Positions 1 through 64,000 of a stretch of DNA of 64,000 nt are shown one piece after another (the first letter of the stretch is position 1; each line of letters begins with the position of its first letter). The notes below the pieces were generated by a model. It was not told the DNA's origin. It saw nothing but the letters and a program-made list of their open reading frames with translations, and made no database searches. Source of the stretch: Halomicrobium urmianum (GTDB lineage Archaea; Halobacteriota; Halobacteria; Halobacteriales; Haloarculaceae); NCBI RefSeq assembly GCF_020217425.1, contig NZ_CP084092.1, positions 310,001 through 374,000 on the forward strand, read 5' to 3'. Made by a program: the position numbers and the translations under genes.

Positions 1-182
1 GCCTCGATCGACGGGTCGTTGGGGAACAGCGTCGCCGGACTGGAGAAGATCTCCGACTCCGGCTTGAACGTGCTCGAGAACATCGTGTAGAAGGGGAACA
101 TCATGATCCCCAGCAGGGCGATCAGGACGCCGTAGATGCGGACTTTCCTGAGTCTGCTCCGCTGCTGGCCGGCCATCGTCAT
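1..182 (-). CDS. Sugar ABC transporter permease, MalG type (partial, N-terminus only)
   Basis: This is the first 60 or so codons of an inner-membrane permease; the rest lies beyond the left edge. The protein begins MTMAGQQRSRLRKVRIYGVL, a basic stretch followed by a hydrophobic first membrane segment, and then reads FSSTFKPESEI, which matches the periplasmic stretch after TM1 in MalG/UgpE-type permeases. The ATG at 182 overlaps the TGA of the preceding permease gene (ATGA), so translation is probably coupled. It should form the second half of the heterodimeric channel with the 312-aa permease. ATG at 176 is an alternative start. Confidence 0.85.
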   Translation of the reverse strand, partial: MTMAGQQRSRLRKVRIYGVLIALLGIMMFPFYTMFSSTFKPESEIFSSPATLFPNDPSIE

Positions 183-1117
183 AGCTCGTCACCTCCGCGA
201 GTGTAGATCCGGAGGTAGATCACGGCGAACGCCATCAGGAACAGGAACCCGATGACGCTGTACGCCGCGCCCCTGCCGAGGTTCCCGTTCTCGAGGCCGA
301 CCTGGTAGATCCAGATCACGAGCGTGGCCGTGGTGTTGATCGGGCCGCCGCCGGTCATCGTCCAGATGACGTCGAAGCTGACGAACGTCCAGATCGTCGA
401 CAGCAGCGTCGCGATCAGGATGACGCTCTTGAGCTGGGGCAGCGTGATGTAGCGGAACTGGTGCCACTTCTCGGCGCCGTCGATGGCGGCGGCCTCGTAC
501 AGCTCCTCGGGAATGGACTGCAACCCAGCGAGGAAGATGATAGCCATGAAGGGCGTCCCGATCCAGACGTCGGCCACCACGACGCCGAGCCAGGCGATGT
601 CGGGACTCCCGAGAATGCCCATTCCCTGATCGATCACGCCGAGTTTCAGGAGGATCGCGTTGAGGTAGCCGTACTGCGGGTGCTCGATCCACCGGAAGAC
701 GACGGCGGAGATCGCGTAGGGGATCCCCCACGGGATGAGGAACGCGGTCCGGAAGAACTTCCGGCCCCGGATGTCGCCCCGGAGGTGAACGGCGATCAAC
801 AGGCCCAGCAGCGTCTTGCCCGCGACGCCGAGCAGAACCCAGCGGCCCGTCTGCCAGAGCAACTGGTAGAAGATGTCGCTGTTGAGGATCTCGACGTAGT
901 GCTGGAACCCGACGTAGGTCTCGATCGCGGCGTCGGCCGGCGAGCGATACAGCGACAGGCGGAACGTCTCGAAGATCGGCCACCCGACGACGCTCAATAG
1001 GAAGATCGCGGCCGGTGCGATCAGCAGGTACGCCAGCCTGTTCTGCCACAGGTAGTGCACGCCCCGTTCGAGGCGCGAGTCGGCCGGCGGCTCGGTGTAC
1101 TCCTCTACGGTACCCAT
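179..1117 (-). CDS. Sugar ABC transporter permease, MalF/UgpA type
   Basis: A 312-aa integral membrane protein of the binding-protein-dependent transport permease family. About six hydrophobic segments are visible, starting at LAYLLIAPAAIFLLSVVG near residues 28-45. The cytoplasmic EAA loop that docks on the ATPase is clear near residues 206-222 (EELYEAAAIDGAEKW). Length is normal for MalF-like permeases without the large periplasmic insert. It starts 3 bases after the binding-protein stop codon and overlaps the next permease by 4 bases, so it belongs to one operon with the ATPase at 3385-4488. The substrate cannot be read from the sequence; a carbohydrate is inferred from family and neighbours. 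Confidence 0.93.
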   Translation of the reverse strand: MGTVEEYTEPPADSRLERGVHYLWQNRLAYLLIAPAAIFLLSVVGWPIFETFRLSLYRSPADAAIETYVGFQHYVEILNSDIFYQLLWQTGRWVLLGVAGKTLLGLLIAVHLRGDIRGRKFFRTAFLIPWGIPYAISAVVFRWIEHPQYGYLNAILLKLGVIDQGMGILGSPDIAWLGVVVADVWIGTPFMAIIFLAGLQSIPEELYEAAAIDGAEKWHQFRYITLPQLKSVILIATLLSTIWTFVSFDVIWTMTGGGPINTTATLVIWIYQVGLENGNLGRGAAYSVIGFLFLMAFAVIYLRIYTRGGDEL

Positions 1118-1120
1118 CTG

Positions 1121-2491
1121 TTACTGCATCATCTCTTCGAGGTCGGCCTGCGCGTCGTCCAGCGCCTGCTGGGGCGACTTCTGGTCGCCCAGGGCCTCCT
1201 GGATCGCCTGGACCATCCGGTTGTTGAACTGGTTGAAGTTCGATAGCTTGGGCCTGGCGCGCGCGTACTGACCGGCCTCGATGAACGGCGCCCAGTTCTT
1301 CGAGTCCTGGAAGTAGTCGCGCTCACCGACCGACTCCACCGTGGGCATGAAGCCCTTGCTGCTGGCGTACTCGAAGTGGCGATCCTCGTCGAAGTAGAAC
1401 CGCAACAGGTCCCTCGCGAGGTCCTCGACCTCGGTCTGGGCGAAGATCGAGATCCCGTCGATCGTGTTCAGACTGTAGCGACCGGCCGGGCCTTCCGGCA
1501 CCTGCACGATCCCGTAGTCGAAGTCCGCGTCGCTCTCCGCGATGTTGATCCCGGTGTACACGTGAGCGATGACCATGCCGAGCGATCCGGACTCGAACAG
1601 CTGCCTGATGTCCTGGCGCGTCGAGGACAGCGGCGACGACTGCGTGACGCCGTGTTCGAGGTGCAGATCGGAGTAGAAGGTCAGCGCCTGGACCCCTTCG
1701 TCGGAGTTGACGACGGGCTGGCCCTCGTCGTCGATCAGGTCGGCGCCGTAGGACCAGTGGTAGTGGTAGTACTGCGATCCGGTCTCGATGGCGTCGGCAC
1801 CTGCGAGGCCCAGTGCGGGCGTGTTGGTCTCTTCGGTGATGGTCTGGGCCGCCGAGAGCATGTCGTCCCAGGTGTCGAGCGACGGGTTCTCCGGATCGAG
1901 GCCCGCCGACTCAAAGACGTCCTTGTTGTAGTAGAAGCACTTGTTCGACGCGGCCCACGGGGCGGCGTAGTACTCGCCCTGGTACATGCACCCCTCCGCC
2001 ATTCCCTCGTAGAACTTCTCCCCGAACTCGCCCTCCATCATATCGGTGACGGGGACGAGGGCCTCCTTGCCGACGAGTTGTGGGATCCAGCGGGCGGGCC
2101 AGCGAGCGACGTCGGGCGCCTCCCCGCCGTCGACGCGGTTGTTGACGGTCTGCTGGGCGTTGTCCCAGGTGACGCTCGTGAACTCGAGGTTGCAGTCGTA
2201 CTCCTCCTCGAAGGCGGCGTTGTTCTCCTCGAAGAACGCCGCGATGTTGTCACCGACGCCCATCGTCAGGAACTGGATGGTCTGCTGGCCGCCGTCGCCG
2301 CCGCTCTCGTTGCCGCCACCGTCTCCACCGTCCCCGCCGTCCCCGCCACCGCCGTCGCCGCCGTCGCCGTCGCCGCCGTCACCGCCCAGACAGCCCGAGA
2401 TAGCGACGACGCCGCCCGCTCCGATCGCTTCGAGCATCCGCCGCCGGTCGATACTCTCCCCTTCGAGGGCTTTTGATGGGTCGTTCGGCAT
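1121..2491 (-). CDS. Extracellular sugar-binding lipoprotein of ABC transporter
   Basis: A 456-aa solute-binding protein, family 1 (MalE/UgpB-like). The N-terminus has a Tat signal (DRRRML at about residues 15-20), a short hydrophobic core and a lipobox ISGC with Cys34, so it is probably a lipid-anchored Tat substrate as is common in haloarchaea. A Gly/Asp-rich low-complexity linker of about 35 residues follows, a tether typical of halophilic binding proteins. The body has family features such as EGEFGEKFYEGM, YAAPWAASNKCFYYN and a C-terminal AIQEALGDQKSPQQALDDAQ. The start at 2491 lies about 25 bases after a TATA box at 2511-2520, consistent with a leaderless transcript. It is followed after 3 bases by the permease. 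Confidence 0.94.
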   Translation of the reverse strand: MPNDPSKALEGESIDRRRMLEAIGAGGVVAISGCLGGDGGDGDGGDGGGGDGGDGGDGGGNESGGDGGQQTIQFLTMGVGDNIAAFFEENNAAFEEEYDCNLEFTSVTWDNAQQTVNNRVDGGEAPDVARWPARWIPQLVGKEALVPVTDMMEGEFGEKFYEGMAEGCMYQGEYYAAPWAASNKCFYYNKDVFESAGLDPENPSLDTWDDMLSAAQTITEETNTPALGLAGADAIETGSQYYHYHWSYGADLIDDEGQPVVNSDEGVQALTFYSDLHLEHGVTQSSPLSSTRQDIRQLFESGSLGMVIAHVYTGINIAESDADFDYGIVQVPEGPAGRYSLNTIDGISIFAQTEVEDLARDLLRFYFDEDRHFEYASSKGFMPTVESVGERDYFQDSKNWAPFIEAGQYARARPKLSNFNQFNNRMVQAIQEALGDQKSPQQALDDAQADLEEMMQ

Positions 2492-2510
2492 ATGCCGTTA
2501 TTGTTCTCCC

Positions 2511-2520
2511 GCCGATATAT
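2511..2520 (-). promoter_or_regulatory. TATA box for the binding-protein gene
   Basis: The minus strand reads TTTATATATC about 20-29 bases before the ATG at 2491. This spacing places the start of transcription at or next to the start codon and suggests the binding protein and permeases have their own promoter inside the operon. Confidence 0.55.
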
Positions 2521-2575
2521 AAACCCACCGGTAATTAAAACTCTATTGTTACATACAGGGGACAGTAGGTGGCGG

Positions 2576-3379
2576 TCAGGCGTTGTGTTCGTGGATCGCC
2601 ACGAGGAGGGCCGCGAGTTCGCTCGTGACGACGTCGTAGATGCTGGCGCCCTTCTCGGCGCTGGCCAGTTCGGGCGAGCCGATGGCGCCGGAGTCGGAGT
2701 ACTGGTCGAACGATCGATAGACGGAGAGCGGTCCCGCGTCGAGGAGATCGCTGCCGCCCCAGTCGTAGTGTTCGTCCCAGACTGTCCCGTCCCGAACGTC
2801 GTCGTCGGCGACCAGGTCCGGCCGGAGGTGCAACATGAGCGACGTCTCGTACTCGCCGCCGTGGGCCATGCCCCCGGTCTCGCTGTCGCGGAGTGACTCG
2901 ATCTCGTCCGTCGCGAGCGTGAAGTAGGTCGTCCCGAGCACCTCGGCGTCCGTCGACGTCCCGACCGTGCTGACGACGGCGTCGATGAGCGCCGCGTTGC
3001 CGCCGTGGCCGTTCACGAAACACACCGCGTCAAACCCGTTCTCGACGCCGGTCAGCGCCACGTCCTCCAGGAGCGCCCGGAGGTGGTCGAACTCCAGCGA
3101 CAGGGTGCCGCCGAACGGGAGGTGATGCGGCGAGAACCCGGTCCAGACCGGCGGCGTCACCAGGACCGGTACGTCCGCGCCGACCTGCTCGGACCCGCCG
3201 TGGACGACGGCGTCGACGAGGATGGTGTCGGTCGCGACGGGGAGGTGGTGGCCGTGCTGTTCGATACTGCCAACCGGGACGACGAGGACGGATCCGTCCT
3301 CCTCGGCGGTGTCCCGGATCGCCGCGTACGGTTTGCCGGCCCACTCGCTGTCGGTCGCTCCGATGGAATCGTATATCAT
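2576..3379 (-). CDS. Creatininase-family amidohydrolase
   Basis: A 267-aa protein of the creatininase/MftE family, metal-dependent hydrolases of cyclic or linear amides. The metal-binding N-terminal motif GSIEQHGHHLPVATDT is near residues 37-52 (Glu40, His42, Asp51) and a second conserved motif FVNGHGGN is near residue 121. Length matches the family (about 240-260). It starts 5 bases after the stop of the ABC ATPase, so it is co-transcribed with a sugar transporter. That placement suggests a role on an amide-bearing sugar or intermediate (for example an N-acyl or lactam compound), but the substrate is not shown by the sequence. Confidence 0.9.
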   Translation of the reverse strand: MIYDSIGATDSEWAGKPYAAIRDTAEEDGSVLVVPVGSIEQHGHHLPVATDTILVDAVVHGGSEQVGADVPVLVTPPVWTGFSPHHLPFGGTLSLEFDHLRALLEDVALTGVENGFDAVCFVNGHGGNAALIDAVVSTVGTSTDAEVLGTTYFTLATDEIESLRDSETGGMAHGGEYETSLMLHLRPDLVADDDVRDGTVWDEHYDWGGSDLLDAGPLSVYRSFDQYSDSGAIGSPELASAEKGASIYDVVTSELAALLVAIHEHNA

Positions 3380-3384
3380 CGCTC

Positions 3385-4488
3385 TCAGGTAGTCGTGACC
3401 GGTTCGGGTTCGTCGCCCAGCGGGACCCGCTCGCCGTCCTCGTCGAAGAAGTGGGCGTCCGCCGGTTCGAAATCGAGGGCGATCGTCTCGCCCGGTTCGG
3501 GGTGAAACTCGCTGTCGACGCGGGCGACGATCTCCCCGTCTCCCCCCGGCCGGTGCAGGTAGAGGAAGTTGTCCGACCCCATCGGCTCGACGACGTCGAC
3601 GACGGTTTCGAAGTGGCCGCCGCCGGTCGCGACAGACAGGTCCTCCGGGCGAACGCCCAGCGTGTACCGGCCGGCGTCCAGCGACACCGGGAGGGCCGTC
3701 TCGAAGCCGTCGCCGGCCAGCTGAACGCCGCCGTCGGTCGGCGTCACGTCGACGTCGAAGAAGTTCATCGACGGCGAGCCGATGAAGCCGGCGACGAACT
3801 CGTTGTTCGGCCGGTCGTAGCAGACTTCGGGTTCGGCCACCTGCTGGAGTTCGCCGTTGTTGAGGATGGCGATCCGATCGCCCATCGTCATCGCCTCGGT
3901 CTGGTCGTGGGTGACGTAGATCGTCGTCACGCCGAGTTCCTCCTGGATGCGCTGGAGTTCCGTCCGCATCTGCGTCCGCAACTTGGCGTCGAGGTTCGAG
4001 AGCGGCTCGTCCATCAGGAAGACCGCCGGATCGCGGACGATCGAGCGGCCGAGCGCCACCCGCTGTTGCTGACCGCCCGAGAGCTGCTTGGGGTACTGGT
4101 CGAGGAGTTCGGGAATCTCGAGAAGCTCCGCGGCCTCGTCGACGCGCCTGTCGATCTCGTCGTCGTCGTACTCGTCCGAGAGCCGCAGCCCGAACGACAT
4201 GTTCTCCCGCACGGTCATGTGCGGGTACAACGCGTAGTTCTGGAACACCATCGCGATGTCGCGGTCCTGGGGACGCACGTCGTTGACGACCTGATCACCG
4301 ATCGCGATCTCGCCCGCGGTGACCGTCTCGAGCCCGGCGATCATCCGCAGCGTCGTCGACTTCCCGCAGCCGGAGGGACCGACCATGACGAGAAATTCCC
4401 CGTCCCGGACGGTGAGATCCACCTCCTTGACGGCGAGAAGCTCGTCGTCGTACACCTTGGTTACGTTCGAAAGCCGTACCTGGCTCAT
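3385..4488 (-). CDS. Sugar ABC transporter ATP-binding protein (UgpC/MsmK/MalK type)
   Basis: A 367-aa ATPase of the CUT1 carbohydrate importers. Walker A is GPSGCGKST at residues 37-45, the Q-loop is in MVFQNYALYPHMTV, the signature is LSGGQQQRVALGR, Walker B is AVFLMDEPLSNLDAKL, and the switch His is in TIYVTHDQTEAM. The C-terminal third is a TOBE/OB regulatory domain (LGVRPEDL), so the protein is full length. It is the first gene of the minus-strand operon and probably energises the permeases at 1-1117. A T-rich element lies about 30 bases before the ATG. Confidence 0.95.
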   Translation of the reverse strand: MSQVRLSNVTKVYDDELLAVKEVDLTVRDGEFLVMVGPSGCGKSTTLRMIAGLETVTAGEIAIGDQVVNDVRPQDRDIAMVFQNYALYPHMTVRENMSFGLRLSDEYDDDEIDRRVDEAAELLEIPELLDQYPKQLSGGQQQRVALGRSIVRDPAVFLMDEPLSNLDAKLRTQMRTELQRIQEELGVTTIYVTHDQTEAMTMGDRIAILNNGELQQVAEPEVCYDRPNNEFVAGFIGSPSMNFFDVDVTPTDGGVQLAGDGFETALPVSLDAGRYTLGVRPEDLSVATGGGHFETVVDVVEPMGSDNFLYLHRPGGDGEIVARVDSEFHPEPGETIALDFEPADAHFFDEDGERVPLGDEPEPVTTT

Positions 4489-5402
4489 TTTTATGTATCA
4501 GTTCGGTGGTGCGAAGGACAAAAAGGTATCGGCGATTTGTAATTCTGGCGTTGCGGCCTCTCTCCCATTCGTTCGCCCGGTACTGACCGCCAGCGTCGTC
4601 TCCGCCGGAGACGGGGCGGCCGCTACCAGCGTGTAGCGGAGCAGTGAACGGGCCACCGAACCGGCAATCAGTGATCCGAGCCGGATATCTCGCGTAGAAC
4701 GCAGCGACACCGCGACCCGACGCAGTGTTGGGCGGCCGCGACCCGACGAGACGGACCGCCAATGCGCGGGCGAGCAGGTTTGACTATTCCAAAGACACCG
4801 GGCACCGCTTCGTTTGCCGCCGAATGGCTGCCGACTCTGTATCAGGAAACGAAACCGAAGGAACCAGCAGGTGCGGTGCTATAGTAGACATTGAAACGAG
4901 CTACCCGTCGAGAGGTATCTCGGGGCCCCCCGAGTGTATCGGTGCGTTCGATCTCTACTATTGACGGGTGATGGCACCGGTCCCATCGCGCTGTGGTCGA
5001 CCTCCGGTGCCGGGAGACGCCGCCGTACTGACGCAGCCACCGGAACCCGAGGCACGCGGAGGAATCAGGCACGGTCTTCCACTGTCAGGAGGGATTAAAC
5101 TGACTCTAACTGCTCGACGATCCCGGCGGCGTCTGGGACACCGACGAACGGACGTGGCGTACAGCAGCGGGGAATCTACGACCCGACGTCTCGGGTCGCG
5201 TAGCGACGGGGCCCGACCGTAGGGAGTTCGTACTGGAGAGGGTACGTTTATGACTGCGAGTTGAGCATCCCACCGTTCCGGTTCAGACAGCTGCTAGACA
5301 CAAGTGAGGAGAACAGGAGACCAGTAGGGAGGAGAGGCCGTTTCAATCGACGTAGACCCGGTTAATCTATCCCCGAATACGGACGGTTATTTGACCATCC
5401 CG
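4489..5402. other. Non-coding region between divergent transporter operon and IclR gene
   Basis: About 0.9 kb between the divergent ATPase and IclR genes. No convincing gene was seen on either strand. It carries a MITE-like element (4879-4962) and must hold the two divergent promoters, but no clear operator palindrome was recognised. Confidence 0.5.
4879..4962. repeat. MITE-like short inverted-repeat element, degenerate copy
   Basis: About 84 bp with imperfect terminal inverted repeats. The left end reads CTATAGTAGACATTGAAAC, the right end GTTCGATCTCTACTATTG, and an internal GC-rich hairpin lies around CTCGGGGCCCCCCGAG. The same architecture and end sequence occurs at 46949-47034, so both are copies of one small mobile or structured element. 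No open reading frame is present. No obvious target duplication is visible. Confidence 0.6.
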
Positions 5403-5412
5403 AATATTTATT
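5403..5412 (+). promoter_or_regulatory. TATA box for IclR gene
   Basis: AATATTTATT lies 24-33 bases before ATG 5436. This supports a leaderless transcript starting at the MGKNGQ start rather than at the upstream ATG at 5391. The identical 10-mer precedes the GH109-like gene (6501-6510). Confidence 0.6.
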
Positions 5413-5435
5413 GTATGTTGGTAACACTATCAGTC

Positions 5436-6212
5436 ATGGGGAAGAACGGGCAACCGCGACGCATCAAATCCGTCGACCGAACGCTCGACATTGTGGAGGC
5501 ACTGCGGGACAACGACTCGATGACGGTGACCGAGCTCGCGGAGACGGTCGACCTCTCCCCAGGGACGGTCCACACGTACCTGGCAACGCTCGAAGATCGG
5601 GGCTACGTCTGCTCCGAGAGCGGGGTGTACCGACTCGGCCTGTTCCTGCTCCCGATGGGCGAGTACATCCGGGCGAGCTCCGACCTCTACAAAGCCGCGA
5701 AGTCCGTCGTCGACGAGCTGGCAGACGAGACCGGTGAGGCCATCCACCTCGTCGTCGAGAGCAACTGGTACGAGATCCAGCTCTACGAGCAGTTCGGCTC
5801 CGACGCGGTCGGCGAGGAGCTCTACATCCAGAACAAGGGGGTTCCGAAGCGGAACCTCCACTGTTCGGCCGCCGGTAAGGCGATCCTCGCGCACCTCGAC
5901 GAGGAGCGCCGCGAGGAGATACTCGCGAACTGCGAGTTCGCAGAGCGGACGCCGGCGACGATCACCGACGCGGAGGCGCTCCGCGAGGAACTGCGGTCCA
6001 TCCGGGACCGGGGTATCGCCTTCAACGACGAGGAACAGATCCAGGGCCTGCGAGCCGTCGGAGCGCCGATTACGACCGAAGGCACGATCCAGGGCGGTAT
6101 CAGCCTCTCGGCGCCAGTCAGCCGCCTCGAAGGCGAGCGGTTCCGATCGACGTTCCCCGATCACGCACGGCAGGCCGCGAACATCGTCGAGGTGAATCTG
6201 CAGGCGACGTGA
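5436..6212 (+). CDS. IclR-family transcriptional regulator
   Basis: A 258-aa regulator. The N-terminal winged helix (residues 8-70, with DSMTVTELAETVDLSPGTVHTYLATLEDRGYV) is followed by the IclR effector-binding domain (LHCSAAGKAILAHL, IAFNDEEQIQGLRAVGAPI, and a C-terminal AANIVEVNL). The start at 5436 is chosen because a TATA box sits 24-33 bases upstream and because conserved sequence begins at KSVDRTLDIVEALR. It is divergent from the sugar ABC operon and upstream of the exported glycosidases, so it is the likely local regulator of both. The ligand is unknown. Confidence 0.92.
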   Translation: MGKNGQPRRIKSVDRTLDIVEALRDNDSMTVTELAETVDLSPGTVHTYLATLEDRGYVCSESGVYRLGLFLLPMGEYIRASSDLYKAAKSVVDELADETGEAIHLVVESNWYEIQLYEQFGSDAVGEELYIQNKGVPKRNLHCSAAGKAILAHLDEERREEILANCEFAERTPATITDAEALREELRSIRDRGIAFNDEEQIQGLRAVGAPITTEGTIQGGISLSAPVSRLEGERFRSTFPDHARQAANIVEVNLQAT

Positions 6213-6500
6213 ACCGGACTGCCCCGCGAGATAACAGCCGTACTGCTGTTCCTGAGGACGAACTGGGACGGTGGTCACGGCGGCCCCCGCCTGGTTTGAC
6301 AATGACAAACGAACTGCTCGAGCCGTTTCGTTCCCCGACGTCACACGTGAGGCGGTACAGCACCTGTACTGTACGAAATCGCGGTCGATTGCTCTGCGGT
6401 GCGTCTCAAATCGAGGACTCCGGCAGTTGACGAACGCGTTGGTACGGCCGATGGCGCTCTCGCAGTGGCAATTATTGTCAATCTATCATATAATTTCAGC

Positions 6501-6510
6501 AATATTTATT
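6501..6510 (+). promoter_or_regulatory. TATA box for GH109-like gene
   Basis: AATATTTATT, identical to the element before the IclR gene, lies 30-39 bases before ATG 6540. It suggests a short leader or leaderless transcript. Confidence 0.5.
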
Positions 6511-6539
6511 GCCCAACCCGTCAACAGTAGAGACGTACC

Positions 6540-7949
6540 ATGCAGAGACGCAAGTACCTAGAGAGTATGGCCGGTGCTATGGGAGTAGTTACCGTCTCAC
6601 ACACCGGAAGCGCCCGACAACGAGGGAACGGAAACAACGGAAAGGGACAGGGCCCGCCGGACGAGACGCCCCCGCGGAAAGGCGAATCCGTCATCGGACT
6701 CACCGACCAGATCGACACGGTCGACGTGGGAATCATCGGCCTCGGCAATCGCGGGTCGTCGATGACCCAGCTCATCGACGCGATGGCCAACGAGGACAAG
6801 GGGCGGATACAGGCGATCTGTGACCTCCGGGAGGAGCCGGTCGCAGAGACGGAGACCTGGATCGAGGAGGAGGGAACGAACGAGGTACCCGACACGTATA
6901 CGGGGTCGAAAGACGCCTGGATGGACCTGGTAGAACGCGACGACCTCGATCTGGTGTTCGTCTTCACGCACCATCGCGCACACGCGCCCATGGCGAAGTA
7001 CGCTATGGAGCAGGGCAAGCACGTGGCCGTCGAGGTCCCGATGGCGACGACGATCGAGGAGTGCTGGTCGCTGGTAGACACCGCCGAACGGACCCAGAAG
7101 CAGTGTATGATGCTGGAGAACGTCAACTACTTCGACACGGAGATGTGGGTCCTCAACATGATCCACGAGGGCGTGTTCGGAGATCAGCTGAACTACGCCT
7201 CGGGCGGGTACATCCACAACCTCGTCGCGGAGTACTTCTTCCAGGCGTACTGGAACGACTGGCGCTCGAAGAACCACCGGGAGTTCAAGGGCGACCTGTA
7301 CCCGACCCACGGGCTGGGTCCGCTCGCCTTCTACATGGGGATCAACCGCGGCGACCGACTGGAGTACATCTCGAGTCAGGAGAGCCCCGAGAGCAGGCTC
7401 ACCCAGCGCGCCCAGGAACTCCCCGAGGACCACTGGGCCCACGGCGTCGACGACTGGGCCAACGGCGACACGACGCGGTCGGAGATTCTGACGAACGAGG
7501 GGCGGCAGATCCACCTCCAGTTCGACGTCAAGACCAACCGCGCCTACAGCCGGAAGAACGAGCTCGCGGGATCTGACGCCTACCACGAGGGGTTCCCGAG
7601 CGAGCTGGCCGTCGACAGCGAGGGCCACGGGTTCGTCGACGACGAGACCTACGACCAGTACTACGAGGAGTACCGCCACCCGCTGTGGCAACAGATGGAA
7701 GACATCGCCGAGGAGTACGGCGGTCACGGCGGCGGCGACTTCCTGGAGATCTACCGCCTGTTCGACGCGTTCAACCAGGGGCGCCCGCTCGACATGGACG
7801 TCTACGACGGCGCCGCCTGGAGCGCCGTCAGGCCCCTGTCGCGGATCTCGATCGAACACGACGGCGCACCCGTCAAGTTCCCCGACTTCACCCGCGGCGA
7901 GTGGAAGGAGGAACGGGAACTGCAGGTGATGGACTTCGACACGATCTAG
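6540..7949 (+). CDS. GH109-like Gfo/Idh/MocA protein (N-acetylgalactosaminidase family), Tat-exported
   Basis: A 469-aa protein. A Tat-type leader (QRRKYLESMAGAMGVV) is followed by a Rossmann nucleotide-binding fold (VGIIGLGNRGSS, near residues 62-73). Instead of the usual EKP motif of sugar dehydrogenases it has VEVPMATTIEECWSLVDTAE, then MMLENVNY, GGYIHNL and LYPTHGLGP with NRGDRLEY. This set of motifs is what I associate with family GH109, NAD-dependent glycosidases that release alpha-linked N-acetylgalactosamine. Export by Tat fits a protein that must fold around NAD before secretion. It is followed by GH20 and GH123-like genes, which supports an aminosugar-glycan role. A generic exported sugar oxidoreductase is the alternative. 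Confidence 0.8.
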   Translation: MQRRKYLESMAGAMGVVTVSHTGSARQRGNGNNGKGQGPPDETPPRKGESVIGLTDQIDTVDVGIIGLGNRGSSMTQLIDAMANEDKGRIQAICDLREEPVAETETWIEEEGTNEVPDTYTGSKDAWMDLVERDDLDLVFVFTHHRAHAPMAKYAMEQGKHVAVEVPMATTIEECWSLVDTAERTQKQCMMLENVNYFDTEMWVLNMIHEGVFGDQLNYASGGYIHNLVAEYFFQAYWNDWRSKNHREFKGDLYPTHGLGPLAFYMGINRGDRLEYISSQESPESRLTQRAQELPEDHWAHGVDDWANGDTTRSEILTNEGRQIHLQFDVKTNRAYSRKNELAGSDAYHEGFPSELAVDSEGHGFVDDETYDQYYEEYRHPLWQQMEDIAEEYGGHGGGDFLEIYRLFDAFNQGRPLDMDVYDGAAWSAVRPLSRISIEHDGAPVKFPDFTRGEWKEERELQVMDFDTI

Positions 7950-8064
7950 GCGACCATCTGTGCTCGCAGTTTCCGAGGGAAGGACAGCGGGGGCTGGATG
8001 ATAGCCCCCCAGTCGCGTCCGACGTCACCCGGCCACGAAGTGACGATTTATATTATAATACCAT

Positions 8065-8074
8065 CAATATTTTT
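8065..8074 (+). promoter_or_regulatory. TATA box for GH20 gene
   Basis: CAATATTTTT lies 28-37 bases before ATG 8102. The same sequence, inverted, precedes the GH2 gene at 48920-48929. The GH20 gene therefore appears to have its own promoter. Confidence 0.45.
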
Positions 8075-8101
8075 GTGTACTGGATCTGAATAAGTAACAG
8101 T

Positions 8102-9700
8102 ATGGTAGACAGTAGCGCGATCGAGAGACGCAACGTCCTGCGAGCTATCGGTGGCGTCGGTGCCCTCACGATCGGCACGGGTACCGTGTCCGCGGGGGGA
8201 TCGAGCGGAAACGATTCCACGCGCGTTGCCGATCTCGTGCCCGCACCGGTCGAAGCCAGGTCGACTGGGTCCGGTTACACGATAACGGACGAAACGGCGA
8301 TTCACGCCGGCGACCAAGCGGCGACCGGCGTCGCGGAGTACCTAGCCGAGTTCCTGCGCACGCCGACGGGATACGACCTCCCGATCGTTACGGAGCCGCC
8401 TCGAGGGCCAGGCGGTCGCATCTCGCTGCTGCTCGACGGCGCGACCGACGAGGTCGGGAACCAGGGCTATCGCCTGCAAGTCAACCCGAGCGGTGTGAAG
8501 ATACGAGCCAACGCGCCGGCAGGGCTGTTCGCCGGCGTCCAGACGCTCCGTCAGCTCCTGCCGGCGCAGGTCGAGGCCGACGCGGAGCAGTCCGCCGACT
8601 GGACCGTCCCCGGCGTGCAGATCCGGGACTACCCTCGGTTCGAGTACCGGGGTGCCCACCTCGACGTCTCGCGCCACTTCTTCGACGTCAAAACGGTGAA
8701 GCAGTACATCGACTACCTCGCCCAGTACAAGGTCAACCACCTCCACCTGCACCTCACCGACGACCAGGGCTGGCGCATCGAGATCGACAGCTGGCCGAAC
8801 CTCACCGACGAGGGCGCTGACTCGGAGGTGGGCGGCGGTCCCGGTGGGTACTACACGAAAGAGGAGTACACCGAACTCGTCGAGTACGCTCAGGACCGCT
8901 TCATCACGGTCGTCCCGGAGATCGACATGCCCGGCCACACCGGAGCGGCGCTCGAGTCCTACGCCGAACTCAACTGTGACGGTGAGAAGCGAGAGGAGGA
9001 CACCGGCACGAACGTCGGCGACACCTCCCTGTGTATCGACAAGGAAATCACCTACGAGTTCGTCGACGACGTCGTCCGCGAGGTCGCGGAGCTGACCCCC
9101 GGTCCGTACATCCACATCGGCGGCGACGAGGCACACTCCATCAGCGACGAGGAGTACAACTACTTCATGGATCGCGCCGTGTCGATCGTCCAGAAACACG
9201 GCAAGCGTCCCATGGGCTGGCACCAGATCCTCGGTCCCGACCCGCCGACGGAGACGGTCGCGCAGTACTGGTACCCCGGACGGGAAGCGCCCGAAGTGGT
9301 CGAAGCCGCTCAGGAGGGCCACGAGATCATCACCTCGCCGGCCAGCCGCGCCTACCTCGACATGAAGTACGACGAAGACACCGAGCTCGGACTAGACTGG
9401 GCCGGGCTGACTCCAGTCAAGGAGGCCTACGACTGGGATCCGGGTAGTTTCATCGAGGATGTCGACGAATCGTCCATCATGGGCCCCGAAACGGCACTGT
9501 GGGCGGAGACGCTGGAGACGCTCGAGGACATCGAGTTCATGCTGTTCCCGCGATTTCCGGCCGTCGCCGAGCTGGGCTGGTCGCCCGATTCGAGGACCGA
9601 CGACTGGGACGAGTTCAAAGGCCGGCTCGCCGCACAGAGCGTCCGCTGGGACGTGCAGGACGTCAACTTCTACGAGTCCCCGCAGGTCCCCTGGCCATAA
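8102..9700 (+). CDS. GH20 beta-N-acetylhexosaminidase, Tat-exported
   Basis: A 532-aa secreted hydrolase removing terminal beta-linked GlcNAc or GalNAc by substrate-assisted catalysis. It has a Tat leader (ERRNVLRAIGGVGALTIG), an N-terminal GH20b-like domain (DLVPAPVEARSTGSGYTI), then the TIM barrel: FEYRGAHLDVSRHFF, HLHLTDDQGWRIEID, and VVPEIDMPGHTGA. The catalytic Asp-Glu pair is in IHIGGDEAH (Asp342, Glu343). The barrel closes with MGPETALWAETLE. Length is normal for a single-domain secreted GH20. It sits between GH109-like and GH123-like genes, all three with Tat leaders and separate AT-rich promoters. Confidence 0.95.
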   Translation: MVDSSAIERRNVLRAIGGVGALTIGTGTVSAGGSSGNDSTRVADLVPAPVEARSTGSGYTITDETAIHAGDQAATGVAEYLAEFLRTPTGYDLPIVTEPPRGPGGRISLLLDGATDEVGNQGYRLQVNPSGVKIRANAPAGLFAGVQTLRQLLPAQVEADAEQSADWTVPGVQIRDYPRFEYRGAHLDVSRHFFDVKTVKQYIDYLAQYKVNHLHLHLTDDQGWRIEIDSWPNLTDEGADSEVGGGPGGYYTKEEYTELVEYAQDRFITVVPEIDMPGHTGAALESYAELNCDGEKREEDTGTNVGDTSLCIDKEITYEFVDDVVREVAELTPGPYIHIGGDEAHSISDEEYNYFMDRAVSIVQKHGKRPMGWHQILGPDPPTETVAQYWYPGREAPEVVEAAQEGHEIITSPASRAYLDMKYDEDTELGLDWAGLTPVKEAYDWDPGSFIEDVDESSIMGPETALWAETLETLEDIEFMLFPRFPAVAELGWSPDSRTDDWDEFKGRLAAQSVRWDVQDVNFYESPQVPWP

Positions 9701-9884
9701 CGAGAGCTCGGGGGTGAGGGCACAGTCCCGATCAGGAGAGCGATCACGTCGGAACCGCCTCCCTGCATTTCTCTCGGTCCGAACGACGTACTTGGCCCTT
9801 CGACGATCGGAACGGACGATCCGGCTCGTTCGATACCTGTAATCTATGGAGAAGTATTAAGTCATTTCGTGACAGTTAACTAAT

Positions 9885-11840
9885 ATGGTGAACGACACCA
9901 CTAGTGATGGCACTGGAGAGGAGAGTGCGCCGACCAGGCGGCGATTCATACAGGGCCTCGGTGCCGCCGGGGTGGCGAGTGGGACGTTGACGGCCCGAGT
10001 CGGCGGCCAGAGTCACGGTCGGTCACCACACCAGAATGCGAACGGCGGCGGGAACGGAGCACCCAGATCCGCCGACGCGGATACCTATACGTCCGAGTGG
10101 CTACAGTTCCTCGTCGAGAAAGCGATGCCCCGGGATGGACTCAACGCCTGGATACCGACAGACTCCTTCGACACCTCCTCGTTCGCACGGGTCGAGCGAT
10201 TCCCACAGGAGTTCGGCGACGTCACTCGACGCGACCTCTCGCTGTTCTCAGCCCGGAACGAACAGGTATCGGGACAGATAGCCGTTCTAAGTGACGAACC
10301 CATCTCCGAGCTATCCTGTTCGGTCACCGACCTCAGATCCGAGAGCGGCGGTCGGATCGCAGCGGAGAACGTCGAGGTTCGATACGTCGGATACGTGCCC
10401 GTCGAGAACGCACACAGCGAGTTTACCTGGTCGGCGACCTTCGAGGAGGTGACCGGCGACGTGCTGGGTACGCGCAATCCCGATCTCGTTGGCGATCCGT
10501 TACTGGAAGTCGACGGCGTCTCAGTCCCCGAATACGAGGCTCAGCCGATCTGGTTCACTGTCCGCGTCCCGGACGACGCCACGGCAGGCACGTACGGGGG
10601 CTCGATCACGGTCGAGGCAGGCGATCAGGAGACGATAGAATACGACGTCGAACTCGACGTCTACGACGTCGCGGTTCCCGATCCGGCGGACTACGAGTTC
10701 TATCTGGACATCTGGATGAACGCGAACGCGGTCGCGGCCGGACACTCGGTGAATCCGCAGGCCAACGACGTCAAGCCCTGGTCCAAGCGACACTGGGAGT
10801 TGATCGAGACGTACATGCGCGATATGGCCGAGCGAGGCCAGAAATCGATCACGACGACGATCATCCACGAACCCTGGCAGCGGGAATGGCTGGGCGGCGA
10901 GTGGCGTCCGCAGACGGAGATCGGCTACGATAGCATGGTCGAGTGGCAGTACGACGGCGAATCGTGGTCGTTCGACTTCTCGATATTCGATCGATTCGTC
11001 GAGACCGGCCTCGCACAGGGGATGGGACCGGACATCGCTGCGTACTCGATGCTGGCGTTCCGCGGGGAGCAGCGGATTACCTACGTCGACGAACGCGAGG
11101 GCGAACGGGTCGTCTGGCGCGGGCAGGCCGGGGAACCGTTCTGGCGGGAGTCCTGGACCGCCTTCCTCGAGTCCTTCCAGCGACACCTCGAAGAGAAGGG
11201 GTGGCTCGAACAGACGTACATCGCCTTCGACGAGCGGCCAGCGGAGTTGATGGCGGAGGTCGTCGACCTCCTCGAAGAGGTCGCACCGGTGTTCGTCGAT
11301 CGGCTTCACATCGCCGGGTCGATGGAAGTCGAAGACGTCGCGCACAACCTGTCACCTCACTACGGCGAACTGCCGATCGATCAGGACGTCGTCGACAGAC
11401 GGCGAGAGAACGGAAAGACGACCACCTTCTACACCGCCGGCGGACAGTCCCACCCCAACACCTTCGCGTTCTCACCGCCCGCAGAGTCCAGAATGCTTCC
11501 CTGGATCTCCGCCCTGAACAACCTGGACGGATACCTCCGGTGGGCGTACAACAGCTGGCCCCGCGACGTGTACGAGAATCCCGTCTTCCGGTACGTCCAG
11601 GGCGACGAGTACTTCGTGTACCCCGGTGAGGACGGTCCGGTCTCCAGCCTCGCCTGGGAGCAACTGACCGAGGGGATCGAGGACTACGAACTCGTTCACC
11701 GGCTTCGGGAGCAGTCGGACGGAGACTCCCCGGAGCTCCGGGAGGCACTCCAGCTCGCTACGCGAGACCGCGACGCTCGCGAGAAGGACCTTCGAGATAT
11801 CGTCCGAGCCAAGCAGATCGTACTCGAGGCGCTCGCGTAG
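9885..11840 (+). CDS. GH123-like exported glycosidase (DUF4091-type C-terminus)
   Basis: A 651-aa protein with a Tat leader (TRRRFIQGLGAAGVASG). The first 250 residues are beta-rich and resemble an accessory domain (PIWFTVRVPDDATAGTYGGSITV). The central part is a barrel-like region, and an Asp-Glu pair in TYIAFDERP (Asp449, Glu450) sits where GH123 enzymes carry the catalytic residues. The C-terminus (RYVQGDEYFVYPG, then LTEGIEDYELVHRLRE) is the signature I know as DUF4091. GH123 enzymes are beta-N-acetylgalactosaminidases; that assignment here is inference supported by the GH109 and GH20 neighbours. A TATA-like GTATTAAGT lies about 25-30 bases before the ATG. Confidence 0.78.
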   Translation: MVNDTTSDGTGEESAPTRRRFIQGLGAAGVASGTLTARVGGQSHGRSPHQNANGGGNGAPRSADADTYTSEWLQFLVEKAMPRDGLNAWIPTDSFDTSSFARVERFPQEFGDVTRRDLSLFSARNEQVSGQIAVLSDEPISELSCSVTDLRSESGGRIAAENVEVRYVGYVPVENAHSEFTWSATFEEVTGDVLGTRNPDLVGDPLLEVDGVSVPEYEAQPIWFTVRVPDDATAGTYGGSITVEAGDQETIEYDVELDVYDVAVPDPADYEFYLDIWMNANAVAAGHSVNPQANDVKPWSKRHWELIETYMRDMAERGQKSITTTIIHEPWQREWLGGEWRPQTEIGYDSMVEWQYDGESWSFDFSIFDRFVETGLAQGMGPDIAAYSMLAFRGEQRITYVDEREGERVVWRGQAGEPFWRESWTAFLESFQRHLEEKGWLEQTYIAFDERPAELMAEVVDLLEEVAPVFVDRLHIAGSMEVEDVAHNLSPHYGELPIDQDVVDRRRENGKTTTFYTAGGQSHPNTFAFSPPAESRMLPWISALNNLDGYLRWAYNSWPRDVYENPVFRYVQGDEYFVYPGEDGPVSSLAWEQLTEGIEDYELVHRLREQSDGDSPELREALQLATRDRDAREKDLRDIVRAKQIVLEALA

Positions 11841-11957
11841 GGACCAACGTCGGAGGGGGTCCGCTCCTCCGCGCGTGACTCCGACGACACCGGTGAGTCC
11901 GACATCGGATTCTGCCACGGTGTCAGCCGCGACTTCTTGCGGTACGTACTATAGACG

Positions 11958-13019
11958 TTACAGTTCGACCCGTCGGCCGGTTTCGCTCGATTCGTACACG
12001 GCGTCCGCGACCCGGACGTCCGTGAGCCCGTGTCTCCCGTCCGGTTCGATGGCCATGTCCGTTCGCACGGCCGTTGCGAAGTAATCGAACTCCTCGCGGA
12101 CCTCGTGGGGCTCGTTCGCTTCGAACGTGACCGTGCTGCCCCCGGCCGTCACGGTGATCTGACGGTCGTCGTGGACGCCGAACACCGGTTCGACGACGAT
12201 GCGACCCTCCGTCCCGGTGACGGCGAACCGACTCGCGCCCGCAGCGTTGAAGCTCGCGGTACACGAGGCGGTGACCGCGTCGGGGAACTCGAGCTGGACG
12301 GCAACGTGCTCGTCGACGCCCTCGAACGGCGGCTCGACGGAGTGGGCCGTCGCGCGCACTGCGACCGGGTCCGCTCCGAGGACGAAACGAGCGGTGTTCA
12401 TCGGATACACGCCGATGTCCATGAGAGCGCCGCCGCCGGCCAGCTCCCGGTCGATCCGCCACTGATCCGGGTCGCCGTGGGCGAGTAACCGGAACGAAAA
12501 CTCGCCGTGTACCTGGACCGGTGACCCGATGACGCCGTCGTCGATCTGCCGGCGAATCCACCTGATGGAACGCGCAGTCTGCATCCGATACGCGGCCATC
12601 AGCGGGACGCCCGCGTCTTCGCAGGTCTCCACGAGCCCCTCGGCCCGTCCTGCGGTCGATTCCAGCGGCTTCTCGCAGAGGACGGCTTTCCCGAACTCCG
12701 CCGCCGTCGCCACGTGTCGACGGTGGAGCGCGTTCGGCGTGACGACGTAGACGGCGTCGTAGTCGTCGCGTCCGGTGCCGTCGGCGAACTCGTCGTACGT
12801 GAGCGCCCAGTCGGCGTCGAACGCGTCGGAGACCCGCGCCGCTTTCTCGGCCGAACCGCTCACCACCGCCGTCGTCGTGCAGTAGTCCGATCGCTCGATC
12901 GCAGGCAGCGCCGTGTTCCGGGCAAACCCGCCGAGCCCGACGACTGCGAACCGCAGCGGCGCGTGTTCGACGGGCCGGTCCCAGTCGCGTTCCAACCGCG
13001 TCGGGATATCGAGGCGCAT
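11958..13019 (-). CDS. Gfo/Idh/MocA oxidoreductase, D-xylose 1-dehydrogenase-like
   Basis: A 353-aa NAD(P)-dependent oxidoreductase. The Rossmann motif is FAVVGLGGFARN (residues 27-38) and the catalytic-lysine motif is LCEKPLE; GGGALMDIGVYPMN marks the C-terminal substrate domain with its conserved Asp. The opening (LRFAVVGLGGFARNTALPAIERSDY) resembles the haloarchaeal D-xylose 1-dehydrogenase family, so oxidation of a pentose or related sugar to a lactone is plausible. No Tat leader, so cytoplasmic. It is convergent with the GH123-like gene and divergent from the aldo/keto reductase gene. Confidence 0.82.
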   Translation of the reverse strand: MRLDIPTRLERDWDRPVEHAPLRFAVVGLGGFARNTALPAIERSDYCTTTAVVSGSAEKAARVSDAFDADWALTYDEFADGTGRDDYDAVYVVTPNALHRRHVATAAEFGKAVLCEKPLESTAGRAEGLVETCEDAGVPLMAAYRMQTARSIRWIRRQIDDGVIGSPVQVHGEFSFRLLAHGDPDQWRIDRELAGGGALMDIGVYPMNTARFVLGADPVAVRATAHSVEPPFEGVDEHVAVQLEFPDAVTASCTASFNAAGASRFAVTGTEGRIVVEPVFGVHDDRQITVTAGGSTVTFEANEPHEVREEFDYFATAVRTDMAIEPDGRHGLTDVRVADAVYESSETGRRVEL

Positions 13020-13212
13020 GCGCCCAGAATATCGGTTCTAGAACTTAGTTCCGGGGGCTGGCTCACGCCGACGGAGTCGGGACGGCGGTGAGTCGCGTCA
13101 GTCGCCGGGCTGTCCCCGACTCGGCCCCGGGGTTCTGAAGTCCGAGCGGCAGTCGCCGGCCGAGGGCCGACGGCACGGAAGCCCTTTAGCTGCGACTGCC
13201 GTCGACTGACGT

Positions 13213-14016
13213 GTGAACGGCTTCGAGAACGCGGCGATCGGTTTCGGAACGGGGGGTCTCGACGAACAGGACGGCGCCGAAGCGGTCCGCAGGGCGCTCG
13301 ACGTCGGCTACCGGCACGTCGACACTGCCCAGAACTACGGCACCGAAGCCGACGTCGGTGCGGGGCTCGAACGATCGGACGTCCCCAGAGAGGACGTCTT
13401 CCTGGCGACGAAGGTCGACAGGTCCAGCCTGGCGTACGACGACGTCGTCGAGAGCACCGAGCGGAGCCTCGAACGGCTCGGTGTCGATTCCATCGACCTG
13501 CTGTACGTCCACTGGCCGCTCGACACGTACGACCCGGAGGAGACGCTCGCGGCGTTCGACGGACTGTACGACGACGGCACGATCGGGAACGTCGGCCTGA
13601 GCAACTTCGAGCCCGACCAGCTCGACGAAGCGCGGGCGGTCCTCGACGCGCCGATATTCGCCCATCAGTTCGAGTGCCACCCGCTGTTGCCCCGGGAGGA
13701 ACTGCGCACGTATGCGGACCAGCACGACCAACTCGCCGTCGCGTACTGCCCGCTCGGTCGCGGCGTCCTACTCGATCAGGACGTCCCCGAACTCGAGTCC
13801 GTGGCAGAGAAACACGGTGCCACGGCGGCACAGGTGACGCTGGCCTGGCACGTCGCGAAGGGGATCGTCCCCATCCCGAAGGCGTCGGGCGACCACATCG
13901 ACGACAACTGGGCGGCGACCGACCTCCGACTCGACGAGGAGGACGTCCGGACGATCGACGGAATCGAGCGCCGCGAGCGGATCGTCGACGTTCCCGAAGC
14001 ACCGTGGAACCGCTGA
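13213..14016 (+). CDS. Aldo/keto reductase
   Basis: A 267-aa NAD(P)H-dependent reductase with the complete catalytic tetrad: Asp in RHVDTAQNYG, Tyr in the same motif, Lys in LATKVD and His in YVHWPLD. The C-terminal cofactor motif IPKASG is present. It starts with GTG at 13213; no better upstream start is open. Probably acts on a sugar aldehyde or ketone given the neighbourhood, but family members are promiscuous and the substrate is not shown. Confidence 0.9.
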   Translation: MNGFENAAIGFGTGGLDEQDGAEAVRRALDVGYRHVDTAQNYGTEADVGAGLERSDVPREDVFLATKVDRSSLAYDDVVESTERSLERLGVDSIDLLYVHWPLDTYDPEETLAAFDGLYDDGTIGNVGLSNFEPDQLDEARAVLDAPIFAHQFECHPLLPREELRTYADQHDQLAVAYCPLGRGVLLDQDVPELESVAEKHGATAAQVTLAWHVAKGIVPIPKASGDHIDDNWAATDLRLDEEDVRTIDGIERRERIVDVPEAPWNR

Positions 14017-14070
14017 GCGCTCCGGCATCGAATTCTGAGCTGTCCAGCTGTGCGTCAGTCGAGCACCACC

Positions 14071-14078
14071 ATTTATGC
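14071..14078 (+). promoter_or_regulatory. TATA box deciding the start of the enolase-superfamily gene
   Basis: ATTTATGC lies 23-30 bases before ATG 14101, so the longer reading frame from 14050 is not used. Confidence 0.5.
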
Positions 14079-14100
14079 TAGTCGATGCAGACCTCTGCCC

Positions 14101-15267
14101 ATGGTAACCGACGCCACGATCACGGACGTACAGACCTGCGTCGTGGAGGGTAACTTCGACTGGACCTTCGTCCGCGTGTACACGGATGCGGGGATGACCG
14201 GTACGGGCGAGGCCATCCTGGGCGAACGCTCGGCGGACATCGCGTCCGACGCCGCGCCGATCCTCGAAGGCGAGGACCCGCTCGACGTGTCGCGGCTCAC
14301 CGAGACCCTGTACCGTCGGCTCTCGTACACCGGCGGGAAAGCGGGAGCGGTGACGTCCGCGATCTCCGGCCTGGAGATAGCGCTGTTCGACCTCGCGGGC
14401 AAACTGCTCGAGGTTCCCACGCACCAGCTCCTCGGCGGCAAATTCCGCGAGGACGTCCGCGTGTACTGTGACACCCACGCCGGCGCGCACCTCGGACGGA
14501 GTGAAGACGAAGCGGCGTTCACCCCGGAGTCGTACGCGGCCGCCGCGGAGGACGTCGTCGCAGACGGCTTCGACGCGATGAAGTTCAATCTTGACGCGAA
14601 CCAGCAGTTCGAGAAAGACGAGTGGAACCGGCATCTCGCCCCGCGTAATATCCAGAACAAGGCGGAGATCGTCGAGGCCGTGATCGACCGCGTCGGTGAC
14701 AGGGCGGACGTCGCGTTCGACTGCCACTGGGAGTACGGTACGGACAGCGCGATCCGACTCGCGAGCGCGCTCGAGGAGCACGACGTCTGGTTCCTCGAGG
14801 ACCCGGCGCCGCCCGAGAACGCCGCCGTCCCGGAGGCGATAACGAACGCGACGGAGACGCCGATCTGCACGGGCGAGAGCCTCTATCGCGCGGAGGGGTT
14901 CGTCGACCTCGTCACCAGACAGGGGGCGGACGTCGTCCAGCCGGATCCACCGAAGTGCGGCGGTCTGCGAGAGACGCGGCGGATCGCCGAACTCGCGGAG
15001 CTGTACGAGATCCCGCTCACCTTGCACAACGTCGCGTCGCCGCTCGGCACGGTCGCGTGTGCACACGTCGCCGCCGCCTGCTCGAACTTCCTCGCCCTGG
15101 AGTACCACGCTCGCGACGTCGAGTGGTGGGGCGACCTCGTCGGAGAGAACCCGATCGACGACGGGTCCATCCCCGTCCCCGACGCGCCCGGGCTCGGCGT
15201 CGAGCTCGATCCCGACGTCGTCTCCGACCACCTCTCTGCCGGCGAGACGCTGTTCGATCCCGTCTAG
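14101..15267 (+). CDS. Mandelate racemase/muconate lactonizing family sugar-acid dehydratase
   Basis: A 388-aa enolase-superfamily enzyme. The N-terminal capping domain is followed by the barrel with metal ligands in FDCHWEYG (Asp), FLEDPAPPEN (Glu) and CTGESLYR (Glu). KFNLDAN carries a Lys-x-Asn segment and a conserved LHNVASPLG lies near the end. These fit the galactonate/gluconate-type dehydratases (DgoD, RspA and relatives), which remove water from aldonic acids to give 2-keto-3-deoxy sugar acids. It would act downstream of the adjacent sugar dehydrogenase. The specific acid is not determined. Confidence 0.87.
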   Translation: MVTDATITDVQTCVVEGNFDWTFVRVYTDAGMTGTGEAILGERSADIASDAAPILEGEDPLDVSRLTETLYRRLSYTGGKAGAVTSAISGLEIALFDLAGKLLEVPTHQLLGGKFREDVRVYCDTHAGAHLGRSEDEAAFTPESYAAAAEDVVADGFDAMKFNLDANQQFEKDEWNRHLAPRNIQNKAEIVEAVIDRVGDRADVAFDCHWEYGTDSAIRLASALEEHDVWFLEDPAPPENAAVPEAITNATETPICTGESLYRAEGFVDLVTRQGADVVQPDPPKCGGLRETRRIAELAELYEIPLTLHNVASPLGTVACAHVAAACSNFLALEYHARDVEWWGDLVGENPIDDGSIPVPDAPGLGVELDPDVVSDHLSAGETLFDPV

Positions 15268-15324
15268 TGGGTCCAGTGACCGTCGCAGGCTCGGTTCCGC
15301 CACCGTTGCGCGGCCGTCCGTCGG

Positions 15325-16011
15325 CTAGAGCGTCCCGTAGCGGTCCCACACCTCGTAGACGCTGTCCCCGTCCCGGATGTCAGCGCGCACGTTGTTCTCC
15401 GTTTCCAATTCTTCTTCGCCTTCCTCGATGACCTGATCGAGGACGGACGGTTCGATGACGACGATGGACTCGTAGTCGGCGAACACGACGTCCCCGGGCT
15501 CTATCGTCACGCCGTCGATCTGCACGGGCACGTCGTACTCCGCGAACGCCACGCGGCCGAAGGACTCGATCGCGCTGTGGCCCTCGGCCCAGACGGGGAA
15601 CTCGTGTTCCTCGATCAGCCGCGAGTCCCGCGTCGGTCCGTCGATCAACGCGCCTTCCGCGCCGTTCTCCTGAACGATGGTACTCAGCAACTCGCCCCAG
15701 AGACCGACCCGCGTCCCGGTCGGTGCGGCCATGACGACGAAGTCTCCGGGATCCGTGTCTTCTAGGTACTCGAAGAACTCGATCTCCTCGTCCTCGCCCT
15801 CGTCGTCCTCCTTCTCGTACCCGATCTCCACTCGCTGGGCCGGGTGCGCGGTACCGATCACCGGATCGCGGGACCACAGCGCTTCGAGTCGCGTGCAGGG
15901 AATGACGTTGTTGCGAATCCCCATCTCGTCTGTGATGTCGTTGATCAGCGCACTGTGGAGGTTCGACAGGCGCTCGCGTTGGTCGGCAGTAATTGCCATC
16001 GTGATGTCCAT
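15325..16011 (-). CDS. RraA-family protein (HMG/CHA aldolase or demethylmenaquinone methyltransferase-like)
   Basis: A 228-aa protein of the RraA/HMG-aldolase family. The core GALIDGPTRDSR near residues 126-137 is the family signature, with the Arg and Asp that bind pyruvate and metal in the aldolase members. An extra acidic insert (EKEDDEGEDEEIEFFEYLED) is unusual and probably a halophilic loop. The family includes oxaloacetate decarboxylases and 4-hydroxy-4-methyl-2-oxoglutarate aldolases, and sugar-acid cluster members of uncertain function. It is convergent with the dehydratase gene. The start at 16011 has a TATA box (GATATAAATG inverted, 16029-16038) 18-27 bases upstream. Confidence 0.85.
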   Translation of the reverse strand: MDITMAITADQRERLSNLHSALINDITDEMGIRNNVIPCTRLEALWSRDPVIGTAHPAQRVEIGYEKEDDEGEDEEIEFFEYLEDTDPGDFVVMAAPTGTRVGLWGELLSTIVQENGAEGALIDGPTRDSRLIEEHEFPVWAEGHSAIESFGRVAFAEYDVPVQIDGVTIEPGDVVFADYESIVVIEPSVLDQVIEEGEEELETENNVRADIRDGDSVYEVWDRYGTL

Positions 16012-16038
16012 TGATCACGGGGATACTCGATATAAATG

Positions 16039-16410
16039 TACTGCGTGGCCGATCCACACGGCTGCGCATACGTGCAACCGATCTGCTACCAGTCGAGTGC
16101 GGCCGCTCGCGACGGCGTTCCGACCGGAACCGGGCCGACGAAGCGATTGCAGGAGCTGTGCTTCCCCGACGGCGCCGGGGCGAACCAATGTGAACGTGAT
16201 TATTGGAGTAATCACGCCCAAACGTGTATTTGCCTGAAGTACCGAATTCCGGTAGTAGCAGTGTTAATAGCCAAGAGATAGGGTTTATAAATTATATATC
16301 GCTATACCAAAACTGAACCGGGTCTCAACTGGGCCCACCGTGTAGAGGCGGAATCAGACTATTCTGAGGTTGCTGTTGGGGTATTGTAGAATAGTTTTCT
16401 ATTTTGGAAT
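16039..16410. other. Gene-free junction between sugar region and accessory island
   Basis: About 370 bp with no recognisable gene. The right half is AT-rich (GGTTTATAAATTATATATCG near 16290) and ends in a cluster of GAATAGT half-sites next to the partition remnant. It marks the left boundary of the accessory region as far as gene content shows. Confidence 0.5.
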
Positions 16411-16422
16411 AGTACGCTATTC
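16358..16422. repeat. GAATAGT half-site cluster, possible centromere or terminator
   Basis: Four half-sites in alternating orientation: ACTATTCT at 16358-16365, AGAATAGT at 16388-16395, GGAATAGT at 16406-16413 and CTATTC at 16417-16422. The last two form a hairpin GAATAG-TACG-CTATTC that overlaps the stop codon of the ParA-partner gene. The position right after a par locus suggests a partition site; a 3' end signal is the alternative. Confidence 0.4.
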
Positions 16423-16818
16423 AGTCGATTCTAAAGAAGCAGATTCGCGAGCTTGTTCGAATCGTTCGGCCACTTCGTCTACGAGATCTTCCTCCACGAC
16501 GGTTCGGAGAAGAGCATCAGTCATTTCCCGAACGACGATGTTCTGGTAGCCCTGCTGGTTGAGCTCGCGTTCCAGTTCATACTTCAGCCAGGAATCGAAG
16601 TCCTCAATCGTAGCCTCGCGGGCGTAGAAAGGCCGCTGTTTAGCGGCCTCATAGCTGAACGCTGAATCGGTCATCGGGTTTTGTCGTTCGACGGATTCCT
16701 GAGAGGGCGTCTCCTCGTCGCCTTCCGATTCAGACGCGTCATCCGTATCCTGGGGTTCGTCGTCCGGTTCATCTTCGAGTGTCTCCCCGAGGTCGGCAAA
16801 CGGATCGTCGTCAGACAT
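16417..16818 (-). CDS. Acidic ParA-partner protein of haloarchaeal plasmids
   Basis: A 133-aa protein starting MSDDDPFADLGETLED. The first half is acidic and disordered; the second half (FSYEAAKQRPFYAREATIEDFDSWLKYELERELNQQGYQNI) is predicted helical and resembles small proteins encoded just after parA on haloarchaeal plasmids. The ATG at 16818 overlaps the TGA of the ParA remnant by 8 bases (ATGTCTGA), a standard coupled arrangement, so it probably served as the DNA-binding or adaptor partner of ParA. Without an intact ParA it may no longer function in segregation. Confidence 0.65.
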   Translation of the reverse strand: MSDDDPFADLGETLEDEPDDEPQDTDDASESEGDEETPSQESVERQNPMTDSAFSYEAAKQRPFYAREATIEDFDSWLKYELERELNQQGYQNIVVREMTDALLRTVVEEDLVDEVAERFEQARESASLESTE

Positions 16819-17135
16819 GGCGGACCACCTCCCCAGCCTCAACGATGTGCGCCAACTCGTCGAAACACTGCAACTGGTCACAGTTAGGGTCGTAGTCCAG
16901 CAGGGGGTTTGCGCTCGCCATAGGCCTTTGTGATGCTGGTTTGGTCCCGGATGCCCGGTGAGGGTTTGAGATCGCCGGCGTCGACAGCCTCCCAGTCCGT
17001 AATTCTCGCGAAATTCGGGATGCGGTCCTGAAGGTTATCGTGCGAGTTGAGACGTTCGAGGAGCTGTCGATCCTGAGTCTGCTGGTCGATACGGCCGCTC
17101 AACATGTTCGGAACCAGCGACAGGACGTCGACGCC
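16811..17135 (-). pseudogene. ParA-like partition ATPase, C-terminal remnant with frameshift
   Basis: The reading SLVPNMLSGRIDQQTQDR, then RIPNFARITDW, KPSPGIRDQTSITKAYGERKP is a ParA C-terminal half. After ERKP the frame breaks at a run of five G (plus strand 16903-16907). Removing one base restores LLDYDPNCDQLQCFDELA and a stop that overlaps the next gene by 8 bases. The N-terminal half with Walker A is absent; sequence to the right of about 17135 no longer fits ParA. The gene is therefore truncated and possibly frameshifted. Family assignment rests on the C-terminal pattern only. Confidence 0.55.
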
Positions 17136-17144
17136 GAAAAGGGC

Positions 17145-17363
17145 GCAGACCAAGCAATACGGGAACTCAACGGCGTCCGCCAGCAAACCTTCTTCCGTGA
17201 GGATCTGGATGCGTTCGAATCGTTCGTTGATGAGCGTCTCGAAGAACTCAACGATAGGCGAGCGGGCGAGGAGCACTTCCCGGTCGACGGGCTGGCGGGC
17301 GAGCCGAACTACCGGCGGATAGATAATCGGGATCTCCTGCTGGAGGGCGAGAGCGATGACTGA
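17145..17363 (+). pseudogene. AddB-like C-terminal remnant upstream of helicase-nuclease
   Basis: An open frame reading AIRELNGVRQQTFFREDLDA, then FESFVDERLEELNDRRAGEEHFP and ending LLLEGESDD. It stops inside the start of the helicase gene (ATGACTGA overlap), as AddB-type nuclease genes often do before AddA. The end resembles the iron-sulfur tail of AddB-like nucleases but the expected cysteines are not there, and no N-terminal part exists. The opposite strand is also open here (IPIIYPPVVRLARQPVDREV), so coding direction is not certain. Confidence 0.4.
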
Positions 17364-20250
17364 GCCGTCGCCGAACGATAGACAAGAGGACCTCATCGAG
17401 GGTACAGAGGGGTTGTACCTCGTCGATGCCGGTTCTGGAACGGGCAAGACGTTCGCCATTACCCGTCGATACGGGACGATCGTTGACCAGCCCGATGTCG
17501 AACCCGAAGACATCCTGCTGGTGACCTTCACGCGGAGCGCCGCAGCAGAGATGAAAGAGCGGATCGTCGACCACAGTTCGTATGAGCTGCGAGAACTGGC
17601 CGACGCCCCGATCCAGACGTTCCATTCCCATTGCCACGATATTCTCAGAGGACACGGCTACGCTGCTCCGACACATCTCGGTCTGGACGAACGGATAACC
17701 GGCTCGACGCAAATCATCGATGATGAGCTGATCGAAGCTGAACGATTCCGGGAGTTCTTCAGCGGATTCCGCGATGATTATCCGGAATACACGGAGTTCT
17801 ACCGGGTACTCTCAGAGCCGGACGAGCTGCTCGAACTGATCAAGGAACTCGCGTCGAAAGGTATCTTCCCGACTGTCGACGGGTGGTATCGAGACGGCGA
17901 GTCGCATCTCGACGGGGACTTCGAGACGTTCAAGGAGCGGTTCGACGTGGTCAACCAGCCCCGGAACGACAGTCGGAAGCAGTCAGAGCTACGTGACGAC
18001 TTGAGCCGCTTCGGACGGAACAAGACCTATCTTTCGGACGCGCCATCGAAGTCCGAATTACGGGGCGGCCGCGGTACGAAACAGCTAGACGATGATGTGG
18101 CGAGTGACGTCTTCTACGAAGAGCGTGAGGATCTCAAAGCGTTCGTTCACGACGTCTACATCGAGTATCTCCAATTCGCATTGGGTCGCAACTATCTCAA
18201 CTTCGGATTCCTCCAGTTGTTCGCGTTCGTGCTGCTCTGTGAGGATCAGCGCGTCCGACAGACGGCACAGTTCGAGTACGTCATGGTTGACGAGTTCCAG
18301 GACACCAGCGAGATCCAGTTCAAACTTGCGCTGCTGATGTCCGGGACGGACAACTTCTGTGCAGTCGGTGACTGGAAACAGAGTATCTACTCCTTCCAGT
18401 ACGCGGACGTTCAGAACATCCTCGACTTCGAGGACCGGCTGGAACGATTCACGGCGGACCTCAACAGCGATGTCGACCGGATTGATTTCGACACGGGTGA
18501 TCTGACTCGAATCGAACTCCAGGAGAACTATCGGTCGACGGAGTCGATCATCGACCTCTCCGAGCAGGCTATCGTGACGCCGGCCTCAAGCGGTGGGGAT
18601 GTCGATACCACTCTCGACGATGTCGTCGAACTGTCCTCGAACGCTGCTTTCGACAACACGGTCATCGAGGGCATCCAGCATGAGGACGAACACGAGGCCG
18701 TACTCTCGACGGTTCAGGATATCGTCGGCAATGACGACTACGCCGTTGAGGACGAGGACGGCGATCCGCGCCCACCGGAATACCGGGATATCGCCGTGTT
18801 CACTCGGACACGGGATTACGGTCGGGAACTGCTTGACGTCGCCGACGAGTACGATATCCCGATGGCCTACGATGGCGGAATCGAACTTTTCCGGACCGAT
18901 CCGGCCAAGCTGTTGCTCGCGTGGCTCCGAATCCTCGAGTCGGATACCGACCGGGGCTGGGCAGTCATTCTCGAACGGATTGGGTACACGTTCGACGAAA
19001 TCGAGCATATGCTTGAGACAGAGGCGTATCCGCCTGATCCAGCTGCGTTCCGTGATGAGCTTCGTGGGTTGGAGTCAGTCGGCGCAGTTGCGCGTCGAGT
19101 TCTCGATCGCTACGGATTCACGGGCGATACTGGAGATGTCCTTCTCCACACGATCCAGTCAGTCTACGATTCGACGACGGTCACTCGCGGTGAGTTGATC
19201 CAGTTCATCGAACGTGGCATCGAGAACGGGAGTACGGTTGACGTCCGCGAAAACGCGGGCGATAACGCGGTGACCGTCCAGACGATTCACACGGCCAAAG
19301 GGCTCGAATATCCGATCGTCATTCTTGCGAACATGAACGAGGGGAGTTTCCCGCCACGCTCTGGTGGTTCGAGCGTCATTCAGTATCAAGATCCGGTCGG
19401 ACTCCGACAGCGGAAACTCTACTCAGAGGAACGTGTCTATCCTCACATATACGATAACTGGCGGCATGACGTCCTTCGACGGTGTCTTCCTCAGGAGTAT
19501 GACGAGGAACGCCGGTTACTCTATGTCGCGATCACGCGCGCGGAGAACCACGTCGTTTTCGCGGCTGGAGAGGAGCCGAACAGGTTCATCGAAGAGCTGC
19601 CAGTCGCTGTCGAAGAAATCGAGGTAACTGTCGAAGGACTAGATCGCGACGAGAGCGCTGACGCGGAGCTACCGTTCGTAGTAACCACATCGGATGGACC
19701 GATCGGTCATACGCCGCATTCACTGATGGACGAGACAGTCTTCGAAGAGATCGGTGAGCGGATGGAATTCAGTCCTGAGACTGAACCAGAGACGCGGGGG
19801 ATGGACTTCGGGTCACGAGTCCACGATTTCGCCGAGGCATACGCACTTGGAGATGACGTCACGCCATCGAATTCCCACGAGAATCGGGTCGTTGAGTTTG
19901 TCGACGACCTGCCGGGCAAGCTGCACGTCGAAGAACCGGTTACGCTCCCGATTGAGATCGGTGACCACCAGGTTACCATCTCTGGAATCGTCGATCTGGT
20001 TCACGTCACCACTGATCAGGTCGATATCATCGACTACAAAACGGACAGTACACGACACGCACAGCCGGAATATCGAAAGCAACTCAGCGTATACTATCAC
20101 GTTCTCTCTGAGTGGTTTCCGGAGAAAGACGTCACCACGAGTCTGTTCTATACGACTGATGGAACACGGGAACGGATTGAACCGCTCTCGCTTGAAGAGC
20201 TGCAGTCGATTGTTACCGAAGACGGGACCCAATCCATTTCTGGCAGCTAA
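17356..20250 (+). CDS. AddA/UvrD-like ATP-dependent helicase-nuclease
   Basis: A 964-aa superfamily 1 DNA helicase with a RecB-type nuclease. Walker A AGSGTGKT is at residues 25-32, followed by LLVTFTRSAAAEMKERI (Ia), VMVDEFQDTSE (II), CAVGDWKQSIYSFQ (III), LQENYRSTESI (IV), TIHTAKGLEYPIVIL (V) and RRLLYVAITRAENHV (VI). The C-terminal nuclease has DFGSRVHDFAEA, SGIVDLVHV and IIDYKTD with a QLSVYYHVL tail, the GxxD...DYK core of PD-(D/E)XK enzymes. It probably processes DNA ends in recombination or degrades foreign DNA. The overlapping upstream partner is only a fragment, so this copy may lack its native promoter and partner. Confidence 0.9.
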   Translation: MTEPSPNDRQEDLIEGTEGLYLVDAGSGTGKTFAITRRYGTIVDQPDVEPEDILLVTFTRSAAAEMKERIVDHSSYELRELADAPIQTFHSHCHDILRGHGYAAPTHLGLDERITGSTQIIDDELIEAERFREFFSGFRDDYPEYTEFYRVLSEPDELLELIKELASKGIFPTVDGWYRDGESHLDGDFETFKERFDVVNQPRNDSRKQSELRDDLSRFGRNKTYLSDAPSKSELRGGRGTKQLDDDVASDVFYEEREDLKAFVHDVYIEYLQFALGRNYLNFGFLQLFAFVLLCEDQRVRQTAQFEYVMVDEFQDTSEIQFKLALLMSGTDNFCAVGDWKQSIYSFQYADVQNILDFEDRLERFTADLNSDVDRIDFDTGDLTRIELQENYRSTESIIDLSEQAIVTPASSGGDVDTTLDDVVELSSNAAFDNTVIEGIQHEDEHEAVLSTVQDIVGNDDYAVEDEDGDPRPPEYRDIAVFTRTRDYGRELLDVADEYDIPMAYDGGIELFRTDPAKLLLAWLRILESDTDRGWAVILERIGYTFDEIEHMLETEAYPPDPAAFRDELRGLESVGAVARRVLDRYGFTGDTGDVLLHTIQSVYDSTTVTRGELIQFIERGIENGSTVDVRENAGDNAVTVQTIHTAKGLEYPIVILANMNEGSFPPRSGGSSVIQYQDPVGLRQRKLYSEERVYPHIYDNWRHDVLRRCLPQEYDEERRLLYVAITRAENHVVFAAGEEPNRFIEELPVAVEEIEVTVEGLDRDESADAELPFVVTTSDGPIGHTPHSLMDETVFEEIGERMEFSPETEPETRGMDFGSRVHDFAEAYALGDDVTPSNSHENRVVEFVDDLPGKLHVEEPVTLPIEIGDHQVTISGIVDLVHVTTDQVDIIDYKTDSTRHAQPEYRKQLSVYYHVLSEWFPEKDVTTSLFYTTDGTRERIEPLSLEELQSIVTEDGTQSISGS

Positions 20251-20324
20251 GTATACCAGTAGCTCGCGAGCTAGTCGACATATTCGAGCGATGGCCGCAT
20301 CGGGCACTCACTGACGCGTAGACC

Positions 20325-20516
20325 TCGCGAGAACGGGTCGCGTTAGCCCACGAAGAAATAGAGTCGTACGATGCGTCGTACTACGAGACGCAACTCGTCA
20401 GAGCTGTCGAGAGTGTGCTGTCACCGCTTGGCTGGGATCGGACGGAGATTCAAAGCGAGATCGCGGAAACTCGGGAAACGGACTTGGCCGCATTCACCGA
20501 GATTGAGAGAGGTTAA
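20325..20516 (+). pseudogene. Family B DNA polymerase, C-terminal remnant
   Basis: An open frame without a start reads ERVALAHEEIESYDASYYET, then QLVRAVESVLSPLGWDRTEI and ends at TAA 20514-20516. ESVLSPLGW and the following helix match my recollection of the end of haloarchaeal type B DNA polymerases. Nothing of the polymerase or exonuclease domains is present upstream. The stop codon lies within the left arm of the first 41-bp palindrome. It supports the idea that a replication module once stood here. Confidence 0.45.
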
Positions 20517-20553
20517 CCAACAACATCGAGGTATCGGGAGGTTTGTTGGTTAA
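20513..20553. repeat. 41-bp interrupted palindrome, copy 1
   Basis: Perfect arms TTAACCAACA (20513-20522) and TGTTGGTTAA (20544-20553) separated by 21 bases. The arms are centred 31 bases apart, three helical turns. It overlaps the stop of the polymerase remnant and begins the origin-like region. Three more copies lie at 23732, 25981 and 28533. Confidence 0.8.
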
Positions 20554-20600
20554 TGCTGAGTGGAGACACGGAAGGGACTTGGAGAGAATACCTCGCCCAC

Positions 20601-20622
20601 ACACCCCTCGTCCAGAGTGAAA
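20601..20622 (-). repeat. ORB-type repeat, inverted copy
   Basis: The plus strand reads ACACCCCTCGTCCAGAGTG and continues GAAA; its reverse complement is the repeat found three times on the right side of the AT-rich tract. A second, more distant match to the canonical archaeal ORB (TCCACGGGAAATAGGGGTT) lies at 20647-20665. Confidence 0.7.
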
Positions 20623-20829
20623 ACCAATCAGAGGTGTGCGGTGAAGTCCACGGGAAATAGGGGTTCTCGTGAGAGAAGATCAGCAAGAATCACGGAAAGA
20701 CTGCCTGAGACGAGAGAACACGGGAGAAATGGAACAGCATACACGAGCAGCGGTTCGAAACCACCCGGACGAATGCCGCCTTCGTCCTCTTCTCCGTGCT
20801 GAATGCACTTGGGAAGTGGTTGGAGGTAG

Positions 20830-20876
20830 GTAGTAATAAAACCTCTAGATAATACTATGAAGATTGGTATGTTTAG
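20830..20876. other. AT-rich tract, candidate DNA unwinding element
   Basis: About 47 bases including TAGTAATAAAACCTCTAGAT and AATACTATGAAGATTGGT, strongly AT-rich against a GC-rich background and placed between oppositely oriented ORB-type repeats. Function is inferred from position. Confidence 0.5.
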
Positions 20877-21000
20877 AGGATCTTCGACTGTGTGACGACT
20901 GCTGTTCGAGGGATACTCGTCTCACGTCTTGTGATTTCGGTACTTCCCAGCCGACTCGTCGTGTGGTTTCCGCCGGGTCAACCGAGGGACTCTCGTAGCG

Positions 21001-21022
21001 TTTCACTCTGGACGAGGGGTGT
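21001..21022 (+). repeat. ORB-type repeat, direct copy 1
   Basis: Exact copy: TTTCACTCTGGACGAGGGGT followed by GT. Identical to the copy at 21311-21332 and to the reverse complement of 20601-20622. Confidence 0.75.
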
Positions 21023-21226
21023 GGGGGTTCGATTCCATCGTCCGCGTATTATGAGACATTGAAGGAACAATCGTCATTCTGACTATTCGCGAACCAGTGA
21101 CCCGGCATCAAAGCCGAAATCGGGATTGGTATCTCCCGATCTCCCTCATCAATCGGAATCAAGATACTCGATCCCGCCAGTTTCGATTGTACCCTGCTTT
21201 GCTTCGGCTGGAGATCTGACCTGCGT

Positions 21227-21248
21227 CTTCACTCTTGACTGGGGGTGC
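21227..21248 (+). repeat. ORB-type repeat, degenerate copy
   Basis: CTTCACTCTTGACTGGGGGT followed by GC matches the 22-bp repeat at 17 of 22 positions by eye, with the G-run kept. Confidence 0.4.
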
Positions 21249-21310
21249 CGATGAACGCTCGTCACCATCACTCGAGGTTCACACTCCACTCCAGCTCGTC
21301 ACACCGGCGC

Positions 21311-21332
21311 TTTCACTCTGGACGAGGGGTGT
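21311..21332 (+). repeat. ORB-type repeat, direct copy 2
   Basis: Exact copy of the 22-bp repeat, same orientation as 21001-21022. Confidence 0.75.
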
Positions 21333-21401
21333 CTGCCGTGCGTCAGACGCCCAGTGCCGATGTGTCTTCTCATAGAAATGATTGATTACCCGGTTCAGAA
21401 G

Positions 21402-21423
21402 ATACACTCTGGACGGGGGGTGT
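21402..21423 (+). repeat. ORB-type repeat, direct copy 3 (variant)
   Basis: ATACACTCTGGACGGGGGGT followed by GT; differs at the first bases and at one base before the G-run. It is the copy nearest to the transposon. Confidence 0.6.
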
Positions 21424-21482
21424 CGTCTCAACCAAGTACGCTGCTCCCGGATGGAGGGCTATTTTGATTAAGCGAGAGAATC

Positions 21483-21500
21483 CCGGCCTGAAGACCGGGT
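21483..21500 (+). other. GC hairpin CCCGGCCTGAAGACCGGG next to the IS element
   Basis: A short strong hairpin preceded by GCGAGAGAAT. It resembles hairpins at the ends of haloarchaeal IS200/IS605-type elements, but no tnpA or tnpB sequence is next to it, so it could be a scar or a chance structure. Confidence 0.25.
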
Positions 21501-21527
21501 GTGAATCGCGTAAACTTAGTTCAACAG

Positions 21528-22748
21528 TCAGCTTTGCACGTTAGCGGCGGTTGAGTGAACGAAGAGGTGGTCGATCTCTTCCATAAGGTCATCGACGCCA
21601 CGATCATCGTGGTCTCGAACCCACGAGAGGAGATTGTACACGGTTTCTTTCAGGGAGTGTTCGAGGTTCGCTCGAAGCGATGACGCTTTCGAGCGAACCG
21701 TCCCCAAGGCGCTCGACTCAGGATCAAGACGAACGAGACTGTAGGCAGCCATCAGAAGGTGCCAGTGCCGACTGGCACCTTCGTTGATCTGCATCTCGCA
21801 GTCTCCTAGGCCGAGATCCTGCTTCGAGTCCTCGAAGAACGTCTCGATGCGCCATCGCATTCCGTAGGAGCGAATCACGTGCTCGGTCGGGGCGTCGATT
21901 TTGTTCGTAGCGAGGTACTTGACCGGGTTCTCTTCGTCTTCGTCGGTCTCTTTCTCGGCGATGACTAGCTTCACGTCTCCCAGCTGGGAGACGGGAAGCT
22001 TCTTCGTCCAGATGTGGTAGGTGTCGTCATCAACATCACGCTCGTCCGTGTCGATGCGCTCTGCAAGCGCATCGACGCGGATCTCTTCGCCACCATAGGT
22101 CACCTGTCGATTGCTCCGGAGCGGGCCGATCCAGTCCTTGTCGTAGGATTCGATGTGTTTGGGAAGGCCAGAGTCGTGAGCGAACCACGAGTCGAAGAGG
22201 TAGGTGTCCGCAGGCACACCTACCTCTTCTTCGAGTTCGGTAACGATCTCTCGGGCTAGATCGTATTTGGTATCGTGGTCATCGTCCTCGTCGTCTTGCT
22301 GTTCGTAGAGGCGGAAAGTGAGCGGATAGGCGGTTTTGTCGTCAGCGTAGAACGCGTAGATGAGGTCTTGGCCCCAGACAGTGTCGCCTTCAGTGTGATC
22401 GTAGAATCGGCCGACGCCGGGGACTTCGTCCCCGGCTTTCTCGGTGATCGTATCGTCGAGGATGATGTAGCCATCCTGTGACCAGCGCGTTTCACCGTGT
22501 TTCTGAAGCTCTTCGAGGCGTTCGTGGTTGAACTCCTGTTAGTCCCAGTCGTACTGGGTGAGGAACTTGTTGAGGGCGCGTTTCCCCTGAGCTGGAAGGA
22601 CATCGCGTGCGATACCCGCCACGGTCTTGTTGCTGGCCGCAACAAGACCGGTGGCGTAGGTTTTCGCGTGATGACGTTGTGCTGGTGACAGCGACTCGAA
22701 CTCGTCGAACACGCGCGTACACGACAAGAAGTCCGTAATCGGCATCAT
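21528..22748 (-). pseudogene. IS701/IS4-type DDE transposase with in-frame stop
   Basis: The frame is continuous from ATG 22748 (MMPITDFLSCTRVFDEFESL) to the stop at 21528, 406 codons, except for a TAA at 22539-22541 after TQYDWD. Both sides of the stop are in the same frame, so it is a nonsense change, not a frameshift. The DDE residues are in GYIILDDTITEKAG, TYLFDSWFAHD and MRWRIETFFEDSKQDLGLGD, the last being typical of IS701/IS4-like elements. The element is probably immobile unless the stop is read through. Confidence 0.85.
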
Positions 22749-22799
22749 CCGTCCTTGCCACCGCCTACGTCACGCTCCTACTTCAACGTGCAAAGCTGA
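21528..22799 (-). mobile_element. IS701/IS4-type insertion sequence, inactive
   Basis: About 1.27 kb bounded by 15-bp inverted repeats TCAGCTTTGCACGTT (21528-21542) and its complement (22785-22799). It contains a single DDE transposase frame on the minus strand with an internal stop. The left repeat overlaps the transposase stop codon. No clear target duplication was seen. It inserted just beside the origin-like repeats and upstream of the SWIM gene's 3' end. Confidence 0.8.
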
Positions 22800-22805
22800 G
22801 TAAGT

Positions 22806-22825
22806 AGTTTACTCTGAAGTAAACT
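22806..22825. terminator. Inverted repeat beyond the SWIM gene, possible 3' hairpin
   Basis: AGTTTAC-TCTGAA-GTAAACT, a perfect 7-bp stem, between the IS right end and the stop of the SWIM gene (22863). It may shape the SWIM transcript end; nothing else supports this. Confidence 0.3.
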
Positions 22826-22862
22826 GCTTGAACCGGTTAAACTGGTGGTGAGAAGGCGGGGG

Positions 22863-23684
22863 TCACAGCTGTGATGGGAGGCGACCATCTGGACGGGGGA
22901 CGCGGCCTCGTTTGATATCGTGGTCGACGCGACGCAGATGCTTGCAGCCGCCTTCTGGTGAGCGCTGTTGCCAGTCGGGACAGGTACACGACTCATCGAT
23001 AACGTCGACTTCGTACCTGTTGCCGGACGCGGACTGTACCTCGTAGCGGCCACCTTTCGAGAGGAGTGAGACGTCCATCGCTTCGGCGACAGCACGCTTC
23101 GTGCGGGGCTCGAGATCGTCCTGTGACTCTGCGTTCTCGTCGACGACCAGTCGGTCGCGAACGTCGCCCGTTCGGCCTCCGTCCGGCGCGACGGCTTCCG
23201 CAGGGCCACTGAGCCGCTTGTGAAGTACTTCCTCTACCGGATGGCCTTCCGGCCAGAGGTAGTGGACCTCGCGGCGCTCGCGATGATCGTAGGAACCGCA
23301 CGCGGCTGCGCTCCCTGTCCAGACGCGCCAGGCACCGAGCGCGGCCATCACGTCGACGATGTCACGGGGAACCGTCTGGTGGTCGTCCGGGAAGAACACC
23401 CGGAAGCGTGTACACGCCTCCTGCGGCGGGACGGTCTCCCACCAGTCTTCGCTAGAGCCCCAGCTGTCGAACATCGCGTCGTCGGTGCCGTAGCCGACCG
23501 TGACGCCGTCGGTCGGCGTCCAGTTCGTCGGGAGGTGGTCTGTCTGCCCCTCGAGTATCCGGAGGACGGCGTATCGAAGCCACTCGTGGGCTTGGTTGTC
23601 CGCCGTGCGTGCGACCTGGTCGTGCTGCTCCGCGACGTGCTCGGCTTCCTCAAGGATCGTTGTGAGATAGTCCTCAGTCATCAT
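22863..23684 (-). CDS. SWIM zinc-finger protein
   Basis: A 273-aa protein, start MMTEDYLTTILEEAEHVAEQ. The C-terminal SWIM motif CTCPDWQQRSPEGGCKHLRR has the CxCx(n)CxH zinc ligands. The N-terminal 200 residues are halophile-specific (NWTPTDGVTVGYGTDDAMFD, WRVWTGSAAACGSY). SWIM domains bind DNA or protein and occur near recombination or mobile-element genes. A GC-rich leader box lies 18-47 bases upstream and the second 41-bp palindrome begins right behind that box. ATG at 23681 is an equally possible start. Confidence 0.8.
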   Translation of the reverse strand: MMTEDYLTTILEEAEHVAEQHDQVARTADNQAHEWLRYAVLRILEGQTDHLPTNWTPTDGVTVGYGTDDAMFDSWGSSEDWWETVPPQEACTRFRVFFPDDHQTVPRDIVDVMAALGAWRVWTGSAAACGSYDHRERREVHYLWPEGHPVEEVLHKRLSGPAEAVAPDGGRTGDVRDRLVVDENAESQDDLEPRTKRAVAEAMDVSLLSKGGRYEVQSASGNRYEVDVIDESCTCPDWQQRSPEGGCKHLRRVDHDIKRGRVPRPDGRLPSQL

Positions 23685-23701
23685 TCGACGGAGGTCGGAA
23701 T

Positions 23702-23730
23702 GCGCCTCCGCCCCTCGGCGGGCGCAAAAA
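23702..23730 (-). promoter_or_regulatory. GC-rich palindromic leader box, copy 1 (SWIM gene)
   Basis: The minus strand reads TTTTTGCGCCCGCCGAGGGG, then CGGAGGCGC. It shares the layout T-tract, CGCCCC-like arm, GGGG-like arm with six other boxes upstream of minus-strand genes in the island. The T-tract could serve as a TATA-like element, placing the palindrome across the expected transcription start. Confidence 0.55.
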
Positions 23731-23731
23731 C

Positions 23732-23772
23732 ATAACCAACAGATTCGTGATATCACCTCCCGCGTTGGTTAA
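23732..23772. repeat. 41-bp interrupted palindrome, copy 2
   Basis: Arms ATAACCAACA (23732-23741) and CGTTGGTTAA (23763-23772), 21-base spacer. One base from the SWIM leader box and 41 bases past the stop of the HEPN gene. Confidence 0.75.
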
Positions 23773-23813
23773 CCTGACTCACCTACTGTCGTCTTCTGGC
23801 AGACACGAATTCG

Positions 23814-24311
23814 CTACGTCGTCTCTCCGCAGAGGCACTCGTGGCCCTGTCGAGACCGTCCAGTAACGTATGCATGAATCTCGGTGGCGAGCTCGTACAT
23901 CGCGTCGGCACGCGCTGCAGAGGCCAGTCCGTCCTGATAGTACGTTTTGGCCCGGTGGTCGCGCCAGAGATCCGCGAGGTCCGCGGCTATCGATTCCCCG
24001 AAGACACCGGCCGCTGCAGCCTCCCGATAGACACCAGGATGCGTGCCGGGAAGACCATCCGGCTGCATCGTGCCGCGCTCGAGAAGCCGAAATTCGACGG
24101 TGCGTTCGATGGCGACAAACGACGCTTCGATAACGAGCGTATAGTAGCTGGCATCCTGGAGGGACTCAGCGCCGGCGAGCAAGCGACAGGCCTTCCGCAG
24201 CTGGAGCAGGGCGGCGTCCTCGACATCGAGCCCGGCTTCGATGTCCGTTGGACGGCGATCAAATGCGGCTTGCACCTCGTCGATGAGGGTCTCGATGCGC
24301 GTACTACTCAT
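23814..24311 (-). CDS. HEPN-domain protein, partner of nucleotidyltransferase
   Basis: A 165-aa helical protein starting MSSTRIETLIDEVQAAFDRR. The pattern ASYYTLVIEASFVAIERTVE and a later LWRDHRAKTYYQDGLAS fits HEPN proteins, which as toxins are ribonucleases. The usual R-x4-6-H motif is not clear; an R-D-H-R segment stands near the expected place. Its ATG overlaps the stop of the wHTH-nucleotidyltransferase by 8 bases (ATGAGTAG). HEPN with MNT is a recognised toxin-antitoxin type in which the MNT member modifies the HEPN toxin. A longer frame to 24782 is antisense to the neighbour and was not used. Confidence 0.7.
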   Translation of the reverse strand: MSSTRIETLIDEVQAAFDRRPTDIEAGLDVEDAALLQLRKACRLLAGAESLQDASYYTLVIEASFVAIERTVEFRLLERGTMQPDGLPGTHPGVYREAAAAGVFGESIAADLADLWRDHRAKTYYQDGLASAARADAMYELATEIHAYVTGRSRQGHECLCGETT

Positions 24312-24996
24312 CGGCGACGACCTCCTTGCGGAGCGCGTCGAGGCGGTCGCTCCCGGATACCGTAATCCCCTCGGCGAAGATCTCGCGGAGTTTCGATCCG
24401 GCTCTCCCAGCGCTCTCTGCGGACTCGACGTACGGTTCAAACACGAATCGGTCACCGCCGAACTGTTCGGACTGGAGATCGGCGACGACGTCGGTAATCT
24501 GCTGGCGGGCTGTCGTCCGGTCGCCATCGACGACCACGAAGCAGTCGATATCGCTCTGTCGGTCTGCCTCCCCGCGGGCGACGCTTCCAAAGATGACGAT
24601 ACCGAGGAGATCGTTGATGTCGTCGGTGTCGGTGGTCGTGGCTTGGACGCGGTTGACGAATGCTCGGATCGGCGCGTGGAATTCCGACTGGGGGACAGCG
24701 AGGATCGGATCGTCCTTCTGGAGACGGTCTGGGTCGATCGCGACGTAGTTGCGCTGAGGTGTTTCTCGAATCTGGATGGCACCGATACTGTCGAGGAGGT
24801 CGACGGCCCGCCAGACCGTCGAGCGAGTCACACCCGTGGCGTCGACGAGTTCGGGAATCGAGAACTCCGTGTCGTGGGCGTCAGCGAGCAGGCGGAGGAT
24901 GTCGTCCGCGGCGCCGATGCGAAAAACGTCGGCGTCCGGGTCGGGATACGCATCGATACAGATCGTTATATCCTGTTTCGCCATTTCAGACACCAT
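24304..24996 (-). CDS. Winged-helix plus minimal nucleotidyltransferase protein
   Basis: A 230-aa fusion. Residues 30-80 form a winged helix (FSIPELVDATGVTRSTVWRA), and residues 130-230 are a nucleotidyltransferase with IVIFGSVARGEADRQSDIDC (Gly137-Ser138, Asp149 and Asp151 as metal ligands). It overlaps the HEPN gene and is preceded by an AbiEi-like gene, so it is probably the antitoxin or regulator of a HEPN/MNT module that also binds its own promoter. A TATA box GTATAAATAA (inverted) at 25015-25024 sits 19-28 bases before ATG 24996. ATG at 24984 is an alternative. Confidence 0.82.
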   Translation of the reverse strand: MVSEMAKQDITICIDAYPDPDADVFRIGAADDILRLLADAHDTEFSIPELVDATGVTRSTVWRAVDLLDSIGAIQIRETPQRNYVAIDPDRLQKDDPILAVPQSEFHAPIRAFVNRVQATTTDTDDINDLLGIVIFGSVARGEADRQSDIDCFVVVDGDRTTARQQITDVVADLQSEQFGGDRFVFEPYVESAESAGRAGSKLREIFAEGITVSGSDRLDALRKEVVADE

Positions 24997-25070
24997 CTGA
25001 TTTTGTGCAACGACGTATAAATAAATAGCGGCATCAGGTAGCCAGGTGCTCTGCTTCGCGAGTGATCCGG

Positions 25071-25901
25071 TTAGGACTCCGTCGCCTCCAGTTGGGCTGG
25101 CGTGATGTTGATCCGGAGGCGATACGTACTGTCGGTCGAGCCCGTTTCTGGCTGCGTCGGGTCCAGCAGCGAGTATCCACTCGTGAACGACGTGACGAGC
25201 TCCTCGCGAGCGGGGATGTCGATGTCGAGCTGGTCGGCGAGGTAGACGATTCGCTTGGTTGCGGCGCCGTTATCGAGGCGTTCGAGATACTCGCCGACGA
25301 TGTCCCAGGTACAGCCCTGCTCGTCGGCGGTGCGCATCGCGGTCGCAAGTTCCCGAAGGCCTCCACAGAACTCGGGGTGGTCCGCACAGTCGACCAGCGT
25401 CTTTTCTAGGTCGCTGACCTGAACGGTCGTGCCCTCGACCGATGTCGGCTCACAGCCGAAGAATTTCCGCTCGGTGACTGTCGTGACGCGGTACGGGACA
25501 CCGTGGATCTCTCGGCTTTGCGCTCGGGTCGGCGTGACGACGTACACCGTCCGGGGAACCTGTTCGGTCAGCCTGTGGTGGCTGAGGGCGCTGTAGTAGC
25601 CGATGTACATCGGCTCGGAGACGTGGGCGGCGATGAGGTACTCGTGGGTGGTGTACACGGCCTCCTCGCCGGCTGTGAGTGGAATGATGAGATACGTGCC
25701 CGGGAAGAGCCGGTCGAGCCAGCCCTTCTCGGTGAGCCGGGAGGCGATCTCGCGGGCGGTGTTTGGGGGGACCTCCAGCGTCGTCTCGATGTCGTCGACG
25801 GAGATGATCTGGTGACCCGCGCCAGCGAGTCGTGCAAGGAGTCGACTTTCTCGAGTCGAGAGACCCTGGCGTATATTTTGCGTTTGTTCTATTGTACCCA
25901 T
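25071..25901 (-). CDS. AbiEi-like antitoxin/regulator (type IV toxin-antitoxin family)
   Basis: A 276-aa protein starting MGTIEQTQNIRQGLSTRESR. It has an N-terminal winged helix (DIETTLEVPPNTAREIASRL), then the AbiEi core GWLDRLFPGTYLIIPL, YIGYYSALSHHRLTEQVP, VYVVTPTRAQSREI and VSDLEKTLVDCADHPEFCGG. AbiEi proteins repress the abiE operon and antagonise the nucleotidyltransferase AbiEii. Here no classic AbiEii follows; the next gene is a wHTH-MNT protein with a HEPN partner. The TATA box AGTATAAAC (25921-25929) lies 20-28 bases before ATG 25901, so the upstream ATG at 25931 is not used. Confidence 0.82.
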   Translation of the reverse strand: MGTIEQTQNIRQGLSTRESRLLARLAGAGHQIISVDDIETTLEVPPNTAREIASRLTEKGWLDRLFPGTYLIIPLTAGEEAVYTTHEYLIAAHVSEPMYIGYYSALSHHRLTEQVPRTVYVVTPTRAQSREIHGVPYRVTTVTERKFFGCEPTSVEGTTVQVSDLEKTLVDCADHPEFCGGLRELATAMRTADEQGCTWDIVGEYLERLDNGAATKRIVYLADQLDIDIPAREELVTSFTSGYSLLDPTQPETGSTDSTYRLRINITPAQLEATES

Positions 25902-25980
25902 ACCTGCGTTTCTTACATAGAGTATAAACACGGGCCTGCTTTAGCCTTGCGACTGCCGCGGACGGCGGAGATGAGCAGAC

Positions 25981-26021
25981 TTAACCAACAGGATCGGGGT
26001 GTGGAACCGTGCGTTGGTTAA
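25981..26021. repeat. 41-bp interrupted palindrome, copy 3
   Basis: Arms TTAACCAACA (25981-25990) and CGTTGGTTAA (26012-26021), 21-base spacer. It ends 4 bases before the stop codon position of the ArdC-like gene and, with copy 2, exactly brackets the AbiEi/MNT/HEPN cassette. Confidence 0.8.
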
Positions 26022-26025
26022 GGAT

Positions 26026-26952
26026 TCAAGCGCCGTCTTCGAGCACGTCGATGAGCTCTTCTACTGTGGAACTGATCCGGTCGAGACGGTCGCGAACGAT
26101 CTCGGGATCGTCCGACTCCCACGCAGCGAGGTAGAACGCCGATCCGCTAGTATCGAGCCCGCAGTAGCGCCCGACGACGTACGCGACGGCTTCGGCCTCG
26201 ACTTCGCGTTTCGCCCGCTCGGTGTCGACGTCGAAGTGGAGCAGGGCGTGTGCGTACTCGTGAATTAGTGTCCGCGCAAGGTCGGCCTCATTCTCCCGAT
26301 CACGCGCCTCAACCCGCGGTTGCATATCGACGAGACTCAGCTGCTCGCAGATGCCCTTCGCCTCGCCGTGGGTCCACTCCTCGGCTGGAATGATTCGCAC
26401 CGTCACACCGAGTTCATCAGCGGCGGCAGTCAACTGTTCGACGAGGTCGTCGGGGTCCCCGGTCGCTTCCGTGTCCAGGTCGGGAAGCGGCTCACCTTCG
26501 GTCTGGGAGACGTCGAACACCGGCGCAGGCTTGAACCCGACGAGGCCCTCCGACCACTTCTCGGGCGGCGTCTCGTCGTACTCACAGTCACTGTCCTCGT
26601 GGTAGCTCGGCGAGTTCTCGCACTCCGGGCACTGCGTGGTGATGATCGGCGCCCAGATCCAGATGGCCGACTCCCCCTCCGTGACGTGGCGGTCGAACTC
26701 TTCCTGCCACGTCCGGTAGCCCGCCACCCGAGTCGCCTCGGGACACTGCCGCTTGATCAGGAGCGTGTTCCGGTAGGAGTAGTCGTGGAAACGACTCTGG
26801 ACATCGAGCCACTCTTGGAACTCTTCGCTGGCCTGCGCGTCGTCGACGCCGGCGACGAGGTCGTCGATCCACTGTTCGATAGTGCTGTTCATCTCGTCTG
26901 ATCGCGTGTCGGTCTGGTCGAAGGAGACCGACGAGTCACTAGTCGTAGCCAT
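26026..26952 (-). CDS. ArdC-like antirestriction/zincin protein
   Basis: A 308-aa protein. The N-terminal ArdC-type single-stranded-DNA-binding region (YSYRNTLLIKRQCPEATRVA, then GYRTWQEEFDRHVTEGESAIW) contains a halophile insert with a CxxC pair (Cys108, Cys111). The C-terminal metallopeptidase has HEYAH at 231-235 and a downstream Glu in EVEAEAVAYVV. Such proteins travel on plasmids and conjugative elements and shield incoming DNA or cut regulators. The start at MATTSDSSVSF is preceded by a GC-rich leader box (27002-27027). Confidence 0.85.
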   Translation of the reverse strand: MATTSDSSVSFDQTDTRSDEMNSTIEQWIDDLVAGVDDAQASEEFQEWLDVQSRFHDYSYRNTLLIKRQCPEATRVAGYRTWQEEFDRHVTEGESAIWIWAPIITTQCPECENSPSYHEDSDCEYDETPPEKWSEGLVGFKPAPVFDVSQTEGEPLPDLDTEATGDPDDLVEQLTAAADELGVTVRIIPAEEWTHGEAKGICEQLSLVDMQPRVEARDRENEADLARTLIHEYAHALLHFDVDTERAKREVEAEAVAYVVGRYCGLDTSGSAFYLAAWESDDPEIVRDRLDRISSTVEELIDVLEDGA

Positions 26953-27001
26953 TGTGTTCACCGAATCGAATTCACGGCGACTGCGTCTGTTCAGACCGCG
27001 C

Positions 27002-27027
27002 CGCACCCCTCAGGGGCGTTCAAAAAA
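27002..27027 (-). promoter_or_regulatory. GC-rich palindromic leader box, copy 2 (ArdC-like gene)
   Basis: The minus strand reads TTTTTTGAACGCCCCTGAGG, then GGTGCG; the core GCCCCTGAGGGGT is nearly perfectly palindromic. It lies about 50 bases before the ATG and just after the stop of the 115-aa gene. Confidence 0.55.
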
Positions 27028-27039
27028 CCGCTCTGTCGG

Positions 27040-27387
27040 TCAGCGGAGCTCGTGGCGTTCGTCCGCAAAGCCGACCGTGACGAGGTACTCGAGGAACTCG
27101 TCGAACCGGTCGACGTCGCTAGGCGTGTCGGTCGCAAGGTGACGTGCCCACTCGATGGCCCACTGGAAGGCGGGATCCGTGCCGCCCTTGCCGTGAATGT
27201 ACCACCATCGGGCCGCTTTCAGCACGACCAGCGGATTCGTCGGCGGCTGCTCACCGGTGAGCCCACGGGTGATGGACTCGATTTCGTCGGGGACGTCGGC
27301 GGTATCGACCTCCGCTGATTGCGTGTTGTCGATATCGACCGGGATATCGTCGATCGAGACGTTGTCGGGACTCTGTTGTTGACTCAC
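27040..27387 (-). CDS. Halophile-specific protein of unknown function
   Basis: A 115-aa acidic protein starting at GTG 27387 (MSQQQSPDNVSIDDIPVDID). The C-terminal part (NPLVVLKAARWWYIHGKGGT, FDEFLEYLVTVGFADERHEL) looks folded; the first 45 residues look disordered. A strong ribosome-binding site GAGGTGA lies about 8 bases before the GTG, and a leader box lies further upstream. No function is recognised. It sits between ArdC-like and DUF6610-like genes and is probably part of the same mobile-element gene set. Confidence 0.6.
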   Translation of the reverse strand: MSQQQSPDNVSIDDIPVDIDNTQSAEVDTADVPDEIESITRGLTGEQPPTNPLVVLKAARWWYIHGKGGTDPAFQWAIEWARHLATDTPSDVDRFDEFLEYLVTVGFADERHELR

Positions 27388-27415
27388 TGGAAATCACCTC
27401 TGAGAGCTTTCGAAG

Positions 27416-27446
27416 GAGCCCTCGCCCTCTCTGGGGCACGAAAAAC
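27416..27446 (-). promoter_or_regulatory. GC-rich palindromic leader box, copy 3 (115-aa gene)
   Basis: The minus strand reads TTTTTCGTGCCCCAGAGAGG, then GCGAGGGCTC. It stands about 30-60 bases before GTG 27387, beyond the ribosome-binding site. Confidence 0.5.
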
Positions 27447-27457
27447 AGGTCGCGAAA

Positions 27458-28459
27458 TCACGCCGACGGGAGGTAGACGCTCTGCTCGCCGGCGATCTCC
27501 TCCAGGTTGTTCCGATGACGGTGGCTGAAGTAGCACTCGTAACTGCAGTATCCACAGATTGCGCCGGTATCGTATTCGGCGACGTACGGGCCGCGGCGAG
27601 TTTGCCAGACATTCGTCCCGCACTCGGTACAGGCGGCGTCCTCGAGATCGGCAGGACTCGGACCCTCGTACTCGACGGTCAGCCCCTCGTCTTCCGGTGT
27701 CGATTCAGGCCAGACTCCGTGTTGCTGCCAGAACTCGCGGACGCGGACGAGGCTGTGACGCACCGTCTTTCGGACGGTGACATGGTCGGCGTCGCGACCG
27801 CTGTCGTCCCAGCCGTCGGCCGTCCAGAACTCGCCGAACTGTGCGCCACGATGTAGCCCGTTCCAGTCGACGCCGACGATGTCCGCTGGTGGCTCGTCCG
27901 TGAGTGTTGGTCTAGTCAGCTGTCGAATGGCGTCGAGCTGCTTGGGCGGACTCCCACCGAGGATATGGACGCGCCACCCTCTCCAATCAGCTGGATCGGA
28001 AAACTCGTGGGCCAGCCGGTCGGCGTATCCCCGTGAATACCCGAGGACGAGGGTCTCGGGGATCGCGTCGATCACCGCCCGCGACTTCGGAACGACGATG
28101 AGCTCGGCCTCGGGGTAGCTCGCTTGGATCTCGCGAGCGGCAGCGACGTGGGCGTCGACGGCATCTGGTTCGTAGATGTCGCCGATGACACCGACCTGTG
28201 GCTCGTGCTCGAAGAAGCGATCGACGAATCGTTCCAGGTCGGGATTGCGGAAGTCGTTATCGAGCATCCCCACAGGAATCTCGAGGTTCAGGTACTGGTC
28301 TGCTTGATACCCACAGTCTTCTCGAAACCCAGGGAGAAATCCGAGGGCCAACGCATCAGCGACGAATGGGGCTCGATGCAGGAACGCTATCCGGTCTGCT
28401 TGTCTGGCGGCAGCGATGTCGCTAGCCGTGCTGGAGTCTGGACTCAAATCGAGGGACAT
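27458..28459 (-). CDS. Halophile accessory protein, DUF6610-like, with C-terminal zinc cluster
   Basis: A 333-aa protein starting MSLDLSPDSSTASDIAAARQ. The body (ADRIAFLHRAPFVADALALG, VGVIGDIYEPDAVDAHVAAA, then LVLGYSRGYADRLAHEFSDP and VHILGGSPPKQLDAIRQL) suggests a TIM-barrel-like fold. The end carries CTECG followed by CGYCSYECYF, a likely zinc site. I recall this as a haloarchaeal mobile-element family named DUF6610; the number is from memory. Function is unknown. A leader box and the fourth 41-bp palindrome lie upstream. The longer frame from 28543 runs through those elements and was rejected. Confidence 0.72.
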   Translation of the reverse strand: MSLDLSPDSSTASDIAAARQADRIAFLHRAPFVADALALGFLPGFREDCGYQADQYLNLEIPVGMLDNDFRNPDLERFVDRFFEHEPQVGVIGDIYEPDAVDAHVAAAREIQASYPEAELIVVPKSRAVIDAIPETLVLGYSRGYADRLAHEFSDPADWRGWRVHILGGSPPKQLDAIRQLTRPTLTDEPPADIVGVDWNGLHRGAQFGEFWTADGWDDSGRDADHVTVRKTVRHSLVRVREFWQQHGVWPESTPEDEGLTVEYEGPSPADLEDAACTECGTNVWQTRRGPYVAEYDTGAICGYCSYECYFSHRHRNNLEEIAGEQSVYLPSA

Positions 28460-28487
28460 GACTGAACTCGCGAGGCGGCTGCTGGTC

Positions 28488-28517
28488 GCCCCGCACCCAT
28501 TCAGGGGCCCGAAAAAC
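28488..28517 (-). promoter_or_regulatory. GC-rich palindromic leader box, copy 4 (DUF6610-like gene)
   Basis: The minus strand reads GTTTTTCGGGCCCCTGAATG, then GGTGCGGGGC, about 29-58 bases before ATG 28459. Confidence 0.55.
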
Positions 28518-28532
28518 GGGATACTCTCACCG

Positions 28533-28574
28533 TTAACCAACACGAGGTGTTGGCTGACTCCGATTGTTGGTTAA
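28533..28574. repeat. 42-bp interrupted palindrome, copy 4
   Basis: Perfect arms TTAACCAACA (28533-28542) and TGTTGGTTAA (28565-28574), 22-base spacer, one base longer than the other three copies. It lies 9 bases past the stop of the 73-aa gene and 16 bases from the next leader box. Confidence 0.8.
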
Positions 28575-28583
28575 GACTGATCG

Positions 28584-28805
28584 CTACTCCTCATCCTCAC
28601 GCAACTCTTCAGCCTTCCACTGGAGCCGACGCAGAATCTGCGTCCGATTCTGGTGGGCGTTCTCGTAGGCAACACACTCACGGAGTGTCTCCATATCGGG
28701 GATCGTCGCGATCCCAGCCTTGATCAGTCGGTAGTTCGGTGCTTCGAGGCGCTTCTCGGGTGGGAATTCATCGTTATTGCCGCTGCTGTCCGCGGAATTC
28801 TTCAT
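28584..28805 (-). CDS. Small halophile-specific protein of unknown function
   Basis: A 73-aa charged protein (MKNSADSSGNNDEFPPEKRL, then IPDMETLRECVAYENAHQNR). The second half is predicted helical and basic-acidic mixed, possibly nucleic-acid or protein binding. The leader box abuts the ATG, which suggests that the box overlaps the transcription start of a leaderless mRNA. No homologous family is recognised. Confidence 0.6.
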   Translation of the reverse strand: MKNSADSSGNNDEFPPEKRLEAPNYRLIKAGIATIPDMETLRECVAYENAHQNRTQILRRLQWKAEELREDEE

Positions 28806-28810
28806 CTCTA

Positions 28811-28841
28811 TCGCCCTCCACCCCTGAAGGGCGAGAAAGAC
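28811..28841 (-). promoter_or_regulatory. GC-rich palindromic leader box, copy 5 (73-aa gene)
   Basis: The minus strand reads TTTCTCGCCCTTCAGGGGTG, then GAGGGCGA, ending 5 bases before ATG 28805. With a T-rich element about 28 bases before the ATG, this copy best shows the palindrome filling the gap between promoter and start. Confidence 0.55.
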
Positions 28842-28871
28842 AGAACAGACGACTACGTCACCGTCGCGGCG

Positions 28872-30032
28872 TCAGGCCATCACGTCCTGGAACCGCTCAC
28901 GAAGCGCGTCCTCACGCTCCTCAAACTGGTCGACCTTCTCCTGTAGATCGTCGTTGACGCGCTCGATGCTCGCGAGTGCCCGCTCACCGGCGAGCGACGC
29001 CTGTGACCCATCATCGCCGTCCGCCTCCAGCTCCTCCTCGTAGGCTCGTTCGACACGCTCGATGGTACCCTCCGGGTTGAACAGGATGTCGTTGGCCGTG
29101 CGGACGTAGCCATCCAGCGACGCACCCTCCTTGCCCTGGAAGAAGTGAGTGAGCGCGTACGTCGCCCCGGAATGCAGCGTCCACATATCGATCTCGACGG
29201 GAGAGGTCGCGTTGGCCTCCGCATCACTCGCGGCACGCTCGGCTAGGTAGTCCGGGAAGCCGAGCAGGCTGTAGAACTCCGTGACGGTGAACGGGAGCTC
29301 CGAGAAGTCGAGGTCGATGTCCTGGGCGTCACGGATGAACTCGAAGAGGTCGTCGGCGACGAGTTCGACTTGTGCGAGGATCTCCTCCCACCAGGTTCGG
29401 AAGTTCCGCACGTCGCCGACGTGCTTGATGACCTCCTTGTCGGTGAGCGACCGCATCGTATTCGAACAGTACCCATCCTGGGCGAATCCCTCCACGTAGA
29501 CGGCGTGCTCGCCGAAGAAGTCGTAGCCCGACGTAACACCCATCGTGATCGGGTCCGATCGGCCGGGGAGGCGCACCTCGAGGCCGTCGAACATTATGTC
29601 CATATGGACCTCGCCGCCGCCCCGGTAGCGCCGGATCTCGCCGAACATTACGTCACCCAGCGGCGTCCCGTCGATGGTCTCCTCCCGGAGGACCTCCTCT
29701 AGCGGCCCGTAGACGTCGACCGGGTTGATGATCGCGTACGAGTCGGTGGGCACATGGAACAACGGGTCCGCCTCTACGTCCCCATCTCGGGCCTGCTTCC
29801 GAGCGCGACTCGGCTCGACGAGCGCGTTGAACCGGTCCGTCTCGACCCACTCGTCGGTGAAGGGATTCTGGTACGCCACGGTCGTTTCGACGGCCTGCGG
29901 GAGGTCACGGATCGCCTCGGCGAAACTCACGGAGTCGTCGCTCCCGTGACGCTGTCGGTACCACTCGGGCAGTTCGGTGTCGGTACGTCCATCGACGCCA
30001 GCGAAGATGGTTCTCGACTCTGGGTCTTTCAT
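28872..30032 (-). CDS. DUF932-like phage/plasmid protein
   Basis: A 386-aa protein starting MKDPESRTIFAGVDGRTDTE. Features: YAIINPVDVYGPLEEVLREE, LPGRSDPITMGVTSGYDFFG, EGFAQDGYCSNTMRSLTDKE and a C-terminal coiled-coil-like ERVNDDLQEKVDQFEEREDA. This resembles the DUF932 family of plasmid and phage proteins of unknown function. The start at 30032 is chosen because GAGGTGA lies 5 bases upstream; ATG 30077 inside the leader-box region is the alternative. Confidence 0.72.
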   Translation of the reverse strand: MKDPESRTIFAGVDGRTDTELPEWYRQRHGSDDSVSFAEAIRDLPQAVETTVAYQNPFTDEWVETDRFNALVEPSRARKQARDGDVEADPLFHVPTDSYAIINPVDVYGPLEEVLREETIDGTPLGDVMFGEIRRYRGGGEVHMDIMFDGLEVRLPGRSDPITMGVTSGYDFFGEHAVYVEGFAQDGYCSNTMRSLTDKEVIKHVGDVRNFRTWWEEILAQVELVADDLFEFIRDAQDIDLDFSELPFTVTEFYSLLGFPDYLAERAASDAEANATSPVEIDMWTLHSGATYALTHFFQGKEGASLDGYVRTANDILFNPEGTIERVERAYEEELEADGDDGSQASLAGERALASIERVNDDLQEKVDQFEEREDALRERFQDVMA

Positions 30033-30083
30033 CGTAGTCACCTCGACGCAGGAACGCTCATCGACGGCCGCCTGCATCGTCTC

Positions 30084-30117
30084 GCGCCCTGCGCCCCTCT
30101 GCCGGGCGCAACAACAA
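30084..30117 (-). promoter_or_regulatory. GC-rich palindromic leader box, copy 6 (DUF932-like gene)
   Basis: The minus strand reads TTGTTGTTGCGCCCGGCAGA, then GGGGCGCAGGGCGC, 50-85 bases before the chosen ATG. Confidence 0.5.
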
Positions 30118-30171
30118 CACAAACGAGAATCGGTGGTTGTCTCGTTATCTATTGCACTGTCCCCTGCCGAG

Positions 30172-32259
30172 GTGGATACAGCAACTGGGTTCAATAGAAC
30201 CGGAACGCTTACTCACTATGACAAACTCCAGTCAACTATTGTGGCGTCATTCCTTGAGGCATTGGCCAAGCAGCGAGTTTGGCACTGGCTGGAGGAGTCA
30301 AATGAATTCACAGTCGATGGTGAGGTCAATATCGGGACCGGTCGCATCGACCTGCTCGCGGAATCACCTTCGGGAGAGGTTTTAGGGGTCGAGCTGAAGC
30401 GAACGTCTGAATTCGGGCTCGATAGAGACGTTTATGCCCAAACCCACCGGTATCTCGACAGCGGAGTTCTCGACCAGCTGTACTTTGCTTCTCCCGACGC
30501 CGACAAACTTGGGAGCAATCCGGAATCGGATCCCGTCGACCAGATGAGTATCCGCGCGATAAGCTATCGGTTAGCTGCTGGCGTGGATGAGGGCTGGTAC
30601 ACACCGTCGGAGGTCATCACTCACATTCGGGACGCGATCTCTGTAGACTTTCTTGCCTACTCGCTGGAGCATCGTACCGTCGAGGACCTAATTCGGCAGC
30701 TGTTAGATCGTTCTCCGGATGATAACGAGCCGATTTCTCTTGCCGAGGCCGCTCAAGAGCTACGACGGACACGACTACCGGAGGAGTTGGGTGTGATTCA
30801 CGTCCCGATCGAAAAGGACGGATCTAAGTCCGACTTTTCGAGCCTGCTTACTCCCGGTGACGGTCCGACGCCCTCGATCGTCCGGGATGCCGAGCCAGTC
30901 TGTGCTGGCGATGATACCACTGGTCAGATTTTGCCGAGAGAGGAACCGTGGGTGCGACATCATACCTGGACTCATTTTGGCGGCATCCCGGAAGCCCATA
31001 TCCCGAACGACTTGGATTCGGACACCCCCTCCCGCCCAATCGACATTCTGGCCTTCGAAGGGGATATTGATCCGACTGCAGCAGTCGAAACCCCCGAATC
31101 GAATACGGTCATCGGTATCGAGGCAAAGGGTGAGAGCTCTTTCCCGGGTTCACGAAAAACCGACCAATTAGAACAGTTCTTAGCAACTGAAACTCTTTCA
31201 AAACTCTATCTTGCTGTTCCAACAACGCTTAGCGAGCGCGCAGCCACATTCCTTGAACAGCACGAGCTTGACACAGTTGGCGTAATCACTGTAGACGACA
31301 CCGGCGACGTCAACATCGTTCGCGAAGCAACGCATCTGACGCCGAAGTACGATGGCTATCTAGAGAATCATCATGAACGGAAGGTCGGGTATGGCGATCT
31401 TGAGCTCCCGTGGCTTGAACCAGTATCAAACCTATACCTCACCGAGGAAGAAGCCGAACGAGTCAAGCATCCCGATCCAGTCGCCTACGCGAAACCCATT
31501 ATTGAGGCAGCCGACTTGGACGCGCCCGCAGGGAGCTGGATTGACGTCGACGACTGGACGGGCGCCGAACGAACAGAAGATGAGTTCACAAAGGAGCGAG
31601 TGCGGTACTACCTCCTCCGTGGAGTGAAAGCTGGCCCGTACCTCCTCGACTCTGATGTCGACCAAGATGAGATGATGGGCGGCTACACTCGCTTGGCATT
31701 GGAGTGGTTCGAGGACACTGACGAACCAGGGCTGAAGTTGAACTTTGGCGGTGGCTCGTGGGTGGGGGGCTATCTCTGGTTCACTGGTAAGTCCATCCAG
31801 CAGCTGCTCTCGGTTCTGCTGAACATTTCGGACCTCAATGGGGCGACGATACGTGGACAGGGCAAAGTAATCGATTTGGAAACATTCCCGATTCGGGGTG
31901 ACAGTGAACATCTTCGGCTACAGGGCCGTTTCGGAGAGGAGGATCTCTTAGAATTAGAGATCCGGAGTCTTGTCGACGAGGGCGAAGGCGACGAAATCTT
32001 CGAGGTGGACTTAGGTACGGGTGAGAAAGCCGGCGTGACGGCGCAGTTTACCGAACCACAGTGGTACGATTTGGTGGCTACGCTGGATCACCTGCTGGCT
32101 GGTGGTACGTATCGAGGGCTGCCTGGGGAGTTTGACTCGACTCCACGTATTGGCCCGTTAGGTGAGGACACTTGGGACATCGGGACAGATATTGAGGAAA
32201 CGTCGAATCCAGTCTCGATTGAGATGCGCAACTCGGATCCCGACTTCCTCACGGAATAG
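30172..32259 (+). CDS. Protein with two PD-(D/E)XK nuclease-like cores, unknown function
   Basis: About 695 aa if started at GTG 30172 (TATA-like GTTATCTA at 30144-30151); the start is uncertain. The first nuclease-like core is GRIDLLAES...LGVELKRTS (Asp60, Glu74, Lys76). The second is RPIDILAFEG...VIGIEAKGESS (Asp291, Glu317, Lys319). Each is followed by a helix and a strand as in PD-(D/E)XK folds (LDQLYFASP, LSKLYLAVP). The C-terminal half is unrecognised (LEWFEDTDEPGLKLNFGGGS). It is the only plus-strand gene among minus-strand neighbours and uses less GC-rich codons than the rest. A restriction- or defence-type nuclease is possible; no partner methylase or helicase adjoins. Confidence 0.7.
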   Translation: MDTATGFNRTGTLTHYDKLQSTIVASFLEALAKQRVWHWLEESNEFTVDGEVNIGTGRIDLLAESPSGEVLGVELKRTSEFGLDRDVYAQTHRYLDSGVLDQLYFASPDADKLGSNPESDPVDQMSIRAISYRLAAGVDEGWYTPSEVITHIRDAISVDFLAYSLEHRTVEDLIRQLLDRSPDDNEPISLAEAAQELRRTRLPEELGVIHVPIEKDGSKSDFSSLLTPGDGPTPSIVRDAEPVCAGDDTTGQILPREEPWVRHHTWTHFGGIPEAHIPNDLDSDTPSRPIDILAFEGDIDPTAAVETPESNTVIGIEAKGESSFPGSRKTDQLEQFLATETLSKLYLAVPTTLSERAATFLEQHELDTVGVITVDDTGDVNIVREATHLTPKYDGYLENHHERKVGYGDLELPWLEPVSNLYLTEEEAERVKHPDPVAYAKPIIEAADLDAPAGSWIDVDDWTGAERTEDEFTKERVRYYLLRGVKAGPYLLDSDVDQDEMMGGYTRLALEWFEDTDEPGLKLNFGGGSWVGGYLWFTGKSIQQLLSVLLNISDLNGATIRGQGKVIDLETFPIRGDSEHLRLQGRFGEEDLLELEIRSLVDEGEGDEIFEVDLGTGEKAGVTAQFTEPQWYDLVATLDHLLAGGTYRGLPGEFDSTPRIGPLGEDTWDIGTDIEETSNPVSIEMRNSDPDFLTE

Positions 32260-32270
32260 CCGCCGTTAGC

Positions 32271-32411
32271 TTACTCGTCGGTCGCTTGGTGCTTGGGCTC
32301 CTGCCGGTCGTTGTACCGCTCCAGTTCGCGACCGATTTTCTCGAGTGCCTCGACACCGCGCTCGAGGAGCTGGTGGGTGGCTCGCGACAGCCGAAGTGTC
32401 TCCCTCAGCAC
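32271..32411 (-). CDS. Small helical protein overlapping the DUF6166 gene
   Basis: A 46-aa frame, GTG start at 32411, reading VLRETLRLSRATHQLLERGV and EALEKIGRELERYNDRQE. It overlaps the stop of the DUF6166 gene (GTGCTGA) and has GGAGG just upstream, so translation is probably coupled. One long amphipathic helix is expected, perhaps a regulator or subunit. It ends 11 bases from the stop of the convergent nuclease-like gene. Confidence 0.5.
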   Translation of the reverse strand: MLRETLRLSRATHQLLERGVEALEKIGRELERYNDRQEPKHQATDE

Positions 32412-33022
32412 TCCCCCTCCGATGGCTCGATTAGGTCGTTGCTCTCGTCGACGAGGGCACGGATGGCCTGCTCGACATCGGCATCATCCGATACCGTCCG
32501 GCTCGCCAGGGGTGCTGGGTAGGCGCGATCTCCCTGACTGCAGAGGACGGCCAGCCAGCCATCGGTTCCTTCCCCGAGCACGATGTAGTGGTCACGATCA
32601 GCCCGCTGGAAGACTCGCCGGTCCGGGCGGGTGACCGTTCGCCAGTTCTCGGGGAGCGTCGGTGACGGCCCGCCGCCGTCGGGAAGGGCGACGACGTCTT
32701 CGGTGATCGTCGCCATCGCGGCGTCGATCTCTTCGCCGGTGAGGTGCCAGCTTGCTGCAGGACCGTCGCACCTGAGCTGGCTGATCACGCGATTCCGGAA
32801 TGCGATGTAGTGTTCTCGGGCGACCTGGGCGTCGTCGTAGTAATCGAGGAGGAGCCCGCAGGCGAGCTGTGCGGGCCCGCTGCCTCGGTACCCGACTTCG
32901 AACCCCCTCGGACTGTGGGTGACGAGACCGAGACTCCGCTCGGGTGTGAGTTCTGTGCCCTCGGGGAGCCGAATGACGACTAACTCTCCCTGTCGCCGTC
33001 GGCCGATATACGTAGTCGTCAT
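32405..33022 (-). CDS. DUF6166-domain protein
   Basis: A 205-aa protein. The N-terminal domain (TTTYIGRRRQGELVVIRLPE, LTPERSLGLVTHSPRGFEVG, then YRGSGPAQLACGLLLDYYDD) is what I know as DUF6166, common in haloarchaeal accessory regions. The C-terminal part (DHYIVLGEGTDGWLAVLCSQ) is a separate small domain. Its ATG overlaps the HNH gene stop (ATGA), so the two are one operon. A truncated second copy of the domain lies at 34200-34356. Function unknown. Confidence 0.72.
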   Translation of the reverse strand: MTTTYIGRRRQGELVVIRLPEGTELTPERSLGLVTHSPRGFEVGYRGSGPAQLACGLLLDYYDDAQVAREHYIAFRNRVISQLRCDGPAASWHLTGEEIDAAMATITEDVVALPDGGGPSPTLPENWRTVTRPDRRVFQRADRDHYIVLGEGTDGWLAVLCSQGDRAYPAPLASRTVSDDADVEQAIRALVDESNDLIEPSEGEC

Positions 33023-33504
33023 TTGAATCGTCCCCGCTCGTCACGCTCCCGCCCCGATCTGTCCCATTCGTCGTCCGATGGCCGAATTTCGGTACCGAAG
33101 TCGTGCCGGTCAGCGTGTTCGGCGCGACTGAGGAGTTCGAGGTTTTCCGGCCTGTTGTCCCACCCGACGCCGTTTTTATGATGAACTTGTTTGCCTGCGA
33201 CCGCGTCGAACCCGTGTTCTGCGATCATCACAAGCCGGTGAATCCCGACGGAATCTGTCGTTCCGCGGTAGTTCGAGGCACAAATGACGTAACCACGGTC
33301 GGTGAACACGGCGGGGTGACGCCGGCGATTGGGTGCCGCCTCGTGTTTATCTCGACGGGGGATGTCGAATTTCTCCATCCACCTCCAGATCGTCTTTTGT
33401 GTACATCCCAGCCTGTCTGCGATCTCGACTGTACTCAGCTCCTGTTCCCAGTAGAGGTCGTAGAGTAGCGATTCATCTCGCCACGGATATTCTGAATCGG
33501 TCAT
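33019..33504 (-). CDS. HTH-HNH endonuclease
   Basis: A 161-aa protein. Residues 8-50 hold a helix-turn-helix (LYWEQELSTVEIADRLGCTQ) followed by a basic link, and the C-terminal half has an HNH nuclease motif QVHHKNGVGWDNRPENLELL with a further AEHADRH. Such small HTH-HNH proteins occur in phages and mobile elements as homing or packaging-type endonucleases. It is first in an operon with DUF6166 and the 46-aa gene and has a leader box upstream. Confidence 0.85.
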   Translation of the reverse strand: MTDSEYPWRDESLLYDLYWEQELSTVEIADRLGCTQKTIWRWMEKFDIPRRDKHEAAPNRRRHPAVFTDRGYVICASNYRGTTDSVGIHRLVMIAEHGFDAVAGKQVHHKNGVGWDNRPENLELLSRAEHADRHDFGTEIRPSDDEWDRSGRERDERGRFK

Positions 33505-33523
33505 GGCTCGGTAGCGGGGTGAG

Positions 33524-33557
33524 GTCCCCCCGCACCCCTCTCGGGGGCAATAAACAC
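33524..33557 (-). promoter_or_regulatory. GC-rich palindromic leader box, copy 7 (HNH gene)
   Basis: The minus strand reads GTGTTTATTGCCCCCGAGAG, then GGGTGCGGGGGGAC. The TTTATTG before it is a fair TATA box; the palindrome lies directly downstream, where a repressor would block initiation. Confidence 0.6.
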
Positions 33558-33629
33558 TACCGACTCAGCATCGTATTTGAATTTTAGACCGGCAGCCCAC
33601 CCATCCGGTCGGGTTAGAAGATAGCGGGA

Positions 33630-33893
33630 TTAAGGAGGGAGGTGCCTGTCGTAGATATTCCGCCGATGGCCGACTGCTTCGACTATGAGGACATCCTCGT
33701 CTCGATCCCACGTGATGATCGCACGGTAGTCGCCAGCGCGGAGCTTGTAGTATGGATAACCGCTGAGTTTTTCGAGGCGATGGGATGTCCAGTCTTTCGC
33801 CTCGTCGAGTTTCTTGACCAGTCGCTCTTGGGCTTCGGTGTCGAGTCCCTCCAGTAAGTCGAGTGCTTTCGGTGTCCACTCGACCTCAGTCAT
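33630..33893 (-). CDS. RelE/ParE-superfamily toxin
   Basis: An 87-aa protein (MTEVEWTPKALDLLEGLDTE) with the RelE core LEKLSGYPYYKLRAGDYRAI, IITWDRDEDVLIVEAVGHRR and IYDRH at the end. The Lys/Arg and C-terminal His/Tyr arrangement fits mRNA-cleaving RelE-type toxins, though gyrase-targeting ParE cannot be excluded. It overlaps the ribbon-helix-helix antitoxin gene by 8 bases. Confidence 0.88.
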   Translation of the reverse strand: MTEVEWTPKALDLLEGLDTEAQERLVKKLDEAKDWTSHRLEKLSGYPYYKLRAGDYRAIITWDRDEDVLIVEAVGHRRNIYDRHLPP

Positions 33894-34164
33894 CGATTCC
33901 CAGGCGGTCCTTCACGTCGTCCTGTGATACCGTCTCGCTCTGCTCTCGCTGCTTGCGGCTCTCAGCCAGATGCTCGAGCGCTTCCTCAGACAGCTGCGTC
34001 GGGGGGTTAACGGCATCCCGGAGTGCGTCGCGAATAAATTCGGACTTGTTCGCGTATCCCCGTTCCTCCCAGACCTCGTCGATCTGTGTCAGAAGCGACT
34101 GCGGCACTCTGACATTGATTTTCTCCATTTCGCCTTCACCGCCGGCGTCACTGTCGGTGCTCAT
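33886..34164 (-). CDS. Ribbon-helix-helix antitoxin
   Basis: A 92-aa protein. The RHH DNA-binding core is EKINVRVPQSLLTQIDEVWE and NKSEFIRDALRDAV; the acidic C-terminus (EQSETVSQDDVKDRLGIDD) likely wraps the toxin. It precedes and overlaps the RelE-type toxin gene, the usual order. A perfect palindrome 6 bases upstream of its ATG is the likely autoregulatory operator. Confidence 0.88.
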   Translation of the reverse strand: MSTDSDAGGEGEMEKINVRVPQSLLTQIDEVWEERGYANKSEFIRDALRDAVNPPTQLSEEALEHLAESRKQREQSETVSQDDVKDRLGIDD

Positions 34165-34169
34165 ATGCT

Positions 34170-34187
34170 GTGATACGAGTGTATCAC
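34170..34187. promoter_or_regulatory. Operator palindrome of the toxin-antitoxin operon
   Basis: GTGATAC-GAGT-GTATCAC, perfect 7-bp arms, directly before the antitoxin start. Size and place fit binding of an RHH dimer pair. The GATACACT half may also be the promoter core. Confidence 0.65.
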
Positions 34188-34199
34188 GTAAGTAGCTTC

Positions 34200-34356
34200 G
34201 GTTGACTCACTGGGCTGTAGTTGACCAGATCGAGACTCCGATCAGGAGTGAGACGCTGGTGTTCGGAGAGATTCAGAACGACGGCTTGGCCGTCGACGCG
34301 AAAGCCGACGTATTCGACGGGGTCGTCGCGACGGTTAGCGAGCGCTTCTGTCTGGA
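34200..34356 (-). pseudogene. DUF6166 N-terminal fragment cut by IS5-type element
   Basis: The minus strand reads EYVGFRVDGQAVVLNLSEHQ, then RLTPDRSLDLVNYSPVS, clearly parallel to the intact DUF6166 gene at 32405-33022 (TYIGRRRQGELVVIRLPEGT, LTPERSLGLVTHSP). The 5' side ends at the IS terminal repeat and the 3' side ends before GSGPAQ at the toxin-antitoxin promoter. No start codon remains. Confidence 0.6.
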
Positions 34357-35296
34357 CTGCTCTATTGAATCCGGAGACGGCGAGTGGATAGCGTCGCTGT
34401 GAAGGTCGAAGCGAAGCGGAGAGAGGAAATGTGCCTAAACTCCTCTTCCGCTTCGTTAAGCAAGCGGCGTCGCTAGCTCAAAAGCGCTGTGCTGCCAGCC
34501 CCACGGCGGTGGTGAGCGACCCGGCTGGCAACGGATTTGCTGGCTGGAAGCATCTCACGCTGCATTTTCTGCGGGTTCATATGAGCGCGAGCTACGCGGA
34601 AATCGTCGATTGGGCCAGTGAGATGGATCGGGTGCGCGCAGTCTTGCAGTTGGCCCGCTTCGAGTTCCCGGCACCCTCGACGCTGTGGCGGTCATTCGAG
34701 CGGGTGCCGACACGCATTTGGCGCCAACTGCTCGACCGGTCGGCAACCCGCTGCGATCCAGGCGATCACGGCGCGCTGGATGCCACGTTTATCGACCGCC
34801 AGGCGGCATCCAGCCACTACGTTGCACGGTCGGATCGCGACATACAGACGCTGAAAACGACGGCGCTGGTCGATACAGAATCGTGTGCCGTCCTCGACGT
34901 CCACTGCTCGGCACACTGGCCCCACGATACCCAGGTGGGCCGTCAGGTAGCGCTACGCAACACTGAGAAAATCGAGAGTCTCGCCGGTGACAAAGGCTAC
35001 GACGATCAGTCGCTGCGGGACGCACTCCGTTCAGATGGCGTCCGGCCAGTGATCAAACACCGGTTGTTCGCCCACTACGACCACGCACACAACGCACGGT
35101 TGGACAGCGACCTCTACGGGCAGCGTTGGATGGCCGAGAGTGCATTCTCGGCCATCAAGCGTCGATACGGCTCCGCTGTCAGGCCGGGCGTCTGGTACAG
35201 AGAGTTTCGTGAACTCGTGCTCACCGCCGCAGTCTATAATCTCGAACAAGCAATCAAGGAGTGATCCCTACGCCGTCTGTGGATTCAATAGAGCAG
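34357..35296 (+). mobile_element. IS5-type insertion sequence
   Basis: About 940 bp bounded by perfect 16-bp inverted repeats CTGCTCTATTGAATCC (34357-34372) and GGATTCAATAGAGCAG (35281-35296). It encodes one intact transposase. No clear target duplication was seen. It interrupts a DUF6166 fragment on its left side. Confidence 0.82.
34431..35264 (+). CDS. IS5-family transposase
   Basis: A 277-aa DDE transposase that looks intact. Catalytic Asp in HGALDATFIDRQ, Asp in LAGDKGYDD and Glu in QRWMAESAFSAIKRRYG. An N-terminal helical DNA-binding region precedes them (WKHLTLHFLRVHMSASYAEI). Length is typical for the shorter haloarchaeal IS5 members. It is the only apparently functional transposase of the window. 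Confidence 0.9.
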   Translation: MPKLLFRFVKQAASLAQKRCAASPTAVVSDPAGNGFAGWKHLTLHFLRVHMSASYAEIVDWASEMDRVRAVLQLARFEFPAPSTLWRSFERVPTRIWRQLLDRSATRCDPGDHGALDATFIDRQAASSHYVARSDRDIQTLKTTALVDTESCAVLDVHCSAHWPHDTQVGRQVALRNTEKIESLAGDKGYDDQSLRDALRSDGVRPVIKHRLFAHYDHAHNARLDSDLYGQRWMAESAFSAIKRRYGSAVRPGVWYREFRELVLTAAVYNLEQAIKE

Positions 35297-35690
35297 ACGA
35301 AAGAGGATGTCCATCCTGTAGTGTGTCGAACTGCCGTAGCAGTCGTGGGCCTCGAATCTGAAGTAGGCCATTGGGAGTGCACAGACGAACTGCGTGAGTG
35401 AATCGTGTTCTTGATGACTAAACCAGGTCTCCTAGACAACTCGAATGGCTGATTCTAACCCGGCGAGTGAGGTTCGATCGTATCACGGCGTTGAGGCATA
35501 GGCTGGCCACTCAATGTACGGCCGTTGGGCGATTCGTCGAAAGACAGTGCGTTGTGACTCACAGGTTGCAGCCATTACCAAGTGCTGGCCACGACACGGT
35601 CAAGAATCCGTCTAACTGATCAGTTTAGCGCGCGAGTGTAGCACTCTCTGACCACAAATTAGCGCGGATGACGACGTCAGCACAGGCCGT
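35297..35690. other. Gene-free stretch between IS5-type element and histidine kinase
   Basis: About 390 bp. A short open frame on the plus strand (VHPVVCRTAVAVVGLESEVG) ends at about 35400 but has no start and no recognised family. Nothing else is seen. Confidence 0.4.
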
Positions 35691-38600
35691 TCAGGTATCG
35701 ACAGCCGGAAGGGTAAACGAGAAGGTCGATCCCTCGTCGGGTTCGGAGTCGACCCAGATCTCGCCACCGTGACGCTCGACGACCCGCCGGGACAGCGCGA
35801 GGCCGATGCCCGTCCCCGAGTGTTCCTCGTTGGTATGCAGTCGTTGGAACACCTCGAAGATACGGTCCTGTTCACCAGGATCGATCCCAATACCGTTATC
35901 CTGCACCGAAATGATCCATCGTTGGTCATCACGTGTGGCAGAAACGTCGATCTGGGGCGGCTCGTCCTCGTTGTACTCGATCGCATTGCTCAGCAGGTTC
36001 TGGAAGACTTGCCGTAACTGGCTCTCGTCGCCATCTACCCGCGGGAGATCGTCGGTCGTGATTTCGGCGTTACTCTCGTCGATCCGCATCTGGAGATCTT
36101 CGCGAACGTTGTCAAGGATGTCGTCGAGGTCGACCGGTTCGAACGGATCGCCACGCGTTTCGATACGCGAGTACTCGAGGAGCCCCTCGATCATCTCCCG
36201 CATCCGCTCGGCGCCGTCGACGGCGAATTCGAGGAACTCTTCACCGTCCTCGTCGAGCTTATCACCGTACCGGCTCTCGATCAGCTTGATGTAGCTCGTG
36301 ACCATTCGCAGTGGCTCCTGGAGGTCGTGGGAGACGGCGTAAGCGAACTGCTCTAACCGCTCGTTCGACTCCTCGAGTTTGCGCTGGTACTCCCGTCGTT
36401 CGGTAACGTCCTGAATGACGAGCATCCCCGCAAACACTCCTCCATCGTCGTTTCTGATGGGCAAGGTGTAAGCGAACAAGTCTCGATCGCGAAACTCGAC
36501 CTCAAACGAGTTCGCCTCGCCTTCCAGCGCGGCCTCGAAGTACGGCTCGATCTCCTCAACGATATCGTCTGGATAGATGTCGTAGACGCTGTTTCCGATC
36601 CGATCCTCCGGAGAGACACCGGTCGCGTCCAACAGCTCCCCACCGATGACCGTATACCGCAGGTCATCGTCGAAGAGACCAACTGCACCGTTTGGGAAGT
36701 TCTCGACGAGCGTTCGGTAGCGCCGCTCGGACTCCTCGAGCGCCCGTTCGCGTTCCTTGCGCTCGGTGATGTCGGTGTAATGCTCGATGCGGCCGCCAGC
36801 GTAGAGTCCAGACTCGATGGGCTGACTCCAGTGGTTTACCCAGCGTTCCTCGAGGCTTCCCTCCCCGAGGACGTGGCTCTCGAACTCCTCGGTGTAGGTG
36901 TTGTCCTCGTAGGTGGCGGTCACGCGGTTTGCGAACCGTTCGGGCTCCTCGAAGATATCCGCGATCTCCGCCTCGATGAGCGCTCGTTTGTTCTGACCGA
37001 CGGTCGCCTCGCGATCGAGCCCGAAGAACTCCTCGATCGCCTCGTTGATCCAGACGACCTCGAAGTCGGAATTCAGGATGAACGTTCCCACGTCTGACGT
37101 GTCGAGGACGTCATTCGTCAGCGACCGATACCGTGCCTCGCTCTCCCTGAGTGCCTGATCGCGCTCCTTCTGCTCGGTGATGTCTTCGATGGCGAATACG
37201 ACACTGGTGATCTCCCCGCGGTCGTCGTAGACCGGCGCCCCGTTAACAGAGATCCAGACGCGCTCCCCGTCTGGACGTAACACGCCGCTAATCTGATCGA
37301 ACAGCGGTTCTTCGGATTCCATGATGCGTGGGAAGGGCAACTCGTCACGCGAGATCGGTTCGCCATTTTCGGCGACCTCGTCCCATGCGGGATCCTCGAA
37401 GCTGAGGTTGTTGATCTGAGTTATGCTTCGCCCGAATATCTCCTCAGCGCGACCGTTGGCGAACTGCATCTCACCGTCGCTGTCGACAATCGTGATGCCG
37501 ACCGGGCTCGTTTCGACGATCGTCTCGTAATTCGCTAGTTCCCGCTCGCGTTCCTTGCGCTCGGAGATGTCACGGACGACGCCCGTTCGACCGATCGATC
37601 CGTCTTCAAGCTCGTACGGGCCGAACCGCCCCTCGACGGGAATTATCTCACCGTCCGCAGTCTCGAGGTCGAATTCGATCGTTGCGTATTCCTGTTCGCC
37701 TGCTAGGATGTCTTCGTTCAACTCTTCGGCTCGTTCACTAATCGCCACGTCGTGAACGAGCGTGACGGGGTCCCCCAGCAACTCCTCTCGATCGTAGCCG
37801 GCCATCTCACAGAACGCGTCGTTGACCATCACGAACCGATCATCGGCGTCGAGCGTCACCACGCCGTCCCAGACCGTTTCGATAGTCTGTTCGTACCGCT
37901 CTAACTCCCGCTCACGCTCTTTCCGTTCGGTGACGTCTTGGAAGTATACCGAGAGCCCGCTGGCGGACGGGTAAACGGTCACCTCGAACCACGTCCCAGA
38001 AAAGTTCTCTTCGTACGTTCTCGACACGCCGGTTGCGAGCGCTCGAGAAAACTCGTCGAATCCTTGAGAATCACGCGCATCGGGAAACACATCCCAGACG
38101 GTCTCTCCGAGCAGGTCCGCTTCCGAGCGCTGGAGGAGTTCTTCCGCCCGTTCGTTGACGATCGTAAACCGGAACTCCTCGTCGACCGCGTAGAAGCCGT
38201 CGGAGATCCGATCAAATACTCGCTGAAGTTCGTTCTCGAGTTCCTGTTCGCGCTCGTGCCGATCGGTCATATCGCGGGTGATTTTCAGGTACCCTCGAGG
38301 AGTTCCGTCTTCGTCCTGAACCGCAGTAATCGTCACAGCCGCCCAGAATCGTGTTCCGTCCTTTCGAACACGCCAGCCTTCGTCTTTAATGGATCCCACT
38401 TCGGTAGCCCGTTCGAGATTACGTTCGGGGACGCCTGCTGCTCGGTCCTCCTCAGTGTAGAACATCGAGACGTGTTCACCGAGGATTTCCTCGGCGTCGT
38501 ATCCCTTGATCTCCTTTGCACCCTCGTTCCAGCTAACGACGTGACCCTCTGCATCGAGTCGGAAGATCGCGTCCTCCTCGACAGCGTCGACCAGCGACTG

Positions 38601-39299
38601 AAACTGCTCTTCGGTTTCATGGCGGGCGTCCTCCGATCGCTTTCGTTCCGTGATATCGTAGTAGAGTTCGATGCGACCGCCGGCGTACTGCCCCGATTCG
38701 ATCGGTTTGCTCCGGTGCTCGAGCCAGCGCGCGTCGCGACCCTCGCCCGCAGTTACGCGACACTCAAATCGTTCAGCGTACGTGTTATTGTCGTAGGTGG
38801 CCAGCACGGTCTCGACGAACGACTCTCGGTCGTCGACGAGCGGAGCGATCTGATCCCGGACGAGTTTTCGCTTGTCTTGCCCAAGGACCTGTTCGCGATC
38901 GAACCCGAAGTACCGTTCAAGCGTGTCGTTGATCCACGCCACCTCGGAATCCTCGTTGAGCACAAACACCCCGACAGCGGCATCATTGAGGACGTCATTG
39001 ACCAGGGGCTCGGCGAGGCCTGGCCAGTCGTGAGCGGTGGCCGTCTGCTCTGTTGGCGACGGCCGGGGCCGCCACCAGACGCGACCGTTCGTACCTGCTT
39101 TCTTGGTCTCGAGTTCGCCATGGTCGACGAGTCTCTCGAGGCGCTCGTACGTACTTCGGCGACCAATGTCGAGCTTCTCTGCTACCTCGAGCGTCGTTTG
39201 TGGAGCGCCGAGCGGATCGAAGAGTGCAAGTGTTTCTTGGAGACTGTCGCTCAGCGAGCTGCTGGTCACAATGCTGTACTTGTGTCGATCACGGGCCAT
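35691..39299 (-). CDS. Seven-PAS sensor histidine kinase with N-terminal winged helix
   Basis: A 1202-aa soluble kinase. Residues 15-75 are a winged helix (TTLEVAEKLDIGRRSTYERL). Seven PAS/PAC units follow, each joined by an E-R-K/R linker (for example VFVLNEDSEVAWINDTLERY, DAIFRLDAEGHVVSWNEGAK, ITIVDSDGEMQFANGRAEEI). HisKA has the phospho-acceptor His991 in FAYAVSHDLQEPL, and the ATPase has NLLSNAIEYNE, DNGIGIDPGEQ and GTGIGLAL. No membrane segment is seen, so it senses a cytoplasmic or diffusible signal. No response regulator adjoins. The PAS1 and PAS6 units look like recent duplicates (GQxKRxL, YDNNTYAE versus YEDNTYTE). Confidence 0.94.
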   Translation of the reverse strand: MARDRHKYSIVTSSSLSDSLQETLALFDPLGAPQTTLEVAEKLDIGRRSTYERLERLVDHGELETKKAGTNGRVWWRPRPSPTEQTATAHDWPGLAEPLVNDVLNDAAVGVFVLNEDSEVAWINDTLERYFGFDREQVLGQDKRKLVRDQIAPLVDDRESFVETVLATYDNNTYAERFECRVTAGEGRDARWLEHRSKPIESGQYAGGRIELYYDITERKRSEDARHETEEQFQSLVDAVEEDAIFRLDAEGHVVSWNEGAKEIKGYDAEEILGEHVSMFYTEEDRAAGVPERNLERATEVGSIKDEGWRVRKDGTRFWAAVTITAVQDEDGTPRGYLKITRDMTDRHEREQELENELQRVFDRISDGFYAVDEEFRFTIVNERAEELLQRSEADLLGETVWDVFPDARDSQGFDEFSRALATGVSRTYEENFSGTWFEVTVYPSASGLSVYFQDVTERKERERELERYEQTIETVWDGVVTLDADDRFVMVNDAFCEMAGYDREELLGDPVTLVHDVAISERAEELNEDILAGEQEYATIEFDLETADGEIIPVEGRFGPYELEDGSIGRTGVVRDISERKERERELANYETIVETSPVGITIVDSDGEMQFANGRAEEIFGRSITQINNLSFEDPAWDEVAENGEPISRDELPFPRIMESEEPLFDQISGVLRPDGERVWISVNGAPVYDDRGEITSVVFAIEDITEQKERDQALRESEARYRSLTNDVLDTSDVGTFILNSDFEVVWINEAIEEFFGLDREATVGQNKRALIEAEIADIFEEPERFANRVTATYEDNTYTEEFESHVLGEGSLEERWVNHWSQPIESGLYAGGRIEHYTDITERKERERALEESERRYRTLVENFPNGAVGLFDDDLRYTVIGGELLDATGVSPEDRIGNSVYDIYPDDIVEEIEPYFEAALEGEANSFEVEFRDRDLFAYTLPIRNDDGGVFAGMLVIQDVTERREYQRKLEESNERLEQFAYAVSHDLQEPLRMVTSYIKLIESRYGDKLDEDGEEFLEFAVDGAERMREMIEGLLEYSRIETRGDPFEPVDLDDILDNVREDLQMRIDESNAEITTDDLPRVDGDESQLRQVFQNLLSNAIEYNEDEPPQIDVSATRDDQRWIISVQDNGIGIDPGEQDRIFEVFQRLHTNEEHSGTGIGLALSRRVVERHGGEIWVDSEPDEGSTFSFTLPAVDT

Positions 39300-39429
39300 A
39301 AACCCTCCGTCCGCGGAGGCAATCTTAGTGTAAATTTCACCTCATTGACTTCTCACGGACACCTGATCGATCGCGCTCCGATCCTCAGCTTAGTTCGCAC
39401 ATCTCTGCGGAACTCGACAAAATCTGACA

Positions 39430-40109
39430 GTATCTCCAGTGGTCAGCTCGCCATACATTCAGGACGACAGTCACGTTTCGCCCCAGCCAAACGAGATCCC
39501 CGACCTTCTCGAAGACTTGCTTGAATACGCGAATCAAGAGACGGATCTTCATCCACTCCTCCGTATTGGGCTGATTCACTACCAATTCGAGACGATTCAC
39601 CCGTTTCTCGATGGAAACGGACGGCTCGGGCGACTGTTGATTAGTCTCCTCCTGCAACGTGACGGTCTCTTGCCGGAGCCGTATCTTTACCTGAATTCGT
39701 ATTTCAATGCGCGACGCTCGGAGTACGTCGATTATCTCCTGGCAGTCAGTCAGCGCGGCGACTGGGAAGAGTGGCTCCGGTCTTCTTACGTGGTGTGCAG
39801 TCGCAGGCAGACGACGCCCATCAGCGGGCAAACCTTCTTGTCGACCTCCGTGAGAGCTATCAACAGCGCTACCAGAGCGAGCAGTCCGAAAACATCCTGG
39901 AACTGGTCATGCGCCTCTTCGAGGATCCGTACCTCAACGTGAATACAGCGGCCGAGTGGCTGGATGTCGAATACAGTACGGCCAACCGACTGATCGGGCA
40001 ACTCGAAGATGACGGGATAGTCGAAGAACTCACCGGGAAAGAGCGGAATTGGTTCTACCGGGCGAGCAGTGTCTTCGAGATAGACAACAAGCCGATCGAC
40101 CAACTCTGA
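39430..40109 (+). pseudogene. Fic-domain protein remnant, truncated and frameshifted
   Basis: The frame from about 39430 reads YIQDDSHVSPQPNEIPDLLE and then the Fic motif TIHPFLDGNGRLGR, followed by LNSYFNARRSEYVDYLLAVS. Near 39780 the frame breaks; the +1 frame continues FLRGVQSQADDAHQRANLL and a C-terminal winged helix (LNVNTAAEWLDVEYSTANRL) to a stop at 40109. The N-terminal third including the inhibitory region is missing. Intact proteins transfer AMP to targets. This copy has no start and is probably dead. Confidence 0.8.
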
Positions 40110-40466
40110 AGCACTGAGCAGAGGGAGCCTGCGTCGTATGCATTGGGAGCGCCGGTCTCAACTTCTGGGACAGCAGGTGCAGTAGCGCGGAGAAGTGCGA
40201 CGTCGAGCGAACGAGCGTCCAGAAACTGCTGCGAATCGACGATCGAGTATCTACCTCCCATTCTACCGACTGGTTTGGCAATGATCTGATGTCGCATTGG
40301 ACGATCCCACTTACGGACTGCTTGATGGCACTGTGATCACAGATTGCTCAATCGATGCTGGCCGCGAACGAACGCACGGCTGGACCGGACGATGGTTCAC
40401 TGAGTGATTCCGCAGCGGCGGGAGATCGAGCGAACGTACTAACGCTTTTGCCCCGTAGAGCGACAC

Positions 40467-41311
40467 ATGGAGATCACTCTCGTCGGCACTGGAAGCCCCG
40501 TGCGATCTGGCACGAGCATCGCCCTCGAGGTCGCTGACGAACGCGTGCTGGTTGACTGCGGGCCCGGGACCGCTACGGTCTCATGGACGCGAGGGTTCCC
40601 TTCGGTGAGATCGAGACGATGTTCTTCACGCACCACCACGTGGACCACAACGCCTCGTTCTTCCACTTCGCGTTCACGAGCTGGACCGAGGGCGGACGGG
40701 CATCGCTCACCGTCTACGGGCCCGACGGCACCGATCGACTCGTCGACGCGCTGTACGACGTCTACGCGGAAGACATCGAGTACCGCCAGGACATCTACCC
40801 GACAGACGGCATCTCGAACATCGAGACCGAGCTCGTGACGGAGGGCTTCAGTCGCGGGATGGACGGCTGGGACGTCGCCGCGCTGCCGGTCGAGCACTCG
40901 ATCGAGACGTACGCCTACCGCTTCGACGAACGCGAAACGGGCTCGTCGTTCGTCTTCTCCGGCGATACGCGGAAGATCACGTCGCTCGCCGAGTTCGCCG
41001 AGGGAGCGGACGTCCTCGTTCAGGACTGCAACACGGCTCCGGTCGACGAGGACCGCGTGCCGGACGGAGACGATCAGTTCGTCTGGCAACAGCACGCAGC
41101 GGGATCACGGGACCTGAACGAGTCCACGCTGACTGCCAATCACTGTGACGCCACAGACGCGGGTGAGATCGCCCGGGACGCCGGCGTCCAGACGCTCGTT
41201 CTCACGCACATCATGCCCTACCGCGACCTCGAATCGATGCGACGGGACGCCGAGTCGGTCTTCGGCGGCGACGTCATCGTCGCCGAAGACGGACTGACCG
41301 TCTCTCCATAG
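40467..41311 (+). pseudogene. Metallo-beta-lactamase-fold hydrolase with one-base frameshift
   Basis: ATG 40467 begins MEITLVGTGSPVRSGTSIAL, then VLVDCGPGT. After codon 35 the frame is wrong; the next frame reads MDARVPFGEIETMFFTHHHV, with the metal motif THHHVDH, and FVFSGDTRKI and LVLTHIMPYRDL follow to the stop. Adding one C near 40572 would give GPGTAYGLMDAR and a full 282-aa RNase Z-like hydrolase. Either a recent frameshift or a sequencing error in this GC-rich spot. Otherwise the gene is complete. Confidence 0.8.
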
Positions 41312-41342
41312 AGATTTCCCGTTCGGTCGGGGATCGCGCTGG

Positions 41343-41880
41343 CTAAAACGGTTCGAGAACTGGTTGGTTCCCTTTATTACTGTATAGGATATACGTTCGG
41401 TGACCTCGAGTTTCAGGCGTCTCGTACTGGAATCGTGGCCGTATCTGTGGAGTGCTTTCCGAAGCCACGGCTGAATCGACGGGGAACGCAGCATCGTCGA
41501 TGGGGTGTTTTTCTGGCGGAAGTCCGGCGAGAGCCACCGCTGTCGCCCCGTTGGTTCACGCCGGAGAGAGCCTAACCCGGCGGAAGTGGTTCGTCTCGGA
41601 TCGGCTGCGTTCGATAGAGCAGAGACCTCGAACAGGCCATCAGAACGTCGGAGATTCTCCGAAGGCGGCGTACAGCCAGTAGCGCCGGTCGCCGCGTTGA
41701 GTCATCTCTTCGGCGGCGGCGACGTGTTTCGAGATCGGTCCGTCAGTGGGCTGTCTGTCGGCTCTCTGCGTCCACGTGCGGACGGTCGTCGGATGGTAAT
41801 AGATGCCGAAGTGTCGAGGTCCAAAACAGTATTCGAATTCGATCGTTATCCCGGACGTGGACGAGCCTTTACCGAGCGAC
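41343..41880 (-). pseudogene. Decayed IS6-family transposase
   Basis: On the minus strand the N-terminal part reads YYHPTTVRTWTQRADRQPTD, then RRYWLYAAFGE, equivalent to VHxWxxKADLQP and QRYWLYAAVD of haloarchaeal IS6 transposases. Further along, KHPIDDAAFPVDSA, then in another frame PWLRKALHRYGHD and GTNQFSNRFS match the C-terminal part. At least two frameshifts and lost sections separate these pieces. No terminal repeats were recognised. Confidence 0.6.
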
Positions 41881-41982
41881 CGCCTGGTTTCCCGTAGAGT
41901 CCACGGCGGAGCTGAACGCCGCTCGAACAGGTGAGTACGTGATACGCAGCACTCAAGAGACATACCTGCGTAGGCGCGGGCA

Positions 41983-42639
41983 ATGAGCCAGGACGTCGTC
42001 GCCACGCTATTCGGCGACCCGTTCGCCGTGATGAACACGATCGGCCTGATCGCGTTCGCACTCGTCGGGTCGTCCAAGGCGATCCGTGAGGAGTTCGATC
42101 TGTTCGGAATCGCCGTCGTCGGTCTGGCCATGGCGTTTGCCGGTGGGATGACGCGGGATCTCCTCGTGAGCCGGGTACCACTGGCCCTTCAGTCGCTGAT
42201 CGAAGTCAGTCTGGGTCTGCTCGGAGTCGGTCTGGCGGTCGCGTTGAGCGCCGTACTGCCGGCGCCGGACACTCATCCGATCACGCTCGTTTCGGACGCC
42301 ATCGGACTCGCCGCCTTCGCGACGACCGGTGCCATCGTCGCAGCCGAGGCGAACGTTCCAGCGGTCGGTATCGTCGCCATTGCGACGATCAACGCGGTGG
42401 GGGGCGGTGCAGTCGCAGACGTCCTCCTCGATCGCTCCCCGTACATCCTCTTCGACGATTTCTACGCGAGCTGTGCAGTGCTGGGTGGGAGTGCGTACTG
42501 GGCGGTGGCGAGCATGGGAGTTGCTGCGAGCACTGCTGCGGTGGTGTGTGCAGTAGTGACCGTCGGGACGCGGTTAGCGGCGGTCACGTACGGCTGGGAC
42601 CTCCCCACGTTGCAGAAACTGGGGGTAGTACGTAGCTGA
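41983..42639 (+). CDS. TRIC-like (UPF0126/YadS family) membrane channel
   Basis: A 218-aa membrane protein with about seven hydrophobic segments. Two family repeats are visible: FALVGSSKAIREEFDLFGIAV followed by GGMTRDLL, and AAFATTGAIVAAEANVPAVG followed by GGGAVADVLLDRSP. The glycine-rich GGMxRDLL/GGGxxxDVL segments are the hallmark of the trimeric intracellular cation channel-like family. Its role in archaea is not settled; potassium or other monovalent cation passage is assumed from the family. Confidence 0.87.
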   Translation: MSQDVVATLFGDPFAVMNTIGLIAFALVGSSKAIREEFDLFGIAVVGLAMAFAGGMTRDLLVSRVPLALQSLIEVSLGLLGVGLAVALSAVLPAPDTHPITLVSDAIGLAAFATTGAIVAAEANVPAVGIVAIATINAVGGGAVADVLLDRSPYILFDDFYASCAVLGGSAYWAVASMGVAASTAAVVCAVVTVGTRLAAVTYGWDLPTLQKLGVVRS

Positions 42640-42806
42640 ACAACTGACGGAGAGTGGAGCGATTGCTCCGTGCCCCTGTGACGCGAACGTCGTTCGGTGT
42701 ACGGATCAGACGGCCGGAGAGTTCACCAGATCGCTTCTGATACGTGATCTATTCGCCATCACCACTCCCTATCGTCGTTAAGCAGTCGCTGGTGTCGTCG
42801 GCGTCG

Positions 42807-43322
42807 TCAATCACCGTGGACGAAGGTCACGGGACAGGACGCATCGAGGAGCAGCGTCTGCGACAGGCTCCCGAAAACGGCCTTGTCGGTCGGGCTCCGG
42901 CGGCTGCCGCCGACGACAAGTCGGTCGGCGTCGACGTCATCGGCGAGTTCGAGGATCGCCTCGCTGGGGTCGCCGACCGCGCCGCAGACTGCGTACTCGA
43001 CGCTGGCGTCGTCGAGGCGGTCCGTCACCGACTGCACCGTCTCGTGCTCGGCGACGACGTCGTCGACGGACTGGTCGTCGTCGGGGTACTGGTCGAGCAG
43101 GTCGTCGTACTCGGGACGGGAGAGGACCTGCGGGTAGTTACCACCGCTGATCGCTGGGATGGTGGTCACGATGCTGTCGTCCTCGTCCGGAATGGCATGA
43201 GCCACCACGACGGTGGCATCAGTCGGAGCGGCGATCTCCAGGACGGCGTCGACGAGCCGATTGAGGCGGTCCTCGTCCGAGTCGCTGACTGGCAGCAGGA
43301 CTGTCTCGATGGTCACGGGCAT
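42807..43322 (-). CDS. UspA-family universal stress protein
   Basis: A 171-aa protein starting MPVTIETVLLPVSDSDEDRL. The ATP-binding pattern GGSRRSPTDKAVFGSLSQTLL, preceded by DADRLVVGG and followed by CPVTFVH, is the Usp C-terminal signature (G-2x-G-9x-G-S/T in slightly altered form). The start at 43322 lies 27 bases after the TATA box TTTATATTTT inverted (43349-43358), so the longer frame from 43334 is not used. Probably a single-domain ATP-binding stress protein. Confidence 0.88.
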   Translation of the reverse strand: MPVTIETVLLPVSDSDEDRLNRLVDAVLEIAAPTDATVVVAHAIPDEDDSIVTTIPAISGGNYPQVLSRPEYDDLLDQYPDDDQSVDDVVAEHETVQSVTDRLDDASVEYAVCGAVGDPSEAILELADDVDADRLVVGGSRRSPTDKAVFGSLSQTLLLDASCPVTFVHGD

Positions 43323-43472
43323 TGCTTCGTACACAAGCCATAAGAAAATTTATATTTTCTCCTACCGTAATATGTAATAAATGGGCGCCTGCGCCGATGA
43401 CTGCCGATCGAGAGGTACACGACGGAGTGTGCGACCGGTGAATACCGGTCACGTCGACGGTCGTATCCGCGA

Positions 43473-44717
43473 TCAGTCGTCAGAGAGCGTCCCGTCCGGC
43501 GTCAAAGGCGCACTGGATCGACTGACGAACCAGGCCGTCACGAGGACGCCAGCGACGATGAGCAGCAGGAAGCCGGCAGTTCGGAGCATCCCCACGCGCC
43601 CGAACGCGTCGACCAGCGGCATCGGAGCGAACGGCGAGAGGGCGAACCCGCCGTACATCATCATCGTCACGCCGCTGAGTGCCCGTCCACGAACCTCCTC
43701 CTGAACGATCGACGCGATCCAGTCGTTCACCGTGGGAAGGAGGAGACCCATTCCCATCCCGCCGGCGACGATGATGCCGACGAGCACGACCGGGAGGAGT
43801 TCCACGGAAGTGAACAGCAGGAAGCCCAGGGACGCGAAGGTAAACGCGGCCGTCAAGAGGGTGATGTGACGGAAGTGCTGTTTGATGCGGCCGTACATCG
43901 AGGCCATGACCACGCTGGCGATCATGACGCCCGAGATTATCAGACCGGTCTGGGAATCGCTGACGCCGAGCGACCCCTGAAGGTAGTACGGGACCTCGAT
44001 CATGATGAGGTTGTTCGTCAGCATGCCGAACAGCACGAGGAAGTAGATGCCTGCGATCAATTTCGCGGGCGACTCCCGCACGAGCTTCGCCACGGCCTCG
44101 AGCCGGCTGATCTCGTCGTCCTGCTGGGATTCCTGGATGTCGGGCTCGGGCAGGAGCCGGATGATCGGCGGGACGAACAGCAGCGCCCCTGCGAAGACGA
44201 GGAAGATGTATCGCCAGCCGAGCGCCCCTGCGATGTACCCACCGAGGACGGCCGCGACGGCGCCACCCCCGGCCTGCACGGCGCCGTAGTACCCCATGAC
44301 CGACTCGCGGCGACCGCCGGAGTAGTAGTCGGCGATGAGCGTCGGGACGGTCACCATGAGCGCGCCGACGGCGATGCCGTCGAGGATGCGCGTCGCGAGG
44401 ATCAGGTAGATCGAATCGAGGAAGAACGCAATGCTCGTCCCGGCCCCGTAGATGATGACTGCGGCAATAAGGATCGGCTTGCGGGCGTACTTGTCGAGCA
44501 GGTACCCCGTGAGGGGCGCGACGACGATTACGATCCACGCGGACGTCGTGCTGACCAGCTGTGCCAGCGTCTCCGAGTTCGGCACGTGCGAGAACGTCTG
44601 CTGGATCGCGGGGATAGTCGGGTTGATTAGCGCCCCGGAGAACGAGGGGATGATCCCGATCAACACCAGTGTCAGGAGTTTCGACCAGGTGAAGGACTCC
44701 GAGTAGCTCTCCGACAT
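43473..44717 (-). CDS. MFS transporter
   Basis: A 414-aa protein with 12 predicted membrane helices. The loop 2-3 motif GYLLDKYARKPILI and the loop 8-9 counterpart are present, and a charged central loop (PEPDIQESQQDDEISRLEAV) separates the halves. It most resembles drug:H+ antiporters or general multi-facilitators by motif; the uronate genes to the right make an organic-anion or sugar-acid substrate possible. ATG 44717 is chosen; GTG 44723 is 2 codons upstream. Two direct repeats GTTACATACA lie near its promoter. Confidence 0.88.
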   Translation of the reverse strand: MSESYSESFTWSKLLTLVLIGIIPSFSGALINPTIPAIQQTFSHVPNSETLAQLVSTTSAWIVIVVAPLTGYLLDKYARKPILIAAVIIYGAGTSIAFFLDSIYLILATRILDGIAVGALMVTVPTLIADYYSGGRRESVMGYYGAVQAGGGAVAAVLGGYIAGALGWRYIFLVFAGALLFVPPIIRLLPEPDIQESQQDDEISRLEAVAKLVRESPAKLIAGIYFLVLFGMLTNNLIMIEVPYYLQGSLGVSDSQTGLIISGVMIASVVMASMYGRIKQHFRHITLLTAAFTFASLGFLLFTSVELLPVVLVGIIVAGGMGMGLLLPTVNDWIASIVQEEVRGRALSGVTMMMYGGFALSPFAPMPLVDAFGRVGMLRTAGFLLLIVAGVLVTAWFVSRSSAPLTPDGTLSDD

Positions 44718-44787
44718 GCTCACTCACCAGGGTTCGTCCCGTTCTCTGGATTGTGCGCAGTCAACAGCCTAGCCTCTAAGGGATACC

Positions 44788-44815
44788 GTTACATACACAA
44801 ATACAGTTACATACA
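44788..44815. promoter_or_regulatory. Direct repeats GTTACATACA near the MFS promoter
   Basis: Copies at 44788-44797 and 44806-44815, 18 bases apart. A TATA box (ATTATAAATAT inverted, 44819-44829) lies just upstream in the direction of the gene, so the repeats overlap the expected start of transcription and look like an operator. A third copy lies at 2548-2557, upstream of the TATA box of the sugar-binding-protein gene. Confidence 0.5.
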
Positions 44816-44884
44816 ACCATTATAAATATCTTTCCAAAGTGCGAGGCGTAGACACGCCCGCCGGACGTCGATTCTGCCGCGCGA

Positions 44885-45745
44885 TCAGACGGCGTCGAAC
44901 GACGCTGACCGAACTCGCCACGCTCCAGCGGCGATTCCCGGAACGGCGACGCTCACGAGACTGAACGCGACGATCGTCACGAAGACCGCCGGCGAGGGGA
45001 AGCTCGTGGTCGCGACGAGCAACGCGACGGCCGCGTTTCGAGCGGTCGTCGACGTCGCGAGGGCCTCTCGCATGGAACGATCAGGGCCGCCGGAGGCGTA
45101 CCCTGCGACCATCGACCCGACCACGACGACGGACGAGACGGCTAACACGCCGGTCCCGACGAGCCGGCTGATCGCGTCGGCGTTGATCACCACCAGGAGC
45201 GCGATCAGGACGAGCAGTAACCCGGTCGAGAGTCGGCGCGTCGGAGCGTATAGCCTCGAGGCGAACGCTCGATCGCGGACTCGCAGGGCAAAGCCGGCGA
45301 GCAGCGGTACGAGCTGAACGACAACGACTATCCGTGCGATGGCGACCAGATCGACGTCCACGCTCCCCGGCACGAGCAGCGCAAGCGACGCCGGGACGGT
45401 GAGAACGGAGGCCGTCGCCAGAACGACCATGAGCCCGCTCGCGAAGGCGACGTCGCTGTCCGATATCTCGGCGAGTTTCGGTCCGAAGGGCGCGCCCGGG
45501 GAGACGGCGATCACGAGCAACCCGACCGCGTACTCCGTCTCGACCGGCGCTACGAGGAGCGCGATCAGCGTCAGCGCGGGAACGCCGACGAGGTTCACGA
45601 GGGCGGACCGCGCGAGCAAGCGCCACTGACCGACGGATTGCACCACGTCGTCCGGTCGCAAGTCGAGCCCGACCGAGAGCATAGTCGCGAGGACGAACGC
45701 CGTGACCAGCGGATCCACGAGCGTAGCAGGACTGACGGCCTCCAT
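44885..45745 (-). CDS. Bile acid:sodium symporter-family (SBF/BASS) transporter
   Basis: A 286-aa membrane protein with about nine hydrophobic segments, starting MEAVSPATLVDPLVTAFVLA. Family features: MLSVGLDLRPDDV, LLVIAVSPGAPFGPKLAEIS (the conserved crossing region), and ATSTTARNAAVALLVATTSF. BASS members carry organic anions with sodium; a keto acid or uronate substrate would suit the next genes but is not shown. The start at 45745 is chosen at the first Met before the hydrophobic core. Confidence 0.82.
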   Translation of the reverse strand: MEAVSPATLVDPLVTAFVLATMLSVGLDLRPDDVVQSVGQWRLLARSALVNLVGVPALTLIALLVAPVETEYAVGLLVIAVSPGAPFGPKLAEISDSDVAFASGLMVVLATASVLTVPASLALLVPGSVDVDLVAIARIVVVVQLVPLLAGFALRVRDRAFASRLYAPTRRLSTGLLLVLIALLVVINADAISRLVGTGVLAVSSVVVVGSMVAGYASGGPDRSMREALATSTTARNAAVALLVATTSFPSPAVFVTIVAFSLVSVAVPGIAAGAWRVRSASFDAV

Positions 45746-45887
45746 TCGTACTGGAATGCGTCCGAGGGCGTGAAAAAGAACGCGAACCTGGCTACTGCGA
45801 CCGGCCGCCGACGTCGCTGGACGGCCTCGATCCGTGACAGGCCCCCGACGAGTGCCGTGTCGGTTCCGCGGACGGCGGAGAGGATAA

Positions 45888-45895
45888 TGTATATA
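45888..45895 (+). promoter_or_regulatory. TATA box deciding the start of mannonate dehydratase
   Basis: TGTATATA lies 25-32 bases before ATG 45920, so the transcript is probably leaderless and longer upstream frames are unused. Confidence 0.55.
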
Positions 45896-45919
45896 CGAGT
45901 TGGTGTTCTGGGTCTTCGT

Positions 45920-46879
45920 ATGGTTCGACCTGCCCTCGTGCTCCCACCGGAGCCCGACGAGCGGTGGCAACTAGCCAAGCAAATGGGCGTGACGGACACC
46001 GTGATCCACCCGCTGGAGATCGGCGACGACAAGACGACGTGGACGTACGACGAGCTCCGCGGCCTCCGCAACTGGCTCGAGGACGCCGGCCTGAACTTCT
46101 CCGTCCTCGAGGGCAGCGTCCCGCTGACCGACCGCGTCCGCCTCGGCCTGGACGGACGCGACGAGGACATCGCCGAGTTCAAACAGTTCGTCCGGGACTG
46201 CGGCGACCTCGGCATCCCCGTTATCTGCTACGACTGGATGGCCGGGGTGCGGTGGGCGCGGACCGAAGCGCACGTCGAGTCCCGCGGCGGCTCGTACGTG
46301 ACCGGCTACGACAACGCGAAGATGCAGGGCGGGCCGGAAGTACCCGCCGCCGAGCGCACTCACGAGGAGATCTTCGAGGCGCTGGCGTACTTCCTCGAGG
46401 AGGTCGTCCCCGTCGCCGAGGAGGCTGGCGTGAAGCTCGGCCTGCACCCCGACGACCCGCCGCGGGAGTCCGTCCGCGACGTCCCCCGGGTCGTCAACAG
46501 CGTCGAGAACTACGAGCGGATCCTGGACGTCGTCGACAGCGAGCACAACGGCGTCACGTTCTGCCAGGGCAACTTCGCGGCGATGGGCGCCGACGTCCCC
46601 GCAGCGATCCGGCAGTTCGGCGACCGGATCAACTTCGTCCACTTCCGCGACGTCGAGGGCGACGCCGACCAGTTCGTCGAGACCTGGCACGACGACGGTC
46701 CGACGGACATGCACGCGGCGATGGCCGCCTTCGAGGAGGCCGTCGACGACGACGTCCCCATGCGCCCCGACCACGTCCCCACGATGGCCGGCGAGGACAA
46801 CTCCAACCCCGGCTACCACACGAAGGGCCGCCTGTTCGCCATCGGCTACATGCGCGGCCTGCGGGACTCGCTCGAGTAG
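45920..46879 (+). CDS. uxuA: D-mannonate dehydratase
   Basis: A 319-aa xylose-isomerase-like TIM-barrel enzyme converting D-mannonate to 2-keto-3-deoxy-D-gluconate. Recognisable parts: GIPVICYDWMAGVRWARTEA, VKLGLHPDDPP, GVTFCQGNFAAMG, NFVHFRDVEGDADQFVETWH, and MRPDHVPTMAGEDNSNPGYH with the conserved His and Asp metal/catalytic residues. Length is slightly shorter than bacterial UxuA (about 350-390). With uronate isomerase and the SDR nearby, it completes a glucuronate-to-KDG route. Confidence 0.92.
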   Translation: MVRPALVLPPEPDERWQLAKQMGVTDTVIHPLEIGDDKTTWTYDELRGLRNWLEDAGLNFSVLEGSVPLTDRVRLGLDGRDEDIAEFKQFVRDCGDLGIPVICYDWMAGVRWARTEAHVESRGGSYVTGYDNAKMQGGPEVPAAERTHEEIFEALAYFLEEVVPVAEEAGVKLGLHPDDPPRESVRDVPRVVNSVENYERILDVVDSEHNGVTFCQGNFAAMGADVPAAIRQFGDRINFVHFRDVEGDADQFVETWHDDGPTDMHAAMAAFEEAVDDDVPMRPDHVPTMAGEDNSNPGYHTKGRLFAIGYMRGLRDSLE

Positions 46880-46948
46880 GCGTTCTACCGACCGACGCGG
46901 CGCAGTCCGTTTCTTTCGACGCCGGTGTCACAGGGCGTAGCCGTGCGG

Positions 46949-47034
46949 CTATAGTAGCAATTGAAACTATGTACACATCGAGGGGCACCCCGAGTGCCCC
47001 TCGAGTGTGTCACTGCGGTCAATTGCTACTATAG
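46949..47034. repeat. MITE-like short inverted-repeat element, intact copy
   Basis: 86 bp with perfect 16-bp terminal repeats CTATAGTAGCAATTGA and TCAATTGCTACTATAG. The interior forms a strong hairpin (CGAGGGGCACCCCGAGTGCC then CCTCG). It lies between the convergent uxuA and GH2 genes, so it might also act at transcript ends. A degenerate relative is at 4879-4962. Confidence 0.68.
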
Positions 47035-47104
47035 TCGGGAATCGGAGAAAACCGGACGAGACAGGCCAGGAAGGGGTTCGTCCGGGAACGGAAGACGCCG
47101 GGCG

Positions 47105-48892
47105 CTACTCCAGCCGGCCCGACTCGTAGAACTCCCGGAGGACGTGGAACGCCTGCTTCTTGCGGCCGTGCTGGTCCACAACGCCCTTCCGGTTGTAGCC
47201 CCGCTGATACTCGTTCTGACGCATCGGCGCCCGAAAGTCGAAGAGGATCCACGGCGAGATGCCGGCGATCTGCTCGGTAGCGGCGGCGGCTTCGGTCTGA
47301 TCGCGGTAGATCGCGGCCTGGAACTCCTCGGTCCAGCGGTCCTCCTCGGTCCCGTGGTTACCCCACTTGGCGCCGCCGCCGGTCTCGGAGATGACGATCG
47401 GCGTGCCCTCGGGATCGTCACGGAAGTGCTTCATGTCGTCGGCGTCCCCGTAGTACCAGCCGAAGTACTCGTTGACGCCGACGACGTCCAGGTGCTCCTC
47501 GAGCGGGTCGTTGAGGACGAGCCCGTCGTCGGTCTCGTCGACGAAGCACGCGGCGGTCACGAGCCGCGTGTCGTCGAGGTCGCGGACGTAGTCGGCCATC
47601 TGCGGGAGCACCTCGTTTCTGGTCTCGTCGTTGTGGTCGGTCTCGTTGGCGATCGACCACAGCGCCACCGACGCGCGGTTCCAGTCGCGCTGGATCAGCT
47701 CGCGGAGCTGCTGTCGGTACAGCTCCTGGATCTCCTCGTCGCCGAAGTTGATGTCCCAGTAGGCTGGCACCTCCTCCCAGAGGAGGATGCCCTCCTCGTC
47801 CGCCGTCCGGGCCATCTCCTCGGTGTGGGGATAGTGCGCCAGTCGGGCGAAGTTACAGCCGAGTTCGTTGATCCACTGGAAGCGGGTCCGCACGTCGTCG
47901 ATGCCGAGCGCGCGTCCCTTGCCGGCGACTTCCTCGTGGAGCGCGATGCCGCGGAGCGCGATCGACTCGCCGTTGACGCGGACCTCGCCGCCGCCCGCGG
48001 ACACCTCGCGGAAGCCGACGCGGTCCTCGACGGCGTCCCCGTCGTACTCGACGCGGACCGTGTACAACTTCGGGTTCGACGGGCTCCACAGGTCGACGTC
48101 GGACGCGGAGAGGGAGAACGTCGCAGTGAGCCGGTCGTCGCCGGCGGACGAGAGCTCCGATTCGACGCCCAGCTCCGGGATCTCGGCCGTGGCCGCGTCC
48201 GCCGTCGCGCCGCCGTCGATCCAGGCCGACACGTCCACGTCGACGGCGTCGTCGGAGAGGGTCGTCTCGACCTTGAAGTTCCTGACGTAGGACTCGGGGA
48301 CGGAGACGAGCTCGACGGAGCGGTTGATGCCGCCGAAGTTGAACCAGTCCGTCGACTCGTTGGGGATGCCGTCCTCGTAGCGCTTGTTGTCCACCCGGAC
48401 CACCAGCGCGTTCTCGCCGTCCTGAAGGTGGTCGGTGATCTCGAAGGTGAAGGGCGTGTAGCCGCCCTCGTGCTCGCCCAGTCGCTCGCCGTTCAGCCAG
48501 ACCTCGGCCTTGTAGTTGACCGCGCCGAACCGCAGGAAGGTGCGGTCGTCCTCCTCGATCTCGTCGCGGTCGAACGTCCGCGCGAACCACATCCACCCCT
48601 CGAAGTGGCGGAACTCGGGCATCTCTTCGCCCCAGCTCGAGGGGACGCGCATCGAGTAGCCGTCGTAGATGTTGAAGTCGGTGATGTCGTCGTCGCCGGA
48701 CGCGCTCGGCTCGTAGATGGACTCGAAGCTCAGGGCCGGCTGCCCGTCCTCGTCGGGGAGCGCCGCGCTGTCGCCGTCCTCGTCCTCGACGAAGTCGTCG
48801 AAGTAGTCCCGGAACATCTCGTACTGGTCGGGAATCGCCTGCCACTCGCCGTCGAGCGCAGTCGACTCTCTGGGGTAGGCTAGCAACTGCAT
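47105..48892 (-). CDS. GH2 glycoside hydrolase, beta-glucuronidase-like
   Basis: A 595-aa enzyme starting MQLLAYPRESTALDGEWQAI. Order: sugar-binding jelly roll (GWMWFARTFDRDEIEED, FTFEITDHLQDGENALVVRV), immunoglobulin-like domain, then the TIM barrel with acid/base Glu in WSIANETDHND and nucleophile Glu in IVISETGGGAKWG. Size and motifs match UidA-type beta-glucuronidases better than the larger beta-galactosidases. No signal peptide, so it is cytoplasmic. Its neighbours are the hexuronate pathway, which supports glucuronide hydrolysis. A TATA element (AAAAATATTG inverted, 48920-48929) supports the start at 48892. Confidence 0.87.
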   Translation of the reverse strand: MQLLAYPRESTALDGEWQAIPDQYEMFRDYFDDFVEDEDGDSAALPDEDGQPALSFESIYEPSASGDDDITDFNIYDGYSMRVPSSWGEEMPEFRHFEGWMWFARTFDRDEIEEDDRTFLRFGAVNYKAEVWLNGERLGEHEGGYTPFTFEITDHLQDGENALVVRVDNKRYEDGIPNESTDWFNFGGINRSVELVSVPESYVRNFKVETTLSDDAVDVDVSAWIDGGATADAATAEIPELGVESELSSAGDDRLTATFSLSASDVDLWSPSNPKLYTVRVEYDGDAVEDRVGFREVSAGGGEVRVNGESIALRGIALHEEVAGKGRALGIDDVRTRFQWINELGCNFARLAHYPHTEEMARTADEEGILLWEEVPAYWDINFGDEEIQELYRQQLRELIQRDWNRASVALWSIANETDHNDETRNEVLPQMADYVRDLDDTRLVTAACFVDETDDGLVLNDPLEEHLDVVGVNEYFGWYYGDADDMKHFRDDPEGTPIVISETGGGAKWGNHGTEEDRWTEEFQAAIYRDQTEAAAATEQIAGISPWILFDFRAPMRQNEYQRGYNRKGVVDQHGRKKQAFHVLREFYESGRLE

Positions 48893-48919
48893 CGATATAG
48901 ACAGATGTGAACCTATCGT

Positions 48920-48929
48920 AAAAATATTG
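48920..48929 (-). promoter_or_regulatory. TATA box for GH2 gene
   Basis: The minus strand reads CAATATTTTT 28-37 bases before ATG 48892, the same sequence and spacing as before the GH20 gene. Confidence 0.5.
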
Positions 48930-49140
48930 TGAATAGCTCGATCAAAGCGACGTCGGCGCACGTATCCGGAGACGTACGCCGGTCGCAGTTGGCCATCTCG
49001 TCGACTGTACTATCCATCGGTGTTTGGCGTTTGGCACCGTCAGTGTAACCCGCTGACCCTCTGATCTCGTCGGTGACGTCCGCGTAGACGAACCCGGGCG
49101 CCAGTGCGGCCACCCGGGATAGCGTCGAGGGGCGGCCGCC

Positions 49141-49965
49141 TCAGACGCCGCTGAACGCGGAGAACCCGCCGTCGATCGGGATCACCGTCCCGGTGACGAA
49201 CTCGGAACCAGGCGCGATCAGCCACAACACGGTCGTCGAGAGGTCCTCCGGATCGCCGAACCTGCCCTGCGGGGTGTGGTCGATGATCGACTGCCCGCGG
49301 TCCGTGTACTCGCCGGTCTCCTCGTCGATCAGCAGGTATCGGTTCTGTTCGGTGAGGAAGAACCCCGGCGCGATCGCGTTCACGCGGATGTCCGGGGAGT
49401 ACTCCTGTGCCATGTGGACGGCCAGCCACTCGGTGAAGTTCGAGACGGCGGCCTTCGCGCCCGAGTACCCCGGAATCTTTGTCAGGGGCGTGAACGCGTT
49501 CATCGACGAGACGTTCAGGATCGCCCCCTCTCCCTGCTCGACCATGTACTCGCCGAAGGCCTGCGACGCGAGGACCGTCCCCACGAAGTTGACGTTCACG
49601 ACGCTCTCGAGGCCCTCCTTCGGCAGGTCGAAGAAGGAGGTGTCATCCCCCGTCGTCGCGTCGGGGTGGTTCCCGCCGGCGGCGTTGACGAGCACGTCGA
49701 TGCGTCCGTACTCGTCGACGACCGTCTCGGCGGCCGCGTCCAGTTCGGCGCGGTCGAGCACCGATGCCGGAATGGCCATGGCGTCGATTCCCCGGTCCGC
49801 GAGTTCGGCGCGTGTCTCCTCGAGCTCCGCTTCGCCACGGGCGAGGAGCGCGACCTTGCCGCCGTTCTCACCGATCGCTTTCGCCATCTCGGAGCCGAGG
49901 ACGCCAGATCCGCCGGTGATCACGCAAACCTTGCCGTCGATGTCGAAGTCGTTTGGGACAGTCAT
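49141..49965 (-). CDS. SDR-family oxidoreductase, probable D-fructuronate reductase (mannonate oxidoreductase)
   Basis: A 274-aa short-chain dehydrogenase. The cofactor motif is VCVITGGSGVLGSEMA, NAAGGNHPD is the NAG-type motif, and the catalytic Ser and Tyr-x3-Lys are in NVSSMNAF and PGYSGAKAAVSNF. The C-terminal part (RVNAIAPGFFLTEQNRYLLI) resembles SDRs found beside uxuA that reduce D-fructuronate to D-mannonate. Between uronate isomerase (upstream on the same strand) and GH2 it fills the one step otherwise missing. Substrate assignment is by context. Confidence 0.82.
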   Translation of the reverse strand: MTVPNDFDIDGKVCVITGGSGVLGSEMAKAIGENGGKVALLARGEAELEETRAELADRGIDAMAIPASVLDRAELDAAAETVVDEYGRIDVLVNAAGGNHPDATTGDDTSFFDLPKEGLESVVNVNFVGTVLASQAFGEYMVEQGEGAILNVSSMNAFTPLTKIPGYSGAKAAVSNFTEWLAVHMAQEYSPDIRVNAIAPGFFLTEQNRYLLIDEETGEYTDRGQSIIDHTPQGRFGDPEDLSTTVLWLIAPGSEFVTGTVIPIDGGFSAFSGV

Positions 49966-50103
49966 CGTGTTCTATGATCCACATCACAGCACATGTATGT
50001 TCCGCGTTTCCGACGGCGGTGGACGAGCCGGGGGCGAATCGAAGTGCGTCCGATCATCTGGGAAACGGAGTCCGCCGACCGGTCGTAAGAGCGTCCCGTT
50101 TCG

Positions 50104-51468
50104 CTACTCGAACCCGTAGAGGGACTTCGGGCGGTCGTACGCCAGGTACGTCGCGAGGTCCTCGGCGTGGGCCAGGGGCATCTGTCTCTTCTCGACCATC
50201 CGTCCGAGGACGTTCGCGAGCGAGCGGCGGAACATCTCGAAGCGAGAGCCGTAGGACATGAGCTTCCGCGAGTCGCTGACCATCCCGGCGTGGTTCACGA
50301 GGAGGTCGACGGTGCCCATGTGCTCGAGCTGCTCCTCCATCCCGTACGGGCTGTCGTTGAACCACCAGGCCGGACCGAGGCTGACGTTCGGGAAGGCGCG
50401 ACTGATCGTCGTCAGCGTCGGGTAGTGGGTCGGATCGACCGTGTAGAGGACGATCTCCATCTCGCCGTCGAACTCGTTCAGGAAGTACTCCAGGTTCTCC
50501 GCGATCTCGATCGACTGGGCCGAGACGTCGCCGCCGACGTCGTTCCCGACGGTCTCGTACAGTTCGTCCCGGTAGTCCCGGACCGCGCCGATATGGAACT
50601 GGGTCACCCAGTCCTTCTCGGCGTTGAGCCGGCCGACCTGTTCGATCAGGAAGGCCTGGAAGTCGCGGACCTCGATCTCCGAGAGGTTCCGCCCGTCGAG
50701 CGCGCGCCAATAGACGTCGCGGGCCCGCCGCTGGCTGACCGGTCGCGTGACCAGTTCGGCCAGGCTGAGGTCGCTCGCCCGACAGCCGTGCTCGGCGAAG
50801 CGGTCGTGGGTGTGCTCCAGCGCGTCCAGAAAGCCCGAGAGCGACGAGGTGTCGACGCCAGTCGCCCCCTCCAGATCCTCGACGAACTGCAGCCAGGAGT
50901 CGCGGCCCGGATGCAGCGCCCGATCGATCCGCCACGTCGGTCGTACGTCGACGTCGACCGATCCCTCGGCCGCCTCGTGATAGCCGAGATCGTCTGTCGG
51001 GTCGTCAGTCGTGCAGAGGACCTCGACGTCCATCTCCGACAGGAGCGCCTGCGGTCGCATCGACCGGGAGTCGAGTTGCGCCTTCGTCTCCTCCCAGATC
51101 TCGTCGGCCGTCTCTGCGGAGATCGGCTTTTCGATGCCGAACCGCCGCCTGAGGTCGAGGTGGATCCACTCGTAGGTCGGGTTCCCGGCGAGTTCAGGGA
51201 AGACCTCCGCGAGCGCCGTCCACTTCTCCCGGTTGTCGGCGTCGCCGGTTATCTTGCGCTCCGGGACGCCCCGCTTGCGCATCATCGACCAGACGTAGTG
51301 ATCCGTGGCTGCCTCGACCTCCCAGATGTCGTCCCAGCCGTCGTCGTCGACGATTTCGGACAGGTCCGCGTGCGTGTGCGGATCGACGATCGGCAGCGAC
51401 TCGATGCTGGCGTACAGCGTCTCGGCCGCGTCGGACTCGAGCAGGTAGTCCTCGGTGAGGAACCCCAT
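50104..51468 (-). CDS. uxaC: Uronate isomerase
   Basis: A 454-aa amidohydrolase-superfamily enzyme interconverting D-glucuronate and D-fructuronate (and galacturonate/tagaturonate). The metal motif DPHTHADLSEIV is near residues 29-40; other landmarks are EVLCTTDDPTDDLGYH, HGCRASDLSL, and NHAGMVSDSRKLMSYGSRFE near the end. Start MGFLTEDYLLESDAAETLYA at 51468 is the usual N-terminus of the family; ATG 51495 adds nine residues. It heads the minus-strand pair with the SDR. Confidence 0.93.
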   Translation of the reverse strand: MGFLTEDYLLESDAAETLYASIESLPIVDPHTHADLSEIVDDDGWDDIWEVEAATDHYVWSMMRKRGVPERKITGDADNREKWTALAEVFPELAGNPTYEWIHLDLRRRFGIEKPISAETADEIWEETKAQLDSRSMRPQALLSEMDVEVLCTTDDPTDDLGYHEAAEGSVDVDVRPTWRIDRALHPGRDSWLQFVEDLEGATGVDTSSLSGFLDALEHTHDRFAEHGCRASDLSLAELVTRPVSQRRARDVYWRALDGRNLSEIEVRDFQAFLIEQVGRLNAEKDWVTQFHIGAVRDYRDELYETVGNDVGGDVSAQSIEIAENLEYFLNEFDGEMEIVLYTVDPTHYPTLTTISRAFPNVSLGPAWWFNDSPYGMEEQLEHMGTVDLLVNHAGMVSDSRKLMSYGSRFEMFRRSLANVLGRMVEKRQMPLAHAEDLATYLAYDRPKSLYGFE

Positions 51469-51495
51469 GTCGAACCATCGACGATGGCCAGCCAA

Positions 51496-52518
51496 AAAGA
51501 TATGGACTGGACGGATCGGTCACCGCTGCGGCGACCAGCAGACGGAGCAAGGCGGGAATTCGCGCCAGGAGAAAGTCGGGAACAGCCGTCGGTAGACGGC
51601 GGTGGACACAGAATTCGTCCGTCGGGGGGACGGATCCTGCCCCGCAGAACCGGAGAATCCGCCCTGCGGATGCGTCTGAGGGGCCCCTGGCCCGTTACGG
51701 ACGACGGAATTCGCGACACGGGAACAGGACGACTATCAGCGAAGAACCAGTGAGAGCGCCGCCGCTACCACTGGCCGAAAGCGGCCCCCTGCGTACGACC
51801 CGGAGAGTGGCCACATTACGCATTGCCCCCCTGAAGAGACCGCTAGGCCCATCTTTCGAGAGACCAGAACAGACTAGTTCGCAGTCGGCTATCGGCCAGC
51901 TGAAACCCGCCAGTACGTGCAATAGTCGCGTGACAGCGGACGAGACAGACGACGTATCGAGCCCACGTAACAACCGTACCTCCGTTATCCAAACTGGAGC
52001 GAAGGCATAACGGACGTACCGTCGTTATCACCATGTCGGCCTTATATAACAAAGGTGCCTTCGTTACACTCGGGGCGGTAACCGAATCGAGTGCCAGCAA
52101 CGAGGCTCTTCTCGCACACGCGGCACCCGTCGGCCTGTAGGGATATCGGGTCGATCAGCCTCGCTCCGTGGATCCCGCGACCGCGTCGGCGTCTGCGGAT
52201 GGGTATCGATCAAGTGTGGTCGTCACACGAGAGCGGCGTCTGACGGTTCGTCACTGGCCAGGGCGGCCGATTCGAGAGAGTAGAACACTCAGGGACTGTA
52301 CGCCAGCGAGAGACAGATCAGGACTCCGGAAGGACGACCCGGAATCGACTGCTGCGATCGGAGTTACCGCTCCCAGTCGAGGAGCATTCCGGAGGGAGCG
52401 TTTCGGGTCCAGACGACGGAACCGCGACCGGCGTAGCAAACGGACGTCCATCCCACAGAGCCCCCTGTAGCGAGTCGTACATCGACGCTGACCCGCGATT
52501 CGTCAGGCCAGAACAAAC
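51496..52518. other. Intergenic region between uxaC and IclR gene
   Basis: About 1 kb without a convincing gene. It holds an imperfect palindrome ATAACGGACGTACCGTCGTT (52008-52027, continuing AT) and an AT-rich TTATATAACA near 52041. These could be promoter or operator elements for an unseen RNA, but nothing supports a gene. Confidence 0.4.
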
Positions 52519-52520
52519 GA

Positions 52521-52527
52521 TATAAGG
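52521..52527 (+). promoter_or_regulatory. TATA box for second IclR gene
   Basis: TATAAGG lies 22-28 bases before ATG 52549, consistent with a leaderless mRNA. Confidence 0.55.
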
Positions 52528-52548
52528 CTCCGGTCGGTAGGTCGTACT

Positions 52549-53313
52549 ATGGCGACGAACGCCCCTCGAACGGTCGAAGCAGTCCAGCGGGCCTGTCGGA
52601 TCATCGAGACGCTCCAGCGGCAGGGCGAGACGGGAATCACCGAACTCTCGGAGGAGGTCGAGTTCTCGAAGAGCACCGTCCACGGGCACCTCGCGACGCT
52701 CGTCGACGAGGGCTGGGTGGTCAAGGAGGATCACACCTACCGTCTCAGTCTGCGCTTTCTCGACATCGCCGAGTCCCTGAAAGACCGGATCGCCGACCAC
52801 GACATCGTCAGAGAGCAGGTCCGGGGGCTCGCCGAGGAGACCGGCGAGGTCGTCCACTTCGGTGCGGAGGAGAGCGGTCGCGTCGTCTACATGGCCAAGT
52901 CCAAGGGGAACGCCGCCGTACAGACCGAGTCGAGGATCGGCAAGCGGATGCCGATGCACTCGACCTCCCTCGGGAAGGCGATCCTCGCCGAGCTCCCGCG
53001 GGAGCGAGTCGAAGAGATCGTTGAGCAACACGGGGTGGAGGCGCGGACGGAGAACACGCTCACCGACGTCGAGGCACTGCACGAGAACCTCGCAGAGATC
53101 GAGCGCCGAGGGTACTCGATCGACGACGAGGAGAACATCCCCGGCGTCCGGTGCATCGGGATCGCCGTCACCGTCCCCGAAGCGGACGTGCTGGGCGCGC
53201 TCAGCATCTCCGGCCCGTCACAGCGGATGACGGACGACCGGATCGAGAACGAGCTCCACGAGAAGATCGCGCAGGCGGCGAACGTCGTCGAGGTCAACTC
53301 GATGTACGCCTAA
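52549..53313 (+). CDS. IclR-family transcriptional regulator
   Basis: A 254-aa regulator. Winged helix: GITELSEEVEFSKSTVHGHL, then ATLVDEGWVV. Effector domain: MHSTSLGKAILAELP, YSIDDEENIPGVRCIGIAV and a C-terminal AANVVEVNSMYA. About the same length and layout as the IclR at 5436 and probably paralogous. It stands between uxaC and the aldehyde dehydrogenase, so control of the uronate genes is likely; KDG or a related keto-acid could be the ligand, by analogy with KdgR. Confidence 0.92.
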   Translation: MATNAPRTVEAVQRACRIIETLQRQGETGITELSEEVEFSKSTVHGHLATLVDEGWVVKEDHTYRLSLRFLDIAESLKDRIADHDIVREQVRGLAEETGEVVHFGAEESGRVVYMAKSKGNAAVQTESRIGKRMPMHSTSLGKAILAELPRERVEEIVEQHGVEARTENTLTDVEALHENLAEIERRGYSIDDEENIPGVRCIGIAVTVPEADVLGALSISGPSQRMTDDRIENELHEKIAQAANVVEVNSMYA

Positions 53314-53389
53314 CCTCGATCCGCCGGGGGCGTCGTCTCGGGATCCGACCAAAACGCTTGTAAGCCGACCCCGGGACCCTAGAGACGAG

Positions 53390-54840
53390 ATGGCGACAGA
53401 CCATCGGAACTACGTGAGCGGCGAGTGGGTCGAATCCGAATCGGGCGACGTCTTCGAGGTCAGGAACCCGGCGAACGACGACGAGGTCGTCGGTCGCTTC
53501 CAGGACTCGACCCCGGCTGACGTCGAGGCCGCCGTCGACGCTGCCGTCGAGGCGCAGTCGGACTGGGCCGGGCTCCCCGGCCCGGAACGGGGATGGATCC
53601 TGCGCCAGACGAGCGCCGCGCTGGAAGAACGCAAAGAGGAGGCGACCGAGACGCTCGTCCGCGAGGAGGGCAAGACGCGGTCGGAAGCCGCGGGCGAGGT
53701 CCAGCGCGCCGTCGACATCTTCGCCTACTACGCCCAGAAGGCCCGCGACCTCGGCGGCGTCGTGAAGTCGACCAGCGGACAGAACTCCGGGCTGTCGGCC
53801 AGACAGGAACCGCTGGGGACGGTCGGTCTGATCACCCCCTGGAACTACCCCATCGCGATCCCCGCCTGGAAGCTCGCACCGGCGCTGGCGACCGGCAACA
53901 CGGCCGTCCTCAAGCCGGCGTCGGCGGCACCCACCGTGGCCAAGATCGTCTTCGAGTGCCTCGACGAGGCCGGCCTGCCCGACGGCGCGGCCAACATGGT
54001 GACGGGCTCGGGCAGCCGGTCGGGACGCCGCTGATCGAACACGACGCGATCGACGGCGTCTCCTTCACCGGCAGCACCGCCGTCGGGACGCAGGTGGCCG
54101 AGACCGCCGCGACCGACCTCAAGCGCGTCCAGTGCGAGATGGGCGGCAAGAACCCCACGGTCGTGATGCCTAGCGCCGACGTCGACGAGGCGGTCGACGT
54201 CGTCGGTACCGGGGCCTTCGGGACGACGGGCCAGTCGTGTACGGCCGCCTCCCGCGCGATCGTCCACGAGGACGTCTACGACGAGTTCGTCGACGCGATG
54301 GTCGAGTACGCCGAGTCCATCGAGGTCGGACCGGGCCTCGAGGAACCGGACGTGGGCCCGCACGTCTCCGAGAGCGAACTCGAGTCGACCCTCGAGTACG
54401 TCGACGTCGGCCAGAGCGAGGGCGCGACGCTGGAGACCGGCGGCGCGGAACTCACCGACGGCGTCTACGCCGACGGCCACTACGTCGAACCGGCCGTCTT
54501 CGCCGACGTCGACGCCGACATGCGCATCGCACAGGAGGAGATCTTCGGGCCGGTGCTGTCCGTCATCCCGGCGAGCGACTTCGAGGACGCGCTCCGGACC
54601 GCCAACGACGTCGACTACGGCCTCTCGGCCAGCATCGTGACTCAGGACGTGACCGAGGCCGAACGGTTCCTCGACCGCATCGAGGCGGGCGTCGCCAAGG
54701 TCAACGAGAAGACGACCGGCCTGGAACTGCACGTCCCCTTCGGCGGCTACAAGGACTCGTCGACCAACACCTACCGCGAGCAGGGCGACGCCGGCATCGA
54801 CTTCTTCACCACCACCAAGACGGTCTACCGCAACTACTAG
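53390..54840 (+). pseudogene. Aldehyde dehydrogenase (2-oxoglutarate-semialdehyde type) with one-base frameshift
   Basis: ATG 53390 begins MATDHRNYVSGEWVESESGD and runs through LGTVGLITPWNYPIAIPAWK and AANMVTGSG, then ends early at 54034. The other frame continues QPVGTPLIEHDAIDGVSFTG, with CEMGGKNPTVV (catalytic Glu), FGTTGQSCTAASR (catalytic Cys) and EEIFGPVLSVI to the stop at 54840. Adding one G in the GGG run at 54010-54012 gives a complete 483-aa enzyme. It fits the family oxidising 2-oxoglutarate semialdehyde, next to the KdgD-like gene. A true null or a sequence error. Confidence 0.85.
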
Positions 54841-54938
54841 TCGCCTCACTGCGCCGTAACTGGACGCAACTGTGCGACCGACCGGCCGGTCGCGGCCGCT
54901 CCGGCTGAGGGTCCCGGCCGATCGGCCGGTCCAGTACT

Positions 54939-54947
54939 ATTATATAT
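54939..54947 (+). promoter_or_regulatory. TATA box for DHDPS-family gene
   Basis: ATTATATAT lies 23-31 bases before ATG 54970, favouring this start over GTG/ATG codons at 54949. Confidence 0.55.
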
Positions 54948-54969
54948 CGTGCAGGTCATTCTTCTCGCA

Positions 54970-55908
54970 ATGTCGTCATCAGCCGAACGGGTACGGGAGC
55001 GTCTCCGCGGCGTCGCGGTCGGACTCCTCACGCCCTTCGATCAGCACCTCGACGTCGAGTACGAGAAGATCGGGGACAACGCGGAATCCCTCTACGACTC
55101 CGGCATTCGGATGTTCCTGGCCGCAGCGAACATCAGCGAGTACCACTCGCTGTCCCACGAGGAACGGGTCGACGTGACCGAGGCCAGCGTCGACGCGCTG
55201 CCGTCGGACGCCTGCGTCCTCGCGGGCGTCGGCGGTAGCACGGCCAACGCGAAGGAGCTGATCCGCGCGTACGACCGGGTCGGCGCCGACGCGATGATGA
55301 TCATGCCCCCGGACCACACGTACCTCCACGAGCAGGGGCTGTTGCAGTACTACCGCGAGCTCGCCTCGGTGACCGAGACGCCGCTGGTTCCCTACGTTCG
55401 CGGGTTCGACCCGTCGGTGAGCTACATGGCCGACCTGACCCGCCTCGACGGCGTCGTCGGCATCAAGTACGCGCTCCCGGACCCAGTGAAGCTCGGCGCG
55501 GCGGTCGAAGCGGGCGCCGACGACGTCGTCTGGGTCGACGGACTGGCCGAACCGTACGCCGTCTCCTTCTGGGCCGAGGGGATCGAGGGCTTCTCGGCCG
55601 GCGTGAGCAACTTCCGGCCGGAGGTCGGCCTCGAACTGTTCGACGCCCTCTCCGACGGCGACTGGGGGCGCGCCCGGAAGCTCCGCGACGCCTGTCTCCC
55701 CTTCCAGAACTTCAGGGATCGATCCGGACACGACAACGACATCCCCGGCGCCGTCAGCGTGCCGACCGTCAAGAAGGGGCTGGAACTCGCTGGTCTGCAC
55801 GGCGGCGCCGTCCGTGAACCGCTTCGCCCGCTGACCGACGAGGAGGTACGGCGCGTCGAGACAATCTACGATCAACTGCTCGACGACGTCGACCAGCTCG
55901 TCGACTGA
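54970..55908 (+). CDS. DHDPS/NAL-family enzyme, KdgD- or KDG-aldolase-like
   Basis: A 312-aa class I aldolase-fold protein starting MSSSAERVRERLRGVAVGLL. Schiff-base Lys is in VVGIKYALPD and the partner Tyr in LVPYVRGFD; TPFDQHLDVEYEKIG and FSAGVSNFRPEVGLELFDAL are further landmarks. The pattern near the end (VSVPTVKKGLELAGL, then GGAVREPLRPL) resembles 5-dehydro-4-deoxyglucarate dehydratases, which yield 2-oxoglutarate semialdehyde, the substrate expected for the neighbouring dehydrogenase. An aldolase for KDG is the alternative and would suit the uronate genes. Confidence 0.8.
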   Translation: MSSSAERVRERLRGVAVGLLTPFDQHLDVEYEKIGDNAESLYDSGIRMFLAAANISEYHSLSHEERVDVTEASVDALPSDACVLAGVGGSTANAKELIRAYDRVGADAMMIMPPDHTYLHEQGLLQYYRELASVTETPLVPYVRGFDPSVSYMADLTRLDGVVGIKYALPDPVKLGAAVEAGADDVVWVDGLAEPYAVSFWAEGIEGFSAGVSNFRPEVGLELFDALSDGDWGRARKLRDACLPFQNFRDRSGHDNDIPGAVSVPTVKKGLELAGLHGGAVREPLRPLTDEEVRRVETIYDQLLDDVDQLVD

Positions 55909-55979
55909 CGCTGTCGACTACAACCATCCAAGCGGCTTGCCGCTGGAAGATTACGTGACGCATCGTGGTGAGACAGTCG

Positions 55980-56150
55980 CTACCGGGACCAGTTGTAGTG
56001 CGAAGTTTAGAGCATTGTGCCAGCGCCGAAACCTTGTGAGCGATCTTCGGCCGTTTCGGGATCGACGTGGCTGAAGCAGTTCGAGAATGACGCCGTTCAT
56101 CGCTTGGGTTCTCGAAATATTCGTTCGATAGCGTTCCGATTTCCATGGCA
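55980..56150 (-). pseudogene. IS6-family transposase C-terminal remnant
   Basis: The minus strand reads HGNRNAIERIFREPKR, a stop, then FSNCFSHVDPETAEDRS, followed in another frame by WHNALNF. This is the DDE Glu region and C-terminus of haloarchaeal IS6 transposases. An in-frame stop and a frameshift show it is dead. No N-terminal half or terminal repeats were found. Confidence 0.65.
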
Positions 56151-57800
56151 GGACATCTGAAATCGGAGGCCTGCTCGTTGCAGTGCGGTTTAGGTGTCTA
56201 TCAATGGGCGCAAATTTCGATTTTACTGTACCCGCAAAACCGGATTTCGGGTGTCTATGGATCGACAGCGACGTGCCGCTAAGCTGCGGGTCGGTTCGAA
56301 TTGCTGTGCCAGTGACGGCGACGTACTCCGAATATCCAGTATCGACTAGTCATTAGACGGCTATCTGGACCAGAACGTGGGCTATTTTTGGTTAAGTTAT
56401 TCACCAAACTGTCGATTGTCGATGTCATATAGATTAATTATATATAAGAATATCTGACAATTTTCCCACTGCTTTGAACAATCCTTCCGGTTGAATACGC
56501 CGTCTTCGACGCGAACCCGTAGCGAGATACGGTATTGAGGCGGTGAATGACGTCTCAGAAACTTCGGCACCCCTGTACAAGGAGACACCTTCACCTCCTG
56601 AAGAGGGTAATTCCTGCCACGTAACCATCTGATTTCACAGTATAACGGCCGACCGGCCGGGTCAAGTCAGTGGTCTCACAATCTTCTTTAAGAGTATTTC
56701 GATATTGTCTAGTTCCTCCCACATATTTACAACTATATTAGTCAATAGTGTGCAGAATACAGTCTCGTAATATGAGGCGAGGGTACCTGTATACGGGAGG
56801 CAATCGCTCGCAATCACCGCAACAACGTAACGGGAGCCGCTCCGGAAATACACTCATCGTTCTTCGCGTGCCGATTAAATATTGCTGGTTCACGACGTGA
56901 CGTTTACTCACCTACACACGACCTAGTTGTCGGGCAGGTCATCAATTATAAAATATGTCTTATACTACCAACCATATGAGATATGCCTCATATAAGTAGA
57001 AGCGTAAATAGTCGTCTTCGATGGCCAGTTCCAGTTCGGAGACGAGAGCACAGTCGAGAGAATCTCTTCAAGGGATCTGTCCCCGATCCCGAACAAAGGC
57101 CGGCCATAGTTTTGCCTCGACGAGTCGTGGCGGCTGGGCGGAACGACACTATTCGGTACTATATTCAAGGGATCTGCTGTGTTGCTACAGGCGATCATAA
57201 GGTTGTAGATTGGAATACGATACATTTCAGTGGAAAACAGTCAGTATATCCATATGCGGACGTGGAATCGGGGACAATCGCCGAACGCCTTCCGTTCAGC
57301 AGAATACTCGGACACGATATCAACATATGTTCTCATATTGATCCGATTGGTTTTTCATCCAGAACCGAATTCGACAGCAGTTATCGAACGTCTGAGAGGA
57401 CGCGACTTGTTCTGGAAGGACTCCAAAATTCGAGGGATCAGAAACCGTCAAGTACATCTGCATGACGACTGATGTCGCGGTTATTGCGGTAATGCTCGTG
57501 AGTGAGCCAGAATTGGGATCGGGCCGGCGATCACGGCTGGCACGGTCGTCTGGTTCTCGTGGTCGTGAGCACAGTCACCGTCAGCTGTGTCGTCGAATAC
57601 GCGCCTCTCGATGTCCTTCCCAACAGTGCTGATAATTGCACTACCGCCAGCGTGGCTCCGATGACGGCGTTTTGTACGACGTGCGGTATGGGAGGCGCGA
57701 AAAGAAGGGACCGACCATCGAGGTCAGCCGCGAAGTGACGAGGCCGCCCCACCGGTCGAGGTAGGATCAATCAGCGATATCCGACCACTCCGAAGCGTCA
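56151..57800. other. AT-rich gene-poor region
   Basis: About 1.65 kb with clearly lower GC than the rest, especially 56390-57000. A 160-codon open frame at 56983-57465 lacks haloarchaeal codon bias and any recognised motif, so it was not called. Short direct repeat GGTGTCTAT occurs near 56190 and 56249. Likely remnants of transferred DNA. Confidence 0.5.
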
Positions 57801-57855
57801 GTCGGTCCGCCGATACGTTTTTGATGATGAGGCGAAACGTATTGGCACGAGCGCC

Positions 57856-58947
57856 ATGGTCACATCAACTCGTTTCGCTGTCGCTGGTATCGGTGCCGTA
57901 GCAGAGTTGCACGCGGAGTCTATCGGCGATCTGGAGAACGCGACACTTGTCGCCGGCTCCTGTCGGACGACAGAGAAGGGCCGTGCCTTTGCAGACGAAT
58001 ATGACTGTGAGTGGTACGAGGAGACCGAGTCGATGCTCGACGAGACCGAACCCGACGTCCTCGCTGTCTGCACACCCAGTGGGAGCCACCTCGAACCGAC
58101 GAAAGCTGCAGCAGAACGCGGGATAGATATCCTCTGTGAGAAACCACTCGAAATATCGACCAAACGCATCGACGAGATGCTCGAAGCGGTTGACGAGGCT
58201 GGCGTCCGTCTCGGCGGAGTTTTCCCCCAGCGGTACAATCCCGTTGTCCAGCAGCTTCGCGACGCGGCAGCCGACGACCGCTTCGGTGACCTATCGGTGG
58301 TCAACACGTACGTGCCGTGGTGGCGTGACGACGAGTACTACGGACCGGATCGCTGGCAGGGGACCGAAGCTCTCGATGGGGGAGGCGCACTCATGAACCA
58401 GTCTATCCACGGCATCGACGCGATCCAGTGGCTCGCGGGCACTGCGATGTCCGACCTCGACGGTGACGTCAATCCCGTCGAGGAAGTATTCGCGTACACG
58501 GCAACACGCGCCCACGACTCGGATCTCATCGAAGTCGAGGACACCGCTGTCGCCGTACTGAAGTACCGCAACGGCGCAGTCGGTCAGATTCTCGGAGCCA
58601 CCTCAATGTATCCCGGCTCGCTCAAGCGGATCCAGATCGCCGGCCGCGACGGCACGGCTGAACTGCTCGAAGACGAACTCGTCACGTGGCAGTTCCGCGA
58701 GGAGTCCGGAGACGACGAGGAGATCCGTGGGGAGTTCGGCGAAGAGACCGACTCCGGTGGCGGTGCGGCCGACCCGATGTCCATCGACTACAGCAACCAC
58801 CGCCGGAACATCGGTGACTTCCTCGACGCAATCTCCACGGATGATCCATACATGCTCGACGGGACCGAGGCCCGCAAGGCGGTCGAGATCATCGAGTCGA
58901 TCTACGAGTCGGCCGAGACCGGTCAGCCGGTCGAGATACCGCGATAG
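57856..58947 (+). CDS. Gfo/Idh/MocA-family sugar oxidoreductase
   Basis: A 363-aa cytoplasmic oxidoreductase. Rossmann motif FAVAGIGAVAELHA (residues 7-20), catalytic ILCEKPLEIS, and LDGGGALMNQSIHGIDAIQW in the C-terminal domain with the conserved His/Asp. Similar to inositol or glucoside dehydrogenases of this superfamily; the substrate is not determined. It has no Tat leader, unlike the GH109-like member at 6540, and keeps the EKP motif. It stands alone before the peptide-type ABC operon. Confidence 0.88.
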   Translation: MVTSTRFAVAGIGAVAELHAESIGDLENATLVAGSCRTTEKGRAFADEYDCEWYEETESMLDETEPDVLAVCTPSGSHLEPTKAAAERGIDILCEKPLEISTKRIDEMLEAVDEAGVRLGGVFPQRYNPVVQQLRDAAADDRFGDLSVVNTYVPWWRDDEYYGPDRWQGTEALDGGGALMNQSIHGIDAIQWLAGTAMSDLDGDVNPVEEVFAYTATRAHDSDLIEVEDTAVAVLKYRNGAVGQILGATSMYPGSLKRIQIAGRDGTAELLEDELVTWQFREESGDDEEIRGEFGEETDSGGGAADPMSIDYSNHRRNIGDFLDAISTDDPYMLDGTEARKAVEIIESIYESAETGQPVEIPR

Positions 58948-59141
58948 TTCCTGCGGTTTCCTCAGTCGAGCCGCGATTTCTCGACGCCGTCTCGTGTATG
59001 TCGGGCCTTATTCCCAGCATATGTAAGATAGAGGAACATACGCCGAACTCCGGGAGCGGTCGGTCAAGTTCTATACGCGACTGGTGGTCTATTTCAGCGA
59101 CGATCCAGAGGGAGAGAAAGACTACTGTGGCGTTGTGTCGG

Positions 59142-60245
59142 TCACTCTGCGTCCGCTAGCGGTTCGGAGTGCCAGTAGTCATGGTCGGGATCAGCCCGAA
59201 AACACGACACTTCGTGTTGTTCCTCGACTTCCATCGTCCCCGGTTGGGTCTTGCACTCCTCTCGTGCGAAGGGACACCGCGTGTGGAACCGACATCCCTC
59301 CGGTGGATTCGCCGGATCAGGGACGTCGACTGTCCGGAGCGGTGGCTCCGCTATGTCTTCCTCCCAAGGGTTCAGGTCGGGTGTCGCCCAGAGGAGGATC
59401 TTTGTGTATGGATGCTGGGGGTTCTTCATTATCTGGTCAACGGTGCCGACCTCAACGATCTGACCCATGTACATGACGCCGATCTTTCCGCCGCTCTGTT
59501 CGGCTAGGTACCTGGCGTTCGAGAGGTCGTGAGAGATGAAGAGGTAGGAGGTATTGAAGATTTCCTGAAGTTCCAGCATCAGGTCCATCATCTCCACGCG
59601 AAGCGATACGTCGAGGGCGCTTATCGCTTCGTCCGCCAGTATGAGGTCCGGATTCATCATCAGTGCCCGGATTAGTGCGACGCGTTGTTTCTCTCCCCCA
59701 CTCAATTGATGGGGATATCTATGGGCGAAGTCCTCCGGCGGCGTCATGCCGACGCGTTCCAGTAGCGAGTAGATCCGGGCCTGTCTGTCCTCGTGGGATA
59801 GTTCAGGAGACCACTTCTTGAGCGGTAGCGCCAGTGTTGAAATCACCTTCTGATTCGGATTGAGCGAACTCCCTGGGTCCTGGTGTATAATCTGCAACGA
59901 ACGGCGGATTTCCTCGTAGGGGACCGATCCGTCTCCTCGCTTCGCTTCCCAGATGTCCTGACCGCGATACCGGATACTCCCGCTCGATGGCTCAATGAGA
60001 CCGATCGCTGCCTTGCCGAGCGTCGTCTTTCCGCAACCGGATTCACCGACGAGCGCGAGTACGTCTTCCTCGAAGATATCGACCGAGACGTCTGTGACCG
60101 CCTGGACGACGTCGGGATCTCCAAAGTATCGCTCGACGATTCCCGAGTCGTTCTCGAACTCGACCGTCAGTCCGTCGATCGATATCAGCGGCTGATCGTC
60201 AGCCTGTACCTCGCTACGCTCGTCGACCTGGTGACGTCGGCTCAT
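59142..60245 (-). CDS. Oligopeptide/dipeptide-type ABC transporter ATPase (DppF/OppF)
   Basis: A 367-aa ATPase. Walker A GESGCGKTTLG near residues 68-78, Q-loop in IIHQDPGSSLNPN, signature LSGGEKQRVALIRAL, Walker B LILADEAISALDVS, and a C-terminal oligopeptide-type extension with PEGCRFHTRCPFAREECKTQ, the four-cysteine pattern seen in Opp/Dpp ATPases. Overlaps the DppD-like gene by 4 bases. In haloarchaea such systems also import oligosaccharides, so the cargo is open. Confidence 0.93.
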   Translation of the reverse strand: MSRRHQVDERSEVQADDQPLISIDGLTVEFENDSGIVERYFGDPDVVQAVTDVSVDIFEEDVLALVGESGCGKTTLGKAAIGLIEPSSGSIRYRGQDIWEAKRGDGSVPYEEIRRSLQIIHQDPGSSLNPNQKVISTLALPLKKWSPELSHEDRQARIYSLLERVGMTPPEDFAHRYPHQLSGGEKQRVALIRALMMNPDLILADEAISALDVSLRVEMMDLMLELQEIFNTSYLFISHDLSNARYLAEQSGGKIGVMYMGQIVEVGTVDQIMKNPQHPYTKILLWATPDLNPWEEDIAEPPLRTVDVPDPANPPEGCRFHTRCPFAREECKTQPGTMEVEEQHEVSCFRADPDHDYWHSEPLADAE

Positions 60246-61399
60246 TGTCGGCCCTCCATCGCTTCACGCATCTCCTGGATGTCCGTGTCCGTATCGTCCT
60301 TGATGTAATTCTGGATGTCGAACGAGACCGCGCTGGCCGCATCTTCCCAGTAGTGACACGCGGCTTTATGTCGCATGTCGGTGCTGTCGTCCTGTACGTC
60401 GACTAACTCCGGATCTTGCGTGGCACACTGTTCGTCACTCAAGGGGCACCTCGGGTGATACGCACAGCCGGAGGGGGTTTCGATCGGATCTGGGCTCGAT
60501 CCCTCTACGATCTCCATCTCCTCGAAGGTAGCGTTGATCGTCGGTGTCGATCGAATGAGCGCCCGCGTGTACGGGTGGGATGCGTTGGAAACCATGCGCT
60601 CTGTCTCGCCCAGTTCGACAAGGTCGAACGCGTACATCACCCCGATCCGATCGGCTAACTTTGCGACCAGAGGAAGGTCGTGGGTGATGAACACGATCGT
60701 CAGATCGTAGTTCTCCTTCAGCTCGTTTATCAGGCTCAGGATCGATCGCTGCATCAGCAGATCCAGCGCGGCAGTCGGCTCGTCCATCACGAGGACTTTC
60801 GGTTCAAGGACAACGCTCAGGGCGATGAGGGCGCGCTGCTGCATGCCACCGCTGAGTTCATGGGGATAGGCGTCGAGGACGTGATCCGGGTCTAGGTGGA
60901 GATCCTGCAGGAGATTGCCAGCGCGATCCATCCCCTCCTGTTTGTCCACGCCGTGGGCTTCGAGTACGAGCTCGAAGTGTTCTCTGATCCCCATGGTGGG
61001 GTTGAACGAGCTCATCGCTCCCTGGAACACCATCGAAATTTCCTCCCAGCGGACGTTCCGGAGTTCCTTCTCCGAGAGGTCCCGGATCGCTATCGACTCA
61101 CCGTCGTCCGGGTGATAGGTTATCTCTCCGGTGAGCTGTCCGGGATCGACGACGGCGTCGAGGAATGCAGAGGCGAGCATGGACTTTCCGCTACCGCTTT
61201 CGCCGACGACGCCCAGCACTTCACCTCGATTAACGGTGAGATCAACATCGTCGAGGACACGCGACTGCCCGCGTTCCATGTCGAACGTCACCGTCGCGCC
61301 GCGCATTTCCACGATCGCTTGGTCGCTGCGATCCGTCGTTTCTCGCGCTCTGCTCCGTCCTTGCTGCTCGTCGGTTTGTCCTTGCATGGATGATCTCAC
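60242..61399 (-). CDS. Oligopeptide/dipeptide-type ABC transporter ATPase (DppD/OppD)
   Basis: A 385-aa ATPase. Walker A GESGSGKSMLA, Q-loop MVFQGAMSSFNPT, signature LSGGMQQRALIAL, Walker B VLVMDEPTAALDLL, and the cysteine extension PSGCAYHPRCPLSDEQCATQ. GTG 61399 overlaps the permease stop (GTGA), so coupling argues for it; ATG 61387 four codons later is the alternative. Forms a heterodimeric ATPase with the next gene. Confidence 0.93.
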   Translation of the reverse strand: MRSSMQGQTDEQQGRSRARETTDRSDQAIVEMRGATVTFDMERGQSRVLDDVDLTVNRGEVLGVVGESGSGKSMLASAFLDAVVDPGQLTGEITYHPDDGESIAIRDLSEKELRNVRWEEISMVFQGAMSSFNPTMGIREHFELVLEAHGVDKQEGMDRAGNLLQDLHLDPDHVLDAYPHELSGGMQQRALIALSVVLEPKVLVMDEPTAALDLLMQRSILSLINELKENYDLTIVFITHDLPLVAKLADRIGVMYAFDLVELGETERMVSNASHPYTRALIRSTPTINATFEEMEIVEGSSPDPIETPSGCAYHPRCPLSDEQCATQDPELVDVQDDSTDMRHKAACHYWEDAASAVSFDIQNYIKDDTDTDIQEMREAMEGRQ

Positions 61400-62385
61400 G
61401 CGTTATTTGCGGATTCGTCCGGGACGCTCTTCTCGTGACGGGCACGGATCCTCGGATTGAATATCCGGTCGAACCCCTGCGAGAGGAGAATCAGCCCCAA
61501 AGAGAAGAACACGATCGTCCCGATGGGGATCAGCAGGTAGTGAATGTACTTTAGCGACTGGAGCGCCGGCGAATTGTACGCCTGATTGAGGATGACGCCC
61601 CAGTTAGCGTTCGTCCACGGGAGAACCCCGAGGAAGTACAGCGCGACGGAACTGAAGATAATGTTCCTCGCTGAGTTGACGAAGTTTATTAGGATGTACG
61701 GCATCACGTTCGGAAGGAGATCCCGGATGAGAATCGTCGCCGTCGAGAGTCCCACGACCTGGGACGCCTCAACGTACGATTCTTCACGGAGCGACAGCAC
61801 CTGCGACCGGATCGAGCGAGCGATCCCCGACCAGACGTGACTAGCCAGCAGGATACCGACGATCGCCGGATTGCTCGGTTCGATGATGGCCGCTAGCACG
61901 ATGACGATGATCAGGCCGGGAATCGCGATCGTTGCGTCAGTGATCGTCATCAGGATCTGATCGAGTTGTCCGCGGTCGTAGCCAGCGGCGATTCCGACGA
62001 CCGTCGCGACCACCGTCGAAAAGACTGCGCCCGCGACGATCATTATCAGCATATCTGGCGTTGCGTGGACGACCAGCCCCAGTAGATCCTGGCCCCGGCC
62101 GTCCGTTCCGAAGACGTAAGAGAGGTCCTGGAACGGGAGGATATACCGTTCGGCCTGATTGGGATACGGTTTCGGGATGACGTGCGGACCGACGATGCCC
62201 ATGACGAGATATAAACTCGTGATGATCAGCCCGGCTTTAGCCCGCCAGTCCTCCCAGAGGATCGTTATCGGCGCACGGACGTATTCGTCGTACACCCGTC
62301 TGTACCGTTCGGACCTGGAGACGGTCGACTGAGACGGATCGTAATCAAATATGTTACTGCTGCTTGATGGATCTTTCGTTGTCAT
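61396..62385 (-). CDS. Oligopeptide/dipeptide-type ABC transporter permease (DppC/OppC)
   Basis: A 329-aa membrane protein with about six helices. LSYVFGTDGRGQDLLGLVV is the conserved GTDxxGRD-like region of DppC proteins and LREESYVEASQVVGLSTATI the EAA loop. It overlaps the DppB-like gene by 4 bases upstream and the ATPase downstream, in one operon. Confidence 0.93.
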   Translation of the reverse strand: MTTKDPSSSSNIFDYDPSQSTVSRSERYRRVYDEYVRAPITILWEDWRAKAGLIITSLYLVMGIVGPHVIPKPYPNQAERYILPFQDLSYVFGTDGRGQDLLGLVVHATPDMLIMIVAGAVFSTVVATVVGIAAGYDRGQLDQILMTITDATIAIPGLIIVIVLAAIIEPSNPAIVGILLASHVWSGIARSIRSQVLSLREESYVEASQVVGLSTATILIRDLLPNVMPYILINFVNSARNIIFSSVALYFLGVLPWTNANWGVILNQAYNSPALQSLKYIHYLLIPIGTIVFFSLGLILLSQGFDRIFNPRIRARHEKSVPDESANNA

Positions 62386-63377
62386 TGTGCCTCTCCTTCA
62401 GTAGCGGTCCGCGGATCGATCCGTGAGTACGTCAGGTCAGCTATAAGCAGTGCTGTCACGACCGCGACGGTAATGATGAGGAATCCCCCCATCAGTAGCG
62501 GATAATCGCGGTGTTCGATCGCGTCGAAGATGAAGTATCCGAGCCCCTCGTACGTGAAGATCTGCTCGAGGACGACCGAGCCGCCGAACAGGAATCCGAT
62601 CGAAATCATGAGGTTCGTGTACATCGGCAGGATCGCGTTGACAGTGACGTAACGAGTTATGATAGTGCGTTCGGAGAGCCCAGACAATCGGGCGACGCGA
62701 AGGTAGTCCGAACCGAGGACCTGAATGCTATTGCTCCGCATCAACAGTGCCCAGTTCCCGAAGCTCGTGAGAACGAGCGAGAAGACGGGCAGGACTGCGT
62801 GACGAAACGCACTGCCGACGAACTCTATGTTCAGGCCGGGCGTGTACTGGTAATTGTACTGGCCGCTGGTCGGGAACCAGCCCAGCTGGTATCCGAAGAG
62901 GAAGAGGAACCCGATCGCGAACAGGTAGTAGGGAACGGACGTCACGAAGGTCGAAACCAGGGAGGTGGTGACGTCGAATCGCGATCCCTCGAGGTAGGCC
63001 ATTGCAGCGCCACCCAGGATTCCGATACCGAAACTGAGCGCCAGCGAGGACGACATGATGAACACCGTCCATGGCAGCGCACGGGCGACGATGTCGATGA
63101 CCGGCTTGTCGTACCAGATTGATACTCCCAGATCGCCCTGCAGGGTCCGAGTGACGTATTCGAAGTACTGGACGTAAAGTGGGTCCTGCGGATTCGCCCG
63201 GAGATACGTCTGAATCAGTTCGTTCGCCTCCGTACTTGACATTCCCTGCTGGACGAGCTGTGCCCTGAGGCTCACCATCGGGCCACCAGGCATCAGACGG
63301 ACCAGCATGAACGTTATCGTGATAACCATTAATATGGTTATCACAGATTGCCCTGCTCTCTTGGCCAGATATGCCAT
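62382..63377 (-). CDS. Oligopeptide/dipeptide-type ABC transporter permease (DppB/OppB)
   Basis: A 331-aa membrane protein starting MAYLAKRAGQSVITILMVIT. DppB features: TFMLVRLMPGGPM near the N-terminus, DLGVSIWYDKPV, and the EAA loop YLRVARLSGLSERTIITRYV. ATG 63377 is chosen because the TATA element lies 24-37 bases upstream; the longer frame to 63575 crosses that promoter. First gene of the minus-strand block after the binding protein. Confidence 0.92.
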   Translation of the reverse strand: MAYLAKRAGQSVITILMVITITFMLVRLMPGGPMVSLRAQLVQQGMSSTEANELIQTYLRANPQDPLYVQYFEYVTRTLQGDLGVSIWYDKPVIDIVARALPWTVFIMSSSLALSFGIGILGGAAMAYLEGSRFDVTTSLVSTFVTSVPYYLFAIGFLFLFGYQLGWFPTSGQYNYQYTPGLNIEFVGSAFRHAVLPVFSLVLTSFGNWALLMRSNSIQVLGSDYLRVARLSGLSERTIITRYVTVNAILPMYTNLMISIGFLFGGSVVLEQIFTYEGLGYFIFDAIEHRDYPLLMGGFLIITVAVVTALLIADLTYSRIDPRTATEGEAQ

Positions 63378-63400
63378 ACCATGGTTTGTGACAGCAGACC

Positions 63401-63414
63401 TTATAATATTTATC
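63401..63414 (-). promoter_or_regulatory. TATA box for the DppB-like gene
   Basis: The minus strand reads GATAAATATTATAA, 24-37 bases before ATG 63377. It indicates a promoter between the binding-protein gene and the permeases. Confidence 0.55.
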
Positions 63415-63660
63415 CCCATACAATCATATTCGCAGTCGACTGCGGGTTCAGACGCCGAACCGGCCGGAACATGGGGTCCCAGACATCCCGTGAAACCGGA
63501 CGCTTTTGTACGTCTTGACACATTCCTGCCGACGTCGGTACCAGCGGTTTCTCGGGGGAAAGGCTCCATCCGCACTCTGGCCCGATGGTATTGTCAACCG
63601 ATTTCAGGTCGTCTCGTCGTCTGCGATCAGGCTCCTCGTCGCACTACCGTACTCTCCGCG

Positions 63661-64000
63661 TCACGCATTGGGGTCGGCCTCTAACATCCCTTTCCGCGGC
63701 AGCCACTCGTACGGTTGCATGACGTTCATGTTGGGATCGTCGTTCTCGATTACACGTCCGGTGTCCGAACTCTGATCCTCGGGCAAGTTCCATTCGCTGG
63801 TGTTGTGCCATTGGGTCATGAACCGATCGGTGATACAGAGGTTAGGGAGGTCACGGTTGTAGATCCACGCCAGTTCTCGGAGCTTCTGCGTCGATTCGTC
63901 GCCGCTGACAGTCGCGGCCTCGGCGAGTCGATCCTCGACGTTGACCGTCTCGGTTCCGCTGGCCTCCATCGGCGGCCACGGAACCTCCGTCTCCTCAGGG
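63661..64000 (-). CDS. ABC transporter substrate-binding protein, family 5 (partial, C-terminus)
   Basis: The last 112 or so codons of a gene that continues past the right edge. The reading VEDRLAEAATVSGDESTQKL, then RELAWIYNRDLPNLCITDRF is the C-terminal helix and strand pattern of oligopeptide/dipeptide binding proteins (SBP_bac_5). Located upstream of the permeases in the expected order. Ligand type cannot be judged from this part. Confidence 0.8.
   Translation of the reverse strand, partial: PEETEVPWPPMEASGTETVNVEDRLAEAATVSGDESTQKLRELAWIYNRDLPNLCITDRFMTQWHNTSEWNLPEDQSSDTGRVIENDDPNMNVMQPYEWLPRKGMLEADPNA

Follow-up and report, generated by a model that had tools for sequence, protein, structure and literature searches.

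How haloarchaea use N-acetylglucosamine (GlcNAc) and N-acetylgalactosamine (GalNAc) is left open in a genome comparison of 2011 (PMC3102087), in a 2025 study of Natrarchaeobius (PMC12343721) and in a 2026 study of glycosaminoglycan degradation (PMC13260240). The window analysed here, a stretch of 64,000 nucleotides of Halomicrobium urmianum, holds three glycosidase genes beside an ABC transporter operon so far only generically annotated, and the question is what these glycosidases tell about the substrate of the operon. The gene content suggests, with a probability of about 0.6, utilisation of N-acetylhexosamine (HexNAc) glycans, GalNAc above all, via a non-phosphorylative oxidative route. That this is a HexNAc/GalNAc utilisation locus appears very probable; the exact order of reactions proposed below has at best an even chance of being right. 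The features concerned are as follows.

1..182, - strand: permease 2 of the sugar ABC transporter, 5' end (281 aa; whole gene at contig C3:309340-310182, that is L051 13340-14182)
179..1117, - strand: permease 1 of the sugar ABC transporter (312 aa; orthologues 72-87% identical)
1121..2491, - strand: ABC substrate-binding protein (Pfam SBP_bac_1, 143 bits)
2576..3379, - strand: creatininase-family amidohydrolase (Pfam Creatininase, 212 bits)
3385..4488, - strand: ABC ATPase, UgpC type (orthologues 72-79% identical)
5436..6212, + strand: IclR-family regulator (IclR_C, 108 bits, and HTH_IclR)
6540..7949, + strand: GH109 gene, predicted NAD+-dependent N-acetylgalactosaminidase with Tat leader (469 aa)
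8102..9700, + strand: GH20 gene, predicted beta-N-acetylhexosaminidase with Tat leader (532 aa)
9885..11840, + strand: GH123 gene, predicted beta-N-acetylgalactosaminidase with Tat leader (651 aa)

Three predicted exported glycosidases

The original prediction had placed GH109-like, GH20 and GH123-like genes on the + strand at 6540-11840. Coordinates, strand and reading frames are all exact, and curated HMMs and PDB matches agree with the assignments, the first and third genes being clear members of GH109 and GH123. The GH109 protein scores 106 bits with Glyco_hydro_109_C (cut-off 27) and 63 bits with GFO_IDH_MocA (cut-off 24) in Pfam, and 286 and 175 bits to the PDB entries 6t2b (AmGH109A) and 2ixa (EmNagA). 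Residues E193, Y224, H257, Y336 and H396 (GGHGG loop) are conserved; H396, Y224 and H257 align with His404, Tyr226 and His259 of AmGH109A, and the catalytic His in the GGHGG loop, the C2-proton Tyr and the acid/base His of the GH109 mechanism (PMC10755693) are all present. N-acetylgalactosaminidase activity is what assayed GH109 members show so far (PMC12269599). The sequence thus identifies a predicted Tat-exported alpha/beta-GalNAc glycosidase with bound NAD+ and an intact active site. That it is instead an ordinary Gfo/Idh/MocA oxidoreductase is barely credible: this fold is common to GH109 and the protein has weak matches to other dehydrogenases, but Glyco_hydro_109_C lies far over its cut-off, the match to GH109 structures is full-length, the GGHGG loop and the Tyr/His set are conserved, and the Tat leader is consistent with an exported enzyme already loaded with its cofactor.

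The GH20 protein matches Glyco_hydro_20 (302 bits) and Glyco_hydro_20b (89 bits) in Pfam and the beta-N-acetylhexosaminidase 1hp4 in the PDB (558 bits), and its Asp-Glu pair D342-E343 (HIGGDE) is intact. For the GH123 protein, GH123_cat gives 280 bits, Glyco_hydro_123_N_2 68 bits and a further Pfam match 33 bits, catalytic and N-terminal domains thus exceeding their cut-offs; in the PDB it matches 5l7v (260 bits) and 5fqe (159 bits), and the pair D449-E450 (FDERP) is likewise intact. Their sequences mark the two as predicted Tat-exported enzymes with intact active sites, directed at beta-HexNAc and beta-GalNAc respectively.

Each of the three genes had also been credited with a Tat leader and an AT-rich promoter of its own. 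The leaders are borne out: the motifs RRKYL (GH109), RRNVL (GH20) and RRRFI (GH123) are each followed by a hydrophobic stretch, and the orthologues of each protein keep the twin-arginine motif. Only the GH123 protein exceeds the cut-off of TIGR01409 (19.5 vs 16.7 bits). An AT-rich segment does lie ahead of each gene, and as promoters these segments are putative. No operator shared for the regulator is claimed from a look by eye at the upstream regions.

The transporter operon and its conserved module

The IclR regulator (5436-6212) and the sugar ABC transporter that had been noted next to the glycosidases are indeed adjacent, the latter being of CUT1 type and occupying 1-4488 on the - strand. 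The regulator probably controls the locus; an IclR gene also adjoins the module or the glycosidase genes in genomes G388 and G317 and in Natribaculum. The module as a whole comprises IclR, the ATPase, the creatininase-family hydrolase, the binding protein, two permeases, a predicted TIM-barrel protein of about 380 aa (X380), an SDR and an enolase-superfamily enzyme (MR-type enzyme); most copies also include RidA. The gene for permease 2 is cut by the left end of the window and follows permease 1 in other genomes too; Haloferax, Haloarcula and others have their orthologues of permease 1 at the corresponding place in the gene order, and the ATPase is annotated ugpC in Haloferax mediterranei. The leader of the substrate-binding protein, as read from its sequence, is of the twin-arginine type with a lipobox-like SGC.

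Two parts of the operon add to the original prediction, namely the creatininase-family gene (2576-3379) and the genes that follow outside the window on its left side (L051, contig C3:296001-312000), where candidate members of the same regulon lie at C3:303809-309246. In Haloferax and Haloarcula, too, the former is flanked by the genes for the ABC ATPase and the binding protein, and its motifs EQH, D, NGHGGN and HGGEYETS align with solved creatininase. We propose that the protein is an N-deacetylase, with a lactonase as the alternative; the former role is a guess, since lactam and C-C hydrolases belong to this family as well.

In the MR-type enzyme, K183-T-K185, D213, E241, E267, D290 and H317 are invariant in six orthologues, and the D and H align with 2oqh/4dye; its nearest solved MR relatives are described as "putative isomerases". 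The KxK motif, three metal ligands and His-Asp dyad place it in the mandelate-racemase subgroup of the enolase superfamily. The substrate specificities of this enzyme and of the SDR are beyond what sequence can tell. A gene-like 430-aa ORF on the opposite strand (L051:10770-12062) is antisense to the MR-type enzyme gene and was rejected.

A DHDPS-family gene lies inside the operon in the genome of the window. RidA is absent from its cassette; unlinked copies occur elsewhere in the genome (73% and 69% identical), and RidA is found within the cassette in five related genomes. Its role in the present genome is therefore assigned by proxy.

X380 had no sequence match in the PDB, and Pfam gave GHL10 below threshold only. 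Its AlphaFold2 model (pLDDT 76, pTM 0.81) resembles a TIM barrel. The best Foldseek matches were GH42-type beta-galactosidases, PgaB and Cwp19, with weaker GH20 and galactosaminidase entries; as TM values were about 0.4-0.6, X380 was left without family assignment. Homologues in Rhizobium and Aureimonas adjoin an amidohydrolase and an alanine-racemase-type protein, and the Rhizobium gene also has RidA and an aspartoacylase-type enzyme alongside; together with the RidA gene of most module copies, these neighbours point towards nitrogen chemistry.

A proposed route from HexNAc to 2-keto-3-deoxy acids

The exported hexosaminidases would trim GalNAc (and GlcNAc) off external glycans, and the ABC importer would bring in the sugar or a short oligosaccharide, which the cytosolic X380, with its glycosidase-like fold, may cut. 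The SDR would oxidise HexNAc at C1 to the lactone/aldonate and the MR-type enzyme would remove the C3 hydroxyl, yielding a 2-acetamido-2-ene acid. Acetate would then be freed by the creatininase-family enzyme, and possibly also by an FmdA-like acetamidase in the genome of the window. RidA would then act on the enamine/imine, its hydrolysis giving ammonia and 2-keto-3-deoxy-galactonate/gluconate (KDGal/KDG). The latter could be split by the DHDPS-family aldolase or, alternatively, pass through KDG/KDGal kinase and KDPG aldolase, whose genes lie beside the module in H. mediterranei: there eda (KDPG aldolase), kdgK1 (KDG/KDGal kinase) and gdhB come after it. KDG kinase homologues are also present in the genome of the window.

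Such a route would require no HexNAc kinase, NagA or NagB, and in the genome of the window neither TIGR00221 nor TIGR00502 had a match. If correct, it would represent a kinase-free amino sugar route with a catabolic role for RidA, fed by salt-tolerant enzymes cleaving alpha- and beta-GalNAc. The full proposal, a non-phosphorylative HexNAc pathway of haloarchaea's own with SDR, dedicated MR-type dehydration, enamide deacetylation by the creatininase-family enzyme and ammonia release by RidA to KDG/KDGal, and with X380 founding a new glycosidase family, cytosolic and of TIM-barrel fold, is tentative and stands somewhat below even odds. Other routes, for example through a kinase or a SIS-domain deaminase, may operate instead.

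Deacetylation could come first, through the creatininase-family or a PIG-L enzyme, followed by oxidation to hexosaminate by the SDR or glucose dehydrogenase and by dehydration and deamination to KDG(al). This order resembles the scheme put forward for the chitin-eating Natrarchaeobius (PMC12343721), and one PIG-L-type deacetylase gene is present in the genome of the window; however, that gene is unlinked and on another contig. In Halostagnicola larsenii, moreover, a gluconate:H+ symporter serves as importer and SDR, ABC genes and X380 are gone, while the MR-type enzyme, creatininase and RidA are kept. Because such symporter clusters retain the creatininase gene while losing the SDR, the creatininase-family enzyme seems to act at or after the acid stage, and deacetylation as the first step is rather unlikely.

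Distribution among haloarchaea

The locus had been called unusual for a haloarchaeon, and GH109, GH20 and GH123 are indeed rare, occurring in 8, 19 and 2 of 391 genomes of the class. Additional module copies were located by scanning genome contigs with an X380 alignment; the GH123 protein as query gave no matches in such a scan. In five other sampled haloarchaea the module stands beside GH109 with or without GH20/GH123: GH109 and GH123 in G388, GH109 in G317, and GH109 and GH20 in G233, G354 and G403. A plasmid of Natribaculum longum carries the trio GH109-GH20-GH123 together with the module. The earlier view of a dedicated amino-sugar locus gains support from this conserved import and catabolism module beside glycosidases, in six haloarchaeal genomes and the Natribaculum plasmid.

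The module might nevertheless serve another substrate, such as an inositol, an acid derived from a uronate, or an N-acyl amino acid, with the hexosaminidase genes as mere neighbours. In Haloferax and Haloarcula it has no matching glycosidase as neighbour, Rhizobium X380 homologues adjoin iolC and iolD, and creatininase-family substrates are varied (NCBIfam includes IolN). Against this, the adjacency of glycosidases and module recurs on seven replicons from several families, and genomes with GH109 or GH20 show a strong enrichment of the module: the MR-type enzyme, found in 63 of 381 class genomes, occurs in all 7 that have GH109 (Fisher p = 2.5e-6) and in 12 of the 18 that have GH20 (p = 1.3e-6), both values being uncorrected for phylogeny. 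Mere neighbourhood is accordingly improbable.

Less probable still is that the exported glycosidases remodel or recycle surface glycans, of the cell's own S-layer or of competitors, rather than serve nutrition. GH18 had no match in the genome of the window, on which ground chitin was rejected as substrate, and a crude filter by Tat leader or sulfatase motif gave no candidate glycosaminoglycan depolymerase on the same replicon; with neither GH18 nor an exported polysaccharide lyase nor a sulfatase motif found, the locus has no clear polymer-degrading partner, a point in favour of a surface-glycan role. The glycosidases are, however, tightly linked to importer, regulator and catabolic enzymes, and their patchy distribution is typical of accessory utilisation loci.

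Comparison with known systems

The three glycosidases resemble AmGH109A, EmNagA, 1hp4 (GH20) and 5l7v/5fqe (GH123) in family, full-length domains and catalytic residues, but they are archaeal, acidic and halophilic, bear a twin-arginine leader and, unlike the solved enzymes, share one locus with a catabolic module.

The proposed route is close in logic to the bacterial oxidative chitin (ong) pathway of Pseudoalteromonas prydzensis, in which a RidA-family protein is essential: both would have a non-phosphorylated N-acetylaldonate, deacetylation, deamination to KDG and GH20 at the entrance (PMC9537276). In the ong pathway the acid is made by an LPMO, the deacetylase OngB is of D-aminoacylase type and OngC resembles a D-amino-acid deaminase (PMC9537276); the locus here has instead an SDR, an enolase-superfamily enzyme, a creatininase-family hydrolase and an ABC importer, and no OngB-type deacetylase or OngC-type deaminase was found among the operon genes examined.

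The chitinase clusters of Natrarchaeobius are likewise haloarchaeal and share IclR, an ABC importer, GDH, GAD and RutC, a RidA relative (PMC12343721). They are GH18-based and GlcNAc-directed with a CE14 deacetylase, and the partial pathway predicted for them runs from CE14 deacetylation through GDH to an ammonia-lyase step; GH123, a creatininase-family protein and X380 are not described in the available portion of that source (PMC12343721). Strains of Haloarcula and Natronoarchaeum grow on hyaluronate and chondroitin sulfate A and therefore presumably use GlcNAc/GalNAc; theirs is a PL8/GH88/GH154 lyase system, and the amino sugar route is assumed to end in fructose-6-phosphate, with no tie to the operon described here (PMC13260240). 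This operon is common in laboratory haloarchaea (H. mediterranei, Haloarcula hispanica and Haloarcula marismortui), which makes the question accessible to single gene deletions.

Three exported glycosidases of HexNAc-specific families

The three glycosidase genes on the forward strand (6540-11840) were found exactly where the original prediction had placed them, and its family assignments were confirmed: gene 1 belongs to GH109 (Glyco_hydro_109_C, 106 bits; 6t2b, 286 bits across 410 residues; 2ixa, 175 bits), gene 2 to GH20 (302 bits; 1hp4, 558 bits) and gene 3 to GH123 (280 bits; 5l7v, 260 bits). The GH109 protein retains E193, Y224, H257, Y336 and H396, the last within a GGHGG loop; three of these (Y224, H257 and H396) match Tyr226, His259 and His404 of AmGH109A in the alignment, for which roles have been described (PMC10755693). 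The catalytic pairs of the GH20 (D342-E343) and GH123 (D449-E450) proteins are present. Twin-arginine leaders, also predicted, were detected on all three proteins and are conserved in orthologues of other genomes. Since Tat exports folded, cofactor-loaded proteins, this route makes sense for the NAD+-binding GH109 enzyme. Judged from sequence, the glycosidases are hitherto unrecorded members of known families.

The locus is indeed unusual for a haloarchaeon, as had been proposed: of 391 class genomes, 8 have GH109_C, 19 have GH20 and 2 have GH123_cat. Non-archaeal relatives in the plasmid collection come mostly from Streptomyces (44% identity for GH20, 47% for GH123) and Bacteroidota, so that gain by transfer is likely on sequence grounds. 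A 78% complete draft genome from another haloarchaeal family (G046) has nine GH109 matches, one of them 58% identical to the window's and, judged by eye, adjoining a sulfatase-like gene.

A conserved catabolic module adjoins the glycosidases

The predicted adjacent sugar transporter is present. It does not stand alone but forms one end of a catabolic operon, since the gene set recurs with and without glycosidases in other haloarchaea. The ABC operon extends leftward past the window edge; the window spans positions 310001-374000 of contig C3 (399,575 bp) in a 4.25-Mb genome.

Gene order of the module (reverse strand unless stated)
ABC transporter ATPase
Creatininase-family hydrolase
Binding protein
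Permease 1
Permease 2
X380, a probable TIM-barrel protein (379 aa)
MR-type enzyme (mandelate-racemase type, enolase superfamily)
DHDPS-family enzyme
FmdA-like acetamidase (opposite strand)
SDR

RidA is unlinked to the module in this genome. Haloferax and Haloarcula species carry the module at 65-91% identity and without glycosidases, mostly with RidA last; Halarchaeum, Halorubrum amylolyticum and Haloparvum also have it without glycosidases, order and identity varying somewhat. Haloarcula hispanica and H. marismortui too carry the MR-type gene on plasmids. In four haloarchaeal genomes (G388, G233, G354 and G403) the module is accompanied by GH109 and either GH20 or GH123, in G317 by GH109 only, and on a Natribaculum longum plasmid by all three, ordered as in the window. 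Some copies include CBM9, and the module is adjoined by sulfatases in Haloprofundus and by a GH3 gene in Halosolutus.

The MR-type orthologue, present in 63/381 class genomes, was detected in 7/7 sampled GH109 genomes (p = 2.5e-6) and in 12 of 18 GH20 genomes (p = 1.3e-6), both values being uncorrected for relatedness and the samples overlapping without being identical. G403 also has the orthologue (L048) and was omitted from the statistic, being apparently absent from the second draw. The linked, conserved module supports and extends the prediction of a dedicated amino-sugar locus.

The module points to oxidative amino sugar catabolism

Five observations together suggest that the module serves an amino sugar route of the oxidative, non-phosphorylated kind. 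The module-linked glycosidases come from HexNAc-specific families, and the GH109 enzymes assayed so far are N-acetylgalactosaminidases (PMC12269599); the presence of GH109 and GH123 would favour GalNAc, rather than GlcNAc or both, as substrate. Haloferax mediterranei has eda and kdgK1 (KDG/KDGal kinase) after the module, with gdhB slightly farther on, which makes KDG or KDGal, together with ammonia, the probable product. Most copies include a RidA-family enamine/imine deaminase. The ABC genes give way to a gluconate:H+ symporter in Halostagnicola larsenii, where SDR and X380 are missing while the MR-type enzyme, creatininase and RidA are retained, as expected if SDR makes an acid on which these three act. 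This pattern is a tendency, because the symporter version of Haladaptatus pallidirubidus keeps a distant SDR and has no adjoining RidA.

In Rhizobium and Aureimonas, homologues of X380 (33%) have an amidohydrolase and an alanine-racemase-type protein as neighbours, joined in Rhizobium by RidA, an aspartoacylase-type enzyme and IclR. These neighbourhoods are reminiscent of the bacterial oxidative chitin (ong) pathway, in which OngD (RidA) is essential, its role being unexplained (PMC9537276). The whole locus would be a new form of an already known type, oxidative amino sugar catabolism. On Rhizobium plasmids, X380 homologues at ~33% number 111 records, and the one examined shows IclR, ABC, amidohydrolase, alanine-racemase-type and RidA genes (L091, L092).

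In the proposed chemistry, SDR would yield an acid from HexNAc, the MR-type enzyme would convert this alpha-acetamido-beta-hydroxy acid to an enamide, and deacetylation would give an enamine/imine of the kind that RidA takes as substrate. KxK, three metal ligands and a His-Asp dyad are present in the MR-type enzyme and invariant in six orthologues. Since conserved motifs of the creatininase-family protein align with the metal site of a solved creatininase, this protein could plausibly hydrolyse an amide or a lactone. We infer the MR-type, deacetylation, RidA and creatininase steps; the roles of SDR and X380 are the least certain. Alternatively, a kinase route, SIS-domain deaminases or a PIG-L deacetylase could act instead; the PIG-L gene of this genome is unlinked, and the genome has no NagA, NagB or GH18 match. 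The oxidative reading offers a testable pathway for the open question of haloarchaeal amino sugar use.

Other regions of the window

Directly after the glycosidase genes, a second sugar gene group (11958-16011) encodes a Gfo6-type xylose dehydrogenase (434 bits, above cut-off), an aldo/keto reductase, an RraA-like protein and a galactonate-dehydratase-like enzyme, a 53% orthologue of which also lies near the G233 cassette. The lower-GC region 17356-40000 resembles a mobile or defence island, with UvrD/PD-(D/E)XK helicase-nuclease, transposase, AbiEi-like, nucleotidyltransferase and DUF6610 genes and a 1202-aa multi-PAS histidine kinase.

A hexuronate cluster (43473-55908) comprises an MFS transporter, UxuA-type mannonate dehydratase, D-mannonate oxidoreductase, glucuronate isomerase UxaC, IclR, ALDH, a DHDPS-family enzyme and a GH2 enzyme whose nearest structures are beta-glucuronidase/galacturonidase. 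Glycosaminoglycan halves are glucuronate and HexNAc, and a link to the HexNAc locus through these polymers is only suggestive. The aldehyde dehydrogenase gene at 53390-54840 is apparently split, possibly by a frameshift: its 415-aa ORF aligns with 2,5-dioxovalerate dehydrogenase models over their C-terminal part (206-483) only, and overlaps an ORF in a different frame (53390-54034).
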